IMG/VR virus record: IMGVR_UViG_3300009481_000010
Location: 90,329 to 154,328 of that record
Length of the DNA: 64,000 nucleotides
Direction: 5' to 3' (one strand)
DNA from: a virus
Part shown: positions 1-64,000 of the stretch, piece after piece
How positions within the stretch are numbered: the first letter of the stretch is position 1
Layout of the letters: every line of letters starts with the position of its first letter
Program-made: the position numbers and the translations under genes
Notes under the pieces: model-generated
The model's database searches: none
The model's input: only the letters and a program-made list of their open reading frames with translations
What the model was told of the DNA's origin: nothing

Positions 1-3000
1 AGCACCGCCGTTACCACTTAGGTCCATGATACCTGTACCACTAGCAATAACCTGATCCCAGCTAACTTCACCACTACCACCAAAGGCAGAGAACGGAGTA
101 CCAACCATAATGGTACCCTTATGGAAACTGATAGAGTAACCGAATAGGTCACCTGGGTAACCAGAGAAGTAAACATCCAGGTCTAGATAATCTCTACCGG
201 TCTGCTTCATAATCTCAGGAGCACCGCCACCGATACCAGCGTCCACATAAATTGTACCATCTACAGTACCACTCATACGCGGGAATGGACCCCAAGCAGG
301 AATGGTAGTATCACCAAAGTCTTCAACGGCATTCTTTATTGCTAAAGGATCTTTTGGATCTGGTAGTCTCACTACATCTGCTGGAAGATAGGTATCTTCA
401 TTATCTACAAACGCAGACGGCAGTTTTGGACTAGTATTAGAGAACCTATTTGTGTTACCAGCTAGGTTTGATACTGAATAGTACTTGGCTGGACTACCAC
501 GCTCTGGAGAACGTAGCTTAGCGGTCTCTTCAAACCTTCTCTCACCATCACCAGACGCTGGACTAGGTGGATACAGGCTTCTAATAAATCTCTGGTTCTC
601 ACTACTTGCATCGTTTCTGTAGTACGGGTTCTTACCCTGAATCATAGAAGAGTCAGAAATCAGAACGATCTTAGATCTGTTATTACCATTAAGGCCAGAA
701 GAGAAGCTTTCGATTTCTTCAGCAACTACAACCGGGCCATCTTCAATCCACTGACCGCCCTTAGCACAACCGTATGCACAATACTTATCGTTAAGAGTAA
801 GAATCGGACGAGAGTAACCTGGGATGGTAATCTCTTGTTCTGGGTTCTCCCAGTACACATAAGTGATGATATCCTCGATCCACTTCTGATAACATGTGGT
901 CTCAACGGCGGTACGTTCTACAATTGGTACTAGTACACCAGATACAGATAGGATACGACTGGTACGTGGAATATTCGCACCACCCATTTCGGATAGACTA
1001 ATGTTGTTATGAGTAGTTCTGAATTTGAATGGAAGCTCACTATCAGTAGCCTTAACGGTCATAGCCGTTGTCTCTACTGTGTAGGTAGCTGATTTTTGAA
1101 TAGAGAGACCAGCGGCACCAGTACTAGAGTTTTCATTTCTAGTTGCGTTCTGTAAGAAGAATGTAGAATCGAACTTGTCATCAATGTTTTCAGAAACATA
1201 GTTAATGTAGACTCTATAACCAGAACCTTCCTGAGCAGGAAATACGCCTGTACTTTCAGCATCGAGACGCCATCTTTGCTCTGGTACATTCCAGTAATTC
1301 TCCCAGATCTCGTCATTGTAATAAACAACGCGATTGGTTCTAGCACCCTTGTTAATTGGAATGTATCTATTACCGTTAAAGTCTATAGACTCAACAGTAG
1401 TGCTACAATAAGAACCACAGAAGTTACTGGAGCTATCCCAACCATAACCAAGATCACAACCAGTGAGAGCTTCTATACCACCAAGTTGCTGTCCACCTCG
1501 ATCAATATCATGCTTAGACTGAGATAGGTACTCACCTTCGCTATTAGAATACCAAGGCTTACTGTTAAGACCAAGCTCATCGCAAAGATAAGTAACATTA
1601 AATGCTCTCTCTTGTGAGTTATCATAAGTGATCACCAATTTCTTATTACCGGTCTTTAACCAGTTCTTTAGAAGAGTGACTTCAAATTCACTAGGCTTAC
1701 CTGTTGGGTTTGCGATCCATACAACGTTAGTATAAACATCAATTTCTTCACCGGGAATGTATGTAACATTCTCCGTATGTCCTTGACCGTAACTATCCAA
1801 AGCTTGTGTAACTGCTGATCCCGAGTATGCATCCTCAAAAGATGTACGGCCAGTCCAACCACCAATCTGAATAACTGACCCATTACCATTCTCACCACAA
1901 TCTATCATGATAAGATTATTGATGAAGTAGATGTTCTGGTCATTGTTAGAAGTAGCCTTGTTTGTGTAACCCAGGTTATCTTCGTCTTCAAATGTAGGGT
2001 CAGCCATTAGGTATACAACGGAGCCTGTATCAGTATCCGTATCTTCATCATAGTACAGTTCTTCGGTGATAACATCAGAAATGTTAGACACTTTTCTGGT
2101 GTCCTGTACTGGTGGAAGAAAGAAGCTATCTCCAGTAGCCTGTAGGATAGGATCTCTACCATTGATACCACTTGGATCAAAGAATGTACCAGCATCGAAA
2201 GATGTAAAGATACCACTTGGATCTCCGCTTGGATATCCTTCAGGATCTGCTATTAGGAAGAAGCCTACTTGATCAGTAATATTCGGTTCATCAAAGTCAA
2301 GATACGTACTGTAAATAGTTTCACAAACCTCCTCGTATACAGGGGTAATAAACTGGTTGTAACCACTGGTAGCAGGAATGATATAGCTTGATGGTGGAAT
2401 ATGCTCAGCCGCCGTTAGAATAGGAGTAGGCTGATAGCTAGGTCTGTTAATTGGAGCACTTGGTGGTGCATCACATGTATCAGAAGGATTACTTGCTCCG
2501 AACATACGAGGCCAGTTTTCCTTGTACTTAACAATAAACACCTTGTTACCAACCGTCTTAGTACATTCCTTATTCCACTGAGCACGAAGGTCGCCGTCAT
2601 GCTTCAGAGGCATTTCACAGCGACTGTTAATGTTGTCGCATGGGGAAGATGAGTTGAAAGTTTCCTTGTTGTAAGTTGATAAATCAATACGAATATCAGC
2701 AACACCGTTAGCAAATATAGATCCAGTATTCACATAAGTAGTATTACTGTATGCTGGTCTAAACGCCCTAACAACATTGTACTTATCTGCATCCACATCT
2801 GCGGTTGTCAACGGAGCCGGTAGAGACTCATACTTAGTACGGGCTGGGTGTAGACGCATTCTGGAATCAAGCTTCTCAAGAATCGTGTTAACGATATCAT
2901 TGGAGTCTTTGTAGATACCACCGTCTTCCCAGGTTGGGTCATTACCAACAAGCACAAGTGTACGGTCTCCTAGAGACATCCAGTCTTTGATGTTATCAAT

Positions 3001-6000
3001 AACCTCGTCAGAAGACGCATCTAGTTCTGGGGTAATAATGAACGCAAGACCAGCGTGCTGAGGAATATCAAGAGCCTCGAATTCCATTCTGGTGAAGTCA
3101 ATATTATCAGGGGCGAAGTACAGACCCATCTGGTCATAGTATCCCTGCCCTACAAGATCTGGGTTAGCAGTTCTGTCAAGGTTACCGAACTTGTAGTATT
3201 CAACCGCACCGCTATGTGGGTAATACTTACGAGATTCGAATACACGTACCGCTCCCGCATTGGTATAAGAGGCCCATGTATCATAGCCCTTAAACCATAC
3301 GTTTGTGTCATCGTACTTGTTGAATGAGTCAGTAGGAGCACCGAACGCAACAGTATCGCCGTCCTCAGAAACCGCCGTACTAAATCCAATTCTAGATGAA
3401 CCAGCGTATTCATCTGGGATAAACTTCCAGGTTCCCACATAAGGAATGTTTCCATACCCGTATGAGTAAATGGACTGGTAAGGCTCAATAATACCTGCAT
3501 TACCCCAGTACAGTTCATCTGTTCTAAAGAAGAACTTATCTGAAGTAGATAGCTCGTGGTAGACCTGTCTCTGTGCAACATTAGCACCTGAGTCAGCTAC
3601 AAGCTGGTTATAACGGGCCAGTCTATCTGTTTTGCTTCTGTAAGTTAACCATGATTTCAGACCATTGTACATTCTAGTGGTTTCGGAAGTGTTCTTCTCG
3701 AAGACTTCGAATGGAGTAGAAGAATACGGCGACCCAATAGCTAGAACTTCACCATCCTGGCTGATAGATACAGAGTGACCAAATCGGTCATTGTGCTGTA
3801 CTCCATAACCGGCATAGTGTTGCTCAGCACCGTCATTAGTATAGCCAGCACTAACCAATCTTTCACTACCAGATTTAATCTCTTGAACAAGGTTCCAATT
3901 ACCAGATTCTTTTTCGAACACATATGCTCTACCACCGGAAGGGGCAGGAATCTGGAATTGGTATGCGTTACTATTAGCCCACTGCTGACCAATACCAGAG
4001 GTAATGTAGAACAGAGCGTCGTTAGTCTGTAGATTACCAGTAGTTAGAGTTTGGTTTAGTAGATTAACAGTTGATGCACCCCATGATTCAGATGGAGCAC
4101 TAATCTGGTTGATGTACCCACTCTGAGCAGACAAATCAGTAGGATTTATAACCCCGCTATCGTATGCATATGTCTCATAGAAGTTCTTTAGTCTATCAAC
4201 AACAGGGGAGAACGCCGCAGTATTCTTGGTAGACGGAGAGTTGTCCGTAAAGATACCAATGATAGGCGGAATATTACTGTGAGGCTTAGCTGTGTTCCTG
4301 GTAATGGAACTAAGGAATGCACCCTCAACACCACTAGCCATTTCATTTTCAATTTCTGCTTCACTGATCTCAGCTTTAAGATCGATATCATCCAGTCTGT
4401 TAATGTATACGTGATGGAACCAATCAAACTCACTTTCAATAAGCGGAGTTGTTTGGTCACTGAATACAAGCTGACAAACTATCAAATTGATATCAAGTCT
4501 AGGCTGGAACTCACTAGCACCTGCATTCCACGGAGCAGAGAAGTATCTGTATAGAACATCGTACTTATTAGCGGTGTTTGCGATGTTACCGATTGCAGCT
4601 TCATCATATGTGAATTTATCAGTAAACACAACCATTGTAACCGGGATACCAGAAGATGTGATTTCTTCAAAGTCTCTGTTCCAGCTAGCACCTGGGGCAC
4701 CGACAACGATTACTTCGTTACCACTGTTAGCAACATCGATAGAGTGACCGAACTCACGGCCCTCCATACCTACATTCCACCTATACCCGGAAACACAGAA
4801 CTCTGGATTACCGGTATCTGGGTAGCAAATTAGATTAGCAATAGTCGCACTTGAGAAGTCACGGCGATATCCACTTGGTAGCAATAGCTGTTCTTCAAAT
4901 GCCCATGCGGCCTGCTCACCAGGAATATCAGCACCACGGCGGTATAGGAACACAGAACCGGCATTATTGATAGCTTCACCAGAACTATCTGGGATAGTTA
5001 GGAACGGAGCACCAACGGCCATTAGGTCGCCTCTTACGGCGACTGCCTTACCATACTTGTCTCCAGCGTTTCTGCCGGATGGCTCCATTGTAATAGGGGC
5101 ATCTGCAACCTGCTTAACAGGATCGTATGTCACGTCATTAGTGATACCATACTCCCACTCTTCAAAGTCGTTAGGCACCCTGATAGACTCGGTATCGCCG
5201 GTCTTAATGGTCATGGTTGCCCAGTACGGAGAGTGCGGTAGTAGCTCGGTGTATTTTCTGATACCGTAGTAGTTACCACTGTAGCCAGCAAGACCGTTGG
5301 TATATGTGGTCTCCCCACGAATAACCCCACCGTCATTACAGGTCTCTGGTCTCCATACAGTATCGTCTGTTACGATTTCAGGATCAGTTGCCTTGTCTGG
5401 ACTATCGCCGTCACAAGAACCGTAGCCAATAGTATCTACACCACGAATCTCGTCACTGGCTGCAAGCTTAGCGTAATCGTTATCGGTTAGATCGATAGTT
5501 GAACCGTAGTTGTTGTTGAACCACCTGAAGTAATCAGAGCCAACACCGGCCTCACCATAGTTCGCAGCGTATAGATTAACCTGACCACTAGACAGTACGC
5601 TCTCAATGTTATCGCCGTACAATGTTAGGTTGATGTTCTTAGACACAAACTGTTCGTCGTTTGTGATACTTAGGTTCATAGAACCGTTGTTGTATCTTGA
5701 GAATAGGGCATTCGTACCGATAGCACGCAGGTTCAGGCTCTTGTTATCAGAGCCAGCCTGCGGAATGTTATTCAATAGGAAGATCGGCATGTTAGAATAC
5801 AGGCCCTCTGTGCCAATGTCTGATGCATGTGTGAACATATTCAGTAAACCTGCATCTGGCAGATTACCTGAATCGCTACTCATGGCGGTCAACGCCATAC
5901 CTAGATTGTTACCGCTTGCAGAGGTTAATACGCCTTTACCAAATGTGTGTAGGTTGACAGTTCCACTAGATACTGTAAATACCGAATCGTTACCATCGAT

Positions 6001-9000
6001 GTGAAGGTTCACTCCACTGATAGTAAGAACTTCTCTGTTCTCAGTGAACAAGTTTAGTTCATCAGGAATGATGACCGCACCGCTAGTGGTTAGGTTAAAA
6101 CCAGATATATTGATGTCAAGCGGGCCGATTGTATACAGGTTTACGTTACCACTGGAGGTTTCCCAAGTGTTACGTATGAACATGTTTAGATTCTCGTCAA
6201 CGACGAATCCACCGCTGGTTGAAATGTTAACCTGGTCGTTATCAGACTGCTTGCTCACATAAGCGTTATCCATACGAACATGGGCCGCGTGAATGTCAAG
6301 TCTGGATTCAAATCCGTTACCGGATGGGTATGCAAGGTCATACTGTAGGAACATATCATCCACATCCTGAGAGAAGTATTTCTCACTAAACTCAGAGAGA
6401 CGTGGTTCAGATGGGAACATCGCCCACTGTTCAGACTCATCGCAGATACTATCGTAGGTGAACTTACTATCTACTCTTGTGATACAAGAGGATGGCTCAA
6501 GATAATGAATCTCACGGTTGATCAAACCCCAGTTAGGTTCATCAGGAGTCCAGTATGGATCTTTGTTCTTAGTGTATAGAGACACGATAAGGCGAGGACC
6601 AATATCGCCGTTAGGCCATACGATGTTACCACTTGCCTTGTGTTCAAGAATTGTTTCAACTACAAGGGCGTCTTCTGCAAACTTGTATCCACGAGGAAGG
6701 TCTTTAGTTATACGGCGAAGTGTAGAATAGAACGGAGCCTGAGTATCTGATAGGTTGAAGCGTAGGAAGTCATTTTCTACCTGTGTATGGTACGCTACTC
6801 CGCTATCCACGTTACTTGGCATAGCCAGGTCTGCATTAGTGATATAAGCAGTACCGTCATGCACAAGGTGAAAGTTGATTAGATCTCGGCCAGTTCTCTT
6901 ACTGATAATATCAAAGGAACTATCAAACTCACAGAACTTGAATGCTCCGATAGTCCAGTCAAGACGAGTATCTTCGTCTACGTTCTGCCAGATCTTGTAA
7001 GCGTCATTAGTGTAGCTCTCACCAGAGTCCCACCAGAATACTCTATTGTTACCAAGATATGTTTCGGCGTCTACCTGCTGAAGTGTCTTATCCGCTCCAC
7101 TCGGGGTAATGTTTGCTCTTTCTGAAATACCGATCTCAGACACGAACATGTTGAAACCTACACCAGAGCCAGGGGAATGACCTACTACGAAGTCACTATC
7201 CTGTACGTTCATGGTGAACGGAGCACCGCTGTCTCGTAATACGTTCCAGTTAGGCTCAAACTCGTTGTCTGTGTATAGGTGAAGACCACCAGAGTACGAT
7301 AGGATAACACTTAGAGGGAACTGGTAATTAGAATAATGGGTGGAGTCCTGAACGGTATGCACAGTACCGGCAGTGTCTCTAGCGATCCCTCGTAGGTAGC
7401 CACTAGCATAATGAAGGGCGAACTCAAGATTATTAGCGGCGTCCCACTTGGAGAACAAACACCCACTGTTCCAAAGATTGTATCCAACTCCAGACACATT
7501 CACATCTGGGCTGAATCTAATATGTGTAGCAAAGGTACCACTGGTACCAATATCACCAAAGTTAATGTATGACTGATGTCCCCTTAGACGTACAAAGTTC
7601 TTGGAGGCATCCGCAATCTGACCATACAGACTATCGCCGGTAAAGTTACTACCGCCGTTTGATAGGGCTGTCCAGTCAATAGTTTTGTAGTCGCTGCTCC
7701 ACCCTGACATCTCATTAGAGAATACGTCGTTGTTCTGGAATCTCCAACCAAGGTTCTTGAATCTGTACGGAGACAGGCTTGTAGTAATGTAACCACTTAA
7801 GGAACCAACATTAGGTCTTACAGTTAGATCGCTCTCTCCTTCAAAATTGTATGATCCAGACATAAACGGGGAATCAGCAGTACTGAACTGGAACGAGAAA
7901 TCGAACTGATCAGGATCGAACGGCCCAGTATTAACGCCGTCCATACCTCTCCAACGTCTGGAGTAATTGGTTTTAATAGAGGTTGGCGTTGTGTACGCAT
8001 GGGGTATATTTTCAATTGTAGATAACGGAGCGAAGTCCGGGCCAGCGTTGATAATGTCGTCACCAGACCCCCTTGTTGTAGGGAAGATCTTAACGGCGTC
8101 ATTGTCATCAGGACTGGTAACCTTACGGATACTCTCACCACCCTCAGTTAACATGTTGAATGCATTCTGAGGCTTGTATCTTACAAGTAGTTCAACCTTA
8201 GCGATACTTGCACCGGATGGAATTGGGTAGATATCCAGGTACAGCTTCTCAAACATTGGGCTTAGACTATAGTCACGGGATGTACCCACATCTACGGTGT
8301 CATCATAAACCTGTAGGGGAATCTCGTACCATTCAAATCCAAGGCCAGATACCAATGGAATAGTAGTCAATAGGTAATGGTCACCACCTGGGTTACCACT
8401 AGATAGAGCATAGTCATCATCTGAGGAAAGGGCATCGCCCCCAAGTAGTTCAAGATTACCTGCGAACCCTGAGCTAACAGGGTGCGTACCTGAACCACCA
8501 GCAGGATTCTGTAGGAATCCGCCACTAGCAGAAGTGATATTCAAAAGTTTGTCGTCAGAGTAACCAACTACATCAAGGTAGTAGTCACGAGAACCAACGG
8601 CCTTCTTAGCAAGTACACGTAGCTTCACACACTCCACGTCGAAATAGTGATCACTCATAGAGTCTACGTTCTTGTTCTCGCGGTTGAATGCACCGTCTGA
8701 AATACAATTCGCAGAAGATCCATCAAAGCTTGAGTCAAACGCCCCTGGAGTAATCTCAAACAGATTATTAGGATTGCTACCATGAGTCATCTTCAGAGTA
8801 AGTTTACCGGAGTCTGTAATAGTAGTAGACTGAAGAGTAATGAATGTGTCTTTACCGGTATCCTTCAGGTTTTGAATCAACCTCTTGGAACCGGTCTCTG
8901 TCTCATTAGTGAACGTAGAATCAGCTACCCATACACTGTCAATGTCTGGCCATATTATAGTGCTGAAGTCTGTTGTTGGAACCAGAGACGGTAGTAGAGT

Positions 9001-10194
9001 TCTCTCAATTCTATTACCAGTTGCCCTTACGGCGGAATAGATGTTTAGGGCATTATCAATACGTGGACCGATACCACCGCTGTTGCAAATTTCAATAGCG
9101 GAGATTTTCAGAGCATGTGTTGGGTTTAGGAACTGTTGATCGTAATCAGACAGACTCGCACCCGCAAACGCCATATGGTCATCACCACTAGCGTATGGAT
9201 CATGTGATAGATTATTCTCTTCGAAGCCAGCACTGAAACCGCCGTCAAAAGCATCATCAAGTGCCTCAGCGATAACATTGAATCTAAGTGTATACCCGCT
9301 ACCCTCCTGCATAAGAGGATATTCAGGATCTCCACCGTGGTAAGCCAGGATGTTATTAGTCTTGGCATTTACTGAGTAAGTGGTAAAGTTCACATAGTCT
9401 GGATCGTAGAAGTCCGCATCACCACGTAGAACGATAGCGTCATACTCTACAATCAGAGTACCAGACGGATCTTCCAGCATGATACCGGAGATAGTGTACT
9501 TAGGCGGCGTTCCTACTTCTGAGTTAGCCATAGGGGCAGCAGTACGAATACGCAGCCTGGTTTCATCAGGGCTGTAGATAGGGGCTGTTACTTCACACTT
9601 GTACTGCCACTCACCTATTGTATGAACGGCTGAAGGATGGATGTAACTAGATTTATCGTCAGCAAGACGAACACTAGCACTATTCTTATCATCGTAGTCA
9701 CCCGTGAATACACCCTCATCAATGAAATCATAGAGTCCACTAGTCTCATTATGAGGACCGACAAAATGATCAAACTGAGCATCAATAGTCTTATCACCGA
9801 TTGGATATAGCTTCTGAGCACATTCATAATCACCGAAGTCTCCTGACAGTTTATCTACGTAAGATAGACTGGTACTTAGGGAGGTGTCAATATTAACGTG
9901 CGGAGCGTAGATCGCAGTTAATCCAGGGTCTAGATCAAGATTTAGGGAGATACTAGACATAAGGACTCCGTTAACGCTTAGCTTCGGACTTGAGCTAACG
10001 TTTAGTCCTACAGAACAAGACATTGTTCTGACTCTAGTTGCGGTTATTGCAGCATCGAACGATGGGTCAACTGACACCTTCATATTAGCAGGATCAGCGA
10101 CCAGCCTTGTATCTACATCAAAGCTGGGACTGATACTGATTGAAAGTGGTTTGACACATAGACATTCAATTGATGCTGTGTAATCGTTACTCAT
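1..10194 (-). CDS. Giant FG-GAP/adhesin virion protein, 3' end outside window
   Basis: The frame stays open from the ATG at 10194 to the left edge, giving at least 3,398 residues. The ATG shares its A with the tape measure stop (TAATG), so translation is probably coupled. The N-terminal third is beta-rich and includes a LamG-like stretch near residues 890-1000. At least five FG-GAP-type repeats are visible, for example DKYGKAVAVRGDLMAVGAP (about 1710), EFGHSIDVANSGNEVIVVGAP (about 1815), RFGHSVSISQDGEVLAIGSP (about 2140), GFSTAVSEDGDTVAFGAP (about 2275), and one near nt 130. Between them lie segments resembling von Willebrand or amidotransferase-like folds, such as LKNWLKTGNKKLVITYDN. Its place after the tape measure suggests a tail-tip or central fibre protein that binds the host. 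Function is inferred from position and repeats. Confidence 0.85.
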   Translation of the reverse strand, partial: MSNDYTASIECLCVKPLSISISPSFDVDTRLVADPANMKVSVDPSFDAAITATRVRTMSCSVGLNVSSSPKLSVNGVLMSSISLNLDLDPGLTAIYAPHVNIDTSLSTSLSYVDKLSGDFGDYECAQKLYPIGDKTIDAQFDHFVGPHNETSGLYDFIDEGVFTGDYDDKNSASVRLADDKSSYIHPSAVHTIGEWQYKCEVTAPIYSPDETRLRIRTAAPMANSEVGTPPKYTISGIMLEDPSGTLIVEYDAIVLRGDADFYDPDYVNFTTYSVNAKTNNILAYHGGDPEYPLMQEGSGYTLRFNVIAEALDDAFDGGFSAGFEENNLSHDPYASGDDHMAFAGASLSDYDQQFLNPTHALKISAIEICNSGGIGPRIDNALNIYSAVRATGNRIERTLLPSLVPTTDFSTIIWPDIDSVWVADSTFTNETETGSKRLIQNLKDTGKDTFITLQSTTITDSGKLTLKMTHGSNPNNLFEITPGAFDSSFDGSSANCISDGAFNRENKNVDSMSDHYFDVECVKLRVLAKKAVGSRDYYLDVVGYSDDKLLNITSASGGFLQNPAGGSGTHPVSSGFAGNLELLGGDALSSDDDYALSSGNPGGDHYLLTTIPLVSGLGFEWYEIPLQVYDDTVDVGTSRDYSLSPMFEKLYLDIYPIPSGASIAKVELLVRYKPQNAFNMLTEGGESIRKVTSPDDNDAVKIFPTTRGSGDDIINAGPDFAPLSTIENIPHAYTTPTSIKTNYSRRWRGMDGVNTGPFDPDQFDFSFQFSTADSPFMSGSYNFEGESDLTVRPNVGSLSGYITTSLSPYRFKNLGWRFQNNDVFSNEMSGWSSDYKTIDWTALSNGGSNFTGDSLYGQIADASKNFVRLRGHQSYINFGDIGTSGTFATHIRFSPDVNVSGVGYNLWNSGCLFSKWDAANNLEFALHYASGYLRGIARDTAGTVHTVQDSTHYSNYQFPLSVILSYSGGLHLYTDNEFEPNWNVLRDSGAPFTMNVQDSDFVVGHSPGSGVGFNMFVSEIGISERANITPSGADKTLQQVDAETYLGNNRVFWWDSGESYTNDAYKIWQNVDEDTRLDWTIGAFKFCEFDSSFDIISKRTGRDLINFHLVHDGTAYITNADLAMPSNVDSGVAYHTQVENDFLRFNLSDTQAPFYSTLRRITKDLPRGYKFAEDALVVETILEHKASGNIVWPNGDIGPRLIVSLYTKNKDPYWTPDEPNWGLINREIHYLEPSSCITRVDSKFTYDSICDESEQWAMFPSEPRLSEFSEKYFSQDVDDMFLQYDLAYPSGNGFESRLDIHAAHVRMDNAYVSKQSDNDQVNISTSGGFVVDENLNMFIRNTWETSSGNVNLYTIGPLDINISGFNLTTSGAVIIPDELNLFTENREVLTISGVNLHIDGNDSVFTVSSGTVNLHTFGKGVLTSASGNNLGMALTAMSSDSGNLPDAGLLNMFTHASDIGTEGLYSNMPIFLLNNIPQAGSDNKSLNLRAIGTNALFSRYNNGSMNLSITNDEQFVSKNINLTLYGDNIESVLSSGQVNLYAANYGEAGVGSDYFRWFNNNYGSTIDLTDNDYAKLAASDEIRGVDTIGYGSCDGDSPDKATDPEIVTDDTVWRPETCNDGGVIRGETTYTNGLAGYSGNYYGIRKYTELLPHSPYWATMTIKTGDTESIRVPNDFEEWEYGITNDVTYDPVKQVADAPITMEPSGRNAGDKYGKAVAVRGDLMAVGAPFLTIPDSSGEAINNAGSVFLYRRGADIPGEQAAWAFEEQLLLPSGYRRDFSSATIANLICYPDTGNPEFCVSGYRWNVGMEGREFGHSIDVANSGNEVIVVGAPGASWNRDFEEITSSGIPVTMVVFTDKFTYDEAAIGNIANTANKYDVLYRYFSAPWNAGASEFQPRLDINLIVCQLVFSDQTTPLIESEFDWFHHVYINRLDDIDLKAEISEAEIENEMASGVEGAFLSSITRNTAKPHSNIPPIIGIFTDNSPSTKNTAAFSPVVDRLKNFYETYAYDSGVINPTDLSAQSGYINQISAPSESWGASTVNLLNQTLTTGNLQTNDALFYITSGIGQQWANSNAYQFQIPAPSGGRAYVFEKESGNWNLVQEIKSGSERLVSAGYTNDGAEQHYAGYGVQHNDRFGHSVSISQDGEVLAIGSPYSSTPFEVFEKNTSETTRMYNGLKSWLTYRSKTDRLARYNQLVADSGANVAQRQVYHELSTSDKFFFRTDELYWGNAGIIEPYQSIYSYGYGNIPYVGTWKFIPDEYAGSSRIGFSTAVSEDGDTVAFGAPTDSFNKYDDTNVWFKGYDTWASYTNAGAVRVFESRKYYPHSGAVEYYKFGNLDRTANPDLVGQGYYDQMGLYFAPDNIDFTRMEFEALDIPQHAGLAFIITPELDASSDEVIDNIKDWMSLGDRTLVLVGNDPTWEDGGIYKDSNDIVNTILEKLDSRMRLHPARTKYESLPAPLTTADVDADKYNVVRAFRPAYSNTTYVNTGSIFANGVADIRIDLSTYNKETFNSSSPCDNINSRCEMPLKHDGDLRAQWNKECTKTVGNKVFIVKYKENWPRMFGASNPSDTCDAPPSAPINRPSYQPTPILTAAEHIPPSSYIIPATSGYNQFITPVYEEVCETIYSTYLDFDEPNITDQVGFFLIADPEGYPSGDPSGIFTSFDAGTFFDPSGINGRDPILQATGDSFFLPPVQDTRKVSNISDVITEELYYDEDTDTDTGSVVYLMADPTFEDEDNLGYTNKATSNNDQNIYFINNLIMIDCGENGNGSVIQIGGWTGRTSFEDAYSGSAVTQALDSYGQGHTENVTYIPGEEIDVYTNVVWIANPTGKPSEFEVTLLKNWLKTGNKKLVITYDNSQERAFNVTYLCDELGLNSKPWYSNSEGEYLSQSKHDIDRGGQQLGGIEALTGCDLGYGWDSSSNFCGSYCSTTVESIDFNGNRYIPINKGARTNRVVYYNDEIWENYWNVPEQRWRLDAESTGVFPAQEGSGYRVYINYVSENIDDKFDSTFFLQNATRNENSSTGAAGLSIQKSATYTVETTAMTVKATDSELPFKFRTTHNNISLSEMGGANIPRTSRILSVSGVLVPIVERTAVETTCYQKWIEDIITYVYWENPEQEITIPGYSRPILTLNDKYCAYGCAKGGQWIEDGPVVVAEEIESFSSGLNGNNRSKIVLISDSSMIQGKNPYYRNDASSENQRFIRSLYPPSPASGDGERRFEETAKLRSPERGSPAKYYSVSNLAGNTNRFSNTSPKLPSAFVDNEDTYLPADVVRLPDPKDPLAIKNAVEDFGDTTIPAWGPFPRMSGTVDGTIYVDAGIGGGAPEIMKQTGRDYLDLDVYFSGYPGDLFGYSISFHKGTIMVGTPFSAFGGSGEVSWDQVIASGTGIMDLSGNGGA

Positions 10195-13100
10195 TAAGTT
10201 ACCTTAAAGTCTTCTTTAGTCAATGTTACTTCCATTTTTCCTTGCTGGTTCAACTGACCTTTTTCGAACGACTTATTAATACCATGCATAACTACTGCAA
10301 TAGCGGCATCATCGTTCATACCATTTACACCACCAACTACTTTAATAGAAAGTTCATGTTGTCCTGTGAACTGGAATCCTTTTTGTGCTATTTCCTTCAA
10401 ACCTTCTACTGATGGCTCTAGCTTAGTGAATGCTTCCGCAATTTGATTAGAAGCTATTCCCATAGCATTTTCGAATGCCTTGGTAGTCGCCTGCATTTCA
10501 GCACCGATAGCGGAAAAATCAAATCTATTAAACGATTCAGCCAATCCCCCTAAACTGTTAATAACATTTAGAAGAGAGTCAGCCTGACCTCTAATTCTAT
10601 CTTGTTCATGTGTACTATCTGAAATAGATGCGGCAGCACTACGACCTAGACCAGTAGAAAAAAATGCACCAGAGCTAATCAACCTATCTTCTATCTGCTG
10701 TGGAGTAAGACCGCCAGGACCTTGATTATCATTTACAGCACCTAGAATAGCATCACCAGAGAACCCACGAAGGCTACCACCTTGTCTCAGAATGTTAGCT
10801 GCGGACTGTCTCTCGAAGCCCTTAAAGAACCCTTCGATATCACCTGTTAATAGTGACTCAAAGCTAGACTTCTCTACGGCGTTCTTCTTCTTAGCTATAT
10901 CTAGTTCATCCTTTAGAATATCCAGTCTTTGCTTAGAAAACTTAACCAGTTCCTGAGAAGTAGTTCTTAGTTCTCTAAGAGGATCATTACTCTGTCTATT
11001 AACTCCGTTACGTGTGTCATTGATTCTACTTCTGTTACGGACATCAGCGGCCTCTAATAGTTCCTTAGCCACACGACCAATATCACTCGCACTACCACTA
11101 GTCAAACCTGACACACCCGAATTTTCTGCGGCAATGTTGAACTGGTCTATTCTTCTACTTAATCTCTCTTGTGATGTTACTCTACCACGTAGACCAAACT
11201 CCACACCCTTCTTAGCAGTAAACAGTAGAAGGTCAATAGACTTCTGTTGTGCCTGTACGTATCTCTCATCAAGAGCACGTCTTTCCTCAGTAAACTTACG
11301 GATAACAGAGTTGTATTCAGCTTCTAGCTTAGCCCTTTTATCCATCAGAGGAAGCAGTTTATCTTCAACACTCTTACGTAGAGGCTTAAGTAGATTCTCA
11401 GAGATATCACTAATATCTCCACCGTCCGCAAAGATACCTGCGATCTTCTCTCTTAGTTGATCGTCTACGGTTACACTACTAAAGGAACCAATTACTCTTT
11501 TTAGTTCAGGATTACCGGCCCCTAGTGTACTAGTTAGTTCTTTACCAATCTCCCTAATGAAAGCGTCATCATCCAACGGTCCACCAGAGGTAAAGTCAGG
11601 ATTCTGCTGTAGTCTAGCAAGAGCATTAGGTAGTTCTTGTTGAACGGCCCTAAATGCCTCGATAGAAGAAGCGGCAGTATTAGCCTGCTCCTGAGATCCA
11701 CCAAACTGTGTAATGTTATCCTTGAACGCCTGAATAGATCTAGAGAAGTCTCCATCATCGATAAATCTAGCAGCACTCGTTAGAGACGCCCCTAGTATTC
11801 TTGATCCCTGACTAAACGCAGTAGCAGTACCCTTCTGTCTTTCTCTGAAGTTTGTAAAGGAAACACCAGCGGCATCCAAGGCCCCGTTTACATCCTGTAG
11901 ACCGAAGTTCAGGGACTTAAGGAATTCCAGGTTAGCCCGTCTAATCTTCTTCTCGGCGTTGAAGATACTTTCCAGGCTTTGCCTTTGTTCGTCAGTTAGA
12001 CCTTGTAGACTTTTAGCAAAACCATCAGACGCACCAATAACATCCTGGAATGATTTGTCTAGAGGAATGTTTCTAGCTATACCACTAATAGCCTGTGTAG
12101 ATGACTTGAATATGTCAGTCTGTCTATCTTTATTGTCTTTCTTAAGGGCGTCTTGTTCTTTGGATATTCTAGCGTTCTTCTCCGCACTAGATTCCCCAAC
12201 AAGTCCACCCAGGGTGAAAATATTTCTAGCAGTAAATGAACCAGTACCACTCTTGTTCTGTTCCAGGTCATTGATGGTTTGACGGTTAGCCTTTTGTACT
12301 TCAATGTTATTTAGGGCGTTCTTAGAAAACGCACTCAGAACATCCTTAGCATCAACCGCACCCTTCTTGAATTCATCCAGGGCCTTAGATGCTGCCAGAG
12401 CATTTTTCTCTTTATCTCTATCGGCCTTAGCGGCAGCAAACGCCGCCGTAGCTCTAGATTTTACAAGGTCAGCAGATTCACCACCAAATGCATGTAAGAA
12501 ATCAAGAGTTGCAACAGCCGCAGTATCACCAAATAGCTGAATAATACCAGGTACTTCTTTTAGTACGGCGTACTTCTGTGCCTCTGCTTCATTACCTTTC
12601 TTGATAGCCTTTTCGTATTCTTGTTGAGCACCAATGAAACCGGAAATAGACTTACTAATAGCAGCAAAAGCTAAAGCGGTACCTGCAATTGGAGCCGCTA
12701 TGGAACCAGCCGCACCAAGAGCACCAGCACTTCTTCCAGCTAATCCACCTGCGAATCTAGCTACTCTACCACCAATACCAGGGTTGTTTACTCTTACTCC
12801 AAATCCTGCACGACCAAACGCTCCCCTACCACTACCTTGAGAAACTCTAGTACCAGCATTTTGGAATTGTCTGAAGAATCCGCTGATACGGCCACTAGTA
12901 GCTGCTTTACCACCGGACAATGGATTGAATGCTTGATTAAGTGTAGATAGGCGATTTCTACTTAGTTCAACTCCCATGATCTGAAGACCAGCAACTACAG
13001 CCGCAATAGGAGTAAGCAAACCAGATAGACCATCAAACACTCTACTGGATATTGTGCTAACCTTATCGCCGGATTCATCTAGTGTAGTTGTCCAATCACT

Positions 13101-15698
13101 CAGAACTGCTGGTAGACTTTGTAGTAACAGAATTAGACCGAAACCACGACCTATGTTTCCTGCTCCACCAGCACCACCACCAACAGAACCACCACCGTTA
13201 AATCCTGTAACGCCGTGACGATTCATCATCTCTAAGTTGCCACGACCAATACGCTGAGCAGACTCACGGTTAATAACAAACTCACCAGGAGTAAGCATAG
13301 CTGGTACAGTGTCCTGCCCAGAAATACCACCACCAGAATTTAGGAATCTGAATGCACCCTTTACAGAACTGGATGATATAGCTTTACCAATAGAATTAGA
13401 AATACTAGCATCTGAATCACTAACCTTGAATTCATTAGGAAACTTAAAATCTGCTCTACCAAATAATTTACGTATATCCCCTTTTGCTCCAGATAAAGAT
13501 CCCTTATTGAAGTCAAAAATCCCATCTTTGGATGAATCTTGAATAGCGTTTTTTGTAATACGTCTAACAAAAGCTTCAAAGAAATTACCCTTAATTGATC
13601 CTAAAGCAGATTTAGAAACCAATTTATCAATTGGAATACCTGCTGCTTTAGGATCGAATTCTGTCCCTCTGAATTTAGAAGTAGCCTTACTAAATAGTCC
13701 AGTTAGACCTCCAACGATATCATCCTGAAATATTTCTCTACCTTCAGGCTGTAAAAATGTAGCTACACCTCTTGTTTTTAGTTTTGCTCCACGGGCAATA
13801 TATGATTTAATTTGCCTTGGGTCACTTATCTTATCGTTAGGATTCTTTCTATTGATTGATGATATTAAAGCTTCCTCCAGTTTAGCCTTACCAATATCAC
13901 CAGATTCTCTAAGAACATTTCTGATGGTTGAAGATATATCGGTTCTATTACCTTCTAGGAAGGAAACACCAAACAATCCACTATAACTACCTCCAGTAAT
14001 TTGATTTTTCTTATTCTTACTAGAAGAACCCCTCTGAGCTTGAGCCGCAGTTACTCCTAATGCTGAATCAACTGCTGTTTTACCAAAAGCACTACTAAGT
14101 TGACTTCTCTTAAAACCTCCACTGATAGCCTCAGTAAGAGTAAGACCTTTAGTTTTACCAACTAAAGATCTACCATCCTTATCAAGACTACCATAATGCC
14201 CCCTATCACCATGTACTAATCCACCAGCAGCAAATTTGTTTTCATTCATAGCAGCCAGAGTACCAGCACCAATCTGGTTTACACTGTCCTTACTAATAAC
14301 GAATTCACCTGGGGTAAGCATAGCTGGAACGGTATCGCCGTTACCACTACCTGGGACCATACCACCGCGATTAAAGCCAAACACTCTACGTAGACCACCA
14401 GCACCTGCAATAGCACCTCTACCAAGAAGGCCACCAGCAAGAATAGGAAGTAGGGGCTTAAGTGATTCCAGAACTTTAGCGAGACTGGAAGCTAATTCAA
14501 GGGAACTCTTAACCAGTGTACGGAATGTACCGGTTTCAGCAAAACTACGAACAAGTGCAATCCACTCTTCCCTTAGCTGAGCAATCTGTACAGCAAGAGA
14601 TTTCTGAGCGGTTTCAACATCTTTGTCAAGTGAGTTACTACCCTTCTTAGCAACGTTATAAGCTTCCAACGCAACTTCAGACTGTTGGATAAGCGGGATA
14701 ACCTTACCGATCTGACGGAAACCACCAAGTTCTTCAGCGATCTGAACGAACTTAAGGTCACCCTGTTCTAGTCTGGAGAACTCTTTACCAAGAGCCTGAA
14801 CAGCCTGGAACGGACCAATAAACTTACCATTCAAGTCAGTTAAAGACACACCTAGTTCTTCAAGGAACTTAATAGTAGTCGGACGCTGAATTCTGGTAAG
14901 AATAGTTCTCAAACCAGTAGCAATAGATTCAGCAGATTCACGAGTGGTTGAACGCACAGATGTGAATAACGCGATCAGTTCATTTAGACTACCACCGGCA
15001 GAACTAAATACACCACCGACACGACTAACAGCACCAATAAGGTCAGAGGATTCTACCGCGAACTTACCAGCCACAGCATTGATAGCACCAAGCTGACCCT
15101 CAAGTGCCTGAGCACCCTGGCCGAACTGGTTGAATACCGCGATAGCACCTTCGGTAGTCTTCTGAATATTTTCAAATGTCGGAGCAAGGTCCGTCTTTGC
15201 AAGAGCCTTTAGGGCGAAGGTAAGGTCATTAGCTTTGAAACCCGCCTGAGATAGAATTCTACCTACATTAGCTAGTTCCTGAGAAGACACACCAAGAGTG
15301 ACAGATAATCTAGTAATCTCCGCTGTTAGTCCCTGAAGGGATTTTACGGACTTACCAGTTACCTGTGCAATCTTGTTGATTTCTCTCTCGAACTTAATGG
15401 CCTCATCGACCGCCGTAGAGAGCTTGTTACTAAGCAGCGTAACGGCACGAGTAGCAATACTAAAAGCGGCGAATCTACGTACCACAACCGCAAACGATCT
15501 GCCTAACGCATTCGCATTGTTGTTGAGGTTTCGAACCGCCGTATTAGTTTGATTGAGTTGCCTCTGAACCTGAGCCTGACCAGTTACATTAACTCTGACA
15601 TTGACATTACCCAGTTGCCTCTGGATCTGTCTGACCACCTGTGCAGTATTGGTCGGTGCCTGTAACTGAATCTGTGCATTTAACACAAATCTGGACAT
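10194..15698 (-). CDS. Tail tape measure protein
   Basis: This 1,834-residue protein sets tail length and is probably released on DNA ejection. Residues 60-400 resemble the TP901-type tape measure core (VGRILSQAG, SSDLIGAVSRVGGVFSSAGG, TTRESAESIATGLRTILTR). Two copies of a glycine-rich motif follow, each with DTVPAMLTPGEFVI, a typical feature of tape measure proteins. An Ala/Gly-rich segment after the second copy may span the membrane. The C-terminal half is helical and charged. The Shine-Dalgarno AGGGG precedes the ATG. At roughly 0.15 nm per residue, a general rule, the tail would be about 270 nm long. Confidence 0.95.
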   Translation of the reverse strand: MSRFVLNAQIQLQAPTNTAQVVRQIQRQLGNVNVRVNVTGQAQVQRQLNQTNTAVRNLNNNANALGRSFAVVVRRFAAFSIATRAVTLLSNKLSTAVDEAIKFEREINKIAQVTGKSVKSLQGLTAEITRLSVTLGVSSQELANVGRILSQAGFKANDLTFALKALAKTDLAPTFENIQKTTEGAIAVFNQFGQGAQALEGQLGAINAVAGKFAVESSDLIGAVSRVGGVFSSAGGSLNELIALFTSVRSTTRESAESIATGLRTILTRIQRPTTIKFLEELGVSLTDLNGKFIGPFQAVQALGKEFSRLEQGDLKFVQIAEELGGFRQIGKVIPLIQQSEVALEAYNVAKKGSNSLDKDVETAQKSLAVQIAQLREEWIALVRSFAETGTFRTLVKSSLELASSLAKVLESLKPLLPILAGGLLGRGAIAGAGGLRRVFGFNRGGMVPGSGNGDTVPAMLTPGEFVISKDSVNQIGAGTLAAMNENKFAAGGLVHGDRGHYGSLDKDGRSLVGKTKGLTLTEAISGGFKRSQLSSAFGKTAVDSALGVTAAQAQRGSSSKNKKNQITGGSYSGLFGVSFLEGNRTDISSTIRNVLRESGDIGKAKLEEALISSINRKNPNDKISDPRQIKSYIARGAKLKTRGVATFLQPEGREIFQDDIVGGLTGLFSKATSKFRGTEFDPKAAGIPIDKLVSKSALGSIKGNFFEAFVRRITKNAIQDSSKDGIFDFNKGSLSGAKGDIRKLFGRADFKFPNEFKVSDSDASISNSIGKAISSSSVKGAFRFLNSGGGISGQDTVPAMLTPGEFVINRESAQRIGRGNLEMMNRHGVTGFNGGGSVGGGAGGAGNIGRGFGLILLLQSLPAVLSDWTTTLDESGDKVSTISSRVFDGLSGLLTPIAAVVAGLQIMGVELSRNRLSTLNQAFNPLSGGKAATSGRISGFFRQFQNAGTRVSQGSGRGAFGRAGFGVRVNNPGIGGRVARFAGGLAGRSAGALGAAGSIAAPIAGTALAFAAISKSISGFIGAQQEYEKAIKKGNEAEAQKYAVLKEVPGIIQLFGDTAAVATLDFLHAFGGESADLVKSRATAAFAAAKADRDKEKNALAASKALDEFKKGAVDAKDVLSAFSKNALNNIEVQKANRQTINDLEQNKSGTGSFTARNIFTLGGLVGESSAEKNARISKEQDALKKDNKDRQTDIFKSSTQAISGIARNIPLDKSFQDVIGASDGFAKSLQGLTDEQRQSLESIFNAEKKIRRANLEFLKSLNFGLQDVNGALDAAGVSFTNFRERQKGTATAFSQGSRILGASLTSAARFIDDGDFSRSIQAFKDNITQFGGSQEQANTAASSIEAFRAVQQELPNALARLQQNPDFTSGGPLDDDAFIREIGKELTSTLGAGNPELKRVIGSFSSVTVDDQLREKIAGIFADGGDISDISENLLKPLRKSVEDKLLPLMDKRAKLEAEYNSVIRKFTEERRALDERYVQAQQKSIDLLLFTAKKGVEFGLRGRVTSQERLSRRIDQFNIAAENSGVSGLTSGSASDIGRVAKELLEAADVRNRSRINDTRNGVNRQSNDPLRELRTTSQELVKFSKQRLDILKDELDIAKKKNAVEKSSFESLLTGDIEGFFKGFERQSAANILRQGGSLRGFSGDAILGAVNDNQGPGGLTPQQIEDRLISSGAFFSTGLGRSAAASISDSTHEQDRIRGQADSLLNVINSLGGLAESFNRFDFSAIGAEMQATTKAFENAMGIASNQIAEAFTKLEPSVEGLKEIAQKGFQFTGQHELSIKVVGGVNGMNDDAAIAVVMHGINKSFEKGQLNQQGKMEVTLTKEDFKVT

Positions 15699-15726
15699 TT
15701 AGTTAACCCCTAATAGGGAACTATGT

Positions 15727-16560
15727 TTATTCTTCGCCACTTACTATCTTTTTAGACCTACCCCTTTTCTTAGGGGCGGTCTGGTACTTACTCTTGTCGA
15801 GCATGTAATTACCGTGCTCGTCTATAGGATTACCTTCTTTGTCAGTTGGGTTGCCATCATCGTCAACGTACTGACCTAGGTTGTTGATCCTTCTACCGCC
15901 AAGGTCTACCATCTGACCCTCTTTGTTTACGATATTCAGATCTTCGTCTACTAGCTCGAATGTTCGAAGCCAGTTATTCTCTGGTAGGTTAGCTTCAAAC
16001 TCCCTGTCCAGTCCGTACATGGATTCTGCTAACTTAGCAGCACCAGCAGCGGCTAGTGGGTCATCAGCCTTTTGGTTATATTCTTCTAGGGAGTTATAGA
16101 TCTTTTTCGTGTTTGACTCGTCATAAAGACACTGAGAAACCAAATGATCGAACCTTGCGTTATCGGCTAATGCCTCGGCTGTGTTAGCTTCCATGCTCAC
16201 CTTAGTGGCTAGAAGGTCACGAAGTTCAAGTCTCTTTTTACGAATCTGGATAGCGAGTTCTTTACCGGCCTCTATGGATCTATTTTCTTCAGATAGATAC
16301 AGATCCTTCTCCAGTTTACCAATTTCCAGAACCTTATCTTCCTGTAGACCCTTTTCTTTCTTGGTCCAAATACCACGCTTCTCTAAAAGAACATCTAGTT
16401 CCTTTTTGGTTAGAATGCCACCCTCCATAATGCACTCGTTCCATCTTTTCGCCCTAAGCATATCCGCCTTAGCGATCTGATCCCTTGTGGGATTACGCAC
16501 AAAGATTTTTACCTTGTGACCCTTTTCCACTTCTACTTCAATGATGTTCTCGTCACTCAT
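15727..16560 (-). CDS. Tail-assembly chaperone-like protein B
   Basis: This 277-residue protein lies just before the tape measure gene, where tail phages carry their assembly chaperones. It is helical and highly charged. Residues 21-200 follow the same plan as the protein encoded at 16930-17964: an NPT..Q.A/E.A start, a WNEC/YQEC motif, a GIxT motif, then a GIWTKKE/EVWTADKE motif and a long helix. The two look like old paralogs. The C-terminus repeats short DG/EG blocks (VDDDGNPTDKEGNPIDEHGN) and ends in basic residues. No slippery frameshift site like that of lambda G/GT was recognised. Confidence 0.55.
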   Translation of the reverse strand: MSDENIIEVEVEKGHKVKIFVRNPTRDQIAKADMLRAKRWNECIMEGGILTKKELDVLLEKRGIWTKKEKGLQEDKVLEIGKLEKDLYLSEENRSIEAGKELAIQIRKKRLELRDLLATKVSMEANTAEALADNARFDHLVSQCLYDESNTKKIYNSLEEYNQKADDPLAAAGAAKLAESMYGLDREFEANLPENNWLRTFELVDEDLNIVNKEGQMVDLGGRRINNLGQYVDDDGNPTDKEGNPIDEHGNYMLDKSKYQTAPKKRGRSKKIVSGEE

Positions 16561-16937
16561 TATTCCTCATCCTTATTAAAAGAAGATCTTGGCTTCATTG
16601 GGATATCCATGTGATATTTCTTCCATTCCACCTCGTATTGATTAAGCTCGGCATCCACATTTCTAGCCTGAGCATTCCCTTTGTCAAAAATTTCTGACCT
16701 TAACTTCTGGAACTGCACATAGAACTCAGCTTGAGCGTCTGTTAGTTCGCCGTCGTCTGCTGATTCCCATAGAAAACCCAAGTGTTCCTCAATAGAAGAA
16801 ATCGCCCCAACCATAGTAGTTTGAATCTTCTTCTTGACTATCTTAGACAGTCTGGTCTTTGAGTCTTCCTTGTACTTATCATTCCTTGCCTTCTTGAAGT
16901 CGGCCTTCTGCTTTAGCAGTTTACTGAAATCATCCAT
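16560..16937 (-). CDS. Small helical protein between the two chaperone-like paralogs
   Basis: This 125-residue protein has a lysine-rich N-terminus (residues 1-40) and a helical, acidic remainder. Its start overlaps the end of the upstream gene, and its stop abuts the start of the next, so it is translated as part of a coupled trio. The position between major tail protein and tape measure suggests a role in tail assembly. The family was not recognised. Confidence 0.7.
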   Translation of the reverse strand: MDDFSKLLKQKADFKKARNDKYKEDSKTRLSKIVKKKIQTTMVGAISSIEEHLGFLWESADDGELTDAQAEFYVQFQKLRSEIFDKGNAQARNVDAELNQYEVEWKKYHMDIPMKPRSSFNKDEE

Positions 16938-17964
16938 TGTTAAATTTTCCTTTATACTGTTCGTGTTGCTCTCTTACGATTTTAAGTCTCTCGTCTGGGA
17001 AGTCATGTTGGTTAACAACACCCTTATCCTGAATGACTTGCATTCTTTCAGACTTGATACGTTTTGCGTTAGGGTCATTCATCTGATTTACACGATCAGC
17101 ACCTTGTTGGTCCTTAACCATGATGAATACCTCGTTCGCATTTGCTGTGTTAGGATTGGAATCAAGTTCCGCCTCTAATCGTTCTCTTTCTCTTTTTCTC
17201 TTCTGAAGAATGAACCAACCGTCTAACATGTCATCATCTTCTAATACGTCTGTAGCAGGAGCCTCTGGGGACTCATTGATGTTGTCATATGTCTTAGACC
17301 AAATAATCAGATTTCTTTGGTCACTGTTCAACTCTCTGTCATTATCAGTAAATAACTTAGAGAGTCCATCCTTAACGAGATACCAGGTTGTTGTCCACGG
17401 TTCTGATCTACTTAACTGTCGAATTATCTTTTCATCAAGGAGTTCGTGACAGTACATGAACCAGACCGTTTTAACATCCCTCATTCCGAAGTCAAACTTC
17501 TCTTTTCCTACATATGAGCAATTACTGATAAGGGAAATACTCTTAGCAAGTAATGCCTGCCCCTCACATGTGTGCTCTTTGTAGGTCGCCTTTTGATTAT
17601 GAAGGTCGAGAAGCTGTTTCTTACCGGCGTTTAGGCCTCTTCGGATTTGTTCCTTCATATCGTTATTGAAGCGATTCTCATAGATCCCTACCTGACATCT
17701 TTCAATGTCTGTTGGTAGAGCCTTTAGTTTGTGTTCTTTATCGGCGGTCCACACTTCCTGGTCAACAAGCCTGTTAAGCATGTCTGCCTCAGTAGGTATG
17801 CCGTTGTCAACACACTCTTGATACACTTTAAGGTATGCGGCGTTTGCCTCTAGTTCGTCCTCTATAGTAGGCCCGTAGACCTTGATTTCCAAACTATGAT
17901 ACTTGACCACATGATAACCTGAGCGTATCCTTGATATAAAATACTCCCGTTCATGATGGTTCAT
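16930..17964 (-). CDS. Tail-assembly chaperone-like protein A
   Basis: This 344-residue charged protein has no membrane segment or signal peptide. Residues 25-190 match the plan of the 15727-16560 product: PTIEDELEANAAYLKVYQEC, NGIPTEADML, EVWTADKE, then KKQLLDLHNQK and a CEGQALLAKS block. The remainder has a KRKRERERLEAEL helix. It follows the candidate tail tube gene after a 74-bp gap. Both paralogs sit where tail-assembly chaperones are expected, but sequence alone does not prove this. Confidence 0.55.
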   Translation of the reverse strand: MNHHEREYFISRIRSGYHVVKYHSLEIKVYGPTIEDELEANAAYLKVYQECVDNGIPTEADMLNRLVDQEVWTADKEHKLKALPTDIERCQVGIYENRFNNDMKEQIRRGLNAGKKQLLDLHNQKATYKEHTCEGQALLAKSISLISNCSYVGKEKFDFGMRDVKTVWFMYCHELLDEKIIRQLSRSEPWTTTWYLVKDGLSKLFTDNDRELNSDQRNLIIWSKTYDNINESPEAPATDVLEDDDMLDGWFILQKRKRERERLEAELDSNPNTANANEVFIMVKDQQGADRVNQMNDPNAKRIKSERMQVIQDKGVVNQHDFPDERLKIVREQHEQYKGKFNNG

Positions 17965-18038
17965 AGTGCAAACCTCAAGACGGGAGTATCAGTATTCATT
18001 TTGGTTCCTTGTTCGTCCTGGGAGAGATGTTATGTATC

Positions 18039-19160
18039 TTAGATACTGTTGAATCCGATGTAGTCTCCAGACCACTGTACATCAAGGTCGTTGAAGTTAG
18101 TGAAGGAGTAGGTTGTAGCCACGTTACCACCAGTAGCGTCACCACCACCGTAAGATACGGAAGTTAGACGGTTCTTGCTACCAAGGTCAAAAGCGTGTCC
18201 ACCACGTAGTTCGAAGAACATGCTGTCTTCACTAGTGTTGTCACCAGATGACTGGGTTGCATATAGTGCTGGGTTACCACCTTCATACGCGAATACAAAG
18301 TCACCAGATGTGGTTATAGCTTCAATTTCACATGTTACTTCAATCGGGAAACCCGCTGGACGGTAGTAAGGTGTCTTACGGCCAAGTTCCAGAATGTCTT
18401 CACGAGAGAAGTCAGTTGAAATTGTAATGTTCTGAACGTGAATGATAGGATCATCGTTACCATCTACACCATTACCAGGAGTAGTCCCAGTGATACCATG
18501 AATGGACGCTGGGAAGATACACTTGGTCATAAGAACGTCTTCACGACGCTGAATACCACCGGATGGAGCAGAACCATCTGCTGGACCACGAGCTAGTGGA
18601 GAGTCCAGGCCATCGAATTCGTTAGCCATTGTATCGCTAATCTTAACATTGGCACCAGTTAGCCACTGCTTGTTGTTACCTACAAGGGTAACATTTTCTG
18701 TGCAGAAACCTTCAACTGGAATGGTATAGGAGATAGATCCAATATACATACCGGAGCAGTATACTTCAACCTCTGCCTTACCACTGTTCTCACTAGAACC
18801 AGCGATGTTGTTGTTTTCTTCTGGGAAAATACCAATACGGAAGTCACACTGCTCTTTGGAACGACCAACAAGTCCAGATCCAGCCGCAGCGGCACCTTCA
18901 ACGCCAGTAGACGCCATATGATAGATTAGAGGATAACCATCGATAGCTTTCTCGACAGTGATCTCTACATCTGGCGTACCTTCGATATTTTCATAGATTT
19001 CAATCTGACCAAACTCAAAAGCTTGCTCAGGGTTGAAAGTTGTGTTTGTACTTAGGGACTGTGCACCGTGTACCATGTTCCCGGTGCCCCAGGAAGCCAA
19101 ACCGGCCTCACCAATAGCAACAGACTGGCAGGAGTACAGAATTCTCTTATTGCTTGACAT
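18039..19160 (-). CDS. Major tail (tube) protein candidate
   Basis: This 373-residue beta-rich protein has many Gly/Ser/Thr residues and several paired segments such as IEVTCEIEAITTSGDFVF and AEVEVYCSGMYIGSISYTIP. It lies between the neck genes and the chaperone/tape measure block, the usual site for the tail tube gene. It has its own upstream -10 box (19198-19203) and a good Shine-Dalgarno (AAGGAGAG), consistent with high expression. No sheath gene accompanies it. A minor tail protein is the main alternative. Confidence 0.65.
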   Translation of the reverse strand: MSSNKRILYSCQSVAIGEAGLASWGTGNMVHGAQSLSTNTTFNPEQAFEFGQIEIYENIEGTPDVEITVEKAIDGYPLIYHMASTGVEGAAAAGSGLVGRSKEQCDFRIGIFPEENNNIAGSSENSGKAEVEVYCSGMYIGSISYTIPVEGFCTENVTLVGNNKQWLTGANVKISDTMANEFDGLDSPLARGPADGSAPSGGIQRREDVLMTKCIFPASIHGITGTTPGNGVDGNDDPIIHVQNITISTDFSREDILELGRKTPYYRPAGFPIEVTCEIEAITTSGDFVFAYEGGNPALYATQSSGDNTSEDSMFFELRGGHAFDLGSKNRLTSVSYGGGDATGGNVATTYSFTNFNDLDVQWSGDYIGFNSI

Positions 19161-19197
19161 AAGTCTCTCCTTGATTTTGAAAAGATACTGATATTGT

Positions 19198-19207
19198 ATT
19201 ATACACT
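19198..19207 (-). promoter_or_regulatory. Late-type promoter -10 for tail tube gene
   Basis: GTGTATAATACAAT lies 37 bp upstream of the tail tube ATG. The -35 is poor. It can give extra expression of the tail tube gene. Confidence 0.55.
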
Positions 19208-19214
19208 AAAAACA

Positions 19215-20198
19215 CTAGATATTCAGTTTTATACCCTCAGTTGTGAATCTAACGATACCACCCCAGACATTACTGGAGTAAGAATCCATACTCTGGACAC
19301 TAGTTTGGGTAAGCCTAAGTTTACCACCATCGTGTTGAGCCACTAAATCAGGGTATCTCAGGGCACCAGAGACAGGTGCTCCTGTAATGACATCCAGTGG
19401 ATAATCACCGCTATTTATAGCGGTATTCTGATCGATGAGATGTATAGTCTTATCATTCTGTAAAGAAACAATATCAACTAACTTATCTCTGGTCATCTTA
19501 TCGGTAGCAAGACAATGGAACAATACATCTGTATATACCCACTGACCTCCACCTAGTTGAAATCCTGCAAATCTCCGTCTTGGAACCACCTCAATCGCAA
19601 TAGCCGGAAGCTGAACTCTTGATTCTGGTGGAATATCCCAATCGCCTTCTTCTAGTTCCTGAAAATCTGATACGGGCTGGAATGCGTTAGTTTGTAACCT
19701 TCTCAGCCAAGGTATGGCAGCGGCATAAGTTACCTCGATCTCATGATAACTATGTGCGACCTGAACCGTCGAACCAGTCGGAATGGCAGTGTCAAAAACC
19801 ACCCTTCCTTTTTGATAATTTATGGAGTGGGCATAAGTGCCCGTCACGTTATTTGGATAAAAATCTCCGTCCACGTAGACGCCTGAAATCCCTGGATTTG
19901 TATGGTCTGTGCCAACTAGAGGATTCGGGGAATAGGTAATCCCACTCTCCCACAACCAATTCTTGTGAAAACCTTCCCACACCTGACCACTATTGAAGTG
20001 TTTAGCAGATGAAGAAAGTGCCAGTTTACTAGCGTCTATACCATTGATAGCAGACTCACCGAAACTTACATTTCGATAAGCACCTTTTTCTAATAGGCCC
20101 CAACGGAAATACTCTATAAGACCAGCCTGAATATCTAGATTCAGAGTGGACTCTTTGTAGTCCCCAAAACCTTTTAGCTCACTAAAGTAGTTAGACAT
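19215..20198 (-). CDS. Neck / tail terminator region protein
   Basis: This 327-residue protein has a mixed, mostly beta composition (GSTVQVAHSYHEIEVTYAAAIPW, RVQLPAIAIEVVPRRRFAGF). It lies 9 bp from the preceding neck gene and just before the major tail protein candidate. The position fits a tail terminator or head-tail joining protein. No specific family was recognised. Confidence 0.55.
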   Translation of the reverse strand: MSNYFSELKGFGDYKESTLNLDIQAGLIEYFRWGLLEKGAYRNVSFGESAINGIDASKLALSSSAKHFNSGQVWEGFHKNWLWESGITYSPNPLVGTDHTNPGISGVYVDGDFYPNNVTGTYAHSINYQKGRVVFDTAIPTGSTVQVAHSYHEIEVTYAAAIPWLRRLQTNAFQPVSDFQELEEGDWDIPPESRVQLPAIAIEVVPRRRFAGFQLGGGQWVYTDVLFHCLATDKMTRDKLVDIVSLQNDKTIHLIDQNTAINSGDYPLDVITGAPVSGALRYPDLVAQHDGGKLRLTQTSVQSMDSYSSNVWGGIVRFTTEGIKLNI

Positions 20199-20206
20199 AA
20201 TAAACC

Positions 20207-20839
20207 TTAAGTAAATAACTGCTGAACTAGAGTAGTCATTTCTTTTTCTCTTGTTACAAGTGCTCTGGTAATAAAGTTGTCGTCAACAGTACCAGCAAAG
20301 TTAGGATGAATTCTCCAGCCAACACCACCTGTCATAGTACCACCGCCAGATCTACCGCCTCCATCTGGAGTATACTCATAACCAATAATGATTACTCTGT
20401 CACCTTCGAACAGCAACCAATTTAGCCATTCAAGAACGGCCCCTTTATCAGTTAATACTGTTCCTTGAGGAATACCTAGTACGGCCCTAAAGTCTTTAGG
20501 TTGTACGGCGATTTCTACGCGACCCTTTAGATTCTTAGTAAAAGGAACGGCCTTGATCTCTATTGATTGAGCAACGGCGTCTATGATAGCATCTGCGGCT
20601 GTATGACCCTGACCGGGTAATAGACCAAATTGTGCATGAAGACTGAACGGAGATCCCTCCGTTTGTAAACTCACCATTTCTGGTTGACTTACCAACCATG
20701 CTCTAATAGACTGTTTAAGATGAGTAGCGAACCTTTTAGAGTTAGTCTTGATACGTTTATTCATTTCCTCCGCAATGGCGGCATGAATATCTTTTTTGAT
20801 AGTCGCTATAGAGTCAACTAGCTTGATACTAATTGTCAT
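20207..20839 (-). CDS. Neck protein (tail-completion type)
   Basis: This 210-residue protein starts with a long helix (residues 8-50, IKKDIHAAIAEEMNKRIK) followed by a beta-rich part. This pattern is common in HK97 gp10-like neck and tail-completion proteins. A glycine-rich loop (PDGGGRSGGGTMTGGVG) lies near residue 165. The start overlaps the previous stop by 4 bp (ATGA), indicating coupling. The assignment rests on shape and gene order. Confidence 0.5.
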   Translation of the reverse strand: MTISIKLVDSIATIKKDIHAAIAEEMNKRIKTNSKRFATHLKQSIRAWLVSQPEMVSLQTEGSPFSLHAQFGLLPGQGHTAADAIIDAVAQSIEIKAVPFTKNLKGRVEIAVQPKDFRAVLGIPQGTVLTDKGAVLEWLNWLLFEGDRVIIIGYEYTPDGGGRSGGGTMTGGVGWRIHPNFAGTVDDNFITRALVTREKEMTTLVQQLFT

Positions 20840-21324
20840 ATTCTCTCCATGAATGCCGCGAAGTATCTGTCTTTTCCAATCCCTACTGGGAACGGCTCTT
20901 TGTACAGTTTGTATCTCTGACCCGCAAAATATGAATTACCACTAAGGGGAATGAAAGCCTTAGCTTCACGGATCTTTGGAAGATCAGACTGGTAACCAAT
21001 AATCTGAATAGCATTATCGGGTACTACGAAATCTTTAGTGGGCTTCTGAAAGTCCTTTGATTCCCAGTACACCTTGATTGTGATATTCTCCGTTACCTCT
21101 ACTTCTTTGTATGTCTTGTCATCTCTTTTGAACTGGGTTGGACCCATACCATACATGTGTGCGTGAAGGTTGTTAACCGTAGGTGCATCGAAAGTATTAG
21201 ACACAACCTCTCTCTTTTCAACAAACACTAGCTGGCATACAACGCCAAACATGTCTGTAGAAATGGTTGCATCGATTACTTCCTTGTACTTTGCACGTAC
21301 ACCTGTAGGAATCGCTAGAGACAT
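20836..21324 (-). CDS. Head-completion / stopper protein candidate
   Basis: This 162-residue beta-rich protein (CQLVFVEKREVV, ENITIKVYWESKDF) is a typical size for head stoppers. It overlaps both neighbours (1 bp upstream, 4 bp downstream) in a tightly coupled neck operon. The assignment comes from position before the tail-completion-type gene. No catalytic motif is visible. Confidence 0.5.
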   Translation of the reverse strand: MSLAIPTGVRAKYKEVIDATISTDMFGVVCQLVFVEKREVVSNTFDAPTVNNLHAHMYGMGPTQFKRDDKTYKEVEVTENITIKVYWESKDFQKPTKDFVVPDNAIQIIGYQSDLPKIREAKAFIPLSGNSYFAGQRYKLYKEPFPVGIGKDRYFAAFMERI

Positions 21325-21533
21325 TATACACCCGATCCAGCATAGTATGCCCTGTCATCGAATCTGTTAGTAAGATTAGTCTCGATCTCACCCGATGTCT
21401 GTACGACATTTATGCCACCCTGTTGAGCGGAAGTGAGTTTCTGAGCGGTACCATGAATATTGACAAAAGTCGTCATGCCACCGTTATTACTAACAGCAGT
21501 TACAGAACTGGCTGGTTTTACTACGTCTGCCAT
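21324..21533 (-). CDS. Small virion-region protein, unknown
   Basis: This 69-residue protein is rich in Gly, Ser, Thr and Asn, with short alternating beta-like segments (GGMTTFVNIHGTAQKL). A Shine-Dalgarno (TTGGAGAG) lies upstream and the stop overlaps the next start by 1 bp. It may be a minor virion component. No family was recognised. Confidence 0.65.
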   Translation of the reverse strand: MADVVKPASSVTAVSNNGGMTTFVNIHGTAQKLTSAQQGGINVVQTSGEIETNLTNRFDDRAYYAGSGV

Positions 21534-21554
21534 TATTTACTCTCCAATGTTAAA

Positions 21555-23531
21555 TTAAGGCACCAATTGACCAAGGATACCGCTATACCAATTTGTGCCA
21601 TTAGAAATTAGTAATACGTTGTATAAACCTGAAGTGCTGAAGGCGAATGCTCCCTCTTGAGCAACAGGAATGTCTCCCGTAGCTTCGGCAATACTTGCGT
21701 ACTTAGGAGTCACTAGTAAACCACTCGCATCAACTATTGTGCGTTCTGTACTTGAATCTACACCACTATTTGTTACCATACCAGTGTTGCTAAGTCTAAT
21801 ATCTCCGCTTACACTAGTAACGTTTACTCCACTATTGAAGACAACATCACAGTTGAACTCAATCGCCCTTAGATCACCACTACCAAGGGCCTGTGTTGTA
21901 ATCTCGAAGTTACCAAATCTATTACCTGAAACGGCGAGTCTTTGATAGTTGTCGTATGTTGTAGGTGCAACACCAGAGTTTACACCAGCAGAGTATAGGA
22001 ACAACTGACCGGTCTTTTCACCGCGTTCAATGTTGGAAATCCATGTACTGGTTTGATTCCAAGGTGTTCCAAGGAAACCGCAGTAAGCGGCCCCTGAAGT
22101 ATATGCATTGATACCATTCTGAGTGATTCTGGTTGTGATTGGATTGCTAGTAGATCCTCTAAAGAATATAGGACCATTGATGTAGTTCAGTCCACCAGCA
22201 GCATTACCCACGTTAATAGTTTGAACACTTAATCCAGAACCACCGTGAATTTGACCGGATACACTGATACCAATTCCGGCACTTGTGTTCCATCTGTTAT
22301 TAGAACCCTTCCATACCCACTGCTTATCACCAGACGCGGCAGTAGTTGAAAGCACAGTAAGACCGGCATCGTTAAGCTGACTCTCGTCATATACGGCGGT
22401 ACCACTTAGGGAACCAAGTTCAATCTGCTTATCGAGTACAGTTACTGTAGCGGAGTCTATGTAAGTTACATTACCCTGTACATCAAGATTTCCCCCAATA
22501 ATCACATTACTTCCGAAGGTGGCTATACCATCTACGCCAAGCGTACCAGAGGTAGACCAGTTACCGCTACCAACCATGTTACCACTGATACCTACAGTAC
22601 CATCTACATCCAGGGTGTATACGGGGATCTGCTTGTTAACACCAAGTCTATTATTAGTAACATCCCATCTTAGATAATTATCGAATTGATAAATACCACT
22701 ACTTTTGTAAACAGAAACGGAACCAATATTCGCATTATTATACTGTTTACCATAATGGAATGATAGATCTGGAATATCACCAGAAGTAAGAAGTCTGAAT
22801 GTAGGGTAATCGGAAACGCACCCACAAGAAGAAAGCGGTCCCGCAAATACTGCTGTTGGAACCTGTTTCTCAAGTTGTAGTCTTTCATCAACCTCACCAC
22901 TGAGGGAAATAATTCCATCAAGACCTGTGACTGTATCTGCAATATTGCGTAAAAATGGCTCAGTCTGACGACCACCGGTAGCACTAACACCAGAGAACAT
23001 AATACCGGAATCGCCCGCGATAAAACCAGAAGCTCTGATATGTGATTCCGTTTCTGTTCCACCTAGATCAATAGTGTAAAGTGGGTCTACTCTACGAACC
23101 CCCATTCTTCCCCTGGTTGAATCCCAGATGAAATTGGAGTCATAGTTTAGTGTGTGAGCGTTATTCCAAAAAGGAATACCACTCTTGGCCGGTTGGGTGT
23201 CATTTGGGAGAGCGGAGATTACCGAATACTTACCTGGATAAGTAACGAATACCTCTTTTACACCCGCACCAAAATTCACCCGGTTGTTACTGTTTGTGGA
23301 CTGGTATGGATACCTTGAAATAACGGCGTCACTACCGCTGGTCAATAGCTGACCAGAACCCACTTCATAATTACTGTTATCTCGGATGCAGTAGAATACC
23401 GTACTATTGAACGGAACAATACCACTAAAGGCACTGTACCCAGTAGCGGCACCATCCAACTGGAAATTGCCTGTACCGGTAGAGTGACTAATCTCTTTTA
23501 TTCTGTCTTTTAGTACAATTTCTATGGACAT
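21555..23531 (-). CDS. Tail fibre-like structural protein A
   Basis: This 658-residue protein is beta-rich with repeated SG dipeptides. Its first 105 residues align with the N-terminus of the 781-residue fibre encoded at 27258-29603 (IVLKDRIKE versus IVLADRVKQ, then VFYCIRDNSNYEVGSG versus TFYCVENYGRWEVGIG, then a TYP motif). This suggests a shared domain that anchors both to the virion. Two repeats of an LRWDVTNNRLGVNKQIPVYTLDVDG-type element are of the kind seen in phage fibres. It is probably a receptor-binding or baseplate-associated fibre. Confidence 0.75.
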   Translation of the reverse strand: MSIEIVLKDRIKEISHSTGTGNFQLDGAATGYSAFSGIVPFNSTVFYCIRDNSNYEVGSGQLLTSGSDAVISRYPYQSTNSNNRVNFGAGVKEVFVTYPGKYSVISALPNDTQPAKSGIPFWNNAHTLNYDSNFIWDSTRGRMGVRRVDPLYTIDLGGTETESHIRASGFIAGDSGIMFSGVSATGGRQTEPFLRNIADTVTGLDGIISLSGEVDERLQLEKQVPTAVFAGPLSSCGCVSDYPTFRLLTSGDIPDLSFHYGKQYNNANIGSVSVYKSSGIYQFDNYLRWDVTNNRLGVNKQIPVYTLDVDGTVGISGNMVGSGNWSTSGTLGVDGIATFGSNVIIGGNLDVQGNVTYIDSATVTVLDKQIELGSLSGTAVYDESQLNDAGLTVLSTTAASGDKQWVWKGSNNRWNTSAGIGISVSGQIHGGSGLSVQTINVGNAAGGLNYINGPIFFRGSTSNPITTRITQNGINAYTSGAAYCGFLGTPWNQTSTWISNIERGEKTGQLFLYSAGVNSGVAPTTYDNYQRLAVSGNRFGNFEITTQALGSGDLRAIEFNCDVVFNSGVNVTSVSGDIRLSNTGMVTNSGVDSSTERTIVDASGLLVTPKYASIAEATGDIPVAQEGAFAFSTSGLYNVLLISNGTNWYSGILGQLVP

Positions 23532-23541
23532 TTATTTACCC

Positions 23542-24459
23542 TTAAGAGATAGTTGGAACGGTACCTGAAGTTTCATTTGGCTGACGACCATACACTACGA
23601 AGTCATTGATTTCAGCGTCAACATATTCGCCGTTGTCGTTTCTAACAACAAAGGTGCAGCTTCTCAACTGACTAGAGTCATCACCAGATCTAGATACACA
23701 TGCAGCCGTGTTAATATCAAAGTCTTCTGGAGAACCACTGGCTGTAGTCGCATTAGATAGTGCAGACACAACGTAGTTATTATCCGCTAAGGCACCACTA
23801 GTGAAAGTGATAGCAAACTTACCTGTGGCAATCTTACGCACATGCTTAATATTGTAGTAGGATCTGATATTAGTTCCACTGGCATCAAAGTTCAAATATG
23901 CCTTAGCAGTACCCTTGAAGGTATCCACAAAAGAATTATCCTGGAACTTTATAGCCCCGCCCTTGACTTCAATGGTTTCTGTACCACTGGCATTAGGGGC
24001 GAACTTAAAACCTAAACCGGTACCAGAAGCACCGATAACGTTATTACCAATACCCAGGTTACCAGTCATTACTCGACCGGCTTTAATACCACTAATGGAT
24101 ACATACTGAGTATGAGGATCGCCCGTGGTTAAACCACCTAGGCTATTATGCTGTAGATTTCCTACACCCAAGAACGGCTCAACTTGACGTGAAGATGAGT
24201 TATTAGGGGCGTTGGGGAACATGATGCCAGACTCTACATTTAGAGTACCACCAGCACTACCAATCTTCTTTAGTCTTACATCGTTATAGAATGGGTATTT
24301 AACGTCCATATCGCCACTACCAACAATAGCGACCATAGAAACGATTAAGTCTTCTATGGGTACTCTAATGTCTTGAGCGGAAATATTACCGGCGTTATTG
24401 TCAGCCCAGTCTGTGTTTACTGAGGAAAAAATAGATCCTGAGTCTCTTACTGTAGCCAT
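23542..24459 (-). CDS. Tail fibre-like structural protein B
   Basis: This 305-residue protein carries the fibre motif GDPHTQYVSISG near residue 115, which is common in phage fibres and linked to trimer formation. The C-terminal 130 residues contain KAYLNFDASGT and FAITFTSGALADNNYVVSAL, a module often found at the ends of phage fibres. It is separated by 10 bp from fibre A and probably forms part of the same complex. Confidence 0.75.
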   Translation of the reverse strand: MATVRDSGSIFSSVNTDWADNNAGNISAQDIRVPIEDLIVSMVAIVGSGDMDVKYPFYNDVRLKKIGSAGGTLNVESGIMFPNAPNNSSSRQVEPFLGVGNLQHNSLGGLTTGDPHTQYVSISGIKAGRVMTGNLGIGNNVIGASGTGLGFKFAPNASGTETIEVKGGAIKFQDNSFVDTFKGTAKAYLNFDASGTNIRSYYNIKHVRKIATGKFAITFTSGALADNNYVVSALSNATTASGSPEDFDINTAACVSRSGDDSSQLRSCTFVVRNDNGEYVDAEINDFVVYGRQPNETSGTVPTIS

Positions 24460-24468
24460 TTATCTCTC

Positions 24469-24969
24469 CTACTGGAACCTATGGTTTGAGTTATTAGTGA
24501 ATGCGTCTGAACCTGGACTATACGGCGTTAGAATAGCCTGACCTGCAACACTGTCCCCAGCACGGTACTGGAACAGAGTTTCCTCAAACTTGTCACACAG
24601 GTTCTTGTACAGCTTGAGTAAAGTATCGGTTACACCACGTAAGTCAATAGCAGATGGGCCGTCTTTGATAGAAATAGCGTTACCGCTTTCTTTACGGACT
24701 TCAGATCCCACAATTATGCACGCCGACTTCAAACTAATAAGAGCAACAAATGGATCATCCTTAGTTGCAGTATCAGTCGGATCTGGGGAAATGCTACATC
24801 CTTCGATATCTATGGTGTATGTGTTTGTAAAATTTGTGTTTGTGTTTACCAGCATAGCAGCCGTCAGAACGGTAGTTTCAATTCTCGTATCTGAGTAGGT
24901 GTAACTAGTAGAATCAGTGTCACCTATAAGCTGCCTTACTACGGCGATTGTATTACCTTGCCAAGACAT
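24469..24969 (-). CDS. Head-tail connector (adaptor) protein
   Basis: This 166-residue helical protein starts VVRQLIGDTDSTSYTYSDTRIE, a pattern typical of gp6-like connectors (a short N-terminal helix, a D.....Y.D..I motif, then a helix bundle). Residues 75-140 are helical (VALISLKSACIIVGSEVRK). It is isolated from the other neck genes by two fibre genes. The family assignment is by eye. Confidence 0.6.
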   Translation of the reverse strand: MSWQGNTIAVVRQLIGDTDSTSYTYSDTRIETTVLTAAMLVNTNTNFTNTYTIDIEGCSISPDPTDTATKDDPFVALISLKSACIIVGSEVRKESGNAISIKDGPSAIDLRGVTDTLLKLYKNLCDKFEETLFQYRAGDSVAGQAILTPYSPGSDAFTNNSNHRFQ

Positions 24970-24978
24970 GATTACCCC

Positions 24979-25290
24979 TTATAGGTTACAGTGAACTTTG
25001 AATGTACCAACGGCGGTATTGAACGTACCACTCGGAATACTGACCTTACCCTGAATCTTGTAAAGACCAGGTTGATCCAGGTCACCAGATACAATGTCAT
25101 AATACATGACCCCAGACGTAGAACTACCATCACCAATAACCGAAGCGGTTCTGGTAACGATGGAATCATCTGGCTTCTTGAGTGTGATCTCTCTCAGACT
25201 GGCTGCGGAGATATCAACGGCTACATCGTCATCAACGATGGTTACCTTCAATCTAGTGCCGATATCATCTACTTGAATTTGACTAGGCAT
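24979..25290 (-). CDS. BppU N-terminal-like Ig-fold virion protein
   Basis: This 103-residue single-domain protein shows the pattern of phage baseplate BppU N-terminal domains: ITLKKPDDSIVTRTA, then GVMYYDIVSGDLDQPGLYKIQGKV and a final beta strand. It is probably a small beta-sandwich attached to the virion, as a decoration or fibre linker. It is 10 bp from the connector gene. Confidence 0.6.
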   Translation of the reverse strand: MPSQIQVDDIGTRLKVTIVDDDVAVDISAASLREITLKKPDDSIVTRTASVIGDGSSTSGVMYYDIVSGDLDQPGLYKIQGKVSIPSGTFNTAVGTFKVHCNL

Positions 25291-25291
25291 A

Positions 25292-25483
25292 TTAGCTCTC
25301 TAGGGAGGTTGTACGAAGTTTATCTACTGGTAAGGTAAAAGCTACCTGCATCTGGATAGATAGGGTAGTTGGATCTTGTTGTTGTACGGGCATCAGGAAA
25401 ATCTCTTCCAGCCCGTTATGTGTCTTCACCATTTGTATGGTAGACGATATCGGTAATGTACTAATAGCCTGTGAGGAAAACAT
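25292..25483 (-). CDS. Small protein, unknown
   Basis: The 63-residue product begins at the ATG at 25483, chosen because AGGAGAG lies just upstream and because the start shares its A with the preceding stop (TAATG). It is beta-like and ends one base before the next gene region. It has no recognised motif. Confidence 0.65.
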   Translation of the reverse strand: MFSSQAISTLPISSTIQMVKTHNGLEEIFLMPVQQQDPTTLSIQMQVAFTLPVDKLRTTSLES

Positions 25484-25677
25484 TAGATCTCTCCTGGTGT
25501 GGGATTTGCTTCCCACTCATCTACACATTTCTGTACGTATTCGAAAATATGCTTTTCTACCACTTTCTGTCTGGCATACCCAAACTTTACTTGTTGACCT
25601 TCGAGTTCGCAAATTGCGTCCTCTATTCTTTCAGCATCCTTAGAACTTACGTACACTGAAAATCGCCTATACATCAT
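25483..25677 (-). CDS. Small charged protein, first gene after a promoter
   Basis: This 64-residue protein has a beta start (YRRFSVYVSS) and a helix rich in Glu/Lys. It is the first gene behind a clear minus-strand promoter (-10 at 25692-25697), with a leader of only about 8 nt. Two ATG codons in tandem are possible starts. It has no recognised family. Confidence 0.65.
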   Translation of the reverse strand: MMYRRFSVYVSSKDAERIEDAICELEGQQVKFGYARQKVVEKHIFEYVQKCVDEWEANPTPGEI

Positions 25678-25691
25678 AGTCTTTCTACGTT

Positions 25692-25719
25692 ATTATACAC
25701 TTTTTAAGCTAAGTGTCGA
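25692..25719 (-). promoter_or_regulatory. Late-type promoter for 25677 gene
   Basis: TCGACA, a 16-bp spacer and GTGTATAATA lie at the end of the preceding adhesin gene, 14 bp upstream of the start codon. Confidence 0.65.
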
Positions 25720-26743
25720 GAAATAGTAAGAACTTACCCATTTTTCCGTTATCATCCCCGCCCCCACCACCGCCACCTGTGTTTGGATGATCGATGAATA
25801 GTTCTGGTGTGATATCCGCGTTAATCCCCCAGTCATTAACATTAGTAGCAAAACCCTCTAATACAAGAACTATATTGTTACCTGTAGACCAACCTCCCCT
25901 ATCCACAATTTCTTGTAATACAGAGGTTACATCGATAGATATGGTAGTTCCGTTAGGAGTGTTGTTATCTAAGTTGACTACCGCCGTTGTTGACGTTCTA
26001 TTGGAAATATTAGAAGCACCCGTCGTCAAGTTTGATGCCGTATCTGAGTCATCTCCCCATAGGTCGCATTCCCCCTCAGTGTCTGCATTAACCCCCAGGG
26101 CCAGAATAGCCTCTGTAACCGTCTCCCCCTGATCCAGAACAATACTGTCGAACTGCATAGCGAACAGTTTACCATCATCATCGATATTTACGGTCCCTGT
26201 AGGATTTAATGTAACCGTCCCCCCATTTTCTTCCGCAGTAGTCGCTGGAGTGTATGACTCATCGTAATCAGTAGTCTCATCCTCGTAGGTGTACTCAATG
26301 TACATAGCAGCATAAATGTGGCTGCCGTCACCCTTAGCTAACGAGGGGGAGGTGACTACGCATGATGGAGTTATGTTTGAGGAAGCATCTATGTATAACC
26401 CTGACCATGTGGTATGGAACCAAGACCCAACATTCCCCGCAGAAGAAGATGACCCCAAGGCAGTACTAAATGTAGTCGCAAATGTAAGATCTCCATTATT
26501 AGTACCACTTCTGTATCTCCATAGCTTAATCTCAGTAATACGGCGATTCGCCACTCCTGTAATAGTAGACCAGTGCATAGTGGTACTATGTGCCCCTGGA
26601 TCATTATCATAAATGGTCTCGGAACTGGGAGTAGTAGTAGGAGTTGTAGGTTGCCTTACACCGTCATCTACAGCAGTATAGTCGCCTGAGTCAAATCCAT
26701 CGGCTGTTGTACTGGTAGGATCAATGTATGTTGTAGTTGGCAT
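25709..26743 (-). CDS. Beta-rich adhesin with DNRLRE-like domain
   Basis: This 344-residue protein starts with a motif (FDSGDYTAVDDGVRQPTTPTT) that resembles the start of the 814-residue protein at 30689-33133 (FDNSYLDIDDAITQP). This suggests a common virion-anchoring domain. Residues 195-310 resemble DNRLRE/carbohydrate-binding folds (EAILALGVNADTEGECDLW, then IDVTSVLQEIVDRGGW, then NIVLVLEG). A run of seven glycines near residue 325 precedes a short tail. It is probably a surface-binding part of the fibre set. Confidence 0.7.
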   Translation of the reverse strand: MPTTTYIDPTSTTADGFDSGDYTAVDDGVRQPTTPTTTPSSETIYDNDPGAHSTTMHWSTITGVANRRITEIKLWRYRSGTNNGDLTFATTFSTALGSSSSAGNVGSWFHTTWSGLYIDASSNITPSCVVTSPSLAKGDGSHIYAAMYIEYTYEDETTDYDESYTPATTAEENGGTVTLNPTGTVNIDDDGKLFAMQFDSIVLDQGETVTEAILALGVNADTEGECDLWGDDSDTASNLTTGASNISNRTSTTAVVNLDNNTPNGTTISIDVTSVLQEIVDRGGWSTGNNIVLVLEGFATNVNDWGINADITPELFIDHPNTGGGGGGGDDNGKMGKFLLFLDT

Positions 26744-27258
26744 TACACGCCCCTACGAATTCTAGGAGGTCTGTCCTTACCGCGACCTTCAAACTTGTTA
26801 TCGTACTGCTTGTTCTTCTCTTTTCTATTAAATATGAGTAGACGCCTATCGGGTTTCATAATATCCCCATCCACCTCATGACATATACGATCAATAAAGT
26901 CAGCAAAGTCCGCCATGTGTTCAGACTTATACTCAGGTGCTTGAGTAGCAGACCACTCAGTAATACCAAGGGTATCTAATTCAACTCTTAATTTTTGAAT
27001 CATTGTCTTACACCAATCAGAAGGATTCCCCTCTGGCGATGGTACACCCACAACTATACGTGCATGAGTGCCGTCTCTTGTAATTTTGTAACACAATGCT
27101 AGTCGGAAATTACGGCTACTCCAGTACCACATGACGTGATCTTCCCTCTGTAGCTTAGGCATAAGTTCATCTATGTGTTCAATGTAATCCTCACACTCTT
27201 CTAGCACAGCCTTAAATCTAATGTTATTAATACCTTTTTCAGCCCTTAACCAAGTCAT
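26743..27258 (-). CDS. Unknown 171-residue protein within fibre cluster
   Basis: The start at 27258 is chosen because AGGAG precedes it and the ATG shares its A with the previous stop. The protein is soluble and mixed helix/strand, with no low-complexity linker, unlike its fibre neighbours. It has conserved-looking aromatic stretches (HVMWYWSSRNFRLALCYKI) and a basic C-terminus. A role as a fibre-assembly chaperone is possible but only inferred from position. Confidence 0.7.
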   Translation of the reverse strand: MTWLRAEKGINNIRFKAVLEECEDYIEHIDELMPKLQREDHVMWYWSSRNFRLALCYKITRDGTHARIVVGVPSPEGNPSDWCKTMIQKLRVELDTLGITEWSATQAPEYKSEHMADFADFIDRICHEVDGDIMKPDRRLLIFNRKEKNKQYDNKFEGRGKDRPPRIRRGV

Positions 27259-29603
27259 TATCTTACTCCTGACATAATTACACAACCGTCATAGTACCCA
27301 CCAGAGGTACATACAAATCCAAACCAATCCGCATGATTCGCCACACTAGATAGTGTAGGTGCGGACCCATTTTCCCACTTGATATCACTAAACCATGTAA
27401 CGGTTCGTGACCCTGTACCATCCTGCTTCAATCTAAGCATGAACTTCTGACCAGATGCCGCATTACTTACGGCGATTGTACGATTACCACCAAGGGTTGC
27501 CATATGAGTGTTACTATCATTCATATTGAACGTAATAGTAGCACCATCAGCTTCAGTATTGATTTTAGTCTTAATAGCTTTATCTACCGTAAGACCTTCA
27601 AGAGTACCACTACCACCGTTAGAAGAAACATGGAATGTAGTACCTACTAATTCTACACCAGACCCTGCTGTATAGGTAGTATCATTATCCACAAGGGAAT
27701 CAAGTTGCCCCTGGAAGTAACCACTGTTTGCAATAGGAACACCGGACTCCGTCCAATGAAATACTGTACCAACAAGTTCCATGCCGCTTCCAGCGGTGTA
27801 TGTGGTGTCATTATCAGGAAGACCAGCTATCTTGGTTTCAAAATAACCAGAGTTAGCAATTGGAATACCTGACTCAGTCCAGTTAAACTCAGTACCTACT
27901 AATGTTAAACCAGATCCCGCAGTATATGTCGTATTTGTATCGGTTGTAACATACCCTTGAGCAGCAACCCATCCAGAAACTGCAATATCTCCAGCAAGCA
28001 TAGCTCCAGAATCAGTAAAATGAAATACATTACCTACTAGTGCCATACCGCTACCAGCAGTGTAGGTTGTATCATTATCTGGTAAACCTGCTATCTTTGA
28101 TTCAAAGTATCCAGAATTTGCAATAGGAATACCGCTCTCAGTCCAGTGAAAAGTTGTTCCAACTAAACTTAATCCACTACCTGCGGAATACATTGTACCA
28201 CCAGCAGCAGCAATACCACTAATGACAACTCCGCTTTGTGAATTGGCAAGTATATCTGCTGCGAACGTATTAGTAGCGTGAAACACTCCACCTTGAAGAG
28301 TTATACCAGAACCGGAAGTATAAGTTGTATCCGTATCTGTAACAGTCTCGGTTCCACTAGTCATAGCTGTTATATGACCATTAGAATCCAGGGTAATGTT
28401 TTGTATATAGGTTCGCCCAGTATTAGAGGAACTACTAGCTGCTGAAATTGATGGATGTTCTTTTAGATACACACTTTCTGCATATCCAGAGTTTGCAATC
28501 GGAACTCCAGATTCTGTCCAGTGAAAAATAGTTCCCACTAGAGACATACCACTACCCGCTGTATAAGTAGTGTCTGTGTATGAGGTTAAAAATGTACCTG
28601 CGGCCCATCCAGATATAGCTACACCGCTTGCACTATTAGCAAGAATATTACTAGAATAATCTGTAGTATGAGCAGAAGCAATACCGGAAACCACTAGTAA
28701 GTCAGCACTTACGTTATTGATTTGTCCAGAAGCATACGCTGCTTGTCCAGAGGTTGGTTGTAGACCGAGAAATGCTTGAGACTGAAGTCCGTTGGAAAAC
28801 ACAACTCCACTAGTAACTGTAAGTGCGGCCATACTACCGCTACCCGCCGTGGATAGTGCAGTACCAATTGTAGGAACACCCACAGTAATACCATTCACCT
28901 TACTGCCAGTTAATAGGTTTGTACTCTGGTGCGTAAGAGTAAACCCAGTAGCATGTTTGATTTCGAAACTACTAGTCGCCGTAGCATTCAAACCAACACA
29001 ACCATCCTCACCACAAACGTAACCATATGTAGGGGGCTGATCATTATACGTAGGGCTATTTTTTACACCAAGTCTCCATTTCGGAGAGCTAGTTGCATCA
29101 GTATATAGGGCGATTGTTCTGTCGTAAGCATCATCGACATACGCCTGAAAGAAGTTACCAGATGTCGTTCTGATGAACGTAGTCATCTTACTACCATACG
29201 GCGTAATATTCAAGTTGCCGCTAATGGTTACATCATTCAAATTCATGTTATCTGGGAAGACAAGTCCACTATTAGCGGAAAGGTCAAGAAAACCAGATGC
29301 ATTTGTAAATACGGTTCTATCTGCTGGATAAGTACAGAACACTGTACTCAAACCCTGCATATTGATTTTAACCCCTCCAGCAGATGACTTCAAAACGGTA
29401 TCTCTAGTAAGTGTTCCGGCGTTACTGTACGTACCGATTCCTACTTCCCATCTACCGTAGTTTTCAACACAGTAGAAAGTCTCATTACCATCACCAATAG
29501 CACTAAAACCCTGAAAGCCACCGAACGTCCCACTTAGGGCGATGGTTCCAGAGCCAGTAGTTGCTGTGGTTTGTTTTACTCTATCTGCTAATACAATAGC
29601 CAT
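27258..29603 (-). CDS. Repeat-containing tail fibre
   Basis: This 781-residue fibre has the same N-terminal domain as the 658-residue protein at 21555-23531. Its centre (nt 27630-28590) holds about seven copies of a 40-55 residue unit with the core DTTYTAGSGM.LVG..FHWTESG.PIANSGY. The C-terminal 100 residues (GATITFNMNDSNTHMATLGGNRTIAVSNA...) resemble a fibre tip domain. The repeats make it prone to length change by recombination. Confidence 0.8.
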   Translation of the reverse strand: MAIVLADRVKQTTATTGSGTIALSGTFGGFQGFSAIGDGNETFYCVENYGRWEVGIGTYSNAGTLTRDTVLKSSAGGVKINMQGLSTVFCTYPADRTVFTNASGFLDLSANSGLVFPDNMNLNDVTISGNLNITPYGSKMTTFIRTTSGNFFQAYVDDAYDRTIALYTDATSSPKWRLGVKNSPTYNDQPPTYGYVCGEDGCVGLNATATSSFEIKHATGFTLTHQSTNLLTGSKVNGITVGVPTIGTALSTAGSGSMAALTVTSGVVFSNGLQSQAFLGLQPTSGQAAYASGQINNVSADLLVVSGIASAHTTDYSSNILANSASGVAISGWAAGTFLTSYTDTTYTAGSGMSLVGTIFHWTESGVPIANSGYAESVYLKEHPSISAASSSSNTGRTYIQNITLDSNGHITAMTSGTETVTDTDTTYTSGSGITLQGGVFHATNTFAADILANSQSGVVISGIAAAGGTMYSAGSGLSLVGTTFHWTESGIPIANSGYFESKIAGLPDNDTTYTAGSGMALVGNVFHFTDSGAMLAGDIAVSGWVAAQGYVTTDTNTTYTAGSGLTLVGTEFNWTESGIPIANSGYFETKIAGLPDNDTTYTAGSGMELVGTVFHWTESGVPIANSGYFQGQLDSLVDNDTTYTAGSGVELVGTTFHVSSNGGSGTLEGLTVDKAIKTKINTEADGATITFNMNDSNTHMATLGGNRTIAVSNAASGQKFMLRLKQDGTGSRTVTWFSDIKWENGSAPTLSSVANHADWFGFVCTSGGYYDGCVIMSGVR
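27630..28590 (-). repeat. Tandem repeats inside fibre gene
   Basis: About seven units of 40-55 codons with the core TYTAGSGM.LVG..FHWTESG. They are coding repeats of the 781-residue fibre. Unit lengths vary. Confidence 0.8.
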
Positions 29604-29608
29604 GTTTG

Positions 29609-30664
29609 TTACCTATAAATAAGGTTAGCCTCTTTTATGAAGGACGCTATTAGTTCTTGATCGACCCCTACAGACTTAAAATGTTCTATTACGGGCTTAG
29701 TGTCTAATCCCAACTCATTAAACTCTAGCATGTAGTTTCTAAACTTGTTTATGTTAGTCAACGGATATTTTACTCCGTTTGGTCTATTGAAACGATGTAG
29801 CCACTTCAGCCAAGATAGATTGATGCACTTACGACCAGCCTGTCTGTATTTCTCGTGTATATATCCTTCTTCTCCACCAAACCCCCTACAGTAATGATTA
29901 AATCCAAGCCAAGATTCTCTTCTTACAAAAAAGATACCAAGACCCTGAGATGGTATTTCGAATTCTTCCGAATCAGACCATCCAACATTACTATATCCAT
30001 GTTTCACGAGGGATTTCTTCCACCCAAAAGATGAAAGTGTAGGATATTTTTTATGACACTTAGTGCAGCTATCTATAGTTTCTTGTTTCACTAGTGAACG
30101 ATATGTTATACACTTATTAACAGGAACACCAGTGAAATACTCTCCACACTCACATTTGAAACAACTTCCCCACTTACCCCACATTCCAGAACTCCAGTCT
30201 AAATTAAAGTGGGTTGATATACCTTTCATATCATCTGATACTAGAGGGCCAGTATATAAATCATTGGTATTAGGGCGATCCATCATTAGCTCGAACAGAC
30301 GTTTAATAACTTTAACAACTGGACATAGCATAACGTGACAATCCATCACTAGAACAAAATCTCCTGACGCAACTTCTATTACTCTGTTTCGAGTATATGA
30401 AGTCCCAACATTTTCATTACACTTTACTAGCCTAATATCGTTAGTGGTTGGAAGATTATTCTTAAGGAATCTCTCAAGCACCTTACCATGATTACTCTCT
30501 GGGTTGTTATCTACGACCACGAACTCTATGAAATCCAGAACCTCTGCATTCCCTGAAAATACCAGTTCCTTGCGTATGTTCTGTATTGTAAAATAAGCTC
30601 CGTCATAATCATCATAATGAGCCATACCAATTGTTAGTCTCGGTACTTTTCTTCCCATAATCAT
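29609..30664 (-). CDS. Glycosyltransferase family 2-like with a cysteine-rich insertion
   Basis: This 351-residue enzyme probably transfers a sugar from a nucleotide-sugar donor. It has the GT-A start TIGMAHYDDYDG, VVVDNNP (residues 49-55), ENVGTSYTRNRVIEVASGDFVLVMDCH with a DxD-like site near 108, and a late FGGEEGYIHEKYR motif. Residues 168-203 hold CFKCEC and CTKC, which probably bind zinc and form an insertion in the catalytic domain. It lies between fibre genes and may glycosylate virion proteins, such as the Thr-rich neighbour. Confidence 0.75.
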   Translation of the reverse strand: MIMGRKVPRLTIGMAHYDDYDGAYFTIQNIRKELVFSGNAEVLDFIEFVVVDNNPESNHGKVLERFLKNNLPTTNDIRLVKCNENVGTSYTRNRVIEVASGDFVLVMDCHVMLCPVVKVIKRLFELMMDRPNTNDLYTGPLVSDDMKGISTHFNLDWSSGMWGKWGSCFKCECGEYFTGVPVNKCITYRSLVKQETIDSCTKCHKKYPTLSSFGWKKSLVKHGYSNVGWSDSEEFEIPSQGLGIFFVRRESWLGFNHYCRGFGGEEGYIHEKYRQAGRKCINLSWLKWLHRFNRPNGVKYPLTNINKFRNYMLEFNELGLDTKPVIEHFKSVGVDQELIASFIKEANLIYR

Positions 30665-30688
30665 TTGTATTTCCTTTTTCCTTGTTTT

Positions 30689-33133
30689 TTATTTAGGATC
30701 GCAACAGTCACAAAAGTCACGCATATACTCTGAAGTATAAGAGAATCTAGGAGGACCATCACATGACGGAGGTTCTATCGTTCCACCAGTAAATCCAAAA
30801 TTAATGTCGCCGCCACTACAGGATAAACCGGCCCCTCCAACAATTGCCCATTTACCTGAATTTGGATTAGTATTTATATCTGGGGTTTCAAAGGCCATAT
30901 TTGGATCACATGACACTTGTACATGTAAATAATCTTCGGTTGGCCCGCATGGTAGATAATCATCATACTCCCAAATTGGTGGGTTGTCTTGTATCTTAGT
31001 GAATGTAATTGCTTGACTATATGGACATCTATGCGGAGAAGCAAAAACTAACCAAGTTCCATTCCATGTAGCTTCACCGTCCCACTGACAACAGTCACCC
31101 GGATCTGGTGTAGTAGTAGTAGTATCTGTTGTGGTTGGTGTTGTAGTTGGAGTTGTTGTAGGTGTTGTGGTAGGCGTTGTTGTAGTTGTGGTGGTTGAAG
31201 TAGTTAATGTAGTTGTAGTTGATGTTGATGGGCATACAGTAGTAGTAGTATTAGGTAAAGGATATGGTGGACCACTTGAACATGTACCACTAGGAACCCA
31301 TAGTGGATTATAATACTCATTACACTGTTTTTCAGTCAGGTTCTCAAGACATAATGTTCCTATCGGACGAACCCCACTAGTGAATCCGAAGTCAGCAACC
31401 TTAACAATGTTCTCGTATAAACTACCAAAACAAATTCTATCACCACTACCATCAACTACTAAATTAACAGGTCTTCCATTTGGGGGAATTAAGCTCTCGT
31501 AAGACTCTCCGTTGTTCACCCATGAAGCCCCATTCCTTGTAACTCTTAACACCTTTCCTATATTATTGTACCATCTACCAAATACGGCGACAGTACCGTC
31601 CTCGTTCATGTCTGTTGTTCTGTGCAACGCACACATAGTATATGGATTGTAGAAGTATCCATCCTTACTCCATGATGACCCATTGTATTTATATACTGAG
31701 AGTTCTTGATTATACCAAGCTCCACAAACAGAAATATAGTTGCCGTCATTAGATATCCCAATGTCTTCATAACGGTGTACTGAAATTGCCGCCCCTTTAG
31801 CAGACCATACAGTACTACCCGTATTTTCAAAGGTTTCTATCACATCCCTCTTATATGAAACAGTAATACCGCTACCATCATCGGTTAAAAGTATCTGAGG
31901 GTCCATAGTTTGAGTAAACGGATATGTAGTATAAACCTCACCAATTTGACTCCATGATACACCATTCCACTGATGTATACTAGCACACCCGGACTCATTC
32001 AAGAATCTTGAAAATCTATGCCCCAAGGCGATAATATCTCCAGAACCATTACTAGCTAATGAATATGTTCGTGCAGTATAGGAGTCAGTAGTGAAATAAT
32101 CTCCATGAGAAACCATCTTATTCATAGTTCCATTAATATCAGATCCAATCTGTATAAAATCGGTTCCATTAAATTCTCTTGACTTAACGTGATATTTATT
32201 GGGATAATGAAGGGCGACTCTTAAGCCAGATGGATCTGTATCCGAATGGTTACTGATCGCAATTTGACCGGGTCCATTACCATAATTCACTCCAGTATGT
32301 TGAATACCAGTACCAATCTGCGTCCATGTATTATTATCTTCTATTCGATACACCCTAGTGTAGTCAGTAGTCAATGATGATCCACTACCACCAACTGTTC
32401 CAATGTAATTCCCGCTACTACTCATATCGATATATTCGCCGTACTTATAACCATGATCTTTCCATGAGGTTAATTCATAGGCGTGCATTCCACTGTATGC
32501 TACATCGAGATCCCAATAAAAACAAGCCCCACTAGCTTCGGGACAGTCATTAGATTCACATCCACAATCCTGACATCCACATCCACTTGGGTCATATGGG
32601 TCAGGAGTAGTAGTAGGTGCTGGAGTGGTTGTTGTAGTAGTTGTGGTAGTAGTTGTAGTGGTGGTAGTCACAGTAGACCCCGTAACTACAGCATACATAA
32701 CGGCAACAAGATACTCACGACCGCTACCAATGCTGTTTGGAGCAGTAACCCCAATCTTAAAGTCTGTAAAGTCTGTATCGTCCCATGTCCCAGTAAATGT
32801 AGCACTTACCCAGGTGTAACTAGAACTATAGGATATATTCTGGGCAGTCTGCCATACCCCACCGACCTCAATATTAATCTGTGCGTCTGGATTGCCCGAT
32901 ATCCCATAGTCTTTGTGCCTAACCCATACTTGCACAGATGTTAATGAATTTAGTGAAGTAAGAGCTGTACAATCATACTCTTGTCTTTCACTATCGTCAC
33001 TCCCATCCGCCCTAATCTGTGTTCCATCACCAGCGGAAGATGGTTGCGTAATCGCGTCATCAATATCTAGGTAACTGTTATCAAACCATAATGAATTAGC
33101 ATTACCATTAGGTCTTAGTGTTTCTGTCGCCAT
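30689..33133 (-). CDS. Thr-rich, Cys-rich multidomain adhesin
   Basis: This 814-residue protein has an N-terminal domain like that of the 25709-26743 product, then a poly-Thr tract (residues about 155-170) and a Cys cluster (CGCQDCGCESNDC). A 400-residue region follows that looks like a beta-propeller, with repeated units such as RVALHYPN, ALGHRFS, VCGAWYN and VFGRWYN. A second Thr/Pro linker (near residues 625-670) leads to a Cys-containing C-terminal domain. The mucin-like linkers could be glycosylated. It is probably a host-binding appendage. Confidence 0.75.
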   Translation of the reverse strand: MATETLRPNGNANSLWFDNSYLDIDDAITQPSSAGDGTQIRADGSDDSERQEYDCTALTSLNSLTSVQVWVRHKDYGISGNPDAQINIEVGGVWQTAQNISYSSSYTWVSATFTGTWDDTDFTDFKIGVTAPNSIGSGREYLVAVMYAVVTGSTVTTTTTTTTTTTTTTTPAPTTTPDPYDPSGCGCQDCGCESNDCPEASGACFYWDLDVAYSGMHAYELTSWKDHGYKYGEYIDMSSSGNYIGTVGGSGSSLTTDYTRVYRIEDNNTWTQIGTGIQHTGVNYGNGPGQIAISNHSDTDPSGLRVALHYPNKYHVKSREFNGTDFIQIGSDINGTMNKMVSHGDYFTTDSYTARTYSLASNGSGDIIALGHRFSRFLNESGCASIHQWNGVSWSQIGEVYTTYPFTQTMDPQILLTDDGSGITVSYKRDVIETFENTGSTVWSAKGAAISVHRYEDIGISNDGNYISVCGAWYNQELSVYKYNGSSWSKDGYFYNPYTMCALHRTTDMNEDGTVAVFGRWYNNIGKVLRVTRNGASWVNNGESYESLIPPNGRPVNLVVDGSGDRICFGSLYENIVKVADFGFTSGVRPIGTLCLENLTEKQCNEYYNPLWVPSGTCSSGPPYPLPNTTTTVCPSTSTTTTLTTSTTTTTTTPTTTPTTTPTTTPTTTDTTTTTPDPGDCCQWDGEATWNGTWLVFASPHRCPYSQAITFTKIQDNPPIWEYDDYLPCGPTEDYLHVQVSCDPNMAFETPDINTNPNSGKWAIVGGAGLSCSGGDINFGFTGGTIEPPSCDGPPRFSYTSEYMRDFCDCCDPK
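31105..31255 (-). repeat. Thr/Pro codon repeat (linker)
   Basis: A low-complexity run of ACN codons, with PTTT repeated, encodes the second mucin-like linker of the 814-residue adhesin. Confidence 0.8.
32600..32672 (-). repeat. Poly-Thr codon repeat (linker)
   Basis: A run of about 15 Thr codons encodes the first linker of the adhesin, next to a Cys cluster. Confidence 0.8.
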
Positions 33134-33136
33134 TGA

Positions 33137-36100
33137 TTAAACTCCTGAACAACCCGGATTGAACGGTCTGTATTCCTTGTTTACACGAATCGCAAGACTA
33201 AACACACCAGCGGCAATTGTTCTACTTGGATCACGATGGGTAATGTATACTTCTCTTGTACTAATGAAGTCTTCTCCACGAACTACTAATATACCACTAG
33301 TAGGCCACTGGTAACCGGATGGACATGAGATTTGTGCGGCTGTAAAACCTTCAATTACCATTGGGTAGTTGATAGACTCAAACTCACCATCACAATCAAC
33401 TTGTGCGACTTTCGTATCGTTGCAGTGCCATGTCTGAATATTATCGGTACCACTATGACCAGGAATTGTGCTATCTCTACGTACAGACAACGGTGCGTCT
33501 GGAGCAAGAACAGCATCACCGATAGATACACGGCGATTACCCATATGTCCCGCAATAGTATTTGCTATGTTTAGTCTTTCGGATAGATTACCCTTCTGGT
33601 ACATCAACCTCTGACTATCAAGCATTCCTGCTACAATCTCAATATTCTTATCACCGCCAAGACCACCACCATCAGTGCCTCGAAGTGCATTTTCACCAAT
33701 ACCAATAGAATTGGTACACTGTACATGAGAACCAGCACTCTGTCCAATATAAATTGAACCTTCAGCATTACGGGCCTTATTAGCGGCGTTAGTACCAATA
33801 GCAATTAGATTGCCAACATTATCAGCATCTCTACCAGCACGATAACCAACCATAACAGATCCGTTATCAGTAGCAAATACTACATTAGGAGTTGTAGCAC
33901 CGCTACCGGCTTCTGTGCCAATCATTACTGAATGCTTCCAACCAGTTGCTGAATGAGCAGCATCACAGCCAATAACCACGTTACCACTATTTAGTGCAGG
34001 ATTAAAGGTGTTAACATCATAAAGAAATACATGATTGCAATTATTAGCAATGAATGCAGATCCACTATTAATGTACTGAGTTAAATCACTCAGTGACATT
34101 CTAAGATGAAGTGCATTTGAATCAGCAATCATCAGGTCTACATTTGATAAATCGCCAACATAACTTGCAGTTGTACGATTTAAGTTTCTCATATTGATGT
34201 CAAGAATAGCACCATAAGAGGCGGTTCTTCTCTGCATACCTGATCCTGCATACGTAAGAACACCAACAGCAGACTCAAAGTAACTACCATCACTAAACTG
34301 AATAGAGCCTCTAACCTTTAGATCTCCATCAAGTCTCATAAACGGATTACCACCGGAAAATGAAACTGAATTAGACATAGCATCAGAGCGATGATCCAAA
34401 GTCATCAATGTGTTACTAGAATCAGAAGAATCAATAAAATTGAACTTCATAAGTCCAGAAACGGATGATGCATTAGTAGTATCTTTATGATTTATGTGTG
34501 TATTATAGTAACCCTCAGATAAAGTATGACTTATTGAAAAGGCTGTAGCATCATTTGTAGAAGTCGCCCCTAGAGTACCGTTACTTACCCAGAATTCTCT
34601 TGAGCTAGTATTACCAGTTACCAGTGGAGAAGTTCCATGACCGATAGCTAAAGTATAACTAGGAAGAGTGGTATTTCGGTACAAGCTGGTACCGATAAGA
34701 ATCGGGCCAGTTGGAGAAGAGGTTGTGTACTGAGCGTTATTGAATCCAAGCAACACACCACTTGTAATAGTGGTTCCACTTGAAAACGCTCCAACACCAA
34801 CGGCGGTTGTAAACCTATTGTTAGAAATCTGACCAAATCCACCACTACCTACAACGGTACTACCTGGATATGTGTAATGCAAACCGTCTTCATTACCGCC
34901 AGTTGTAAGATCAAATACATTCCCACCATCATCCACAAAGTAGATAGACTGAGTTTGTCCCGCAGAAACGTTTGGTTTAACATAAACCTTACCAAAGCCC
35001 GCTGAATTATTTGGCGTATCTGTTTGTTCAGCAAGAGCGAGTGTTCCACTTAAGCTACCAGTATGATAGATAGCAAGGGGGGCAATATCATTGAACGGTC
35101 TACTAGTATTAGTTGGTCCATGAACCTGACCAATAGTAACATATCGTGTAGTAGGCTGAACAGTCATGAAGGCCCACTGATCATAATCACGAACATCACT
35201 ACCAGATACGGCCATGAAGTCAATCATAGCATCACCGGCGTCGTAAGCAACTCTTAGACCTTTGTTCTGATCTTTTCTCTCAAGAGTTAACATTGCATCC
35301 GTACCGGCACTAGATATTCTAGCCTCAGCCGCTACTGTAGATTGAACATGTAGATTGGTCTCTGGAATAACAGCAACACTATTAGCGTTTGAGATTCCTA
35401 CAAAACCAGACTCCATAACGGTCAGAATGTCTTTAGATGAAGCATTACGCTTGATCACAAAAGTATCATCACCGGCTATTCTGTTTACGTACTCTAAGCT
35501 GAAACCAGATGGAGTAGATCCAACACTGGTAGCGAAATCAATACCAAGAGTTACGCCAGAGTTGATACTATGAACACCTAAGAAGTAATTCTGCTCACCA
35601 GAATTGGCATAGAAATTGACGTTCTTGCGATTGCTATAAGCGGCGGTTACATGATCTTCTGAGCCAAGTACAGTATACTGACCAGAAGTGGCAGTTACAT
35701 CTGTACGTAGGAATAAACCATGACAACCGGACTGCGTAACCAGGGAAAGATTCTCGTCACCACTCAGAACACGTTGAGTCTGAACGTGGCGTCCATCTGC
35801 TACCTTAAGGGAGATGTTAGAGGTCCAGTGAGATCTTGCGTAGTTACTGTCAGTCTCAAGGCAATTAAGTGACTGATCTGGCTCATAGAAAATGAACTGA
35901 TAATCTCTCTGATAATCGTTGCCAGATGAATGTAACATCCAACCAGCCCCATTTAATTCGGGGTCAGAAAGATAACCATAAACCGCATTATTTACAAAAC
36001 CACTACTCAATGGGTCAGCGGTGCCACTCACAGCAAGGTGAATGGTCATAGGCTCATATAGATAGTCAACTCTGGTATCGTAATCAAGGTCAACAATGGT

Positions 36101-37111
36101 AGCATTACCACTAATAACAACATCATTGAAGTAACCGTCCCACTTCAAATCGGGAGCACCAAGCTGGTATGTACCGTTTACACTGGGAACAATATTCCCG
36201 GCGACGGTCATAATCCCCTGAGACCCAGACGGAGTTTGCGTACCGATACCGATCTTACCTCCACCATCCATATAAATTCGTGGAGTAAGTGTATACTGAT
36301 CTGGAAATCCACCACCCTTTGGAGCGTGACTACTGATAACAAAGGTACCAGAGTTAGCATACGCAATACCACTGGTTAGCCAAAGTTGATCCCAACCCTT
36401 TGATCCATGACCAAGATTGGAAGCATCATTAGTTACCGGCGATACATCACCTGATACTTGCAGAGCACCAAAATCATGAAGACTACCAACACCGATTGCT
36501 AGTTTGTGATTCTCAAGATCCCCGTACATTGTAGGGGCGTTGCCAGAGGCAGATTCTGAGTCACAAAGGTCCGTATAGTTAACGGCATGAGCACCAATGT
36601 ATAGGCGATAGTCTTGACCGGTAGGTACGTAGTTACCCGCACCATGACCAATGAAGATATTGAAGTTACCAGTCTTTAGGGCCTGACCAGCAAAGTTACC
36701 AAGGGCCACACTACCAGAACCAGAAATGTTTCCGGCAAGAGCGTTCTTACCAATAGCAACAAGGTGGTCGCCGTATAGATTACAGCTTAAGGCTTGAGAA
36801 CCAACCGCCGTATTATCAACGCCGTCATAGTTCTGAAAAAGGGTACGATATCCTACAGCAGTGTTATCCGCACTTGATCGACCCACAAGGTCAAGCTTAT
36901 CAAGAGCACCAACTCCTACTTTAACAGTCCTGTCGTCCGGTGTGGACATATTTATAGCGTTAACTTCAACCGTGGTCAGAAGGTTCGCCAGTGAGTCAAT
37001 AGTGTCAATAAGACTACTACGAACATCTAACGGCGAGATCTGCTGGCTGGAGTTATCCGCTAGTAAGGTGTTAATGGAGTTTAGCAACTCCTGCCTAGTA
37101 CGGATAGTCAT
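33137..37111 (-). CDS. Large fibre with YadA-type head repeats
   Basis: This 1,324-residue protein starts with a helical segment (residues 1-50) and then shows left-handed-helix repeats of the YadA/Hia kind (NTAVGYRTLF, NTAVGSQAL, VAIGKNALAGN, VALGNFAGQAL). A second run of these repeats is found near residues 1080-1170 (VMIGTEAG, VMVGYRAG, IAIGTNAA, IYIGQSAG). Beta-rich segments lie between. It is probably a trimeric fibre that binds the host surface. It is the second gene behind the promoter at 37637. Confidence 0.8.
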   Translation of the reverse strand: MTIRTRQELLNSINTLLADNSSQQISPLDVRSSLIDTIDSLANLLTTVEVNAINMSTPDDRTVKVGVGALDKLDLVGRSSADNTAVGYRTLFQNYDGVDNTAVGSQALSCNLYGDHLVAIGKNALAGNISGSGSVALGNFAGQALKTGNFNIFIGHGAGNYVPTGQDYRLYIGAHAVNYTDLCDSESASGNAPTMYGDLENHKLAIGVGSLHDFGALQVSGDVSPVTNDASNLGHGSKGWDQLWLTSGIAYANSGTFVISSHAPKGGGFPDQYTLTPRIYMDGGGKIGIGTQTPSGSQGIMTVAGNIVPSVNGTYQLGAPDLKWDGYFNDVVISGNATIVDLDYDTRVDYLYEPMTIHLAVSGTADPLSSGFVNNAVYGYLSDPELNGAGWMLHSSGNDYQRDYQFIFYEPDQSLNCLETDSNYARSHWTSNISLKVADGRHVQTQRVLSGDENLSLVTQSGCHGLFLRTDVTATSGQYTVLGSEDHVTAAYSNRKNVNFYANSGEQNYFLGVHSINSGVTLGIDFATSVGSTPSGFSLEYVNRIAGDDTFVIKRNASSKDILTVMESGFVGISNANSVAVIPETNLHVQSTVAAEARISSAGTDAMLTLERKDQNKGLRVAYDAGDAMIDFMAVSGSDVRDYDQWAFMTVQPTTRYVTIGQVHGPTNTSRPFNDIAPLAIYHTGSLSGTLALAEQTDTPNNSAGFGKVYVKPNVSAGQTQSIYFVDDGGNVFDLTTGGNEDGLHYTYPGSTVVGSGGFGQISNNRFTTAVGVGAFSSGTTITSGVLLGFNNAQYTTSSPTGPILIGTSLYRNTTLPSYTLAIGHGTSPLVTGNTSSREFWVSNGTLGATSTNDATAFSISHTLSEGYYNTHINHKDTTNASSVSGLMKFNFIDSSDSSNTLMTLDHRSDAMSNSVSFSGGNPFMRLDGDLKVRGSIQFSDGSYFESAVGVLTYAGSGMQRRTASYGAILDINMRNLNRTTASYVGDLSNVDLMIADSNALHLRMSLSDLTQYINSGSAFIANNCNHVFLYDVNTFNPALNSGNVVIGCDAAHSATGWKHSVMIGTEAGSGATTPNVVFATDNGSVMVGYRAGRDADNVGNLIAIGTNAANKARNAEGSIYIGQSAGSHVQCTNSIGIGENALRGTDGGGLGGDKNIEIVAGMLDSQRLMYQKGNLSERLNIANTIAGHMGNRRVSIGDAVLAPDAPLSVRRDSTIPGHSGTDNIQTWHCNDTKVAQVDCDGEFESINYPMVIEGFTAAQISCPSGYQWPTSGILVVRGEDFISTREVYITHRDPSRTIAAGVFSLAIRVNKEYRPFNPGCSGV

Positions 37112-37122
37112 AGATTAGCCTT

Positions 37123-37587
37123 TTAGGAAAGAGTTATATCAAATGTATTCATCTCGAACTTCATAGCATCGCCGGTATACGCAACACGCGGGTTATCAAG
37201 CTGAGCGTAAAGTAATACATTACCTGCTCCATACTCGTTGCTGTCTAAAAGTACAGCACCAGATACCCAACCCCAATCAAGTAGGGCGGTAGAGAATAGC
37301 AAGTTAATAGAGTTTTCAAGTTTTCCACTTCCAGCATCCCAGAAGTCAGTAACTAGTTCCCAGTTACCGTCACCACTGACAGTTGGATTACCCAAAGGAA
37401 GTCGGGTATAACCGGTACCTGAACCGTTAATACCTGATGGAATTTCAGTTATAGTTGCACCTGTGTCTGTACCACTTGGAACCGTACTTGTAAGAGCGAC
37501 AGATAATCCAGATGGTTTCTGGAAAGTTGTCCCTCTTAGAAGGTGATTCAGGAAGCCAGACGCCGCATAGCGGGAAATTTCGGCCAT
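37123..37587 (-). CDS. Small fibre-associated virion protein
   Basis: This 154-residue protein belongs by pattern to a family found in phages beside head and fibre genes: FLNHLLRGTTFQKPSGLSVALTSTVPS, GSGTGYTRLPL and a final beta domain with WGWVSGAVLL. It is probably a small fibre or capsid-decorating protein. It is the first gene after the major capsid terminator and a promoter, with a GAGAC Shine-Dalgarno region. Confidence 0.7.
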   Translation of the reverse strand: MAEISRYAASGFLNHLLRGTTFQKPSGLSVALTSTVPSGTDTGATITEIPSGINGSGTGYTRLPLGNPTVSGDGNWELVTDFWDAGSGKLENSINLLFSTALLDWGWVSGAVLLDSNEYGAGNVLLYAQLDNPRVAYTGDAMKFEMNTFDITLS

Positions 37588-37636
37588 TTTTGTCTCCTGT
37601 TTGTTTTTCCTAGGAAAAAGGTGTGATTCACATTGT

Positions 37637-37646
37637 ATTATACACT
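37637..37646 (-). promoter_or_regulatory. Late-type promoter -10 after capsid terminator
   Basis: GTGTATAATACAAT follows the capsid terminator, 49 bp upstream of the gene at 37587. It resembles the promoter at 19198 over more than 15 bp. The -35 is poor. Confidence 0.55.
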
Positions 37647-37650
37647 AAAA

Positions 37651-37683
37651 AAGGGCCTCCCGGCAAAAATGCACGGAAGACCC
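37651..37683 (-). terminator. Terminator after major capsid gene
   Basis: On the minus strand GGGTCTTCCG and CGGGAGGCCC pair over 10 bp (two G-U pairs) and are followed by TTTTTT, a classical intrinsic terminator. It separates capsid from fibre genes. Confidence 0.85.
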
Positions 37684-37710
37684 TATTTTGATTAGAACTG
37701 TACTACAGGC

Positions 37711-38715
37711 TTAGAAGGAGCCTAGAATTACACGTCTGTTGTCCAGAGCAGCGAATCCCATTTCCGCCCAACCATAGAAACCTTCTCTCTGCTGACGGTG
37801 CAGTGCTGGATCTGGGAAGATTTCCAGAGTCTGCTTAACCGGCATGATGAAGGAGTCATTTGCAGACTGATCAAGACCAACTACAAGCTCAGTGTCAGAT
37901 GCCTGTAGAGCACCAGATAGAGCGTCAGTGAAGTAAGTCTGATAAACCTGGCTTACACCAAGTTCGTCAAGGTCTACAAGATCCACACCAAAGATGCGGG
38001 TAATAGGAGCACCATTTTCAGGGGCGTTGTAAATCTCTCTACGAGTTACATCGTCAACCTGATCAAGACCCCAGTTACGGATGTCTTCAAGTGCTTCTGG
38101 TGAAACATACAGAGTGGTCAAACGACCACGACCTGCGGAGCCAGTGTTACCACCAGCATTTCTACGCATTACAGTCTGCATAAGAGAGATAAGTCTCTTA
38201 GTGAACTGACCAGCGGTAGCGTCACCATCGTATACAAGAATGTTACGGTCAACAGCAGCAGCCAAAATGGTGTGCCAACCATTGTCGTTAACGTTCTGGG
38301 TGAAACCCTGTTCCATAACCTGCATAGCACGAGCAACAACGTTCCACTGTGCATCGCGGGCATAACGTAGCAACCAGTCAATGGATGCTGCAATACCGAA
38401 GGTAGGAATGGTCACGAAGTCACTCTCAACTGAACGCTGAGGAATGTAGCCGTGGCCTGGATTAGTGTAAGCACGGTGCTCACCTTCGGTGCCTGGGGCA
38501 AGAAGGTCAACTGGGTACTCAACAGTATTACCGTGAGGACCAACCTCAACGGTTTCGAAAATATTACCAAGAATATCTCCGGTTAGAACACCTTTGCGAA
38601 GAGGTAGCTCTAGAGCCTTAGCAAACTCGGTCTGTGCGGCTAGAGCCTTCTGAGGATCGCCGTCACCGGTTCTTTGTAGCAATTCAAGAACTGCTTTGCT
38701 CGGTCTTTTAGCCAT
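37711..38715 (-). CDS. Major capsid protein
   Basis: This 334-residue protein lies after the protease/scaffold and decoration genes, ahead of a strong terminator, as expected for the major capsid gene. Features that fit the HK97 fold are a long helix with RRNAGGNTGSAGRGRLTTLYVSPEALEDI and a beta end with SFIMPVKQTLEIFPDPALHRQQREGFYGWAEMG. An N-terminal helix-rich part of about 45 residues could be removed or serve as a delta domain. The size and context are typical. Confidence 0.88.
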   Translation of the reverse strand: MAKRPSKAVLELLQRTGDGDPQKALAAQTEFAKALELPLRKGVLTGDILGNIFETVEVGPHGNTVEYPVDLLAPGTEGEHRAYTNPGHGYIPQRSVESDFVTIPTFGIAASIDWLLRYARDAQWNVVARAMQVMEQGFTQNVNDNGWHTILAAAVDRNILVYDGDATAGQFTKRLISLMQTVMRRNAGGNTGSAGRGRLTTLYVSPEALEDIRNWGLDQVDDVTRREIYNAPENGAPITRIFGVDLVDLDELGVSQVYQTYFTDALSGALQASDTELVVGLDQSANDSFIMPVKQTLEIFPDPALHRQQREGFYGWAEMGFAALDNRRVILGSF

Positions 38716-38752
38716 TGTTAATCTCCTGTTTATTAAAAATCAAGGGTGTGGA

Positions 38753-39235
38753 TTAGCCGTAGTTAGGTAGGTTAACCTGAACTTTAGCGTAACCGTCTGC
38801 ATCCTTGTTACTCATGAATCGACCAACATATAGAGCACCGGACGCACCAGGATCTACTACGTTGACTAGGTTACCAGCGGTTGCACTGTCAGCATAGGCA
38901 GGATCGCCTGGAGACGGAGTACCGGTAATGTTTGAAGTCACAACCCAACCACGAGTCAGGACAGTAACCTTAGAACCCTTTTGTACTTCATTCTTATACT
39001 GGTTAAGATGAGTACGAGTAAGGTCTTTGTTAACAACATCGTTCAGTAGGATACCTACTGGAACATTAGTTGCAGCAGCGGCTGTATAAGCCACCTTGTT
39101 AGCCGCCTGATCCATTGCGGAACCAGAAGCTAGTGCTGCGTCAAGGCATACTACTCCACCACGGGTAGCAGTACCTGCATTGTAGAAGTGACTAATGTCA
39201 GTCATTTCTTCGTTTCGGTCTTTCTTAAGAGCCAT
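38753..39235 (-). CDS. Capsid decoration/stabilisation protein candidate
   Basis: This 160-residue beta-rich protein (GILLNDVVNK, VTVLTRGWVVTSN, LYVGRFMSNKDADGYAKVQVNLP) resembles in pattern the small domains that decorate capsids. It is located between scaffold and major capsid genes, as in lambda D and similar phages. A Shine-Dalgarno (AGGAGAAG) precedes the start. Confidence 0.65.
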   Translation of the reverse strand: MALKKDRNEEMTDISHFYNAGTATRGGVVCLDAALASGSAMDQAANKVAYTAAAATNVPVGILLNDVVNKDLTRTHLNQYKNEVQKGSKVTVLTRGWVVTSNITGTPSPGDPAYADSATAGNLVNVVDPGASGALYVGRFMSNKDADGYAKVQVNLPNYG

Positions 39236-39259
39236 TTTGCTTCTCCTGTAGAAAAGGGA

Positions 39260-39892
39260 TTATTCAGAGTCAGTCTTGATATTCATAGCATCAAAGATGA
39301 ACTCAGCTACAGCTTTTCTAGTTTCGTCACCATCATCGCCGTCGTCACCCGCTAGGGCACCTTCTTCGGTGTCAGTGTCTTCTAGAGCGTCTGCTGCCGC
39401 AGCATCATCATCGTCGCTAGTATCGTCAGCATCCCCATCTTCTTCAGAAGATGCTTCTGCTTTCTTACTTGCATATAGCTCAACAATACTCGCAAATGCG
39501 TCATCATCGAGAGCATCAAGAGAAGAAACGGTCTCTGAAGCCTTATCGGCTTCAACACCAGCCTCTACAAGAGCGGCCTTACGCTTCTCTTCTTTTTCTT
39601 TCTTCTTCATTTCTTCCACCTCTTCCTTAGACTTAGCAAGAGCGTCTTCAGCAGTCTTAACTGCATCCTTAGCTTCAGTTGCTTCAGTTTCTAGAGTAGA
39701 AACCTTTTCAGTCAGGTCAGCGATGGTAGAATCTTTATCAGCAATCTCTGCTTCGTGAGCAGTGATCTGATCGGCAATTTCTTTTGCCTTTGCAGCTTCC
39801 ATTTTAGCCTGAACATCCTTTAGGGAATCCTTGGCTTCAGTAAGCTCTACCTTTAGAACATCATACTGTTCTTTAGTTACGGTGTCACTCAT
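39260..39892 (-). CDS. Nested scaffold protein (internal start)
   Basis: Within the protease/scaffold gene, the ATG at 39892 is preceded by GGAG eight bases upstream. It begins the segment MSDTVTKEQYDVLKVEL, exactly where the coiled-coil scaffold starts. Independent translation would give a 210-residue scaffold without the protease, as lambda makes Nu3 inside gene C. This is an inference from the site and the domain border. Confidence 0.55.
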   Translation of the reverse strand: MSDTVTKEQYDVLKVELTEAKDSLKDVQAKMEAAKAKEIADQITAHEAEIADKDSTIADLTEKVSTLETEATEAKDAVKTAEDALAKSKEEVEEMKKKEKEEKRKAALVEAGVEADKASETVSSLDALDDDAFASIVELYASKKAEASSEEDGDADDTSDDDDAAAADALEDTDTEEGALAGDDGDDGDETRKAVAEFIFDAMNIKTDSE

Positions 39893-40681
39893 GGTTTTCT
39901 CCGCGATAGAAATGTTAGAATTACTAGTAAATGCAACACTTGCATTTTTTCTTAAAATACGGGAACCTTTATTGGCGGGATTGTTAACCAACCCTTGACC
40001 GGAAAAGGCGATATTTTTCAGGGCACGACCAATTCTAAATCCATCGTACTCACCTGTGCCACCATAAGACTTAAGGTGACGAGTTAAGAAAGCGGACTCT
40101 TCATTCCTAGCAATGATAGATCGGTTATCGGACTTATCCATAACCGCATAATCAAAACCAGCAAACAAACACTCCATTGACACAAACCATTTTTCCTCAT
40201 CTCCTTCGAGATCAGCAATAATCTGTACCATTCTTTCCGCGTTTTCTGGATTGGCCCAACTCTTATATAGAACAACCCGAGTGACTATATCGAAGTCATC
40301 CGGGTGTGAGCTGTCAGAGTCGGCCTCAACTCTGTTTCCATTGCGATCAACTATGTAGCTACCAGTCATGTGGCCGATGATATCATCTTCATCGTGCATA
40401 AAGTTGAAAGGCTTGTCTTCTGGAGTATGTCTAGCGGCCCATGTAGGCCCTGCTAGAAATACATCATCGTTGGCATTCCAGTTTGTGGATACAAGAATAG
40501 ACTCTAAATAATATAGATCCATCTGACCCTTATTCTCTGCGATAATCTTATCGACCAAAGATTCTTTCTCATCAACCTCTACTAGAGCGGCTGGAGCACA
40601 GTAGGCGATAGATGCTTGAGACCTAACAGCCTCAGCAATACCGTCTACGATTTCTCTTTGGTAAATCTTGATTTCTTGCAT
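39260..40681 (-). CDS. Capsid maturation protease fused to scaffold
   Basis: This 473-residue protein has a protease-like N-terminal part (residues 1-240) and a scaffold-like remainder (264-473). Candidate catalytic residues are His96 or His104 (FMHDEDDIIGHMTG) and Ser168 in FVSMEC, which resembles the SxE site of prohead proteases. The C-terminal half is a Lys/Glu/Ala coiled coil, then a very acidic Asp/Glu/Ala tract, and ends in a helix (AVAEFIFDAMNI) that may contact the capsid. It is preceded by a TTTACA/TATAAT promoter. It also contains an internal start. Confidence 0.8.
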   Translation of the reverse strand: MQEIKIYQREIVDGIAEAVRSQASIAYCAPAALVEVDEKESLVDKIIAENKGQMDLYYLESILVSTNWNANDDVFLAGPTWAARHTPEDKPFNFMHDEDDIIGHMTGSYIVDRNGNRVEADSDSSHPDDFDIVTRVVLYKSWANPENAERMVQIIADLEGDEEKWFVSMECLFAGFDYAVMDKSDNRSIIARNEESAFLTRHLKSYGGTGEYDGFRIGRALKNIAFSGQGLVNNPANKGSRILRKNASVAFTSNSNISIAEKTMSDTVTKEQYDVLKVELTEAKDSLKDVQAKMEAAKAKEIADQITAHEAEIADKDSTIADLTEKVSTLETEATEAKDAVKTAEDALAKSKEEVEEMKKKEKEEKRKAALVEAGVEADKASETVSSLDALDDDAFASIVELYASKKAEASSEEDGDADDTSDDDDAAAADALEDTDTEEGALAGDDGDDGDETRKAVAEFIFDAMNIKTDSE

Positions 40682-40701
40682 AATTTAGTCTCCAGTATCA
40701 T

Positions 40702-40731
40702 ATTATACACGAATTTTGGAAAAAGTGTAAA
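40702..40731 (-). promoter_or_regulatory. Late-type promoter for protease/scaffold gene
   Basis: GTGTATAATA lies 20 bp upstream of the ATG at 40681. A TTTACA -35 candidate is present with an 18-bp spacer. Confidence 0.6.
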
Positions 40732-40741
40732 AAAACCGATT

Positions 40742-40990
40742 TCAGTCCATGTACTGCATTTCTAGTACAATAGCAACAACACCCTTTTTATAGTCTGCTG
40801 CGGTCATCTGATCCAGGTTGATTTCCTCTACTTCCAATCTCTCAATAATACTACTAGGGGTCTTTTTACCAGAGATTAAGCTAGCCTTAATGTCTTCTGT
40901 AGACACATCACCGCTTATGTCTAGGTCGGTTAGAACATCTAGTTTAAGATCCTCTAATTCCCTAATCTGAGCCTTGGTAAGCTTACGCAT
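40742..40990 (-). CDS. Small acidic protein, unknown
   Basis: This 82-residue acidic, mostly helical protein starts inside the last 37 bp of the portal gene. It has no recognised motif. It lies between portal and protease/scaffold, so it may be a small head-assembly factor. Confidence 0.65.
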   Translation of the reverse strand: MRKLTKAQIRELEDLKLDVLTDLDISGDVSTEDIKASLISGKKTPSSIIERLEVEEINLDQMTAADYKKGVVAIVLEMQYMD

Positions 40991-42846
40991 ATCCTTCTTG
41001 TTGAGTATGCCATGTAAGCAGAACCCACCGCTTTGGAGATTTTATCATACGCCTCGAACGCATAGTAGATCGTAGAAGCTACCCCAGGCTTACTGCGAGG
41101 CTTCTCCGTTCTCTTTTTACGTGGACCCTGATCTTTCTTATTGGACGGACGCCCATTCTTTTTAGCAGGCTTCTTAGCGGGACCACCACCAGGACCAGTT
41201 GTAGGCTTAGGACGATTCTTGATATCGATCTTCTTAACCTCAATGTCCTTATCATGTTCCTCAGAATCATGATCTAACTGCTTATCCATCTTCTCCAACT
41301 CATCTTCAAGCTGACTTGGTGGATGGAAAGGACCAGCTTTTGGTGGCATTTTCTCAGAATCACGCATTTTCTCTTCACGCTGGATTCTAACCTGCTCAAC
41401 CTTAGAAACTTCCTTGAATCTCTCACGTACAGTTTCCTCAGAAACTACATTTCTATCTAGAAGTTCTATTAGAAGTGCTTTTTCTGATGCGTCGTCAGAT
41501 AGGTTCATCTGGTCAAATGTGATATATGCAGGCTTACGAAAACCCATAGCACGACGAACTTTCTCAAGTTCATTATTCCAGAATGTAGTTAATCTATCTC
41601 TACCGTACTGTAATCTCTCTACAAGAGTCTTAAGAGAAATAAAGTTGTTAGTAAATCCACCGCCATTACCGGCCATACCGGTTAGTGTAGGAGGCACACC
41701 AAGGCCAGCGTAAATACTATTAAGTACAGAACTATACTTCTCAGATCCAAGGAATTTGTATACTTGGGAGTTTGATTCTTCGAACTTAAGCTCTGGTCCC
41801 CATACAAGGTCCAGAACACCGCCCCCAACATTAGATGCAAGGATATTACGGAGTTTCTGCACACCCTCTTTAGTAGGCAGAATCTTGTGTTCAAAGTCAC
41901 CAAGGGTCCATAATCGGATATTTGAGATAGCCCCATCAAGTGCGGATAGGTCCGCTAAACGCATCTTCTCAAGCATCAAGATATCATCCAGGATGGACTC
42001 AATCATAGGATCGGCCCAGTCTTCCCAGTCATCCTTCTTGTAGTGGAAAACACTTAACTTAGAGGTATCTAGGTCAATTTCACGGTCGCCATTCCTAATC
42101 TGCTGCTGCATACTAAGTGGGAGTGTGCTGATAAGCATAGCCTGCTCAGGATCGCCGTTCTTGAATGTATCAACATAAGTAGACGGAATCTTCTGCGTAA
42201 ACTTATTACGGCCCACAAACATCTTGTAATCGCCCTTCTTGATGTTAATCGTAAGGGGATTCAAGAAGTTGTATCTCCACGGAATCTTGGATTTATTAGC
42301 TTCTGGTGGCTTAACTATGATGTCGCCCTTCTTAGCACGAGACCTGATATACTTCACTACCTGTGGAGTAACCTTTGCATCACTAGTATAAATAAGCACA
42401 TTACCAGTTCGATACAGATGATTAAGAAATCGCTCTGATCGCTCTTTTCCTCCGACACGTCTGAACCACTCTTTCAGGAATTTCTCTACGGACTTATCCT
42501 CATGTACGATACTGATCCCTTGAGATCCGAAATCGCCCATAAGGTCAATAACGTTGTGTACAATACCAACCTTCTTGTATGCTTCCATACAGGTTTTAAT
42601 CAACGCCTTCTTTCTGGACGGAACGGATTCGTCCCACCTAAAGTAGTTCCAGTCGTCTCTGGTGTAGCTTGTACGTACTGATCTATGTTCTTCGATATCT
42701 ATGAAGTCGCGATGGTTAGCTCTCGCTCTACCTCCGTATTCTCCTATACATTCTCCGTACTTAGTTAGATCGCTTTCTGACGGGGTTTGTCCCTGCCAGG
42801 TAATATATGAAGGCTCAACAGGCTTTCTTTGAGGTTGTTCTGCCAT
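40954..42846 (-). CDS. Portal protein
   Basis: This 630-residue protein forms the DNA gate at one capsid vertex. Clues are its place after terminase, its size, and the segments NVIDLMGDFGSQGI, RFLNHLYRTGNVLIYTSD, LSVFHYKKDDWEDWADPMIESIL and GVPPTLTGMAGNGGGFTNNFISLKTLVERLQYGRDRL, which match the wing, stem and crown pattern of portals. The C-terminal 110 residues are highly charged. Residues 309-358 (NIRLWTLGDFEHKILPTKEG and following) have a close copy in the gene at 49602-50216. Confidence 0.85.
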   Translation of the reverse strand: MAEQPQRKPVEPSYITWQGQTPSESDLTKYGECIGEYGGRARANHRDFIDIEEHRSVRTSYTRDDWNYFRWDESVPSRKKALIKTCMEAYKKVGIVHNVIDLMGDFGSQGISIVHEDKSVEKFLKEWFRRVGGKERSERFLNHLYRTGNVLIYTSDAKVTPQVVKYIRSRAKKGDIIVKPPEANKSKIPWRYNFLNPLTINIKKGDYKMFVGRNKFTQKIPSTYVDTFKNGDPEQAMLISTLPLSMQQQIRNGDREIDLDTSKLSVFHYKKDDWEDWADPMIESILDDILMLEKMRLADLSALDGAISNIRLWTLGDFEHKILPTKEGVQKLRNILASNVGGGVLDLVWGPELKFEESNSQVYKFLGSEKYSSVLNSIYAGLGVPPTLTGMAGNGGGFTNNFISLKTLVERLQYGRDRLTTFWNNELEKVRRAMGFRKPAYITFDQMNLSDDASEKALLIELLDRNVVSEETVRERFKEVSKVEQVRIQREEKMRDSEKMPPKAGPFHPPSQLEDELEKMDKQLDHDSEEHDKDIEVKKIDIKNRPKPTTGPGGGPAKKPAKKNGRPSNKKDQGPRKKRTEKPRSKPGVASTIYYAFEAYDKISKAVGSAYMAYSTRRICVSLPRLRLGN

Positions 42847-43419
42847 TTATCTCTCCTGGGAATTTACTAGTGTATTATTGATGTATCCAAGTCTTTTTTC
42901 CGAATCATCTTTCGGTAAAAAGTGACCTAGGTATTCCAAATAGTTTCTTATCTTCTTTTCATATAACTCTTGCTCTTCATATGAATTCACTATGAAAATA
43001 TCATACCTTAAAGGTTGATCTTCATAACAAGAATATCTACGAAAGTTTCTTGTAGGACTAGTTGTCAATCCAACTTTGAGAATAATATCATTACAATCAG
43101 AGATGATATATAGAACCTTATCAGATTCAATTTTATCTCTATTATCATGAGTAAAACTTGTTACATACTGTAGTTTAGAAAACCTATTCAGAATGTCTGA
43201 AATAAGTACCTTACCAGAGTGTTGAATATCCTTAAAGCCATCCCAATACCCATCCACACAGTCATCAAACGATGTTAAAAGGAAAAGGTCGCTATTAGCA
43301 TACTTGTCATACCCATACTCCTTGATGGATTGTCTACAGAGATCTCCACCACAGTATTTATAGGTCTTGTTCTGATACGCCTCAGTTACGTCACTCTTGC
43401 ATCTTCTACAGTAATCCAC
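42847..43419 (-). CDS. GIY-YIG-like endonuclease with N-terminal zinc site
   Basis: This 190-residue protein has an N-terminal Cys4 cluster (Cys4, 7, 23, 28) and a C-terminal domain with KVLYIISDCNDIILKVGLTTSPTRNFRRY (pattern residues about 101-129), which fits the T5orf172/MUG113 branch of GIY-YIG. It lies alone between terminase and portal with its own -10 box. This suggests a free-standing homing endonuclease, though a DNA-repair role is possible. Confidence 0.6.
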   Translation of the reverse strand: MDYCRRCKSDVTEAYQNKTYKYCGGDLCRQSIKEYGYDKYANSDLFLLTSFDDCVDGYWDGFKDIQHSGKVLISDILNRFSKLQYVTSFTHDNRDKIESDKVLYIISDCNDIILKVGLTTSPTRNFRRYSCYEDQPLRYDIFIVNSYEEQELYEKKIRNYLEYLGHFLPKDDSEKRLGYINNTLVNSQER

Positions 43420-43470
43420 AATTCAATTCCCGTTCTAATTGATTTGACAAACAATTCATTTATCTATCCT

Positions 43471-43480
43471 ATTATACACA
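43471..43480 (-). promoter_or_regulatory. Late-type promoter -10 for 43419 gene
   Basis: GTGTATAATA lies 51 bp upstream of the GIY-YIG-like gene and inside the end of terL. No good -35 is visible, consistent with a factor that reads only the -10. Confidence 0.55.
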
Positions 43481-43484
43481 ATTT

Positions 43485-45494
43485 CTAATACACCCCATCA
43501 ACATTAAACCAGTCTGGACCCTCAAAAAGCTTACCTGTGGGATCTTTTATCTCTTCCAGGGTAGCAAAACCCCCATAATAGTTGGCATCTACGGAAGGAA
43601 TCAACTTATTCAGGTCTCTCGCAGCTTTGTTAGCCATCATTAGGGCGGAATAGCGGTCCTTACGAATACGTTCCTTCTTACCTGCCGCAACAACCACCTC
43701 TGGAGTATCCCATCTTTCCCTACCAGACGGCGTCTGAGTAATCTCAATCATAGCTAACTCGTCCTTAAGTTCCTCTATTTCCATAACACACTCTTCCAGG
43801 GTGTCATAGGTTCGGTTCTTAACCTCGTCCTCAATATTAGCCAGACCCATAAGTACAGAGTCAAACATCGGGAAGATTAGGATCTGATCTTCGAAGTCCT
43901 TACGCATACCGTGGTTAGCATCACGCAACCAGTCATACTGGGAGAACTGACACATCTCAAGAATATGTAGACCCTTGAAGTCGTCCGTATCTTTCTCTAC
44001 GTCCTCTTCGATAATCTGCCAGATAGGAAGCTCACCCTCCATGATCTTGTCTTTATCATGTAAGGCTTCTTCTACGGCGATACCGCCACCACCAGCATCC
44101 ATAGATATGTGCTTGCAGGGGAATCTACGCATTAGATCACGGATCTTCCTTGCACAGAAGGAGTAGAATTCCGTCTCCTTAGTCTCACCGAACTTAACTT
44201 TCGCCCTATGTTCAGAACGGGTAATAGTCCAGCTATAGACAATGCGACGGTGATCCGGGTTAAGCTCTAGAACCACAATGGAGAAATTATCCACTTCAGA
44301 CGCGGGGTCAACTCCAAATATGTACTCTTTCTTTGGACTACCTAATAGTCCCGCAGAGAACACAATAGGGTTATCCTGCCAGTCCAGGATAGGAGGTTCG
44401 ATTTTCGGATCTTTAGCTACACAAGCCTCAATCAGACTTCGCTTAAAGAAGCCCTGAGAGTCTCTAGTGAATACGGCCCCGTACTCCATTTTGTAAATAC
44501 CGGCGTGTACTGTGGCCTTAGAACGAGCTACCTGTGCGGCATCCATGAAGCCTTCAGGGAGTAACTCATAAGGAATACGGATAACAGAGTATTGCACCCA
44601 GTCAAAGTCTTTTGGAGGATCATCGCCCCCAAACATTTCTCGGACCTGGTTCTTGTTACCGCGAGTCTTGATAATCTTACACCACTTCTTCCAATAGTCC
44701 GCGAAGTGATTAAAGTCGTAGTAGGCGGTACCAGAGAAGATAATCTGGTTATCCTTACTACTGGAGATATCATTCTCGTCTTCTTCCATATCAATGCCCA
44801 TCTCAGCAGCCGCCCTAAGAGCAGCAAGCCTCTGAACATTCTCAATAGGGTCAGCGGTTACAACACCGAAACCAGCAACAACTGTTTCAAAGATATCACG
44901 AGGAATGGACGCAAATTCGTCCGCAATAATATCGTTAGCACGTTGACCACGAATCTTACTACCGTCACCCAAAGGTAGACAGGTAATAGTAGAATCGTTA
45001 ATTCTTAGTACGTGCTGGTCATTACTACGGCGAGGACCACTGTTCTTATCGCACAGGCTCTGTAGAATAGGCGAATTGTTCCACAGCGTTTCCATGTAGT
45101 CAAATAGAACTTTTGACTGACGGAACGCGGCACCTACAATAACTACCTTCCTCTTAGGGAGAATCAATGCTCGCAGGATGGCATATACTGATAAGATGAA
45201 AGACTTACCAAAACCACGGCTCGCGATGAGCATTGGGAACTTACGATTCCACATTTCCTCAAGCATCAGGCTCTGGGAAGGTAGAATGTTAATGCCAAGG
45301 ATTACATTACAGGTAAAGGAAAAGTATTCGGGCTTTGTCAGTAGCCAGGTTAGTTTAAGATGGAATTGAGCATCACTGGGATTCAGCATATCGGCGGGGT
45401 TGAAGATTTCCCTCTCAGGAATATCTATCCCCAGCCATGCGTCGTTAATTTGTCTTAGTTGCTCATCGGTTGGTTGGGTGGTTTCTAATGTCAT
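43485..45494 (-). CDS. terL: Terminase large subunit
   Basis: This 669-residue packaging motor has an ATPase domain with Walker A ASRGFGKS (residues 91-98) and Walker B DIIADEF with catalytic Glu193. A nuclease domain follows, with Asp396 in FGVDPASEVDNFSIVVLEL, Asp466 in HISMDAGGGG and a late DRYSAL motif near residue 620. The length is normal for the family. It overlaps the ClpP-like gene by 4 bp. An acidic insertion (IDMEEDENDISSSKD) lies between the domains. Confidence 0.95.
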   Translation of the reverse strand: MTLETTQPTDEQLRQINDAWLGIDIPEREIFNPADMLNPSDAQFHLKLTWLLTKPEYFSFTCNVILGINILPSQSLMLEEMWNRKFPMLIASRGFGKSFILSVYAILRALILPKRKVVIVGAAFRQSKVLFDYMETLWNNSPILQSLCDKNSGPRRSNDQHVLRINDSTITCLPLGDGSKIRGQRANDIIADEFASIPRDIFETVVAGFGVVTADPIENVQRLAALRAAAEMGIDMEEDENDISSSKDNQIIFSGTAYYDFNHFADYWKKWCKIIKTRGNKNQVREMFGGDDPPKDFDWVQYSVIRIPYELLPEGFMDAAQVARSKATVHAGIYKMEYGAVFTRDSQGFFKRSLIEACVAKDPKIEPPILDWQDNPIVFSAGLLGSPKKEYIFGVDPASEVDNFSIVVLELNPDHRRIVYSWTITRSEHRAKVKFGETKETEFYSFCARKIRDLMRRFPCKHISMDAGGGGIAVEEALHDKDKIMEGELPIWQIIEEDVEKDTDDFKGLHILEMCQFSQYDWLRDANHGMRKDFEDQILIFPMFDSVLMGLANIEDEVKNRTYDTLEECVMEIEELKDELAMIEITQTPSGRERWDTPEVVVAAGKKERIRKDRYSALMMANKAARDLNKLIPSVDANYYGGFATLEEIKDPTGKLFEGPDWFNVDGVY

Positions 45495-46135
45495 ACCATA
45501 GCCGTCTTGAATTTTCTATCTCCCCATACACAGTCCGCAAATCCATAATAGACGGCGTCCTCTGGAGATAGATACCAGTCACCGTCTTTCAACTTCCTTT
45601 TGATGAAACTATGAGCCTTCACGGTGTCCCCACTGGGGTGCTTATCATTGAAGAACTGTGAATTCACCATCTTATCAGAGTAAATATCGATCATGACCTT
45701 ACCATTCAACCTCTCTTGTTTTGAGAGTGCTTGATAGTTCAGGAAGTGGCCCTCAAAGCCTGTCGATCCGAAGTGGCACATATAGTGCGAGTTGGGCATC
45801 ATGACCCTAAAGTCTGCGGCCTGTAATACGATACTACTCATTGAGGAAGCCTGCCCGTGAACATAAACTGTTACGTAAGACTTACAACTGCGAATAGCAT
45901 CATACATAGCCATACCGGATTCCCACATACCACCAATGGTAAACATATGGACAGTAATAGGTTTCTCCGTCAGTGAGTCTAACAGGGTAATGTTCTTCAG
46001 AAAGACCGCAGCCGATCTGTAGTCAATACCAGGTTCTTCCTCAGTATTCTCGATGTATGAGTGAAGAAAGATCTCGCGACCCTCTATATTTAACCCATAC
46101 GCGTGTAGATCATGAATGATCCCAGGTTGTTTCAT
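45491..46135 (-). CDS. ClpP-like serine protease
   Basis: This 214-residue protein has the ClpP fold signature: IGGMWESGMAMYDAI, GQASSMSSIVLQAAD with catalytic Ser98, and MCHFGSTG with His121. It is probably active in capsid maturation or in degrading host proteins. The presence of a second protease domain (39260-40681) makes its role unclear. Both ends overlap neighbours by 4 bp. Confidence 0.85.
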   Translation of the reverse strand: MKQPGIIHDLHAYGLNIEGREIFLHSYIENTEEEPGIDYRSAAVFLKNITLLDSLTEKPITVHMFTIGGMWESGMAMYDAIRSCKSYVTVYVHGQASSMSSIVLQAADFRVMMPNSHYMCHFGSTGFEGHFLNYQALSKQERLNGKVMIDIYSDKMVNSQFFNDKHPSGDTVKAHSFIKRKLKDGDWYLSPEDAVYYGFADCVWGDRKFKTAMV

Positions 46136-46650
46136 TGTCCTCTCCCGATACTGTACTTTTCGTTAACCCTCTTGAAGAGGGAACTTACGTACATGAAGCC
46201 GTTGTACTTGTCACCACAGAATACAACATTAATGTCATCGAAAATCTCGAACTCCATAAGACAACGCAGCATATACTTACCGGTAATCTTTAGGGGGTTC
46301 TTACTCCCTTTACGTAGGCTATCCTTACGCACCTTGGTCCCTTCAGGGAATTTAGATATATCCGCCATGCTAAACTCAAGTACGAGATAACGATGAGGGA
46401 AGTGTTTCATCCTCTGAATTTCGTTCATAAACCTGTGTTTGTCTTGACCAAGATTAAGGGCCAGTTCAGTAACGGACGCCTTTCTTTCAACACAGATCTT
46501 GTCTTCTAGTCCCTTGATGGTATAATCACCAGTATCCAGTTTCAGATCCTCCATACCGACACATAGATTGTACGGTTTGAAGTGATACCCTTGTTGTTCT
46601 CTGGTATCTCTGATGATGGTATATTCAGGGGCTTTAGTTGCTTTTGCCAT
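46132..46650 (-). CDS. ERCC4-type nuclease
   Basis: This 172-residue protein has the XPF/Mus81-like nuclease motif: DTREQQGY (residues 15-22), GDYTIKG (41-47) and VERK (54-57), followed by LGQDKHRF. Such enzymes cut branched DNA. Here it lies next to terminase and may resolve branches before packaging. The helix-hairpin-helix domain of cellular homologs is absent. Confidence 0.8.
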   Translation of the reverse strand: MAKATKAPEYTIIRDTREQQGYHFKPYNLCVGMEDLKLDTGDYTIKGLEDKICVERKASVTELALNLGQDKHRFMNEIQRMKHFPHRYLVLEFSMADISKFPEGTKVRKDSLRKGSKNPLKITGKYMLRCLMEFEIFDDINVVFCGDKYNGFMYVSSLFKRVNEKYSIGRGQ

Positions 46651-46912
46651 TGTTTATTGCGATCTCCAAAAATAGACCCTCATAGGCTCGCTCGTTGTTA
46701 GTCACTTCCTTGTGGCAACCCCAGCATAGCGTAATCCCATTATCAGGTTCGTATCTTAAAAATGGTTGGTCTGCCCACCTTTGAATATGGTGAGCGTTAA
46801 GTGATTTTCTCCGTTTACAGCCAGGCATCTGGCATCTCCGTTTATCCCTAGTAAACACTCTTTTCCTCCACTCTGCATAGAGCGGATCGTCATAGTTTCT
46901 TTTAGACATCAA
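46634..46912 (-). CDS. HNH endonuclease
   Basis: This 92-residue protein has all HNH elements: Cys27/Cys32, LNAHHI with His41/42, N58 in PDNGITL and Cys63/Cys66/His67. HNH proteins beside terminase often help cut concatemers during packaging, but some are homing enzymes. The start overlaps the end of the preceding gene. Confidence 0.88.
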   Translation of the reverse strand: MMSKRNYDDPLYAEWRKRVFTRDKRRCQMPGCKRRKSLNAHHIQRWADQPFLRYEPDNGITLCWGCHKEVTNNERAYEGLFLEIAINNGKSN

Positions 46913-47180
46913 ATTTACTTTCGTTGCTGGCTAACGATATCTTAGTTACTCGTACATCATACATAATGTCCTTAGTAAACTTGACTGACTTCGATGGATC
47001 ACCACCGTGCTGTCTCATTATGAGATCGGATAACCCAGTATAGGCCCGAAAACAGGCATCATCTGGGTCGCTCGCCGTTTGAAATATGATAGGGTTGGTG
47101 TAATTGTAACTCCCGAGAGAAAATTTCTTTAATCTCCCAAGAACTAGTATCATATCAATGTAGACCTTATAGATTTTCAT
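46902..47180 (-). CDS. Small unknown protein
   Basis: This 92-residue protein overlaps its two neighbours by 11-14 bp. The N-terminal beta stretch MKIYKVYIDMILVLGRL is followed by a mixed domain (ACFRAYTGLSDLIM, IMYDVRVTKISLASNE). It resembles small phage proteins of the type MKIYKVxI. Function unknown. Confidence 0.65.
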   Translation of the reverse strand: MKIYKVYIDMILVLGRLKKFSLGSYNYTNPIIFQTASDPDDACFRAYTGLSDLIMRQHGGDPSKSVKFTKDIMYDVRVTKISLASNESKFDV

Positions 47181-48294
47181 TTACATCATGTTCCACCATG
47201 AGTTTAACCAGATCTGTAAACGAATGCCTAGGTGTCCATCCTAACTTATCTCTTGCTTTTGTATTTATCCCTCGAAGGTAATCAACCTCGGCTGGTCTAT
47301 AGAATTCTGGATCGATTATTACATTACTCTCCCAACTACCTATCCCCGCAACTTCAAACGCTACGCCCAGGAAATCTCGAATGGTATGAGTCTCACCAGT
47401 GCAAATGACGTAATCATCTGGCCTATCCTGCTGTAACATCAACCACATGGCTTCCACATAATCTCCTGAGTACCCCCAGTCTCGGAATGCTTCAAGATTA
47501 CCCAGACGCAGCTTGGAAAACGTACTCTTAACATCATCACTATTATACTTGTAAGCAATAATGGAGTCAGTACGGTTGCATCCTCGGATCGGATATTGAG
47601 AATTCTTCTTACGCCAAGCGGTATATTCTCCAATCCACTTGGTTATTTTCCTTGTCACAAAGTTATCGCCACGTCTCGGACCCTCATGGTTGAATAAAAT
47701 CCCAGAACTGGCGTGAATACCGTATGCATCCCTATAGAGGCTAGTCATATAATGAGCAGCACACTTAGCTATGGCATACGGCGATTGTGGAAGGAACTTT
47801 GTATTTTCGTCTTGGTATTTTAGTTGTAGTGGTTCATTGTTTCGAACTTTCTTGAGGTACTGGCGTTCATTTTGATAATCTGGCCTTGTATCATAGTTGG
47901 AGCCGAACATCTCACTCGAACTAGCCTGATAGAACTTACCTTTGACCCCTTCGTCAACCATACACTGCAAAATGTTCAAACACCCTTTACCAGTAATGTC
48001 CCAAGTTAATCCGGGTTGCTTAAACGAAACCCCTACATGAGACTGGGCAGCAAGGTTATAGACTTCATCAACATCAACGTGATCCTTAAAGATACGCCCA
48101 ACGCTATGAGCGTCCGTTATATCGCCCTGAATTAAATCGAATTTATCGATTCGACCCAGATGCTTAATCCTTTCTGTATTATCTACTGAGCACCGTCTGG
48201 ATACTCCTACCACGTCGTAGCCTTTCTCGATTAACAAATCTGCAAGGTGGCTACCGTCCTGTCCTGTTACGCCGAAAATGATTGCTTTAGGCAT
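47167..48294 (-). CDS. gmd: GDP-mannose 4,6-dehydratase
   Basis: This 375-residue short-chain dehydrogenase converts GDP-mannose to GDP-4-keto-6-deoxymannose, a step toward GDP-fucose or related sugars. The NAD(P) motif GVTGQDG (residues 8-14), NLAAQSHVGVSF (80-91), SSSEMFG (125-131) and the catalytic Tyr173/Lys177 (SPYAIAK) are present. Residues 131-168 hold about 24 extra residues relative to usual family members, just before the catalytic Tyr. It neighbours a sulfotransferase. The product could feed a phage-encoded glycosyltransferase. Confidence 0.9.
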   Translation of the reverse strand: MPKAIIFGVTGQDGSHLADLLIEKGYDVVGVSRRCSVDNTERIKHLGRIDKFDLIQGDITDAHSVGRIFKDHVDVDEVYNLAAQSHVGVSFKQPGLTWDITGKGCLNILQCMVDEGVKGKFYQASSSEMFGSNYDTRPDYQNERQYLKKVRNNEPLQLKYQDENTKFLPQSPYAIAKCAAHYMTSLYRDAYGIHASSGILFNHEGPRRGDNFVTRKITKWIGEYTAWRKKNSQYPIRGCNRTDSIIAYKYNSDDVKSTFSKLRLGNLEAFRDWGYSGDYVEAMWLMLQQDRPDDYVICTGETHTIRDFLGVAFEVAGIGSWESNVIIDPEFYRPAEVDYLRGINTKARDKLGWTPRHSFTDLVKLMVEHDVNENL

Positions 48295-48985
48295 GTGACT
48301 CTCCTAACATGTGGATATTATATCCGAATTCAATAAAATCCGAATGGTATTTCTTAGCTACACGGTCCATACATTGAATATCATAGAACTCCTGATAATC
48401 TGGGTGTGCCGACATGTTTGTGTAGGGGACTTTCAAGCTTTGGCCCGTATAGTCTTCTAAAGCCTCTAAGCCTCCGTCCTGTTCCATGAAATCTTCAAAT
48501 CTAAGACAAAGGTCAAGGTCGCGTTCCGTAAAGAAGTGAGACTGCAATTTAAAGTGTATTGGCCACCCTTTCCCGGTTAACTTTTCAAAGTCCTCTGACA
48601 ACACAAATGCACGGAAGGTCTTAATAAGATCTGTCCCACCCCAACTACCATCAAGGCCGGTTAAGTATTGGTCAGTGTATTTTTTAAGACACTGGTAAGC
48701 TAAGGGATATGCGTCCCAATGGTAGTCAGTCGAAATTAAGACTCTCTCTATATTGTATGTGAAGGCAGAGACAAGTCTGTCATATGGATTACGTACACAA
48801 CCAAAGGACTTGTAATCAAAAATATCCTCTATCTTATCACCCGTGCGGAATAACTGGTTGATAGTGTAGTGCCAGTCATTCTTACGCCAGTCAGCCTCAG
48901 GGAGACCTTGGAGGGCGTTCTTAATACTGGAGCCAGCACACTTTGGGTTATGGACGAATATTAGTTGGTATTTGTCACTTATCAC
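48287..48985 (-). CDS. Sulfotransferase (PAPS-dependent)
   Basis: This enzyme probably moves a sulfate group from PAPS to a sugar. It shows IFVHNPKCAGSSIKNAL (5'-phosphosulfate loop, residues 9-25) and CVRNPYDRLVSAF (3'-phosphate site, 63-75). The GTG at 48985 is chosen because AGAGG precedes it and it overlaps the previous stop (GTGATAAGTGA). An ATG at 49021 would add 12 residues but lies deep in the previous gene. It is paired with gmd. Confidence 0.82.
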   Translation of the reverse strand: MISDKYQLIFVHNPKCAGSSIKNALQGLPEADWRKNDWHYTINQLFRTGDKIEDIFDYKSFGCVRNPYDRLVSAFTYNIERVLISTDYHWDAYPLAYQCLKKYTDQYLTGLDGSWGGTDLIKTFRAFVLSEDFEKLTGKGWPIHFKLQSHFFTERDLDLCLRFEDFMEQDGGLEALEDYTGQSLKVPYTNMSAHPDYQEFYDIQCMDRVAKKYHSDFIEFGYNIHMLGESHA

Positions 48986-49340
48986 GGCGATCCTCTCTAT
49001 CAAGCCACGTCCAATTACCATTAGGATTACACTCTTTACCCATACAATGGGTACACATGCAACCGAGCATAGCGTATGGTTGACCTTCTCTACATATATA
49101 CATCCACTCCGTGTTTTCTCCTATCATGGTAACTTGTTCAGTGGAGGGACCAATATTCTTCATGGGTTCATCACCATTCAACTGCTGAATGAGATCACAT
49201 ACTTCTATACCGGTCATTGGACTACCACCCCATATGGGGCGACCGTTATAAACAAACAGTGGTATTCCTCCACTTGGAGGTAAAGTCTGAAGCGTCTCCA
49301 AGTACTGTTTCTGGTACGGCGTTACTTCTTGTTCTTCCAT
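48975..49340 (-). CDS. Small Cys-containing protein, unknown
   Basis: This 121-residue protein has a GIPLFVYNGRPIWGGSPMTGIEVCDLIQQL segment and a C-terminal Cys cluster (MLGCMCTHCMGKEC) that could bind metal. It is coupled to the sulfotransferase through an overlap. It has no recognised family. Confidence 0.65.
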   Translation of the reverse strand: MEEQEVTPYQKQYLETLQTLPPSGGIPLFVYNGRPIWGGSPMTGIEVCDLIQQLNGDEPMKNIGPSTEQVTMIGENTEWMYICREGQPYAMLGCMCTHCMGKECNPNGNWTWLDREDRRDK

Positions 49341-49342
49341 TA

Positions 49343-49609
49343 CTACCCTTTCATCTTATCACGTAGAGCAGTTAACTCACAAATAAGCTGTGTCATCTCA
49401 CTCTTATTAATTGGGTAACCAAAACAGTTGTCACAATCCTCTTCGAACCAGGCATACGTTCCATCACCGATTAATTCAACATTGAATATACGAGCATATG
49501 ATAGAGTCAAAAATATATTATCAGTGATCTTACCACCCAGATAAGATTCCGAATTGCCGTACATTTCATTAAATTTAGTTCGTATCTTATGTATACGCTC
49601 GTTATTCAT
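49343..49609 (-). CDS. Small unknown protein
   Basis: This 88-residue protein has an N-terminal helix, a central beta stretch (ARIFNVELIGDGTYAWFEEDCDNCFGYPI) with CDNC, and a C-terminal helix. It overlaps the portal-derived gene by 8 bp. It has no recognised family. Confidence 0.65.
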   Translation of the reverse strand: MNNERIHKIRTKFNEMYGNSESYLGGKITDNIFLTLSYARIFNVELIGDGTYAWFEEDCDNCFGYPINKSEMTQLICELTALRDKMKG

Positions 49610-50216
49610 TAGTTCCCTCCCACTTATTCAGTACAACGCCCATCGGAGTTTTACCGAAGCCTACTACCGTACCGGGTTTTGCGGCGTTTACTATACAGTC
49701 ACCTGAACCGTCTTCATAGGCGGCGGATTTTGGGGTTACAACCGTGTATGTGCTATCTTCCAACTCAGAGATATCTACGGTGTCCTCTAGGGGTTCTTTT
49801 TTAGGGCAAGGAAGTAAAGTAGCATTCACATGAACAAAATCATCTACACTAGCACTCGCGGCCCATGATTGAATCCTATACTCCGTACCAGTTGCTGGAT
49901 CTACTAATACCTCTGGTAGATTGATAGCCCTATTGATAATCTCTCTATCTTCAGTTCCAGATACAACCTTCTTATTTCTTTCACTCACCTTGTAGTATGT
50001 AACGCTACCATCCTCGTCCATTCTCTTAACGATGTCTTTTACGTCCGTATCCTCATCGGGATCTACTGTTAGCGTTAACTCTGGACCCCAGATGACATTT
50101 AAGTCTTCATGTCCCACATTAGCCGCTAAGATATTACGTAGTTTGTCAACCCCCTCTTTTGTGGGAAGGATCTTATGATCCAGGTTCCCCATTGTCCACA
50201 ATCTTACTTTCGCCAT
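49602..50216 (-). CDS. Protein with a portal-derived N-terminal segment
   Basis: The 204-residue product starts at the ATG at 50216, preceded by GAGGAGA. Its first 45-50 residues (KVRLWTMGNLDHKILPTKEG, then a shared LRNILA.NVG and WGPEL) match portal residues 309-358 (NIRLWTLGDFEHKILPTKEG). The rest is unrelated to the portal and is beta-like with CPKKEP and KPGTVVGFGKTPMGVVLNKW. This is best explained by a duplicated portal segment fused to another domain. Function is unknown. Confidence 0.75.
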   Translation of the reverse strand: MAKVRLWTMGNLDHKILPTKEGVDKLRNILAANVGHEDLNVIWGPELTLTVDPDEDTDVKDIVKRMDEDGSVTYYKVSERNKKVVSGTEDREIINRAINLPEVLVDPATGTEYRIQSWAASASVDDFVHVNATLLPCPKKEPLEDTVDISELEDSTYTVVTPKSAAYEDGSGDCIVNAAKPGTVVGFGKTPMGVVLNKWEGTNE

Positions 50217-50217
50217 G

Positions 50218-51012
50218 TTATTTCTCCTCGTCAATTAAAGTGTCCGCGTTTAAGAACGGCTGATCAACAACACCATCTTCATAAGTATGGTACTGCGACA
50301 ACCTCTCCAACTCTTTCTGTTTAGCCAAACGGCGTTTTTCCATCTCAAGGCCGTACTTCCTAATCTCCGCTGGGTTCTCGATAAGACAAGTCAGCCAGCC
50401 CTTGAATGTCTGATTCTTATTTTCCAACTGCTTACTACGGTCAGCACGAGTCGCCTTCATCTCTTTCAGAATCTTATTCTTCTTTTCCTGAAGGTCGCGA
50501 TAGTCTCGATTAAGGGATTCACTACCTGCCCGTAAAGAAGCTACCTGTCTCTCCAGGTTAAACAGATATTCCTTATCTCTCTGGTCGGCGTCCTTAGCCC
50601 GTTCTTCATTAACTAATACCTCAAGGGCGTTAATCTGATTCAAGTTAGACTTAGTGCTACTCAATGCACGGTTCATTAACAGGTCCATCTTGATCATGTC
50701 AACAATCTGCATTTCTTCGGAGTGAATAACGTCGTCTTTGAACTGGGTAATCAGGTTTGAATAATGATAGTCAAACATTTCCAGTTCTGATTCCGTAAAC
50801 TGTAACTCCAGTATCTTCCAGAAGGGCCTTTGCTTAAGATCGAAGGATACACCCTCTACCTCAGATAAACCCATCCCAAACTTACGCTTAATGAATTCCT
50901 TGATACTCTCTGGATCGCGGTCTAGTGCATTACCTATTTCCTCTGGTGTTAGGTGTTCAACACTACTCTCAATGAACGCTTCCTCTTTCTTGGAAATTCT
51001 ACCCCTTTTCAC
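50218..51012 (-). CDS. Helix-turn-helix coiled-coil protein
   Basis: A GTG start at 51012 is chosen because GAGG precedes it and it overlaps the previous stop by 14 bp; an ATG at 51081 is possible. The N-terminal 50 residues (RGRISKKEEAFIESSVEHL TPEEIGNALDRDPESIKEFIKRKFG) resemble a homeodomain-like DNA-binding unit. The remainder is a long coiled coil (residues about 110-215). The design fits a small terminase subunit, but the family is not recognised. Confidence 0.6.
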   Translation of the reverse strand: MKRGRISKKEEAFIESSVEHLTPEEIGNALDRDPESIKEFIKRKFGMGLSEVEGVSFDLKQRPFWKILELQFTESELEMFDYHYSNLITQFKDDVIHSEEMQIVDMIKMDLLMNRALSSTKSNLNQINALEVLVNEERAKDADQRDKEYLFNLERQVASLRAGSESLNRDYRDLQEKKNKILKEMKATRADRSKQLENKNQTFKGWLTCLIENPAEIRKYGLEMEKRRLAKQKELERLSQYHTYEDGVVDQPFLNADTLIDEEK

Positions 51013-51535
51013 TTGTCGCCTCTTCGTGGTAATAACCGTGATCTTCGAGAATGATCTTAATGTAAGTCGTAATCTCTTCACGGCGTGGTTTTGGAACGGA
51101 GACCTGGTGGGCCATCTTCAGATAGTCCTGCCTCATATTAGCGGGCAACTCACGGTTTATCAGGTTTACCATTTCGCTGTAATCCATTGCCTCGTATTCA
51201 TCGCCGTCCTGATACGTCATATTGAAATCATCTTCCAACTGAGCAGGACGCGATACTTTCTTCTTATCATCGCTTAAGTCGTTAAGGGCGTGGTTGTCAC
51301 GCTTCAGGTTATACAACTTACGCGGTAGTACAACAGACAGGAAGTTCTCCAGTGGGTAATCGCCGTTATACTTAGGTAACGCCGCAGAGAGAATGAAATA
51401 AGACTCCTGCTTTATGTCATCTACCGTAAACCCAAAAAAGGTCCACTTAGGGGCGATCTTGTCGATCACCTTGTTCATTACCTCTAGTACCTCTTCTTCT
51501 GTCATTCCTTCTGGTACGTGAATAAAATCACTCAC
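50999..51535 (-). CDS. Sigma-like transcription factor
   Basis: This 178-residue protein has a sigma-70 region 2-like segment at residues 37-81: TVDDIKQESYFILSAALPKY, then FLSVVLPRKLYNLKRDN. This fits the core-binding and -10 recognition helices. No region 4 is visible, as in the T4 late factor gp55. Together with six minus-strand promoters that share an exact -10 10-mer and poor -35 boxes, it probably directs late transcription. Overlaps on both sides suggest coupling. Confidence 0.65.
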   Translation of the reverse strand: MSDFIHVPEGMTEEEVLEVMNKVIDKIAPKWTFFGFTVDDIKQESYFILSAALPKYNGDYPLENFLSVVLPRKLYNLKRDNHALNDLSDDKKKVSRPAQLEDDFNMTYQDGDEYEAMDYSEMVNLINRELPANMRQDYLKMAHQVSVPKPRREEITTYIKIILEDHGYYHEEATSEKG

Positions 51536-52185
51536 TAGTTATCTCCTAATGGAACCCACCCGTCGTCTGTTAATCCCTCGAATCTACGGTTAGTAGAATT
51601 GAAGATGATAGTACCAGGTTGCATGGTAGGTTGTGGTTGCGTGGGTCTCAGATAGGCCGCATGGGCGGCTATCTTAGAATTTTTACTACTAAGGTCCAAA
51701 GTTTTGGACTTAAGGACGAACGGACCTTCATGATTCTGGACGGCGATTGCTACCTGATCTCCAAGAATCAATGATAGTTCAACGGCGTCTATAGACTGAA
51801 TGTGTCCGTCTAACTTACCTAGTAGGGTCTTTTCCTGTAATTGAACGGGCGATAGTACGCCTGGCTCTATTGAACAGGGAACGGCGTCATCAAGGGCGAG
51901 GATGTGACGGAAGTCTGTTGGAATATAAGAACGTACAGTTCCAAAGCCGTCTATAACATCATTAGGGACATTAGTTCTGGATGTGTATACAACGTCGTCT
52001 TCTTTTACTGAGAAACATAGTTCTCTTACTAGTTCACCCTTTTCGACATGTGCTATACCCCACTCTTCTATTCTCTCAGTATCCAGGTGATAAAAGAACT
52101 TAGATAAAGATGGGATACAAATATCTACTCCCCAGGAATCATCTATGACTTCCTTAAGAGTATTCTCTTCAGGCAGTCTCTGCAT
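51535..52185 (-). CDS. Protein with fibre-type C-terminus
   Basis: The 216-residue product uses the ATG at 52185, which limits overlap with the previous gene to 17 bp; a longer start at 52272 would overlap it by over 100 bp. The beta-rich body ends with PGTIIFNSTNRRFEGLTDDGW, a motif seen at the end of many phage fibre and virion proteins. It is probably a minor virion protein, though its place near the sigma-like gene is unusual. Confidence 0.65.
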   Translation of the reverse strand: MQRLPEENTLKEVIDDSWGVDICIPSLSKFFYHLDTERIEEWGIAHVEKGELVRELCFSVKEDDVVYTSRTNVPNDVIDGFGTVRSYIPTDFRHILALDDAVPCSIEPGVLSPVQLQEKTLLGKLDGHIQSIDAVELSLILGDQVAIAVQNHEGPFVLKSKTLDLSSKNSKIAAHAAYLRPTQPQPTMQPGTIIFNSTNRRFEGLTDDGWVPLGDN

Positions 52186-52402
52186 CGGAAGAATCTTGAT
52201 CTTCTTCTGCGTCACTTGAATCGGACTGATTGCGAAGTTCTTCGGTCTCATCTTGTTCTGTGGCATCTTCAACTCCTAATAAGCCTGCTACGGATGTTTC
52301 TGGTGTGTCACTAGCGAGTTCTGCTTCAATCTCTTCCGCTAGTTCTGCTGTAGCTTTTGTTCGCATAATCGCCGTTATGTTTCGTTTTGCAAGGTTAGAC
52401 AT
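52169..52402 (-). CDS. First late gene: small acidic protein
   Basis: The 77-residue protein starts at the ATG at 52402, preceded by TAGGAGAG. It has a basic start (MSNLAKRNITAIMRTKAT) and then a very acidic tail (EEIEAELASDTPET and DQDETEELRNQSDSSDAEED). It is the first gene of the minus-strand block, behind the promoter at 52464-52492. No family was recognised. Upstream in-frame codons to 52504 lie across the promoter and are unlikely to be translated. Confidence 0.7.
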   Translation of the reverse strand: MSNLAKRNITAIMRTKATAELAEEIEAELASDTPETSVAGLLGVEDATEQDETEELRNQSDSSDAEEDQDSSDAETA

Positions 52403-52440
52403 GTAAGTCGCTCTCCTAAAAGTTTCGTTTTCTAACGTGG

Positions 52441-52457
52441 GTGGGAACACTTCCCAC
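52441..52457 (-). promoter_or_regulatory. Hairpin in late leader
   Basis: On the minus strand GTGGGAA-GTG-TTCCCAC forms a perfect 7-bp stem with a 3-nt loop in the leader of the first late gene. It may stabilise the mRNA or bind a regulator. Confidence 0.5.
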
Positions 52458-52463
52458 ACACGT

Positions 52464-52492
52464 ATTATACACGTTCTGATAGATTTTGACAC
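52464..52492 (-). promoter_or_regulatory. Late-type promoter for 52402 gene
   Basis: The -10 TATAAT (52469-52464) is inside GTGTATAATA. The -35 candidate is GTGTCA with 17-bp spacing. It drives the first late gene, about 61 bp upstream of its ATG. Confidence 0.65.
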
Positions 52493-52728
52493 AAAAAGTT
52501 TCAATCTGGGCAGTTTTTTACAAAATAAAGCTATAGGTACTATGGGTAAGACACTTTTTATTCGAATAGGCTACGATATTTTTTCTGATTAGCTTGGGTA
52601 GGACATTTGGTTTTTGGTGGTGTCAGTCGGAATTGAAGCACCCCAGCTAAATCTAGGTAAGATAGGGAAGTTATTCCACGAGTTAAAACCCCCCTGGGGG
52701 TCTTTATAACCTAGGAGGGCCTCGAAAT

Positions 52729-52761
52729 GACGTAAGTCCTTTGATAGCATAGGGTTACGTC
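52729..52761 (+). repeat. 33-bp boundary repeat, single copy
   Basis: GACGTAAGTCCTTTGATAGC with end GGGTTACGTC. The termini GACGTAA/TTACGTC are inverted repeats. It lies 47 bp upstream of the first early promoter. Confidence 0.85.
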
Positions 52762-52808
52762 AATTTATATTCTTTTCTTTTTCTTTTGAATAAACGTGAG
52801 GAAAGCTA

Positions 52809-52837
52809 TTGACAAATGCCGATACTAAGTATATAAT
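52809..52837 (+). promoter_or_regulatory. Early promoter, perfect consensus
   Basis: TTGACA, a 17-bp spacer (with GCCGAT) and TATAAT. The ATG follows after 6 bases, implying a leaderless transcript. Confidence 0.85.
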
Positions 52838-52843
52838 ACACGT

Positions 52844-52978
52844 ATGAGCAATAAACAAAAAACACAAGCAGTTGTCGATGGATCACGCAAGCGTCGTTTC
52901 TCAAGCAATGAGACTAAACGCCTGTGGTATGCCAAGTGGCGAAACATCCGATTCTCACGCCGTCTCACTACATGTTAG
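52844..52978 (+). CDS. Small basic protein, leaderless start
   Basis: The 44-residue basic protein starts MSNKQKTQAVVDGSRKRRF and ends RLTTC. Its ATG is only 7 bp after the -10 hexamer of a perfect promoter (TTGACA, 17-bp spacer, TATAAT), so the message is probably leaderless. It is the first gene of the early arm. It may bind nucleic acid, given its 13 or so Lys/Arg, but this is an inference. Confidence 0.7.
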   Translation: MSNKQKTQAVVDGSRKRRFSSNETKRLWYAKWRNIRFSRRLTTC

Positions 52979-52987
52979 GTTGATCAA

Positions 52988-53176
52988 ATGTCTAAGTATC
53001 ATATATCATTCACCCTGGTTTGTCCGTTCACCAATGAAAACCGCCTGAACTGGAGCGGTATTGTCAAGGCAGATAATGCGGAATTGGCCGTAATCTTCGC
53101 CCGAAATGATCTTATGAAATCTCGAAAAATTTGGGGAAAAGCAATCGATGTCCGTTGCAATTCCCTGAATGGCTGA
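52988..53176 (+). CDS. Small unknown protein
   Basis: The 62-residue protein (MSKYHISFTLVCPFTNENRLNW) begins with a beta strand and has a helix (NAELAVIFARNDLMKSRKIW). It follows the previous gene by 9 bp. The next promoter's -35 lies within its last codons. It looks like a small phage protein of the 'host interaction' type. No family was recognised. Confidence 0.7.
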   Translation: MSKYHISFTLVCPFTNENRLNWSGIVKADNAELAVIFARNDLMKSRKIWGKAIDVRCNSLNG

Positions 53177-53182
53177 TATAAT
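53155..53182 (+). promoter_or_regulatory. Early promoter
   Basis: TTGCAA, a 16-bp spacer and TATAAT, upstream of the gene at 53213 and overlapping the end of the previous gene. Confidence 0.75.
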
Positions 53183-53212
53183 ACACTCATCACAAACACA
53201 AGGGAACAAACA

Positions 53213-53476
53213 ATGATCACAATCACAAGCCAACATGACGGTTCAACGGTTCTCGAATTCGCATCATGTTTTGAGTTTGATGATGGTTTCCCAGGTGGCA
53301 TGATTGAGAAGGGTTTCGATGTTCACTTTAATGGTGATCTCGAATTGCACGTAGGGCAGAAGATCGAAACTCTTGATGGCAAGGAAGTCTGGATTGATTT
53401 CATTCACGGCGATTATGTAACGGCTTCCGATTGGGATGATAATAATCACGAAATTGACATAAATGATATCGACTAG
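53213..53476 (+). CDS. Small acidic protein, paralog of next gene
   Basis: This 87-residue acidic beta-rich protein ends GQKIETLDGKEVWIDFIHGDY and DINDID. The end resembles that of the next gene (MVLIEGVEYCVTSIYEDGCF ... EVNDIG), suggesting a shared SH3/KOW-like domain. Own promoter at 53155-53182; leader with GGGAACAAACA. Function unknown. Confidence 0.75.
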   Translation: MITITSQHDGSTVLEFASCFEFDDGFPGGMIEKGFDVHFNGDLELHVGQKIETLDGKEVWIDFIHGDYVTASDWDDNNHEIDINDID

Positions 53477-53478
53477 GC

Positions 53479-53506
53479 TTGCAATGGGCAGCATAGTTGA
53501 TATAAT
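53479..53506 (+). promoter_or_regulatory. Early promoter
   Basis: TTGCAA, a 16-bp spacer and TATAAT, directly after the previous stop and before the gene at 53539. Confidence 0.75.
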
Positions 53507-53538
53507 ACACACATCACACAACCAAAAAGGAAAAGAAA

Positions 53539-53715
53539 ATGATCTCAGAAACATTCATCAACTGGCTCGACGAATCAGTGACACTCACCGTTGACGAAAT
53601 GGTATTGATTGAGGGTGTTGAGTATTGCGTCACATCCATCTATGAGGATGGCTGCTTCACTGCTATCGATAAGGATGGCGAGGAACGATGGTTCGAGGTG
53701 AATGATATCGGGTAG
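53539..53715 (+). CDS. Small acidic protein, paralog of previous gene
   Basis: The 58-residue protein is encoded by MISETFINWLDESVTLTVDE and ends RWFEVNDIG. It has a promoter at 53479-53506 and the leader AAAAAGGAAAAGAAA just before the ATG, a leader style shared by several early genes. It is a probable relative of the 87-residue protein. Function unknown. Confidence 0.75.
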   Translation: MISETFINWLDESVTLTVDEMVLIEGVEYCVTSIYEDGCFTAIDKDGEERWFEVNDIG

Positions 53716-53743
53716 TCACACCCATACCAGCCGCATAGGCGGC
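53713..53743 (+). repeat. Repeat of TAGTCACACCCATACC, copy 1
   Basis: TAGTCACACCCATACCAGCC then GCATAGGCGGCA; GCCGC/GCGGC forms a short hairpin. A second copy lies at 54966-55009 with ACACCCATACC duplicated in tandem. Confidence 0.7.
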
Positions 53744-53774
53744 ATACACTCCTAAATGTGAGAACTTCGAGATT

Positions 53775-53855
53775 GACCTAACCCCTTGGTATGAAAGGAC
53801 TTACGTCATTTTGGGGGGCCGCGACGTAAACCCTTTGGTAGTAACGACTTACGAC
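53775..53855. repeat. 33-bp boundary repeats, direct pair
   Basis: Copies at 53775-53807 and 53823-53855 in the same orientation, with a 15-bp linker containing GGGGGGCC. They are 47 bp upstream of a promoter. Confidence 0.85.
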
Positions 53856-53902
53856 AACTTAGAAAACTTTCTTTTTCTTATGGGTTTTTGTGGAGAATAG
53901 CC

Positions 53903-53930
53903 TTGCAATTGCCGATAATTATTGTACAAT
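53903..53930 (+). promoter_or_regulatory. Early promoter
   Basis: TTGCAA, a 16-bp spacer with GCCGAT and TACAAT, 47 bp after a 33-bp repeat and before the gene at 53961. Confidence 0.75.
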
Positions 53931-53960
53931 GGTAGTATGACAAGCACAAAGGAAAACAAA

Positions 53961-54119
53961 ATGAGCCAACTCGAAATCATCGCCCGAATCATCAAAGATG
54001 AAAACATCACCAGCGGATTTGTTAAAAATCTGCGAATTGTCGAAATGTTGATTAACTCTGGATTGTCTTACACTCTCCAGCCAAAAGTTGAGAAAATTAT
54101 GGAAAATCTTGACGACTGA
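53961..54119 (+). CDS. Small helical protein
   Basis: The start at 53961 is chosen over an upstream ATG at 53937 because it has AAAGGAAAACAAA before it, like other early leaders, and because 53937 is only 6 bp after the -10. The 52-residue protein (MSQLEIIARIIKDENITSGF) is helical. Function unknown. Confidence 0.7.
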   Translation: MSQLEIIARIIKDENITSGFVKNLRIVEMLINSGLSYTLQPKVEKIMENLDD

Positions 54120-54121
54120 TC

Positions 54122-54150
54122 TTGCAATCACCGGCAATACTTGTTATAAT
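54122..54150 (+). promoter_or_regulatory. Early promoter
   Basis: TTGCAA, a 17-bp spacer and TATAAT, before the gene at 54180. Confidence 0.75.
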
Positions 54151-54179
54151 ACACTCAACACAAACGAAAAGGAAAAAAC

Positions 54180-54410
54180 ATGAGTTACATTCTTGCAGCA
54201 CGAATCAGAGAAGATCGAATCAACAAGAGCGTTGAAAAGTACAACGCATACGTTGAAAAGAACGGCGAGCCTACTGCCGAAGATATGAAGGCACTGATTG
54301 AGAAGTCACACCAATGGCGGAAAGACGGAGAAACCCGTCTGCAATGGTGGGCCATCAAGGTTTATAATGGCTGGCTGTTCACCACACAGAAGAAAACAAT
54401 TTGGAGCTAA
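54180..54410 (+). CDS. Small helical protein
   Basis: This 76-residue protein (MSYILAARIREDRINKSVEKY) has helix-forming Glu/Lys and Trp-rich segments (RLQWWAIKVYNGWLF). A strong promoter (54122-54150) and AAAAGGAAAAAAC leader precede it. Function unknown. Confidence 0.75.
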   Translation: MSYILAARIREDRINKSVEKYNAYVEKNGEPTAEDMKALIEKSHQWRKDGETRLQWWAIKVYNGWLFTTQKKTIWS

Positions 54411-54435
54411 TTCCAAAAAAGTCCTGGCTTTGCTC

Positions 54436-54464
54436 TTGATTCCGCCGTCGATTGCCGATATAAT
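54436..54464 (+). promoter_or_regulatory. Early promoter
   Basis: TTGATT, a 17-bp spacer (GCCGAT) and TATAAT, before the gene at 54501. Confidence 0.7.
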
Positions 54465-54500
54465 ACTTAGACAACGAAACAAACAACAAAGGAAAAGAAA

Positions 54501-54734
54501 ATGAAATTTGTATCTGCATTCGACAAGCCTTTCCACTGTGAAACACCCAACAGTGATTCTCACCGATGTTTCCCCGGCGTTACCGCAATGCTGGAATTCC
54601 TGAAGGAAAACGACGCAGGTGAAATCAAGTATGATGACGAATTCGGTGTCTGGCGTGTGCCCGCCTGGTCTGTTGGTCGTCAGAAATATTCTGAAATGAA
54701 ACAGCGTCATTGTGACCGATACGGTTGCGAATAG
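54501..54734 (+). CDS. Small unknown protein
   Basis: This 77-residue protein (MKFVSAFDKPFHCETPNSDS) has a conserved-looking start and ends YGCE. It has its own promoter at 54436-54464 and AAAGGAAAAGAAA leader. The next promoter's -35 sits inside its final codons. Function unknown. Confidence 0.75.
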   Translation: MKFVSAFDKPFHCETPNSDSHRCFPGVTAMLEFLKENDAGEIKYDDEFGVWRVPAWSVGRQKYSEMKQRHCDRYGCE

Positions 54735-54753
54735 TCCGGCGATCTGATACAAT
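54725..54753 (+). promoter_or_regulatory. Early promoter for structured stretch
   Basis: TTGCGA, a 17-bp spacer and TACAAT, with the -35 in the last codons of the previous gene. It would transcribe the structured stretch at 54755-55020. Confidence 0.65.
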
Positions 54754-55020
54754 ACACTAGTGACGTTCACGGCGATCCCAAGCGGCCTGAAAAACCGCGA
54801 ATATGAAAACGATAAGACGGGCGTTCTCCACTAGTGTTATAATTCAAGAAGGAAATAAAAACCAATGTGAAATCTACAGGGTAGCGGCATGGTCCGCGTA
54901 GTGGCGAAATCCCTCAGCCTGATTTGTGCTAGCGTTGGCTAGTGAAGTGCAAACAATCCTCCAAATAGTCACACCCATACCACACCCATACCAGCCGCAT
55001 AAGCCGCAGGACATAGAAGA
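54754..55020 (+). other. Hairpin-rich stretch before 55021 gene
   Basis: No gene was found. It contains two copies of the palindrome CACTAGTG (54755-54762, 54829-54836), hairpin GCGG/CCGC, an SD-like AAGGA before ATGTGA (54866), a GCGG-CATGGT-CCGC hairpin and a doubled ACACCCATACC repeat. It may be a structured 5' leader or small RNA. Confidence 0.4.
54966..55009 (+). repeat. Repeat of TAGTCACACCCATACC, copy 2
   Basis: It matches the copy at 53713 and carries an extra tandem CACACCCATACC. It lies just before the gene at 55021. Confidence 0.7.
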
Positions 55021-55257
55021 ATGTGCGAAAAGATTCAGAGTAAAATAGAAGAACGATACGGCAAGGAAGCAGCCGAATACTACCGTCTTACATATGGGAA
55101 TGAGGAGTTTTTCTCATTTGACGGACATAATTGTGAAGATTGGGACGAAAACGAACCATGTTTGGGTTGGGATGGGGAATCCCGTAGGTGTAACTGTGGA
55201 AATAGGCGGGTTGATTGGATTTGGGAAAATGGGATATTGTGGGCACAAGCCTACTAG
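55021..55257 (+). CDS. Small Cys-containing protein
   Basis: This 78-residue protein ends GWDGESRRCNCGNRRVDWIW. The RxCNCGNRRV motif is frequent in small phage proteins. It has four Cys and may bind metal. Its stop codon's last base is the first base of a 33-bp repeat. No promoter is close; it may be transcribed from 54725-54753 through a structured stretch. Confidence 0.75.
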   Translation: MCEKIQSKIEERYGKEAAEYYRLTYGNEEFFSFDGHNCEDWDENEPCLGWDGESRRCNCGNRRVDWIWENGILWAQAY

Positions 55258-55338
55258 ACGTAACCCGTTGGTATGAAAGGACTTATGGCACGCGGGGCCG
55301 AAATCGTCGTAAGTCTATACAGGGTAAGGGTTTACGTT
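55257..55338. repeat. 33-bp boundary repeats, inverted pair
   Basis: Copies at 55257-55289 and 55306-55338 in opposite orientation with a 16-bp linker (GCGGGGCC). The first base is the last base of a stop codon. Confidence 0.85.
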
Positions 55339-55381
55339 CACTGATAATAGGGAAAACTTTAGAAAAACATACAGAACGGCG

Positions 55382-55410
55382 TTGACAATAGCCGATGATA
55401 TGTGTATAAT
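55382..55410 (+). promoter_or_regulatory. Early promoter, perfect consensus
   Basis: TTGACA, a 17-bp spacer (GCCGAT) and TATAAT. It drives the gene at 55417 as a leaderless transcript and lies 43 bp after a 33-bp repeat. Confidence 0.85.
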
Positions 55411-55416
55411 ACCCTC

Positions 55417-55611
55417 ATGAGCAAAATCGTACCACACAACTGTGTTTACTGCGGCAAACCCGTAGGAGATCATCCTGAAGCGGCTAAGGTTTCCCATTGG
55501 CAATGTGCATTTGATGCAATGGCCCCAATGAGAGCAGAGCGGGCCGCTAAGCAAGCAGCAAAAGAAGAAAAAAGGAAAAAGCTGAATGATAGACTGGGCA
55601 GAACTGATTAA
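55417..55611 (+). CDS. Small zinc-finger-like protein, leaderless
   Basis: The 64-residue protein MSKIVPHNCVYCGKPVGDHPE has CVYC plus a later His and Cys (KVSHWQC) and a basic, helical tail. The ATG is 7 bp after the -10 box, so the mRNA is probably leaderless; an in-frame GTG at 55402 lies upstream of the start site. It overlaps a small membrane-peptide gene by 26 bp. Confidence 0.75.
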   Translation: MSKIVPHNCVYCGKPVGDHPEAAKVSHWQCAFDAMAPMRAERAAKQAAKEEKRKKLNDRLGRTD

Positions 55612-55681
55612 CCTGGTAAGTATCGCCGTTTCTATTGCGGCTCCGGCGATTATGGGTTTTCTGGCTTTTTTGTCGAAATAG
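55586..55681 (+). CDS. Small membrane peptide
   Basis: A 31-residue peptide (MIDWAELINLVSIAVSIAAP, then AIMGFLAFLSK) with one likely membrane segment of about 20 residues. An AAAGGAAAAAG site lies upstream of the ATG, inside the previous gene. It could act on membranes, for example as a holin-like or antitoxin-target peptide, but the role is not known. Confidence 0.6.
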   Translation: MIDWAELINLVSIAVSIAAPAIMGFLAFLSK

Positions 55682-55683
55682 AG

Positions 55684-55711
55684 TTGACATTTCTTGACCG
55701 TGTGCTATAAT
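55684..55711 (+). promoter_or_regulatory. Early promoter
   Basis: TTGACA, a 16-bp spacer and TATAAT, before the gene at 55752. Confidence 0.8.
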
Positions 55712-55751
55712 GTTAGCATACAACACTCAACCACTTTTGGAGATTTGAAAG

Positions 55752-56003
55752 ATGAAACTGGTAAACAACATTCCTGCCAAGGGTATTCCAGTCAGCACCG
55801 CAATCCAGATGAACGAATGCACCCTAATGGTGCTGGCTCTGTGTCGCCTACACGCACCGGAAGCTATGAAGGAAGTGGAAGCTTCACCGGCTGGCGAACA
55901 CCTCAGCCAGCTTGAGGAAACCATTGATAAGAGCATTATCCATCTTCACATTCTCAAAAACGCTGAAAGTGCCATGCAGCAGAAGGCAGCAGAAGGTAAT
56001 TGA
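55752..56003 (+). CDS. Small helical protein
   Basis: This 83-residue protein (MKLVNNIPAKGIPVSTAIQM) is largely helical. A GGAG motif precedes it, and its promoter is at 55684-55711. Its stop overlaps the next start (TGATGA). Function unknown. Confidence 0.75.
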   Translation: MKLVNNIPAKGIPVSTAIQMNECTLMVLALCRLHAPEAMKEVEASPAGEHLSQLEETIDKSIIHLHILKNAESAMQQKAAEGN

Positions 56004-56128
56004 TGAAAGTCAAAAAAGGTATGGGCGGTTCCCGCTGTGGTCGGGGCCGTCGAGAGAAAACCGAAACTCTCAAGAAAAACTCCAAAAAGGCTCGTCGAGC
56101 TATTGACAAACGGGAGTCTATCGGTTAA
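56003..56128 (+). CDS. Small basic peptide
   Basis: A 41-residue peptide MKVKKGMGGSRCGRGRREKT followed by a Lys/Arg helix. It is coupled to the previous gene. The promoter for the downstream structured locus overlaps its end: the -35 is inside it and the -10 lies across its stop. It might bind RNA or DNA. Confidence 0.65.
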   Translation: MKVKKGMGGSRCGRGRREKTETLKKNSKKARRAIDKRESIG

Positions 56129-56131
56129 AAT
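56103..56131 (+). promoter_or_regulatory. Promoter for structured RNA locus
   Basis: TTGACA, a 17-bp spacer and TAAAAT, across the end of the 41-residue gene. Transcript would start near 56138, just before a 14-bp inverted repeat. Confidence 0.7.
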
Positions 56132-56148
56132 ACTGAGAGAGCATTTGT

Positions 56149-56203
56149 TGCGACCAGCGGGAAAACGGGAATGAAAAGTCCTGGAGATATCCCGCTGGTC
56201 GCA
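56149..56203 (+). repeat. Perfect 14-bp inverted repeat
   Basis: TGCGACCAGCGGGA (56149-56162) and TCCCGCTGGTCGCA (56190-56203) enclose 27 bases. It lies about 11 bp after the predicted start of the transcript. Confidence 0.85.
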
Positions 56204-56313
56204 GTAAGTGCTTTCGAAACAAACTAATATACAGTGCGGATCGGTGGAAGTCCGATGGTGCCGAGCAATCGCGTTTGTAAGGGCCGTTATATAGCACGCA
56301 CTACATACAATAT

Positions 56314-56470
56314 ACCCCTGTACGCGGATAGCATAGCGACCGGACTATAAATCTGGTGTTATAGATATCTGACTCACTGACGGCCTGGTACCGGGCTGAG
56401 CAGTAAGGCTGTGGATCGATACACAGCCGGCAGGTATTTATGTTCGCAGGTGTCGAATCCTGCCAGGGGT
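56314..56470 (+). other. Split tRNA-Tyr-like element
   Basis: The ends ACCCCTG and CAGGGGT pair perfectly as a 7-bp acceptor. CGC/GCG can form a D-stem, CCGGA-CTATAAA-TCTGG an anticodon arm of tRNA-Tyr style (anticodon AUA rather than GUA), and GCAGG-TGTCGAAT-CCTGC a T-arm with 8-nt loop. However, 89 bases lie between the anticodon arm and the T-arm. It could be a degenerate tRNA, a tRNA mimic or a chance match. Confidence 0.35.
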
Positions 56471-56593
56471 TGCCTACACGGCGAGTAAGGGTCGGGGAGA
56501 ATCACGCCCAATAAAATCTTGCAAGAGTCCTTCTTACTTGATAGTGGTATCAGGACCGCCGTTCTTATTTTGAAGAATTTGAAATCGCCGTAA

Positions 56594-56740
56594 CCTGCTT
56601 GCTGCACATGCTGCGGCGATGCCGACACCGGTGATGTCAACCAGGATGAGGATGACGGTCAACCTACGGAGTATGAGGAATGGCAGGACGTGTACGGTGG
56701 GGATGATTGGGATCACGGACAATTTGACGAAACTTTTTAA
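56594..56740 (+). other. Open frame without start codon
   Basis: A 48-residue open frame starts after an in-frame TAA at 56591 and ends at 56740. It reads PACCTCCGDADTGDVNQDED, then YEEWQDVYGGDDWDHGQFDE, a composition like the small acidic phage proteins nearby. There is no ATG, GTG or TTG near its start. It might be the end of a broken gene. Low confidence. Confidence 0.25.
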
Positions 56741-56749
56741 GTTTTGCTC

Positions 56750-56777
56750 TTGACTCACTGGCGAAAGCCAGTATAAT
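56750..56777 (+). promoter_or_regulatory. Early promoter
   Basis: TTGACT, a 16-bp spacer and TATAAT, before the gene at 56813. Confidence 0.75.
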
Positions 56778-56812
56778 ACTCGTATCAGTCAACAACCTTT
56801 GGAGATTTCAAG

Positions 56813-56956
56813 ATGGATTCTTTCGATAACATTCAAGTTGAAGATCTGGCCGCACTGGAAGCTTACGAGGCTTCCCAGGAATTGCAGTGGCTGGACGACT
56901 GGGACGATCAGGCGATTGAAGATGCAAACGCCGAACTTCAATGTTTGGCGAATTAG
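56813..56956 (+). CDS. Small acidic protein
   Basis: A 47-residue acidic peptide (MDSFDNIQVEDLAALEAYEA then QWLDDWDDQAIEDANAELQC) with strong helix character. GGAG lies 8 bases before its ATG, and a promoter is at 56750-56777. Function unknown; acidic composition is typical of phage DNA mimics but no evidence points to this specifically. Confidence 0.65.
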   Translation: MDSFDNIQVEDLAALEAYEASQELQWLDDWDDQAIEDANAELQCLAN

Positions 56957-57179
56957 GAAAAGCCACCCAACTAAGCCCCTGGCAAGGGCATCACCTTAGC
57001 GGAGATAATCCAATGTGAGATTTACGCCATTACACCTGGACGCCCCCACATGCGGAGATCAGGTAGGCTATGCGAAATTGTGGGGACACGTCGCCAATGG
57101 GCACCTATGTGGTGGGCGGCGTGTCAGAGCCTTCCCGTTTGTAACACCCGACCCTATCGGGTAGCCAAGCCGAGCTAGT
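56957..57179 (+). ncRNA. Hairpin-rich region after acidic peptide
   Basis: This stretch has no gene. It contains an ATGTGA start-stop preceded by GGAG (57014), arms CCCCACA/TGTGGGG (57044-57050 and 57079-57085), an 11-bp stem with one G-U pair (57085-57095 and 57115-57125), and a hairpin ACCCGA/TCGGGT (57146-57162). It shares CCAATGTGA.AT.TAC with position 54862. It is probably a structured RNA or long 3' region. Confidence 0.4.
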
Positions 57180-57260
57180 GACGTAACCACTGTGTGGGTA
57201 ACGACTTACGTCGCCGGGGGCCGATTTGACGTAAGTCCTTTAGTGGTAAGGGTTTAGGGT
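57180..57260. repeat. 33-bp boundary repeats, inverted pair
   Basis: Copies at 57180-57212 and 57228-57260 with a 15-bp linker (GCCGGGGGCC). The inner ends GACTTACGTC and GACGTAAGTC form a perfect 10-bp stem. Confidence 0.88.
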
Positions 57261-57317
57261 GAGGTTTATTACTGATAATGAGAACGGAGAATATTCAGAA
57301 AAAGGTAGAGAACGGCG

Positions 57318-57346
57318 TTGACATGTGCCGATGATTAGTGTATAAT
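57318..57346 (+). promoter_or_regulatory. Early promoter, perfect consensus
   Basis: TTGACA, a 17-bp spacer (GCCGAT) and TATAAT, 57 bp after a 33-bp repeat and before the operon at 57410. Confidence 0.85.
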
Positions 57347-57409
57347 GTACGTACACGAAAGGGAAAACATAATTAAGGGTTATTTTAACGCAGACGGAGA
57401 TTGGGTATC

Positions 57410-57550
57410 ATGAATAACGAAATGTGGAAAAAACTGAAAAACATGTGCATGGAAGACCGCATCAGGCTGGTATATGAATGGGTCAAAACTGGAAAAATCA
57501 ATTTGAGGGATTTCCACGAAATCTGTGAGTCTCTATTATTGGGGTGTTAG
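57410..57550 (+). CDS. Small basic protein
   Basis: A 46-residue protein MNNEMWKKLKNMCMEDRIRL followed by VYEWVKTGKINLRDFHEI. It looks helical. The promoter at 57318-57346 gives a leader of about 55 nt with CGGAGA. Its stop precedes the next ATG by one base. Function unknown. Confidence 0.7.
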   Translation: MNNEMWKKLKNMCMEDRIRLVYEWVKTGKINLRDFHEICESLLLGC

Positions 57551-57551
57551 A

Positions 57552-57749
57552 ATGACACTTGACGAAATCGACGAAACCACAACAGTCTCAGAAGATGAGG
57601 CGATCCGAGAACTTGAAAAACATTTCAAAATTGTTCAGGTTTTGAGTGATGGTCGCTTGTGGTGTGTCGAAGAAGATGCTATAATATGTGAGCGGGATTT
57701 AAACGGCGAATTCAGTGCTCAGGCAATTCTCACTTGGTTAGGATACTGA
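57552..57749 (+). CDS. Small acidic protein
   Basis: The 65-residue protein starts MTLDEIDETTTVSEDEAIRE; an in-frame GTG at 57525 is possible but lies in the previous gene. It is beta-like in the middle (FKIVQVLSDGRLWCVEED). It is coupled to the previous gene. Function unknown. Confidence 0.7.
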   Translation: MTLDEIDETTTVSEDEAIRELEKHFKIVQVLSDGRLWCVEEDAIICERDLNGEFSAQAILTWLGY

Positions 57750-57770
57750 CCTACGGTAAAGGAAGAAAAA

Positions 57771-58121
57771 ATGAAGTTTTTCGCATACGATCAAAACAAC
57801 TCTGGCGGTTCTTACTGGGGACCGTTGTACGTTATCGTTCAGGCTAAGAACAGCGATCATGCTGACGATTTAGTTACGCAGTTTACGGACGTTTATTTCG
57901 ACGGCTGTAATTCCGGTAAGGATTGTTCTTGCTGTGGTGATCGATGGCATCGATGTTGGAATGACGGCGATGATTTGCCGTCTGATGTTTACACCGGCAG
58001 CGGCTACGGTGCTGATCGAGCTGATGCTCCATTGTGTGTCAACGCTGTTGGTGATGTTGTGAAGCGTCACGATTTGCCGATGGATGTTGATTCTTTCGAT
58101 TCTGACCCTTTTTGGAAATAG
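57771..58121 (+). CDS. Conserved phage protein with CCGDRW motif
   Basis: This 116-residue protein has MKFFAYDQNNSGGSYWGPLY and CNSGKDCSCCGDRWHRCW, a pattern found in many phage genomes with unknown function. The Cys cluster may bind a metal. GGTAAAGGAAG lies just before the ATG. It is co-transcribed with the two upstream genes. Confidence 0.8.
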   Translation: MKFFAYDQNNSGGSYWGPLYVIVQAKNSDHADDLVTQFTDVYFDGCNSGKDCSCCGDRWHRCWNDGDDLPSDVYTGSGYGADRADAPLCVNAVGDVVKRHDLPMDVDSFDSDPFWK

Positions 58122-58135
58122 TTGGGCGATTAGCC

Positions 58136-58164
58136 TTTCACCAGATATGGAAGTCTGGTATAAT
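58136..58164 (+). promoter_or_regulatory. Early promoter, weak -35
   Basis: TTTCAC, a 17-bp spacer and TATAAT before the gene at 58200. Confidence 0.6.
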
Positions 58165-58199
58165 ACACTCTCACAAACCAACCTTCTGGAGTTCACACA

Positions 58200-58634
58200 A
58201 TGCCGATTATTCTTGACGATGGCCGCAATTTCCCAACAAATCAGGAACGTATTGACGCCCTGGAATCACCTATCGCCCGCCACCTGTTTCAGGAATGGCA
58301 GGATTCTCTGATGGATCTTTTCGGTGATGCTGATGGTAGTGTAGCCGATATGATTCTGGCTCGCGAGAATCAAAAGCGAGTCAACGAATTGTCAGACTTT
58401 CGGCAGCGTAAAGCGACCAAAGAAGAAAAAGCGGAAGACTATCGGGACCAGGTTTCTTGCCTGAGTATCTACGATGATCCGCGATCAATCCAGGAAATTG
58501 AAGATGCTGGAGAAAACCCCCCAGAAATGGAATGGGACGAAGACGAAGATAGACTAGACAGAAACTTGCGTCTGTTCGCAAGACTCATGATTGAACAAGG
58601 AAAGTTGAGCAATGAAGACTTCGAAGAAGAGTAG
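58200..58634 (+). CDS. Acidic helical protein
   Basis: This 144-residue protein is rich in Asp/Glu and helical (SDFRQRKATKEEKAEDYRDQ). The start at 58200 is preceded by CTGGAG and a promoter at 58136-58164. It has no recognised family. The acidic C-terminus (SNEDFEEE) is typical for this arm. Confidence 0.75.
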   Translation: MPIILDDGRNFPTNQERIDALESPIARHLFQEWQDSLMDLFGDADGSVADMILARENQKRVNELSDFRQRKATKEEKAEDYRDQVSCLSIYDDPRSIQEIEDAGENPPEMEWDEDEDRLDRNLRLFARLMIEQGKLSNEDFEEE

Positions 58635-58638
58635 GCGA

Positions 58639-58758
58639 ATGTATGCTATGGGTCACGTTGACACGTCGCAGGGTTGTGGCGTGCATCGTGACAAGCGTAG
58701 TAAACGTAAACGCACACGACAGGCACAGAAGGCTGAAGCCCTGAAGGAACAACGATGA
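58639..58758 (+). CDS. Small basic peptide
   Basis: A 39-residue peptide MYAMGHVDTSQGCGVHRDKR followed by a Lys/Arg helix. Its stop overlaps the next start (ATGA). It may bind nucleic acid. No recognised family. Confidence 0.6.
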   Translation: MYAMGHVDTSQGCGVHRDKRSKRKRTRQAQKAEALKEQR

Positions 58759-59012
58759 GTAAAACCATTACCATAAAACCTGAATGGATACGGGCAATCG
58801 CGAAAGCCTCTTCATCATTGAGATTCACAGCGGACCAATGGGATTGGATCACACCAGCAGCAAGAGAGGAATCACATTCTATTGCTGATTTGCTCGACGA
58901 AATTGAAGCCGAGTATTTTACAACCTGCTCACACTCTGACACATATATCACAATGGATATGGGCGAGCATGTTAATATCTGCCGAGATTGCAGAAAGAAT
59001 CTGGACATATGA
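58755..59012 (+). CDS. Small zinc-ribbon-like protein
   Basis: This 85-residue protein has a helical start and C-terminal ligands of the form C.H..........H...C..C (TTCSHSDTYI then EHVNICRDCRKNLDI). It is coupled to both neighbours by ATGA overlaps. Function unknown. Confidence 0.75.
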   Translation: MSKTITIKPEWIRAIAKASSSLRFTADQWDWITPAAREESHSIADLLDEIEAEYFTTCSHSDTYITMDMGEHVNICRDCRKNLDI

Positions 59013-59143
59013 CCATTCAAGCATTCGTCTACCGAATGAAGTACAAATGTGCTGACCGTCCTGAGCATGTACACCCGCTTCGTTGGCAGGGTATGCTGGT
59101 CTGGTGGTCTCATAACTGGGAGAGATTTACGTGCGATATTTAG
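59009..59143 (+). CDS. Small Trp-rich protein
   Basis: A 44-residue peptide (MTIQAFVYRMKYKCADRPEH then WWSHNWERFTCDI) overlapping both neighbours. It contains several Trp and two Cys. No recognised family. Confidence 0.6.
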   Translation: MTIQAFVYRMKYKCADRPEHVHPLRWQGMLVWWSHNWERFTCDI

Positions 59144-59307
59144 TTTTTGCGTTTGATACATACTACCCTAGTGGTGGAATACAGGATATCGTGGGAGTAG
59201 CTGCCACCCTAGACGAGGCAAAAGAAATCGCCCTAAAACATAAATCTTATGACCATGTGGAAGTATATGACACCATTAAGGATGATGAAGTCTGGTGTTT
59301 GGCATAA
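59131..59307 (+). CDS. Small protein with GTG start
   Basis: The 58-residue protein begins at GTG 59131 (RYLVFAFDTYYPSGGIQDIV), preceded by GGGAGAG at good spacing. It resembles phage proteins that start YLVFAFD.YYPSGG.xD and have a helix EAKEIA. Its stop lies inside the first copy of a 33-bp repeat pair. Confidence 0.7.
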   Translation: MRYLVFAFDTYYPSGGIQDIVGVAATLDEAKEIALKHKSYDHVEVYDTIKDDEVWCLA

Positions 59308-59385
59308 ACCCTTTGACCGCAACGACTTACGTCGAGGCGGCGGGCCGGATTTTCCCTAAGTCCTTTGATACCATACACTTACGGC
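59301..59385. repeat. 33-bp boundary repeats, inverted pair
   Basis: Copies at 59301-59333 and 59353-59385, more diverged at the outer ends, with a 19-bp G/C-rich linker. The first copy carries the stop codon of the previous gene. Confidence 0.8.
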
Positions 59386-59443
59386 GAGAATCAGTTCTCA
59401 TTATTGAAAACGGATAAACTTTGAAAAACTTTATTGAATCCTC

Positions 59444-59471
59444 TTGACTATTCTGGTCGATACTGTATAAT
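59444..59471 (+). promoter_or_regulatory. Early promoter
   Basis: TTGACT, a 16-bp spacer and TATAAT, 58 bp after a 33-bp repeat and before the gene at 59515. Confidence 0.8.
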
Positions 59472-59514
59472 GGGGGCACAAGCAACGAACAACACACCCC
59501 ACAACGAAAGGCGA

Positions 59515-59832
59515 ATGAAAATGGCATCGTATCTGAAACCGGAAAATGTACGGCGTTCTGTTCAGCGTGCAGCCGCAAAGCTGGATGAAGTCAACCCTGG
59601 ATGGCGAGAAAAAATCAATTTGTCCGAATTAGATTTGCGGAGTGCGGGCCAATGTGTACTTGGGCAGTTGTACGGCCACTGTTGCCATGCTCCAAGGACA
59701 GTCAAGGAACTTCAGGCTTTCTGGTATGATCGCACCTGGTATCGACATCCAGAAGTGTTAAACGATCACAATTTGTCTGAAGCTGTCTGGAGTACGTACA
59801 CCGCCGCTTGGACAAAAGTTCTGGCATATTAG
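59515..59832 (+). CDS. Small phage protein, unknown
   Basis: The 105-residue product starts at ATG 59515, preceded by GAAAGG, about 37 nt downstream of the probable transcript start. It has a QCVLGQLYGHCCHAPRTVKEL segment that may contain a metal or active-site Cys. Similar small proteins are seen in other large phages. Function unknown. Confidence 0.75.
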   Translation: MKMASYLKPENVRRSVQRAAAKLDEVNPGWREKINLSELDLRSAGQCVLGQLYGHCCHAPRTVKELQAFWYDRTWYRHPEVLNDHNLSEAVWSTYTAAWTKVLAY

Positions 59833-59851
59833 AAAACTTTCAAAAAACCGC

Positions 59852-59879
59852 TTGACAATTAGCTCGCCTCTGCTATAAT
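59852..59879 (+). promoter_or_regulatory. Early promoter, perfect consensus
   Basis: TTGACA, a 16-bp spacer and TATAAT, before the gene at 59936. Confidence 0.85.
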
Positions 59880-59935
59880 AGGGGCAACGAAGAACGCACT
59901 TCACTTTTTACCCTGTTCACGAAAGGAACAACACA

Positions 59936-60196
59936 ATGAGTGCAATTTCAACTGGTCCGGCTCGAACTGAGGAAGCTATCCGTGGTCGTGTCAACGTCCG
60001 TGCAGGTGTCATCGTTGATGGCAAGATCCAGAAGGGCACCCGCTCTTTCAACATGGAAGACATGACTGCCGATGAGGCATTCGACTACCTGATCGAACAG
60101 GACACACTTGCGTGTGCTCTGTCCGCTCTGGCCGAAGAACACGGTGTAAGCACTGATGAAGTGCTTTCCGCTGCTGCTTCGACTCTGTCAGAGTAG
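59936..60196 (+). CDS. Small acidic protein before a terminator
   Basis: This 86-residue protein (MSAISTGPARTEEAIRGRVN) is half beta and half helix (DEAFDYLIEQDTLACALSAL). It has its own promoter (59852-59879), a GAAAGGA leader and an intrinsic terminator directly after it, so it forms a single-gene unit. Function unknown. Confidence 0.75.
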   Translation: MSAISTGPARTEEAIRGRVNVRAGVIVDGKIQKGTRSFNMEDMTADEAFDYLIEQDTLACALSALAEEHGVSTDEVLSAAASTLSE

Positions 60197-60207
60197 TCAC
60201 TGCGGCC

Positions 60208-60237
60208 GGGGGGACCGCTACATTCCCCCCATCTTTT
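60208..60237 (+). terminator. Intrinsic terminator after 60196
   Basis: GGGGGG and CCCCCC pair around an 11-nt loop, followed by ATCTTTT. It ends the single-gene unit at 59936-60196, just before the tRNA-like region. Confidence 0.7.
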
Positions 60238-60322
60238 GCGAGAACGGTTGTAAACATTAGGATCTCTCTGGTTCAAACCTGTCCTAGTGCTCTTACCGAT
60301 AGTTCGATTCTATCGCTCGCAG
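60237..60322 (+). tRNA. tRNA-like element upstream of tRNA-Glu
   Basis: TGCGAG and CTCGCA can form six acceptor pairs, and GATAG-TTCGATT-CTATC forms a perfect T-arm. The length (86 nt) would fit a tRNA with a long variable arm. But no ordinary 5-bp anticodon stem with a 7-nt loop was found; TAGGA/TCCTA closes a 19-nt interval instead. It may be a degenerate or unusual tRNA. Confidence 0.35.
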
Positions 60323-60327
60323 CTTTT

Positions 60328-60402
60328 GGCACAGTAGTTTCTGTTGGCAGAAATATCAGACTTTCAATCTGATGTTCACGGGTTCGATTCCCGTCTGTGT
60401 CA
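60328..60402 (+). tRNA. tRNA-Glu (anticodon TTC)
   Basis: A full cloverleaf is readable: acceptor GGCACAG/CTGTGTC with one G-U pair, D-stem TTTC/GAAA, anticodon arm TCAGA-CTTTCAA-TCTGA and T-arm ACGGG-TTCGATT-CCCGT. The anticodon TTC reads GAA/GAG glutamate codons. No CCA is encoded, so the host must add it. It lies between a terminator and the next small-gene operon. Confidence 0.92.
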
Positions 60403-60440
60403 CTCTCAACCTAGCCCCATAGTCCCCCAGGAGTATTAAA

Positions 60441-60674
60441 ATGCTGAAGACGAAAACAACTATCTCTGTCAAGAAAATCTCTTCTATCTCATGTTGGGGT
60501 GATCTGACGATCTATACTGAGGATGGTAACGAAATCAACGTTACCCTTACACTGGCCGAAAAGGAATCTCTGGCCGACAATCTCACACGTCGAGTGAAGG
60601 AAGAAAAAAAGCGGAAGCTTGATTCCCTTCGCGAAGAACTGGAAGAAGCTGAAAATGCAGAATCCGACGATTAA
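60441..60674 (+). CDS. Small beta/coiled-coil protein
   Basis: The 77-residue protein has a beta N-terminus (KTTISVKKISSISCWGDLTIY) and a charged C-terminal helix. CAGGAG precedes the ATG. It overlaps the next gene by 20 bp. No promoter was found close by, so it may be transcribed with the tRNA. Confidence 0.7.
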   Translation: MLKTKTTISVKKISSISCWGDLTIYTEDGNEINVTLTLAEKESLADNLTRRVKEEKKRKLDSLREELEEAENAESDD

Positions 60675-60804
60675 GGTTGACACCGAATTGCCTGGCTGCG
60701 TGGTCGTAGCCATTAAGAACGACCACATCCTAATCCGCCGCGAAGATGGAGAAATTGCACGTTGTAGTTTTTCTATGGCAGAACGTCTCTCGGAGTTTAA
60801 GTAA
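60655..60804 (+). CDS. Small beta-rich protein
   Basis: The 49-residue protein starts at ATG 60655 (MQNPTIKVDTELPGCVVVAI), with GAAGAAG before it. A TTG-type upstream start at 60619 is less likely. It shares one base with the next start (TAATG). Function unknown. Confidence 0.65.
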   Translation: MQNPTIKVDTELPGCVVVAIKNDHILIRREDGEIARCSFSMAERLSEFK

Positions 60805-61007
60805 TGGAAAAGTCAGTTCTCAAAAACAAGCGTTCCGGTTCACGGGTCTCATTTCTCTATCCCCGACATGGCAACACCAACGTGCTGCGTAGTGTGACCG
60901 GTGTCATCGACCGTAAGGGTGTTGGTCCCAACGGCCCCTACGTGACCGTCAACGAAGGCTCTACCGGCTACCGCACTTTCAGTGCTAAGAAAATCGTCGA
61001 ACTGTAG
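60804..61007 (+). CDS. Small basic beta-rich protein
   Basis: This 67-residue protein (RVSFLYPRHGNTNVLRSVTG then YRTFSAKKIVEL) has the look of a small SH3-like, nucleic-acid-binding fold common in phages. It is the last gene before a hairpin (about 61010-61054) and an intrinsic terminator. Function unknown. Confidence 0.7.
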   Translation: MEKSVLKNKRSGSRVSFLYPRHGNTNVLRSVTGVIDRKGVGPNGPYVTVNEGSTGYRTFSAKKIVEL

Positions 61008-61062
61008 CCTGTGGGGGCTGGAGTACGTAAATGCATTGCAGCCACCCCCACACGCTATATCT

Positions 61063-61094
61063 AAGCTCACCCGCAAGGGTGGGCTTTTTTTATT
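61063..61094 (+). terminator. Intrinsic terminator after 61007
   Basis: GCTCACCC-GCAA-GGGTGGGC (one G-U pair, GNRA-type loop) is followed by TTTTTTTATTT. It is preceded by a second long hairpin with GTGGGGGCTG and CAGCCACCCCCAC arms (about 61010-61054). Confidence 0.9.
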
Positions 61095-61111
61095 TACTGA
61101 TAATGGGAAAT

Positions 61112-61193
61112 GACGTAAGTACTTGCTATCAAACGAGTTACGTCGCCGGGGGGCATTTTTGACGTAAGTCCTTTAGTACTATGGGGTTACGGC
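61112..61193. repeat. 33-bp boundary repeats, direct pair
   Basis: Copies at 61112-61144 and 61161-61193 in the same orientation, with a 16-bp linker (GCCGGGGGGC). They follow an intrinsic terminator, so the repeats are not needed to end the upstream transcript. Confidence 0.85.
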
Positions 61194-61241
61194 GAGAAAA
61201 AATTCTCAAAGAAAATAATCGAGATTCCGTGAAAATACCGC

Positions 61242-61269
61242 TTGCAATTATTGTATAGGGTGATACAAT
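61242..61269 (+). promoter_or_regulatory. Early promoter
   Basis: TTGCAA, a 16-bp spacer and TACAAT, 48 bp after a 33-bp repeat and before the GP88-like gene. Confidence 0.75.
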
Positions 61270-61298
61270 GGACACAAACCAACACAGAAAGGGAACGA

Positions 61299-62045
61299 AT
61301 GTTTTCACCAGCCAACAGTAAACTAAAGAAATTGTACGATTTTGAGCCATTGCAGCCGTGGTTTGAGGATCGCCGCAAAGTGTACTCATTCGATACGCTC
61401 GCAGGCCATGCCTGCCCGGGTGCATTGAAATGTAAGGCTAAGGTTGTTGAAGTTGAAGGCCGTCGAAAACTCCAGGACGGACCAAAGCAGGAATTCCGCT
61501 GCTATGCCGCAAGTCAGGAAGTACGTTTAACCAACGTATACGAAAAGCACAAGCGGAATTTTGAGGCTATTCGTAGGCTATCAACAGCACAAGTCCGAAC
61601 TTTCCTGTCAACTATCGTGCCTGAAAATATGGGCGTCTGTCGTATCCACACAAGCGGAGATTTTCTGAACAAGAAGTATTTTCTCGGCTGGATGCAGTTT
61701 GCTGAATTGCACCCCAAGACTATTTTCTACGCATATACTAAGAGCCTGCCCTATTGGGTGGACTATGCTGGAGAAGTCCCGCCGAATATGATTCTTACCG
61801 CCTCGTATGGTGGCAAGTGGGATGAACTAATTCCAATACACGGACTGCGGTCTGCTATCGTCGTGAGGGATGAAGACGAAGCCGCCGCAATGGGTTTAGA
61901 TATCGACCGTGACGATAGTCACGCGAGCGATCCAAATCATAGAGAATCAGATTTTGCACTTGAGATTCACGGCTCACAACGTGCAGGGACTGAGGCCGCT
62001 GTGGCATGGGAGAAAATCCGCCGTGCAAGGATAAAAGGAAAATGA
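61299..62045 (+). CDS. GP88-family phage protein
   Basis: The 248-residue protein starts at ATG 61299 with AAAGGGAACGA before it; the frame is open further upstream but that part spans the promoter. It has CPGALKC (Cys39, Cys45), later FRCYA (Cys68), HTSGDF and the end of a GP88-like domain (FYAYTKSLPYW, then PPNMILTASYGG). The family occurs in many phages and its function is not established. The Cys pattern suggests a metal or Fe-S site, but this is inferred. Confidence 0.78.
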   Translation: MFSPANSKLKKLYDFEPLQPWFEDRRKVYSFDTLAGHACPGALKCKAKVVEVEGRRKLQDGPKQEFRCYAASQEVRLTNVYEKHKRNFEAIRRLSTAQVRTFLSTIVPENMGVCRIHTSGDFLNKKYFLGWMQFAELHPKTIFYAYTKSLPYWVDYAGEVPPNMILTASYGGKWDELIPIHGLRSAIVVRDEDEAAAMGLDIDRDDSHASDPNHRESDFALEIHGSQRAGTEAAVAWEKIRRARIKGK

Positions 62046-62104
62046 TCCAACTGGCCCTGCTAGGTATCCTCATCCAGATTTGTAATAAGAGCATCAACAA
62101 ATGA
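62042..62104 (+). CDS. Very small hydrophobic peptide
   Basis: A 20-residue open frame MIQLALLGILIQICNKSINK overlaps the previous stop and the next start (ATGA both times). GGAAA lies upstream. The coupled overlaps support translation, but its small size makes this uncertain. Confidence 0.4.
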   Translation: MIQLALLGILIQICNKSINK

Positions 62105-62322
62105 CTGGACTACCTTATAGCTTTGATCTACTGTACGACATCAAGACCCTCCGGCAGCTACGCATTGAATATAATGCTGCTAGGGCTAAGGTTAACAGTA
62201 TCGAAGCTATGTCAAGGGAGTTTGGTATAAGTTTGGAATGTTCTCACGAACAGGTAGAAAGTTACGGAAATGGAGAGGATTGCTGGCGGGAATGTTTAGA
62301 CTGCGGGTGTGAGGTTCCGTAG
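62101..62322 (+). CDS. Small helical Cys-containing protein
   Basis: This 73-residue protein has a coiled-coil segment (LRQLRIEYNAARAKVNSIEA) and a C-terminal Cys cluster (SLECSHEQ, CWRECLDCGCEVP) that could bind zinc. It ends 27 bp before the first copy of a 33-bp repeat pair. Function unknown. Confidence 0.75.
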   Translation: MTGLPYSFDLLYDIKTLRQLRIEYNAARAKVNSIEAMSREFGISLECSHEQVESYGNGEDCWRECLDCGCEVP

Positions 62323-62349
62323 TTCGTAGGGTGGCTTAGCTCAAAGATT

Positions 62350-62434
62350 GATATAAGTTGTTGATATGAAACGACTTAGGGCGAGCCGCCGCCCCCGCCG
62401 CGACGTAAGTCCTTTGATACCAACGGGTTACGTC
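62350..62434. repeat. 33-bp boundary repeats, inverted pair
   Basis: Copies at 62350-62382 (diverged) and 62402-62434 with a 19-bp linker rich in GCC. They are 86 bp upstream of a promoter. Confidence 0.8.
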
Positions 62435-62520
62435 GATTCTTTTTTGGAAATTCCCAGGATCAGGACCGCCGTTCTCAGGATTGGATTCTTGAATTCGCCA
62501 CGATTTTTTGGATAAACCGC

Positions 62521-62549
62521 TTGCAATTTTGGGTTGGCCGTGGTATAAT
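62521..62549 (+). promoter_or_regulatory. Early promoter
   Basis: TTGCAA, a 17-bp spacer (GCCG) and TATAAT, before the gene at 62586. Confidence 0.75.
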
Positions 62550-62585
62550 ACACCTATCACAAACAACAACACGCGAGAGGGAATC

Positions 62586-62813
62586 ATGAAACCATCACAA
62601 AAAACAGCAGGCATGGAAGCGGCACTGGAAGCACTGTTTGGCGTGGATCGCCAGTCGGCTATCCGTTCTAATCGGTGCATCGATTCACCTATCGGCTGCG
62701 GTATGCCTGTCGATGGCTTCCGCGATGAACTATCGGCCAAAGAATTCACAATCTCTGGCTTGTGCCAGAAATGTCAGGATTCTGCTTTCGATGAAATGCA
62801 CACAAATTTCTAA
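62586..62813 (+). CDS. Small zinc-ribbon-like protein
   Basis: The ATG at 62586 is preceded by GCGAGAGGGAATC; the frame is open upstream through the promoter and is not used there. The 75-residue protein has RCIDSPIGCGMPVDGFRDEL and GLCQKCQDSAF, giving a C..C....C..C-type ribbon, a pattern common in phage proteins of unknown role. Confidence 0.78.
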   Translation: MKPSQKTAGMEAALEALFGVDRQSAIRSNRCIDSPIGCGMPVDGFRDELSAKEFTISGLCQKCQDSAFDEMHTNF

Positions 62814-62821
62814 GATTGCTC

Positions 62822-62849
62822 TTGACAATTGTCGGATGTGTGGTACAAT
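62822..62849 (+). promoter_or_regulatory. Early promoter
   Basis: TTGACA, a 16-bp spacer and TACAAT, before the DUF932-like gene. Confidence 0.8.
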
Positions 62850-62894
62850 GTACGTATCACCACTTTTCTCCTGTTCTTGAAAGGAACAACCACA

Positions 62895-63806
62895 ATGACT
62901 GAAATTCTCTCAACCGATGCAATGGGCACGATCAACAAAACTTTTGACTTCGCAGTCGATAAGTTTCCGCTGTTCGGTCCCGACAACATGCCGACCGATC
63001 AGTACGGTTTGTTCCGTTCTGACACCGGCTACCTGGAAGGTGTCAAGTCGATCAGTTCGCGGTATGTGCCGCACACGACTGATGACGTGACAGCGTTGTG
63101 TGAAGCCGCACAACATGCGTTTGACTGCGAAGTCAATTTGCAGTGTCACTTCCGTAATGGTCACTATGTGTCCATCGCTCCGACTGACGGCTTCCGCCGA
63201 TCCATCTACAATGGTGCGGATAATATCTGGCCACGGTTCATGGTGTCCGGTGGTTTCGATGGCAGGGGTTTCAAGGCTATCTTGGGTTACTACCGCGATG
63301 CCTGCCTGAACCTGTCATGGATGCGTAAGGTTTCCGGCCTTGCTGTTTCCATTCGTCACACATCCGGTCTGCGTGTCCAGATGGATACACTGGTCGAACA
63401 GTTCAACCTGTTGAAAAATGGTTGGTCTACTCTGACTGATGTTATCGATCAGATGGAAAGACGACAAGTTAATATGGCCGACTTCTTGAATGAAGTTTAT
63501 GGTCAGCCTTCGGCTGAGAATCTCGGTCGTGCTGCTGCTGGTGAGAGTGTTCGAGAGGTTACGATTCACCGCAATCGTACTCAAGAAATCTTTGACCGAC
63601 TGTGGAACGAACGACAGAAGACAGGTCGAGACTTGTCAAACGGTGTCGGTGTTGTGTCTGCCTGGGAAGCGTACAACGCTGTTCAGGGTTGGACTCAGCA
63701 TCAGTCAACACGTCGAACGGCGTTCAACACGTCATTCGATAGAATCCTCAAGGCGGGTAGCTCAACCGAGGTTCTCAAGGCTGAAGGATTGGCACTGTCT
63801 GCGTAA
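62895..63806 (+). CDS. DUF932-like phage/plasmid protein
   Basis: This 303-residue protein belongs by pattern to the DUF932 family found on phages and plasmids: FRSDTGYLEGVKSISSRYVP, PTDGFRRSIYNGADNIWPRF, and a C-terminal WEAYNAVQGWTQHQSTRRTA segment. The ATG at 62895 follows GAAAGGA and a promoter at 62822-62849. An intrinsic terminator follows. The family's biochemical role is unknown. Confidence 0.8.
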   Translation: MTEILSTDAMGTINKTFDFAVDKFPLFGPDNMPTDQYGLFRSDTGYLEGVKSISSRYVPHTTDDVTALCEAAQHAFDCEVNLQCHFRNGHYVSIAPTDGFRRSIYNGADNIWPRFMVSGGFDGRGFKAILGYYRDACLNLSWMRKVSGLAVSIRHTSGLRVQMDTLVEQFNLLKNGWSTLTDVIDQMERRQVNMADFLNEVYGQPSAENLGRAAAGESVREVTIHRNRTQEIFDRLWNERQKTGRDLSNGVGVVSAWEAYNAVQGWTQHQSTRRTAFNTSFDRILKAGSSTEVLKAEGLALSA

Positions 63807-63820
63807 GTGGTTGGTGGTGG

Positions 63821-63862
63821 CCCAAGGGGTGGCTTTATGTGCCCCCTGGGTTTTTCTTTTTT
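63821..63862 (+). terminator. Intrinsic terminator after DUF932-like gene
   Basis: CCCAAGGGG and CCCCCTGGG pair with one mismatch and are followed by TTTTTCTTTTTT. Confidence 0.85.
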
Positions 63863-63872
63863 GGAGAATCTC

Positions 63873-64000
63873 ATGTATTATATTTCTTCTGATTCTGGCG
63901 AATATCTTCAGGTTTTGATTGACTGGGACACGGAACTGGTCACCCTAATATGGGGAGCTAAGTCACCCGCACCGCTGACTAGGGAGGAATTGATTCTCAC
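63873..64000 (+). CDS. Unknown protein, partial at right edge
   Basis: The start (MYYISSDSGEYLQVLIDWDT) is preceded by TTGGAG at good spacing, directly after the previous terminator. At least 42 residues are in the window. The terminator just upstream means it needs its own promoter or read-through. Confidence 0.6.
   Translation, partial: MYYISSDSGEYLQVLIDWDTELVTLIWGAKSPAPLTREELIL

Follow-up and report, generated by a model that had tools for sequence, protein, structure and literature searches.

Paired 33-bp palindromes as predicted operator pairs at the early promoters of uncultivated tailed phages

What is the function of a 33-bp repeat that recurs, mostly in pairs, at the borders between the early transcription units of a phage? 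The question arises from a window of 64,000 nucleotides, positions 90329-154328 and thus the right-hand part of a 154,328-bp record in IMG/VR, a collection whose records represent uncultivated viruses. An earlier note on this DNA had listed operator sites, insulators, and replication or partition iterons as possible roles. Our analysis favors the first: the 33-bp units are predicted to be double-stranded DNA sites of a dimeric regulator and to serve as upstream operator pairs for early promoters, a reading to which we give a probability of roughly 0.7.

Copies and anatomy of the repeat

All 13 copies described earlier were recovered, at seven loci (six pairs and one single unit) between window positions 52729 and 62434 (Table 1). 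The earlier note had proposed searching the whole genome; a 33-mer search of the rest of the 154,328-bp record returned no further copy, and the repeat is thus confined to this part of the window. The 20-base head of the repeat has seven matches at three or fewer mismatches, against 0.01 expected by chance. The pooled consensus, GnCGTAAGTCsTT-N7-AAsGACTTACGnC, is made up of a 13-bp arm, a 7-bp variable center, and a second 13-bp arm, the center also being conserved, as TTGAnnnTCAA, in some lineages. The unit is dyad-symmetric, with conserved and near-symmetric half-sites (14.8-16.9 bits each), and recurs at several promoters. Within the window pairs, the linkers measure 15-19 bp, as stated before, and are GC-rich; over the pooled oriented pairs, linker GC content is 84%. 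The division into four inverted and two direct pairs needs refinement, as the best strand assignment gives five inverted pairs and leaves the pair at 59301 only marginally direct (9 versus 11 mismatches). These labels carry little meaning, given that a single unit is already almost palindromic.

Table 1. Repeat elements and promoters of the early arm, in window positions
Feature	Position	Strand	Remarks
Single 33-bp element	52729..52761	+	First of the early arm, divergent region; repeat search
Promoter TTGACA-N17-TATAAT	52809..52837	+	TGCCGATA spacer box; 47 bp past single element
Pair 2 distal 33-bp element	53775..53807	-	
Pair 2 proximal 33-bp element	53823..53855	+	Start-to-start 48 bp; linker 53808-53822
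Promoter TTGCAA-N16-TACAAT	53903..53930	+	47 bp past pair 2
Pair 3 distal 33-bp element	55257..55289	-	
Pair 3 proximal 33-bp element	55306..55338	+	Start-to-start 49 bp
Promoter TTGACA-N17-TATAAT	55382..55410	+	GCCGATG box; 43 bp past pair 3
Pair 4 distal 33-bp element	57180..57212	-	
Pair 4 proximal 33-bp element	57228..57260	+	Start-to-start 48 bp
Promoter TTGACA-N17-TATAAT	57318..57346	+	GCCGATG box; 57 bp past pair 4
Pair 5 distal 33-bp element	59301..59333	.	Orientation ambiguous
Pair 5 proximal 33-bp element	59353..59385	+	Start-to-start 52 bp
Promoter TTGACT-N16-TATAAT	59444..59471	+	CGATA box; 58 bp past pair 5
Pair 6 distal 33-bp element	61112..61144	-	Directly after intrinsic terminator (about 61060-61095)
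Pair 6 proximal 33-bp element	61161..61193	+	Start-to-start 49 bp
Promoter TTGCAA-N16	61242..61269	+	48 bp past pair 6
Pair 7 distal 33-bp element	62350..62382	-	
Pair 7 proximal 33-bp element	62402..62434	+	Exact consensus; start-to-start 52 bp
Promoter TTGCAA-N17-TATAAT	62521..62549	+	86 bp past pair 7

Inverted arms of this kind could also act at the level of RNA, as terminators, processing sites, or paired hairpins, which we consider extremely improbable. Two of the six window pairs do fold clearly better than shuffled sequences (z of -3.1 and -2.1), and a third is borderline (-1.95), but the other three fold no better than shuffles, and no Rfam match was found. Across 134 distinct copies, there are no compensatory changes between the arms, which at positions 8, 9, 11, and 14 match less often than shuffled partners do (z of -3.4 to -4.2). 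As the arms show no pairing covariation, a hairpin or cruciform is unlikely, and recognition of half-sites on double-stranded DNA is favored. The same result sustains the earlier view that a pure terminator role is unlikely, for which the note had pointed to one locus that follows a terminator and another that lies in the divergent region (52729), both visible in the sequence.

Distribution in relatives and helical phasing to promoters

The paired module was found on at least 120 IMG/VR loci by a pattern scan. A set of 58 loci, gathered as relatives through the early gene P0004 (encoding a DUF932 protein) and the terminase, carry many copies of the unit, mostly paired and typically with one pair per 0.6-1.6 kb. 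Each of four related records has its array within a single region, and two of the four have elements at both ends, as expected for a permuted genome; three other relatives contain no elements. We found no cultured relative at the DNA level, the terminase being about 25-28% identical to those of Bacillus, SPbeta-like, and Microcystis phages, and matches to the 33-mer in cultured phages stay at chance level. Contigs with arrays were binned with metagenome-assembled genomes (MAGs) of Planctomycetota, Bacteroidota, and Proteobacteria. The arrays would represent a shared module of early-gene control in a large group of uncultivated tailed phages with genomes of around 100-240 kb, whose early gene set becomes readable from sequence.

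The distance between the two units of a pair is mostly constant within a contig. Among the matches listed in the pattern scan, neighboring units start 52/53 bp apart in 151 cases, 49-51 bp apart in 55, and 41/42 bp apart in 44. The 52/53 bp spacing corresponds to five helical turns and that of 41/42 bp, seen in other lineages, to four. The window phage keeps no single spacing (48, 49, or 52 bp), and a 48-50 bp spacing in one lineage group falls off an integral turn, both of which count against the operator reading.

In the window, a strong promoter follows every locus, and the earlier placement of the repeats 43-86 bp upstream of such promoters holds at all seven. On a wider scale, judged by a simple hand-made promoter score and compared with shuffled or random controls, strong TTGACA/TATAAT promoters point outward from the elements in 175 cases and inward in 19. 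An outward strong promoter lies within 150 bp of 166 of the 470 units; about 47% of the units have no promoter scoring at least 11 within 200 bp on either side, which again counts against operators. The position of the repeats relative to promoters is conserved in the relatives, an outcome on which the earlier note had made a regulatory role depend.

The gap between the element edge and the -35 box is concentrated at 26-28, 36-38, 47-48, and 57-60 bp, and intermediate values are scarce. With a period of 10.5 bp, the Rayleigh test over all pairs gives p of about 1e-13; taken separately, the 53-bp pairs give about 1e-12 and the 52-bp pairs 2e-6. The value remains at 3.6e-5 for 53 non-redundant promoters with dissimilar spacers and at 1.8e-4 with one promoter per locus, although the data do not favor 10.5 bp over the remaining periods between 10 and 11.5 bp. 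The analysis shows that the sites are conserved, lie upstream of outward sigma70-type promoters, and stand at a distance from the -35 box that is set modulo the helical repeat. Such a fixed geometry relative to the promoter is expected of dimer-bound, multi-site phage operators. The outward orientation of the promoters, the phased distance, and the conserved position in relatives together support the earlier suggestion of operator sites.

How such a pair might work can be outlined from this geometry. Each 33-bp unit would offer two 13-bp half-sites to a protein dimer, which would leave the 7-bp center unread, and two units, usually five turns apart, would form the upstream operator pair that controls the adjacent early promoter. 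We infer that two dimers on the same face of the DNA could act jointly to set promoter output, through contact with each other or with RNA polymerase, or by wrapping or looping the DNA. The geometry predicts two dimers on one face and inactivation by half-turn shifts.

The promoters have features of their own. The stretch between element and -35 box is AT-rich (72% versus 58%), and the promoters carry a second box, TGCCGATA, in the spacer about 12 bp before the -10 element. CGAT is present in 119 of 172 promoter spacers and CCGAT in 69 of 172, against 1.3 expected. The box occurs in 130 of 199 promoters beside elements and is less common elsewhere (169 of 490). Among array-less relatives, it occurs in 1 of 13 promoters in L026 and in 12 of 15 in L023. 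Several promoters of L023 are preceded, at the same place, by a different palindrome, TGCCAAAATGGCA, and lineages may therefore differ in the site that occupies the slot before the promoters.

Could the units instead be stoperator-like roadblocks or insulators, where a bound protein halts transcription coming from the preceding block? In the window phage, they do stand between the final gene of one block and the promoter that comes next, and a terminator is visible at just one locus of the window. However, the phasing refers to the downstream promoter, and the half-site is nearly symmetric, whereas stoperators lack symmetry and follow the direction of transcription (PMC9283540). We therefore find a roadblock as such quite unlikely. 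The insulator role suggested by the earlier note may be retained as an added function beside that of operator: since the modules sit between gene blocks, the bound complex could additionally stop read-through from the block before. This intergenic placement is claimed for the window only, as gene calls are rough in these contigs. The suggestion of replication or partition sites (iterons, or parS-like sites) has fared less well. It would account for multiple repeats within one region of a genome, but these form separate modules scattered over 10 kb, every one of them coupled to a promoter and in phase with it, and we consider such a role very unlikely.

Integrase-like arms and the recombination alternative

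A further possibility is that the units are core sites of a tyrosine recombinase supplied by the host or a mobile element, and that the array holds exchangeable gene cassettes. The odd-centered 13-7-13 layout has the form expected of such cores, inverted arms around an overlap of 6-8 bp. The same palindrome, TAAGTCsTT-N7-AAsGACTTA, occurs at tyrosine-integrase core sites of Planctomycetota: nine strict sites were found in 7 of 392 genomes, against none for the reversed control. In genomes chosen for holding a site, it adjoins the 3' ends of tRNA-Glu (twice), tRNA-SeC, and tmRNA, next to an integrase gene or its remnants. In L201 the palindrome forms the end of a complete tyrosine integrase gene, and in L198 and L200 that of integrase-like remnants; the temperate phage L125 has similar palindromes in an attP-like stretch before its integrase. 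The Planctomycetota sites and this attP-like stretch indicate that the arms serve integrases elsewhere. The 7-bp centers, too, are more alike within contigs than between them (4.06 versus 2.89 of 7 positions).

Several observations weigh against recombination in the phages themselves. No PF00589 recombinase is encoded in the record of the window or in 30 further large records; among 40 others, 38 lack one as well, the two exceptions being of a different kind; a phage-encoded tyrosine recombinase was thus rejected. The L201 integrase has no relative in 20 phage records, and a search for viral homologs found none. Collinearity breaks at 32% of elements, compared with 15% of random positions, but also at 28% of promoter-bearing intergenic controls without elements; the twofold excess over random positions nearly vanishes against these controls, by which measure cassette exchange is not supported. 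Most of the 7-bp centers differ within one genome, only 5% being identical within a contig, and recombination predicts no helical phasing to promoters. Given the absent integrase gene and a breakpoint rate near the control level, we do not class the units as recombination sites, and we judge the cassette reading unlikely. An intermediate proposal, in which pairs of integrase-like cores control early promoters through a recombinase-fold protein that works as a transcription factor instead of recombining DNA, seems to us rather unlikely as well; such a protein may derive from the host, from a resident mobile element, or from a phage gene that has diverged strongly. The match with attachment cores, which may reflect a common origin of the specificity, nevertheless raises the question of where this site specificity originated.

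Comparison with known systems and candidates for the binding protein

The predicted operator pairs share features with several known systems. The Planctomycetota integrase cores are single copies at the 3' ends of tRNA and tmRNA genes, beside integrase genes or remnants, whereas the array phages have pairs, at promoters, and no integrase. The PeSL cassettes of T4-type phages join a palindromic stem-loop to an early promoter at the borders of variable gene blocks. Our modules resemble them in combining a palindrome with an early promoter at block borders, but differ in that the arms here show no pairing covariation.

The extended start-associated sequences (ESAS) of cluster K mycobacteriophages are pairs of inverted repeats, imperfect and separated by a spacer that varies, located upstream of a subset of genes and conserved within the phage cluster (PMC3203893). 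In this they are similar to our pairs, but ESAS consist of 17-bp units with 4-13 bp spacers and accompany a start-associated sequence of 13 bp located at the start codon (PMC3203893), whereas the 33-bp units mostly start 48-53 bp apart and are linked through helical phase to a promoter; by eye, the sequences are unrelated. Cluster O mycobacteriophages have many 17-bp palindromes with a variable center, which were likewise proposed as binding sites for dimers (PMC4351075). However, about one third of these lie inside genes and few near promoters (PMC4351075), unlike the 33-bp units, which are paired, promoter-phased, and, in the window, intergenic. In the temperate cluster A phages, one repressor occupies more than 20 intergenic or promoter sites, and the array here is multi-site in the same way, but those (st)operators are asymmetric 13-bp sequences, bound by monomers and oriented with transcription (PMC9283540), and our units have near-symmetric half-sites. 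We did not find the repeat described in the literature searched, which was mostly outside subscription journals. From their sequence and arrangement, the 33-bp pairs most likely represent a new variant among multi-site phage operators.

Relatives with and without arrays provide natural controls for tracing the binding protein. In a comparison of presence and absence among four array-bearing and three array-less relatives, no DNA-binding candidate tracked with the arrays, and nearly all proteins common to the four array-bearing records are also found in array-less ones. The sole protein absent from all three array-less relatives (genome 57104-57898) was set aside, as it does not look like a DNA-binding protein. 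The phage also encodes a sigma-like protein, a further possible lead. Two helix-turn-helix proteins, at genome 35847-36170 and window 50218-51081, show weak similarity to the family of the T5 D5-like regulator and may be considered weak leads as candidate binders.

Spacer box and element spacing at early promoters

A conserved box, TGCCGATA, lies in the spacer between the -35 and -10 elements of the early promoters, about 12 bp ahead of the -10 hexamer; it is also found in relatives, and promoters that are devoid of the paired 33-bp elements have it as well. Lineages in which the paired units lie 41/42 bp apart, start to start (loci L146, L155, L111, and L083), have denser arrays than the window phage, and the centre of their units is conserved as TTGAnnnTCAA. 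In L023, a relative without the 33-bp element, several CGAT-type promoters are preceded by a different repeated palindrome, TGCCAAAATGGCA, together with a GC-rich stretch.

Palindromes and inverted repeats elsewhere

In the Planctomycetota loci, the end of an integrase gene (in L201) or of integrase-like remnants falls within or close to the same 33-bp palindrome that the phages have. Within the window, the perfect 13-bp inverted repeat GCGACCAGCGGGA / TCCCGCTGGTCGC opens a stretch (the repeat plus the next 350 bases) in which neither an Rfam match nor an obvious gene was found, and which is possibly a structured RNA of unknown kind.

Coordinates of the features
Feature	Position	Context
TGCCGATA box	window 52809, 55382, 57318, 59444	early promoters
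TGCCAAAATGGCA palindrome + GC-rich stretch	L023, e.g. 1675-1746, 4138-4168, 7437-7508	
33-bp palindrome	L201:3838-3870	directly at tRNA-Glu 3' end, Planctomycetota MAG
33-bp palindrome	L200:5245-5277	directly at tRNA-SeC 3' end, Planctomycetota MAG
33-bp palindrome	L198:2847-2879	directly at tRNA-Glu 3' end, Planctomycetota MAG
33-bp palindrome	L217:1497-1529	directly at tmRNA 3' end, Planctomycetota MAG
13-bp inverted repeat	window 56150-56202	
DNA polymerase III alpha gene	L010:7147-10780 (genome 47147-50780)	
Sigma-factor-like protein	L009:4748-5233 (genome 24748-25236)	
Second sigma-like candidate	window 50999-51535 (-)	start of late genes

Polymerase and sigma-like genes

Judged by eye, the gene for DNA polymerase III alpha appears to be split by an intein-like segment that contains a reading frame resembling an endonuclease. 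The sigma-factor-like protein matches PHROG sigma (E 3e-11), and a second protein is possibly sigma-like, as judged by eye only.
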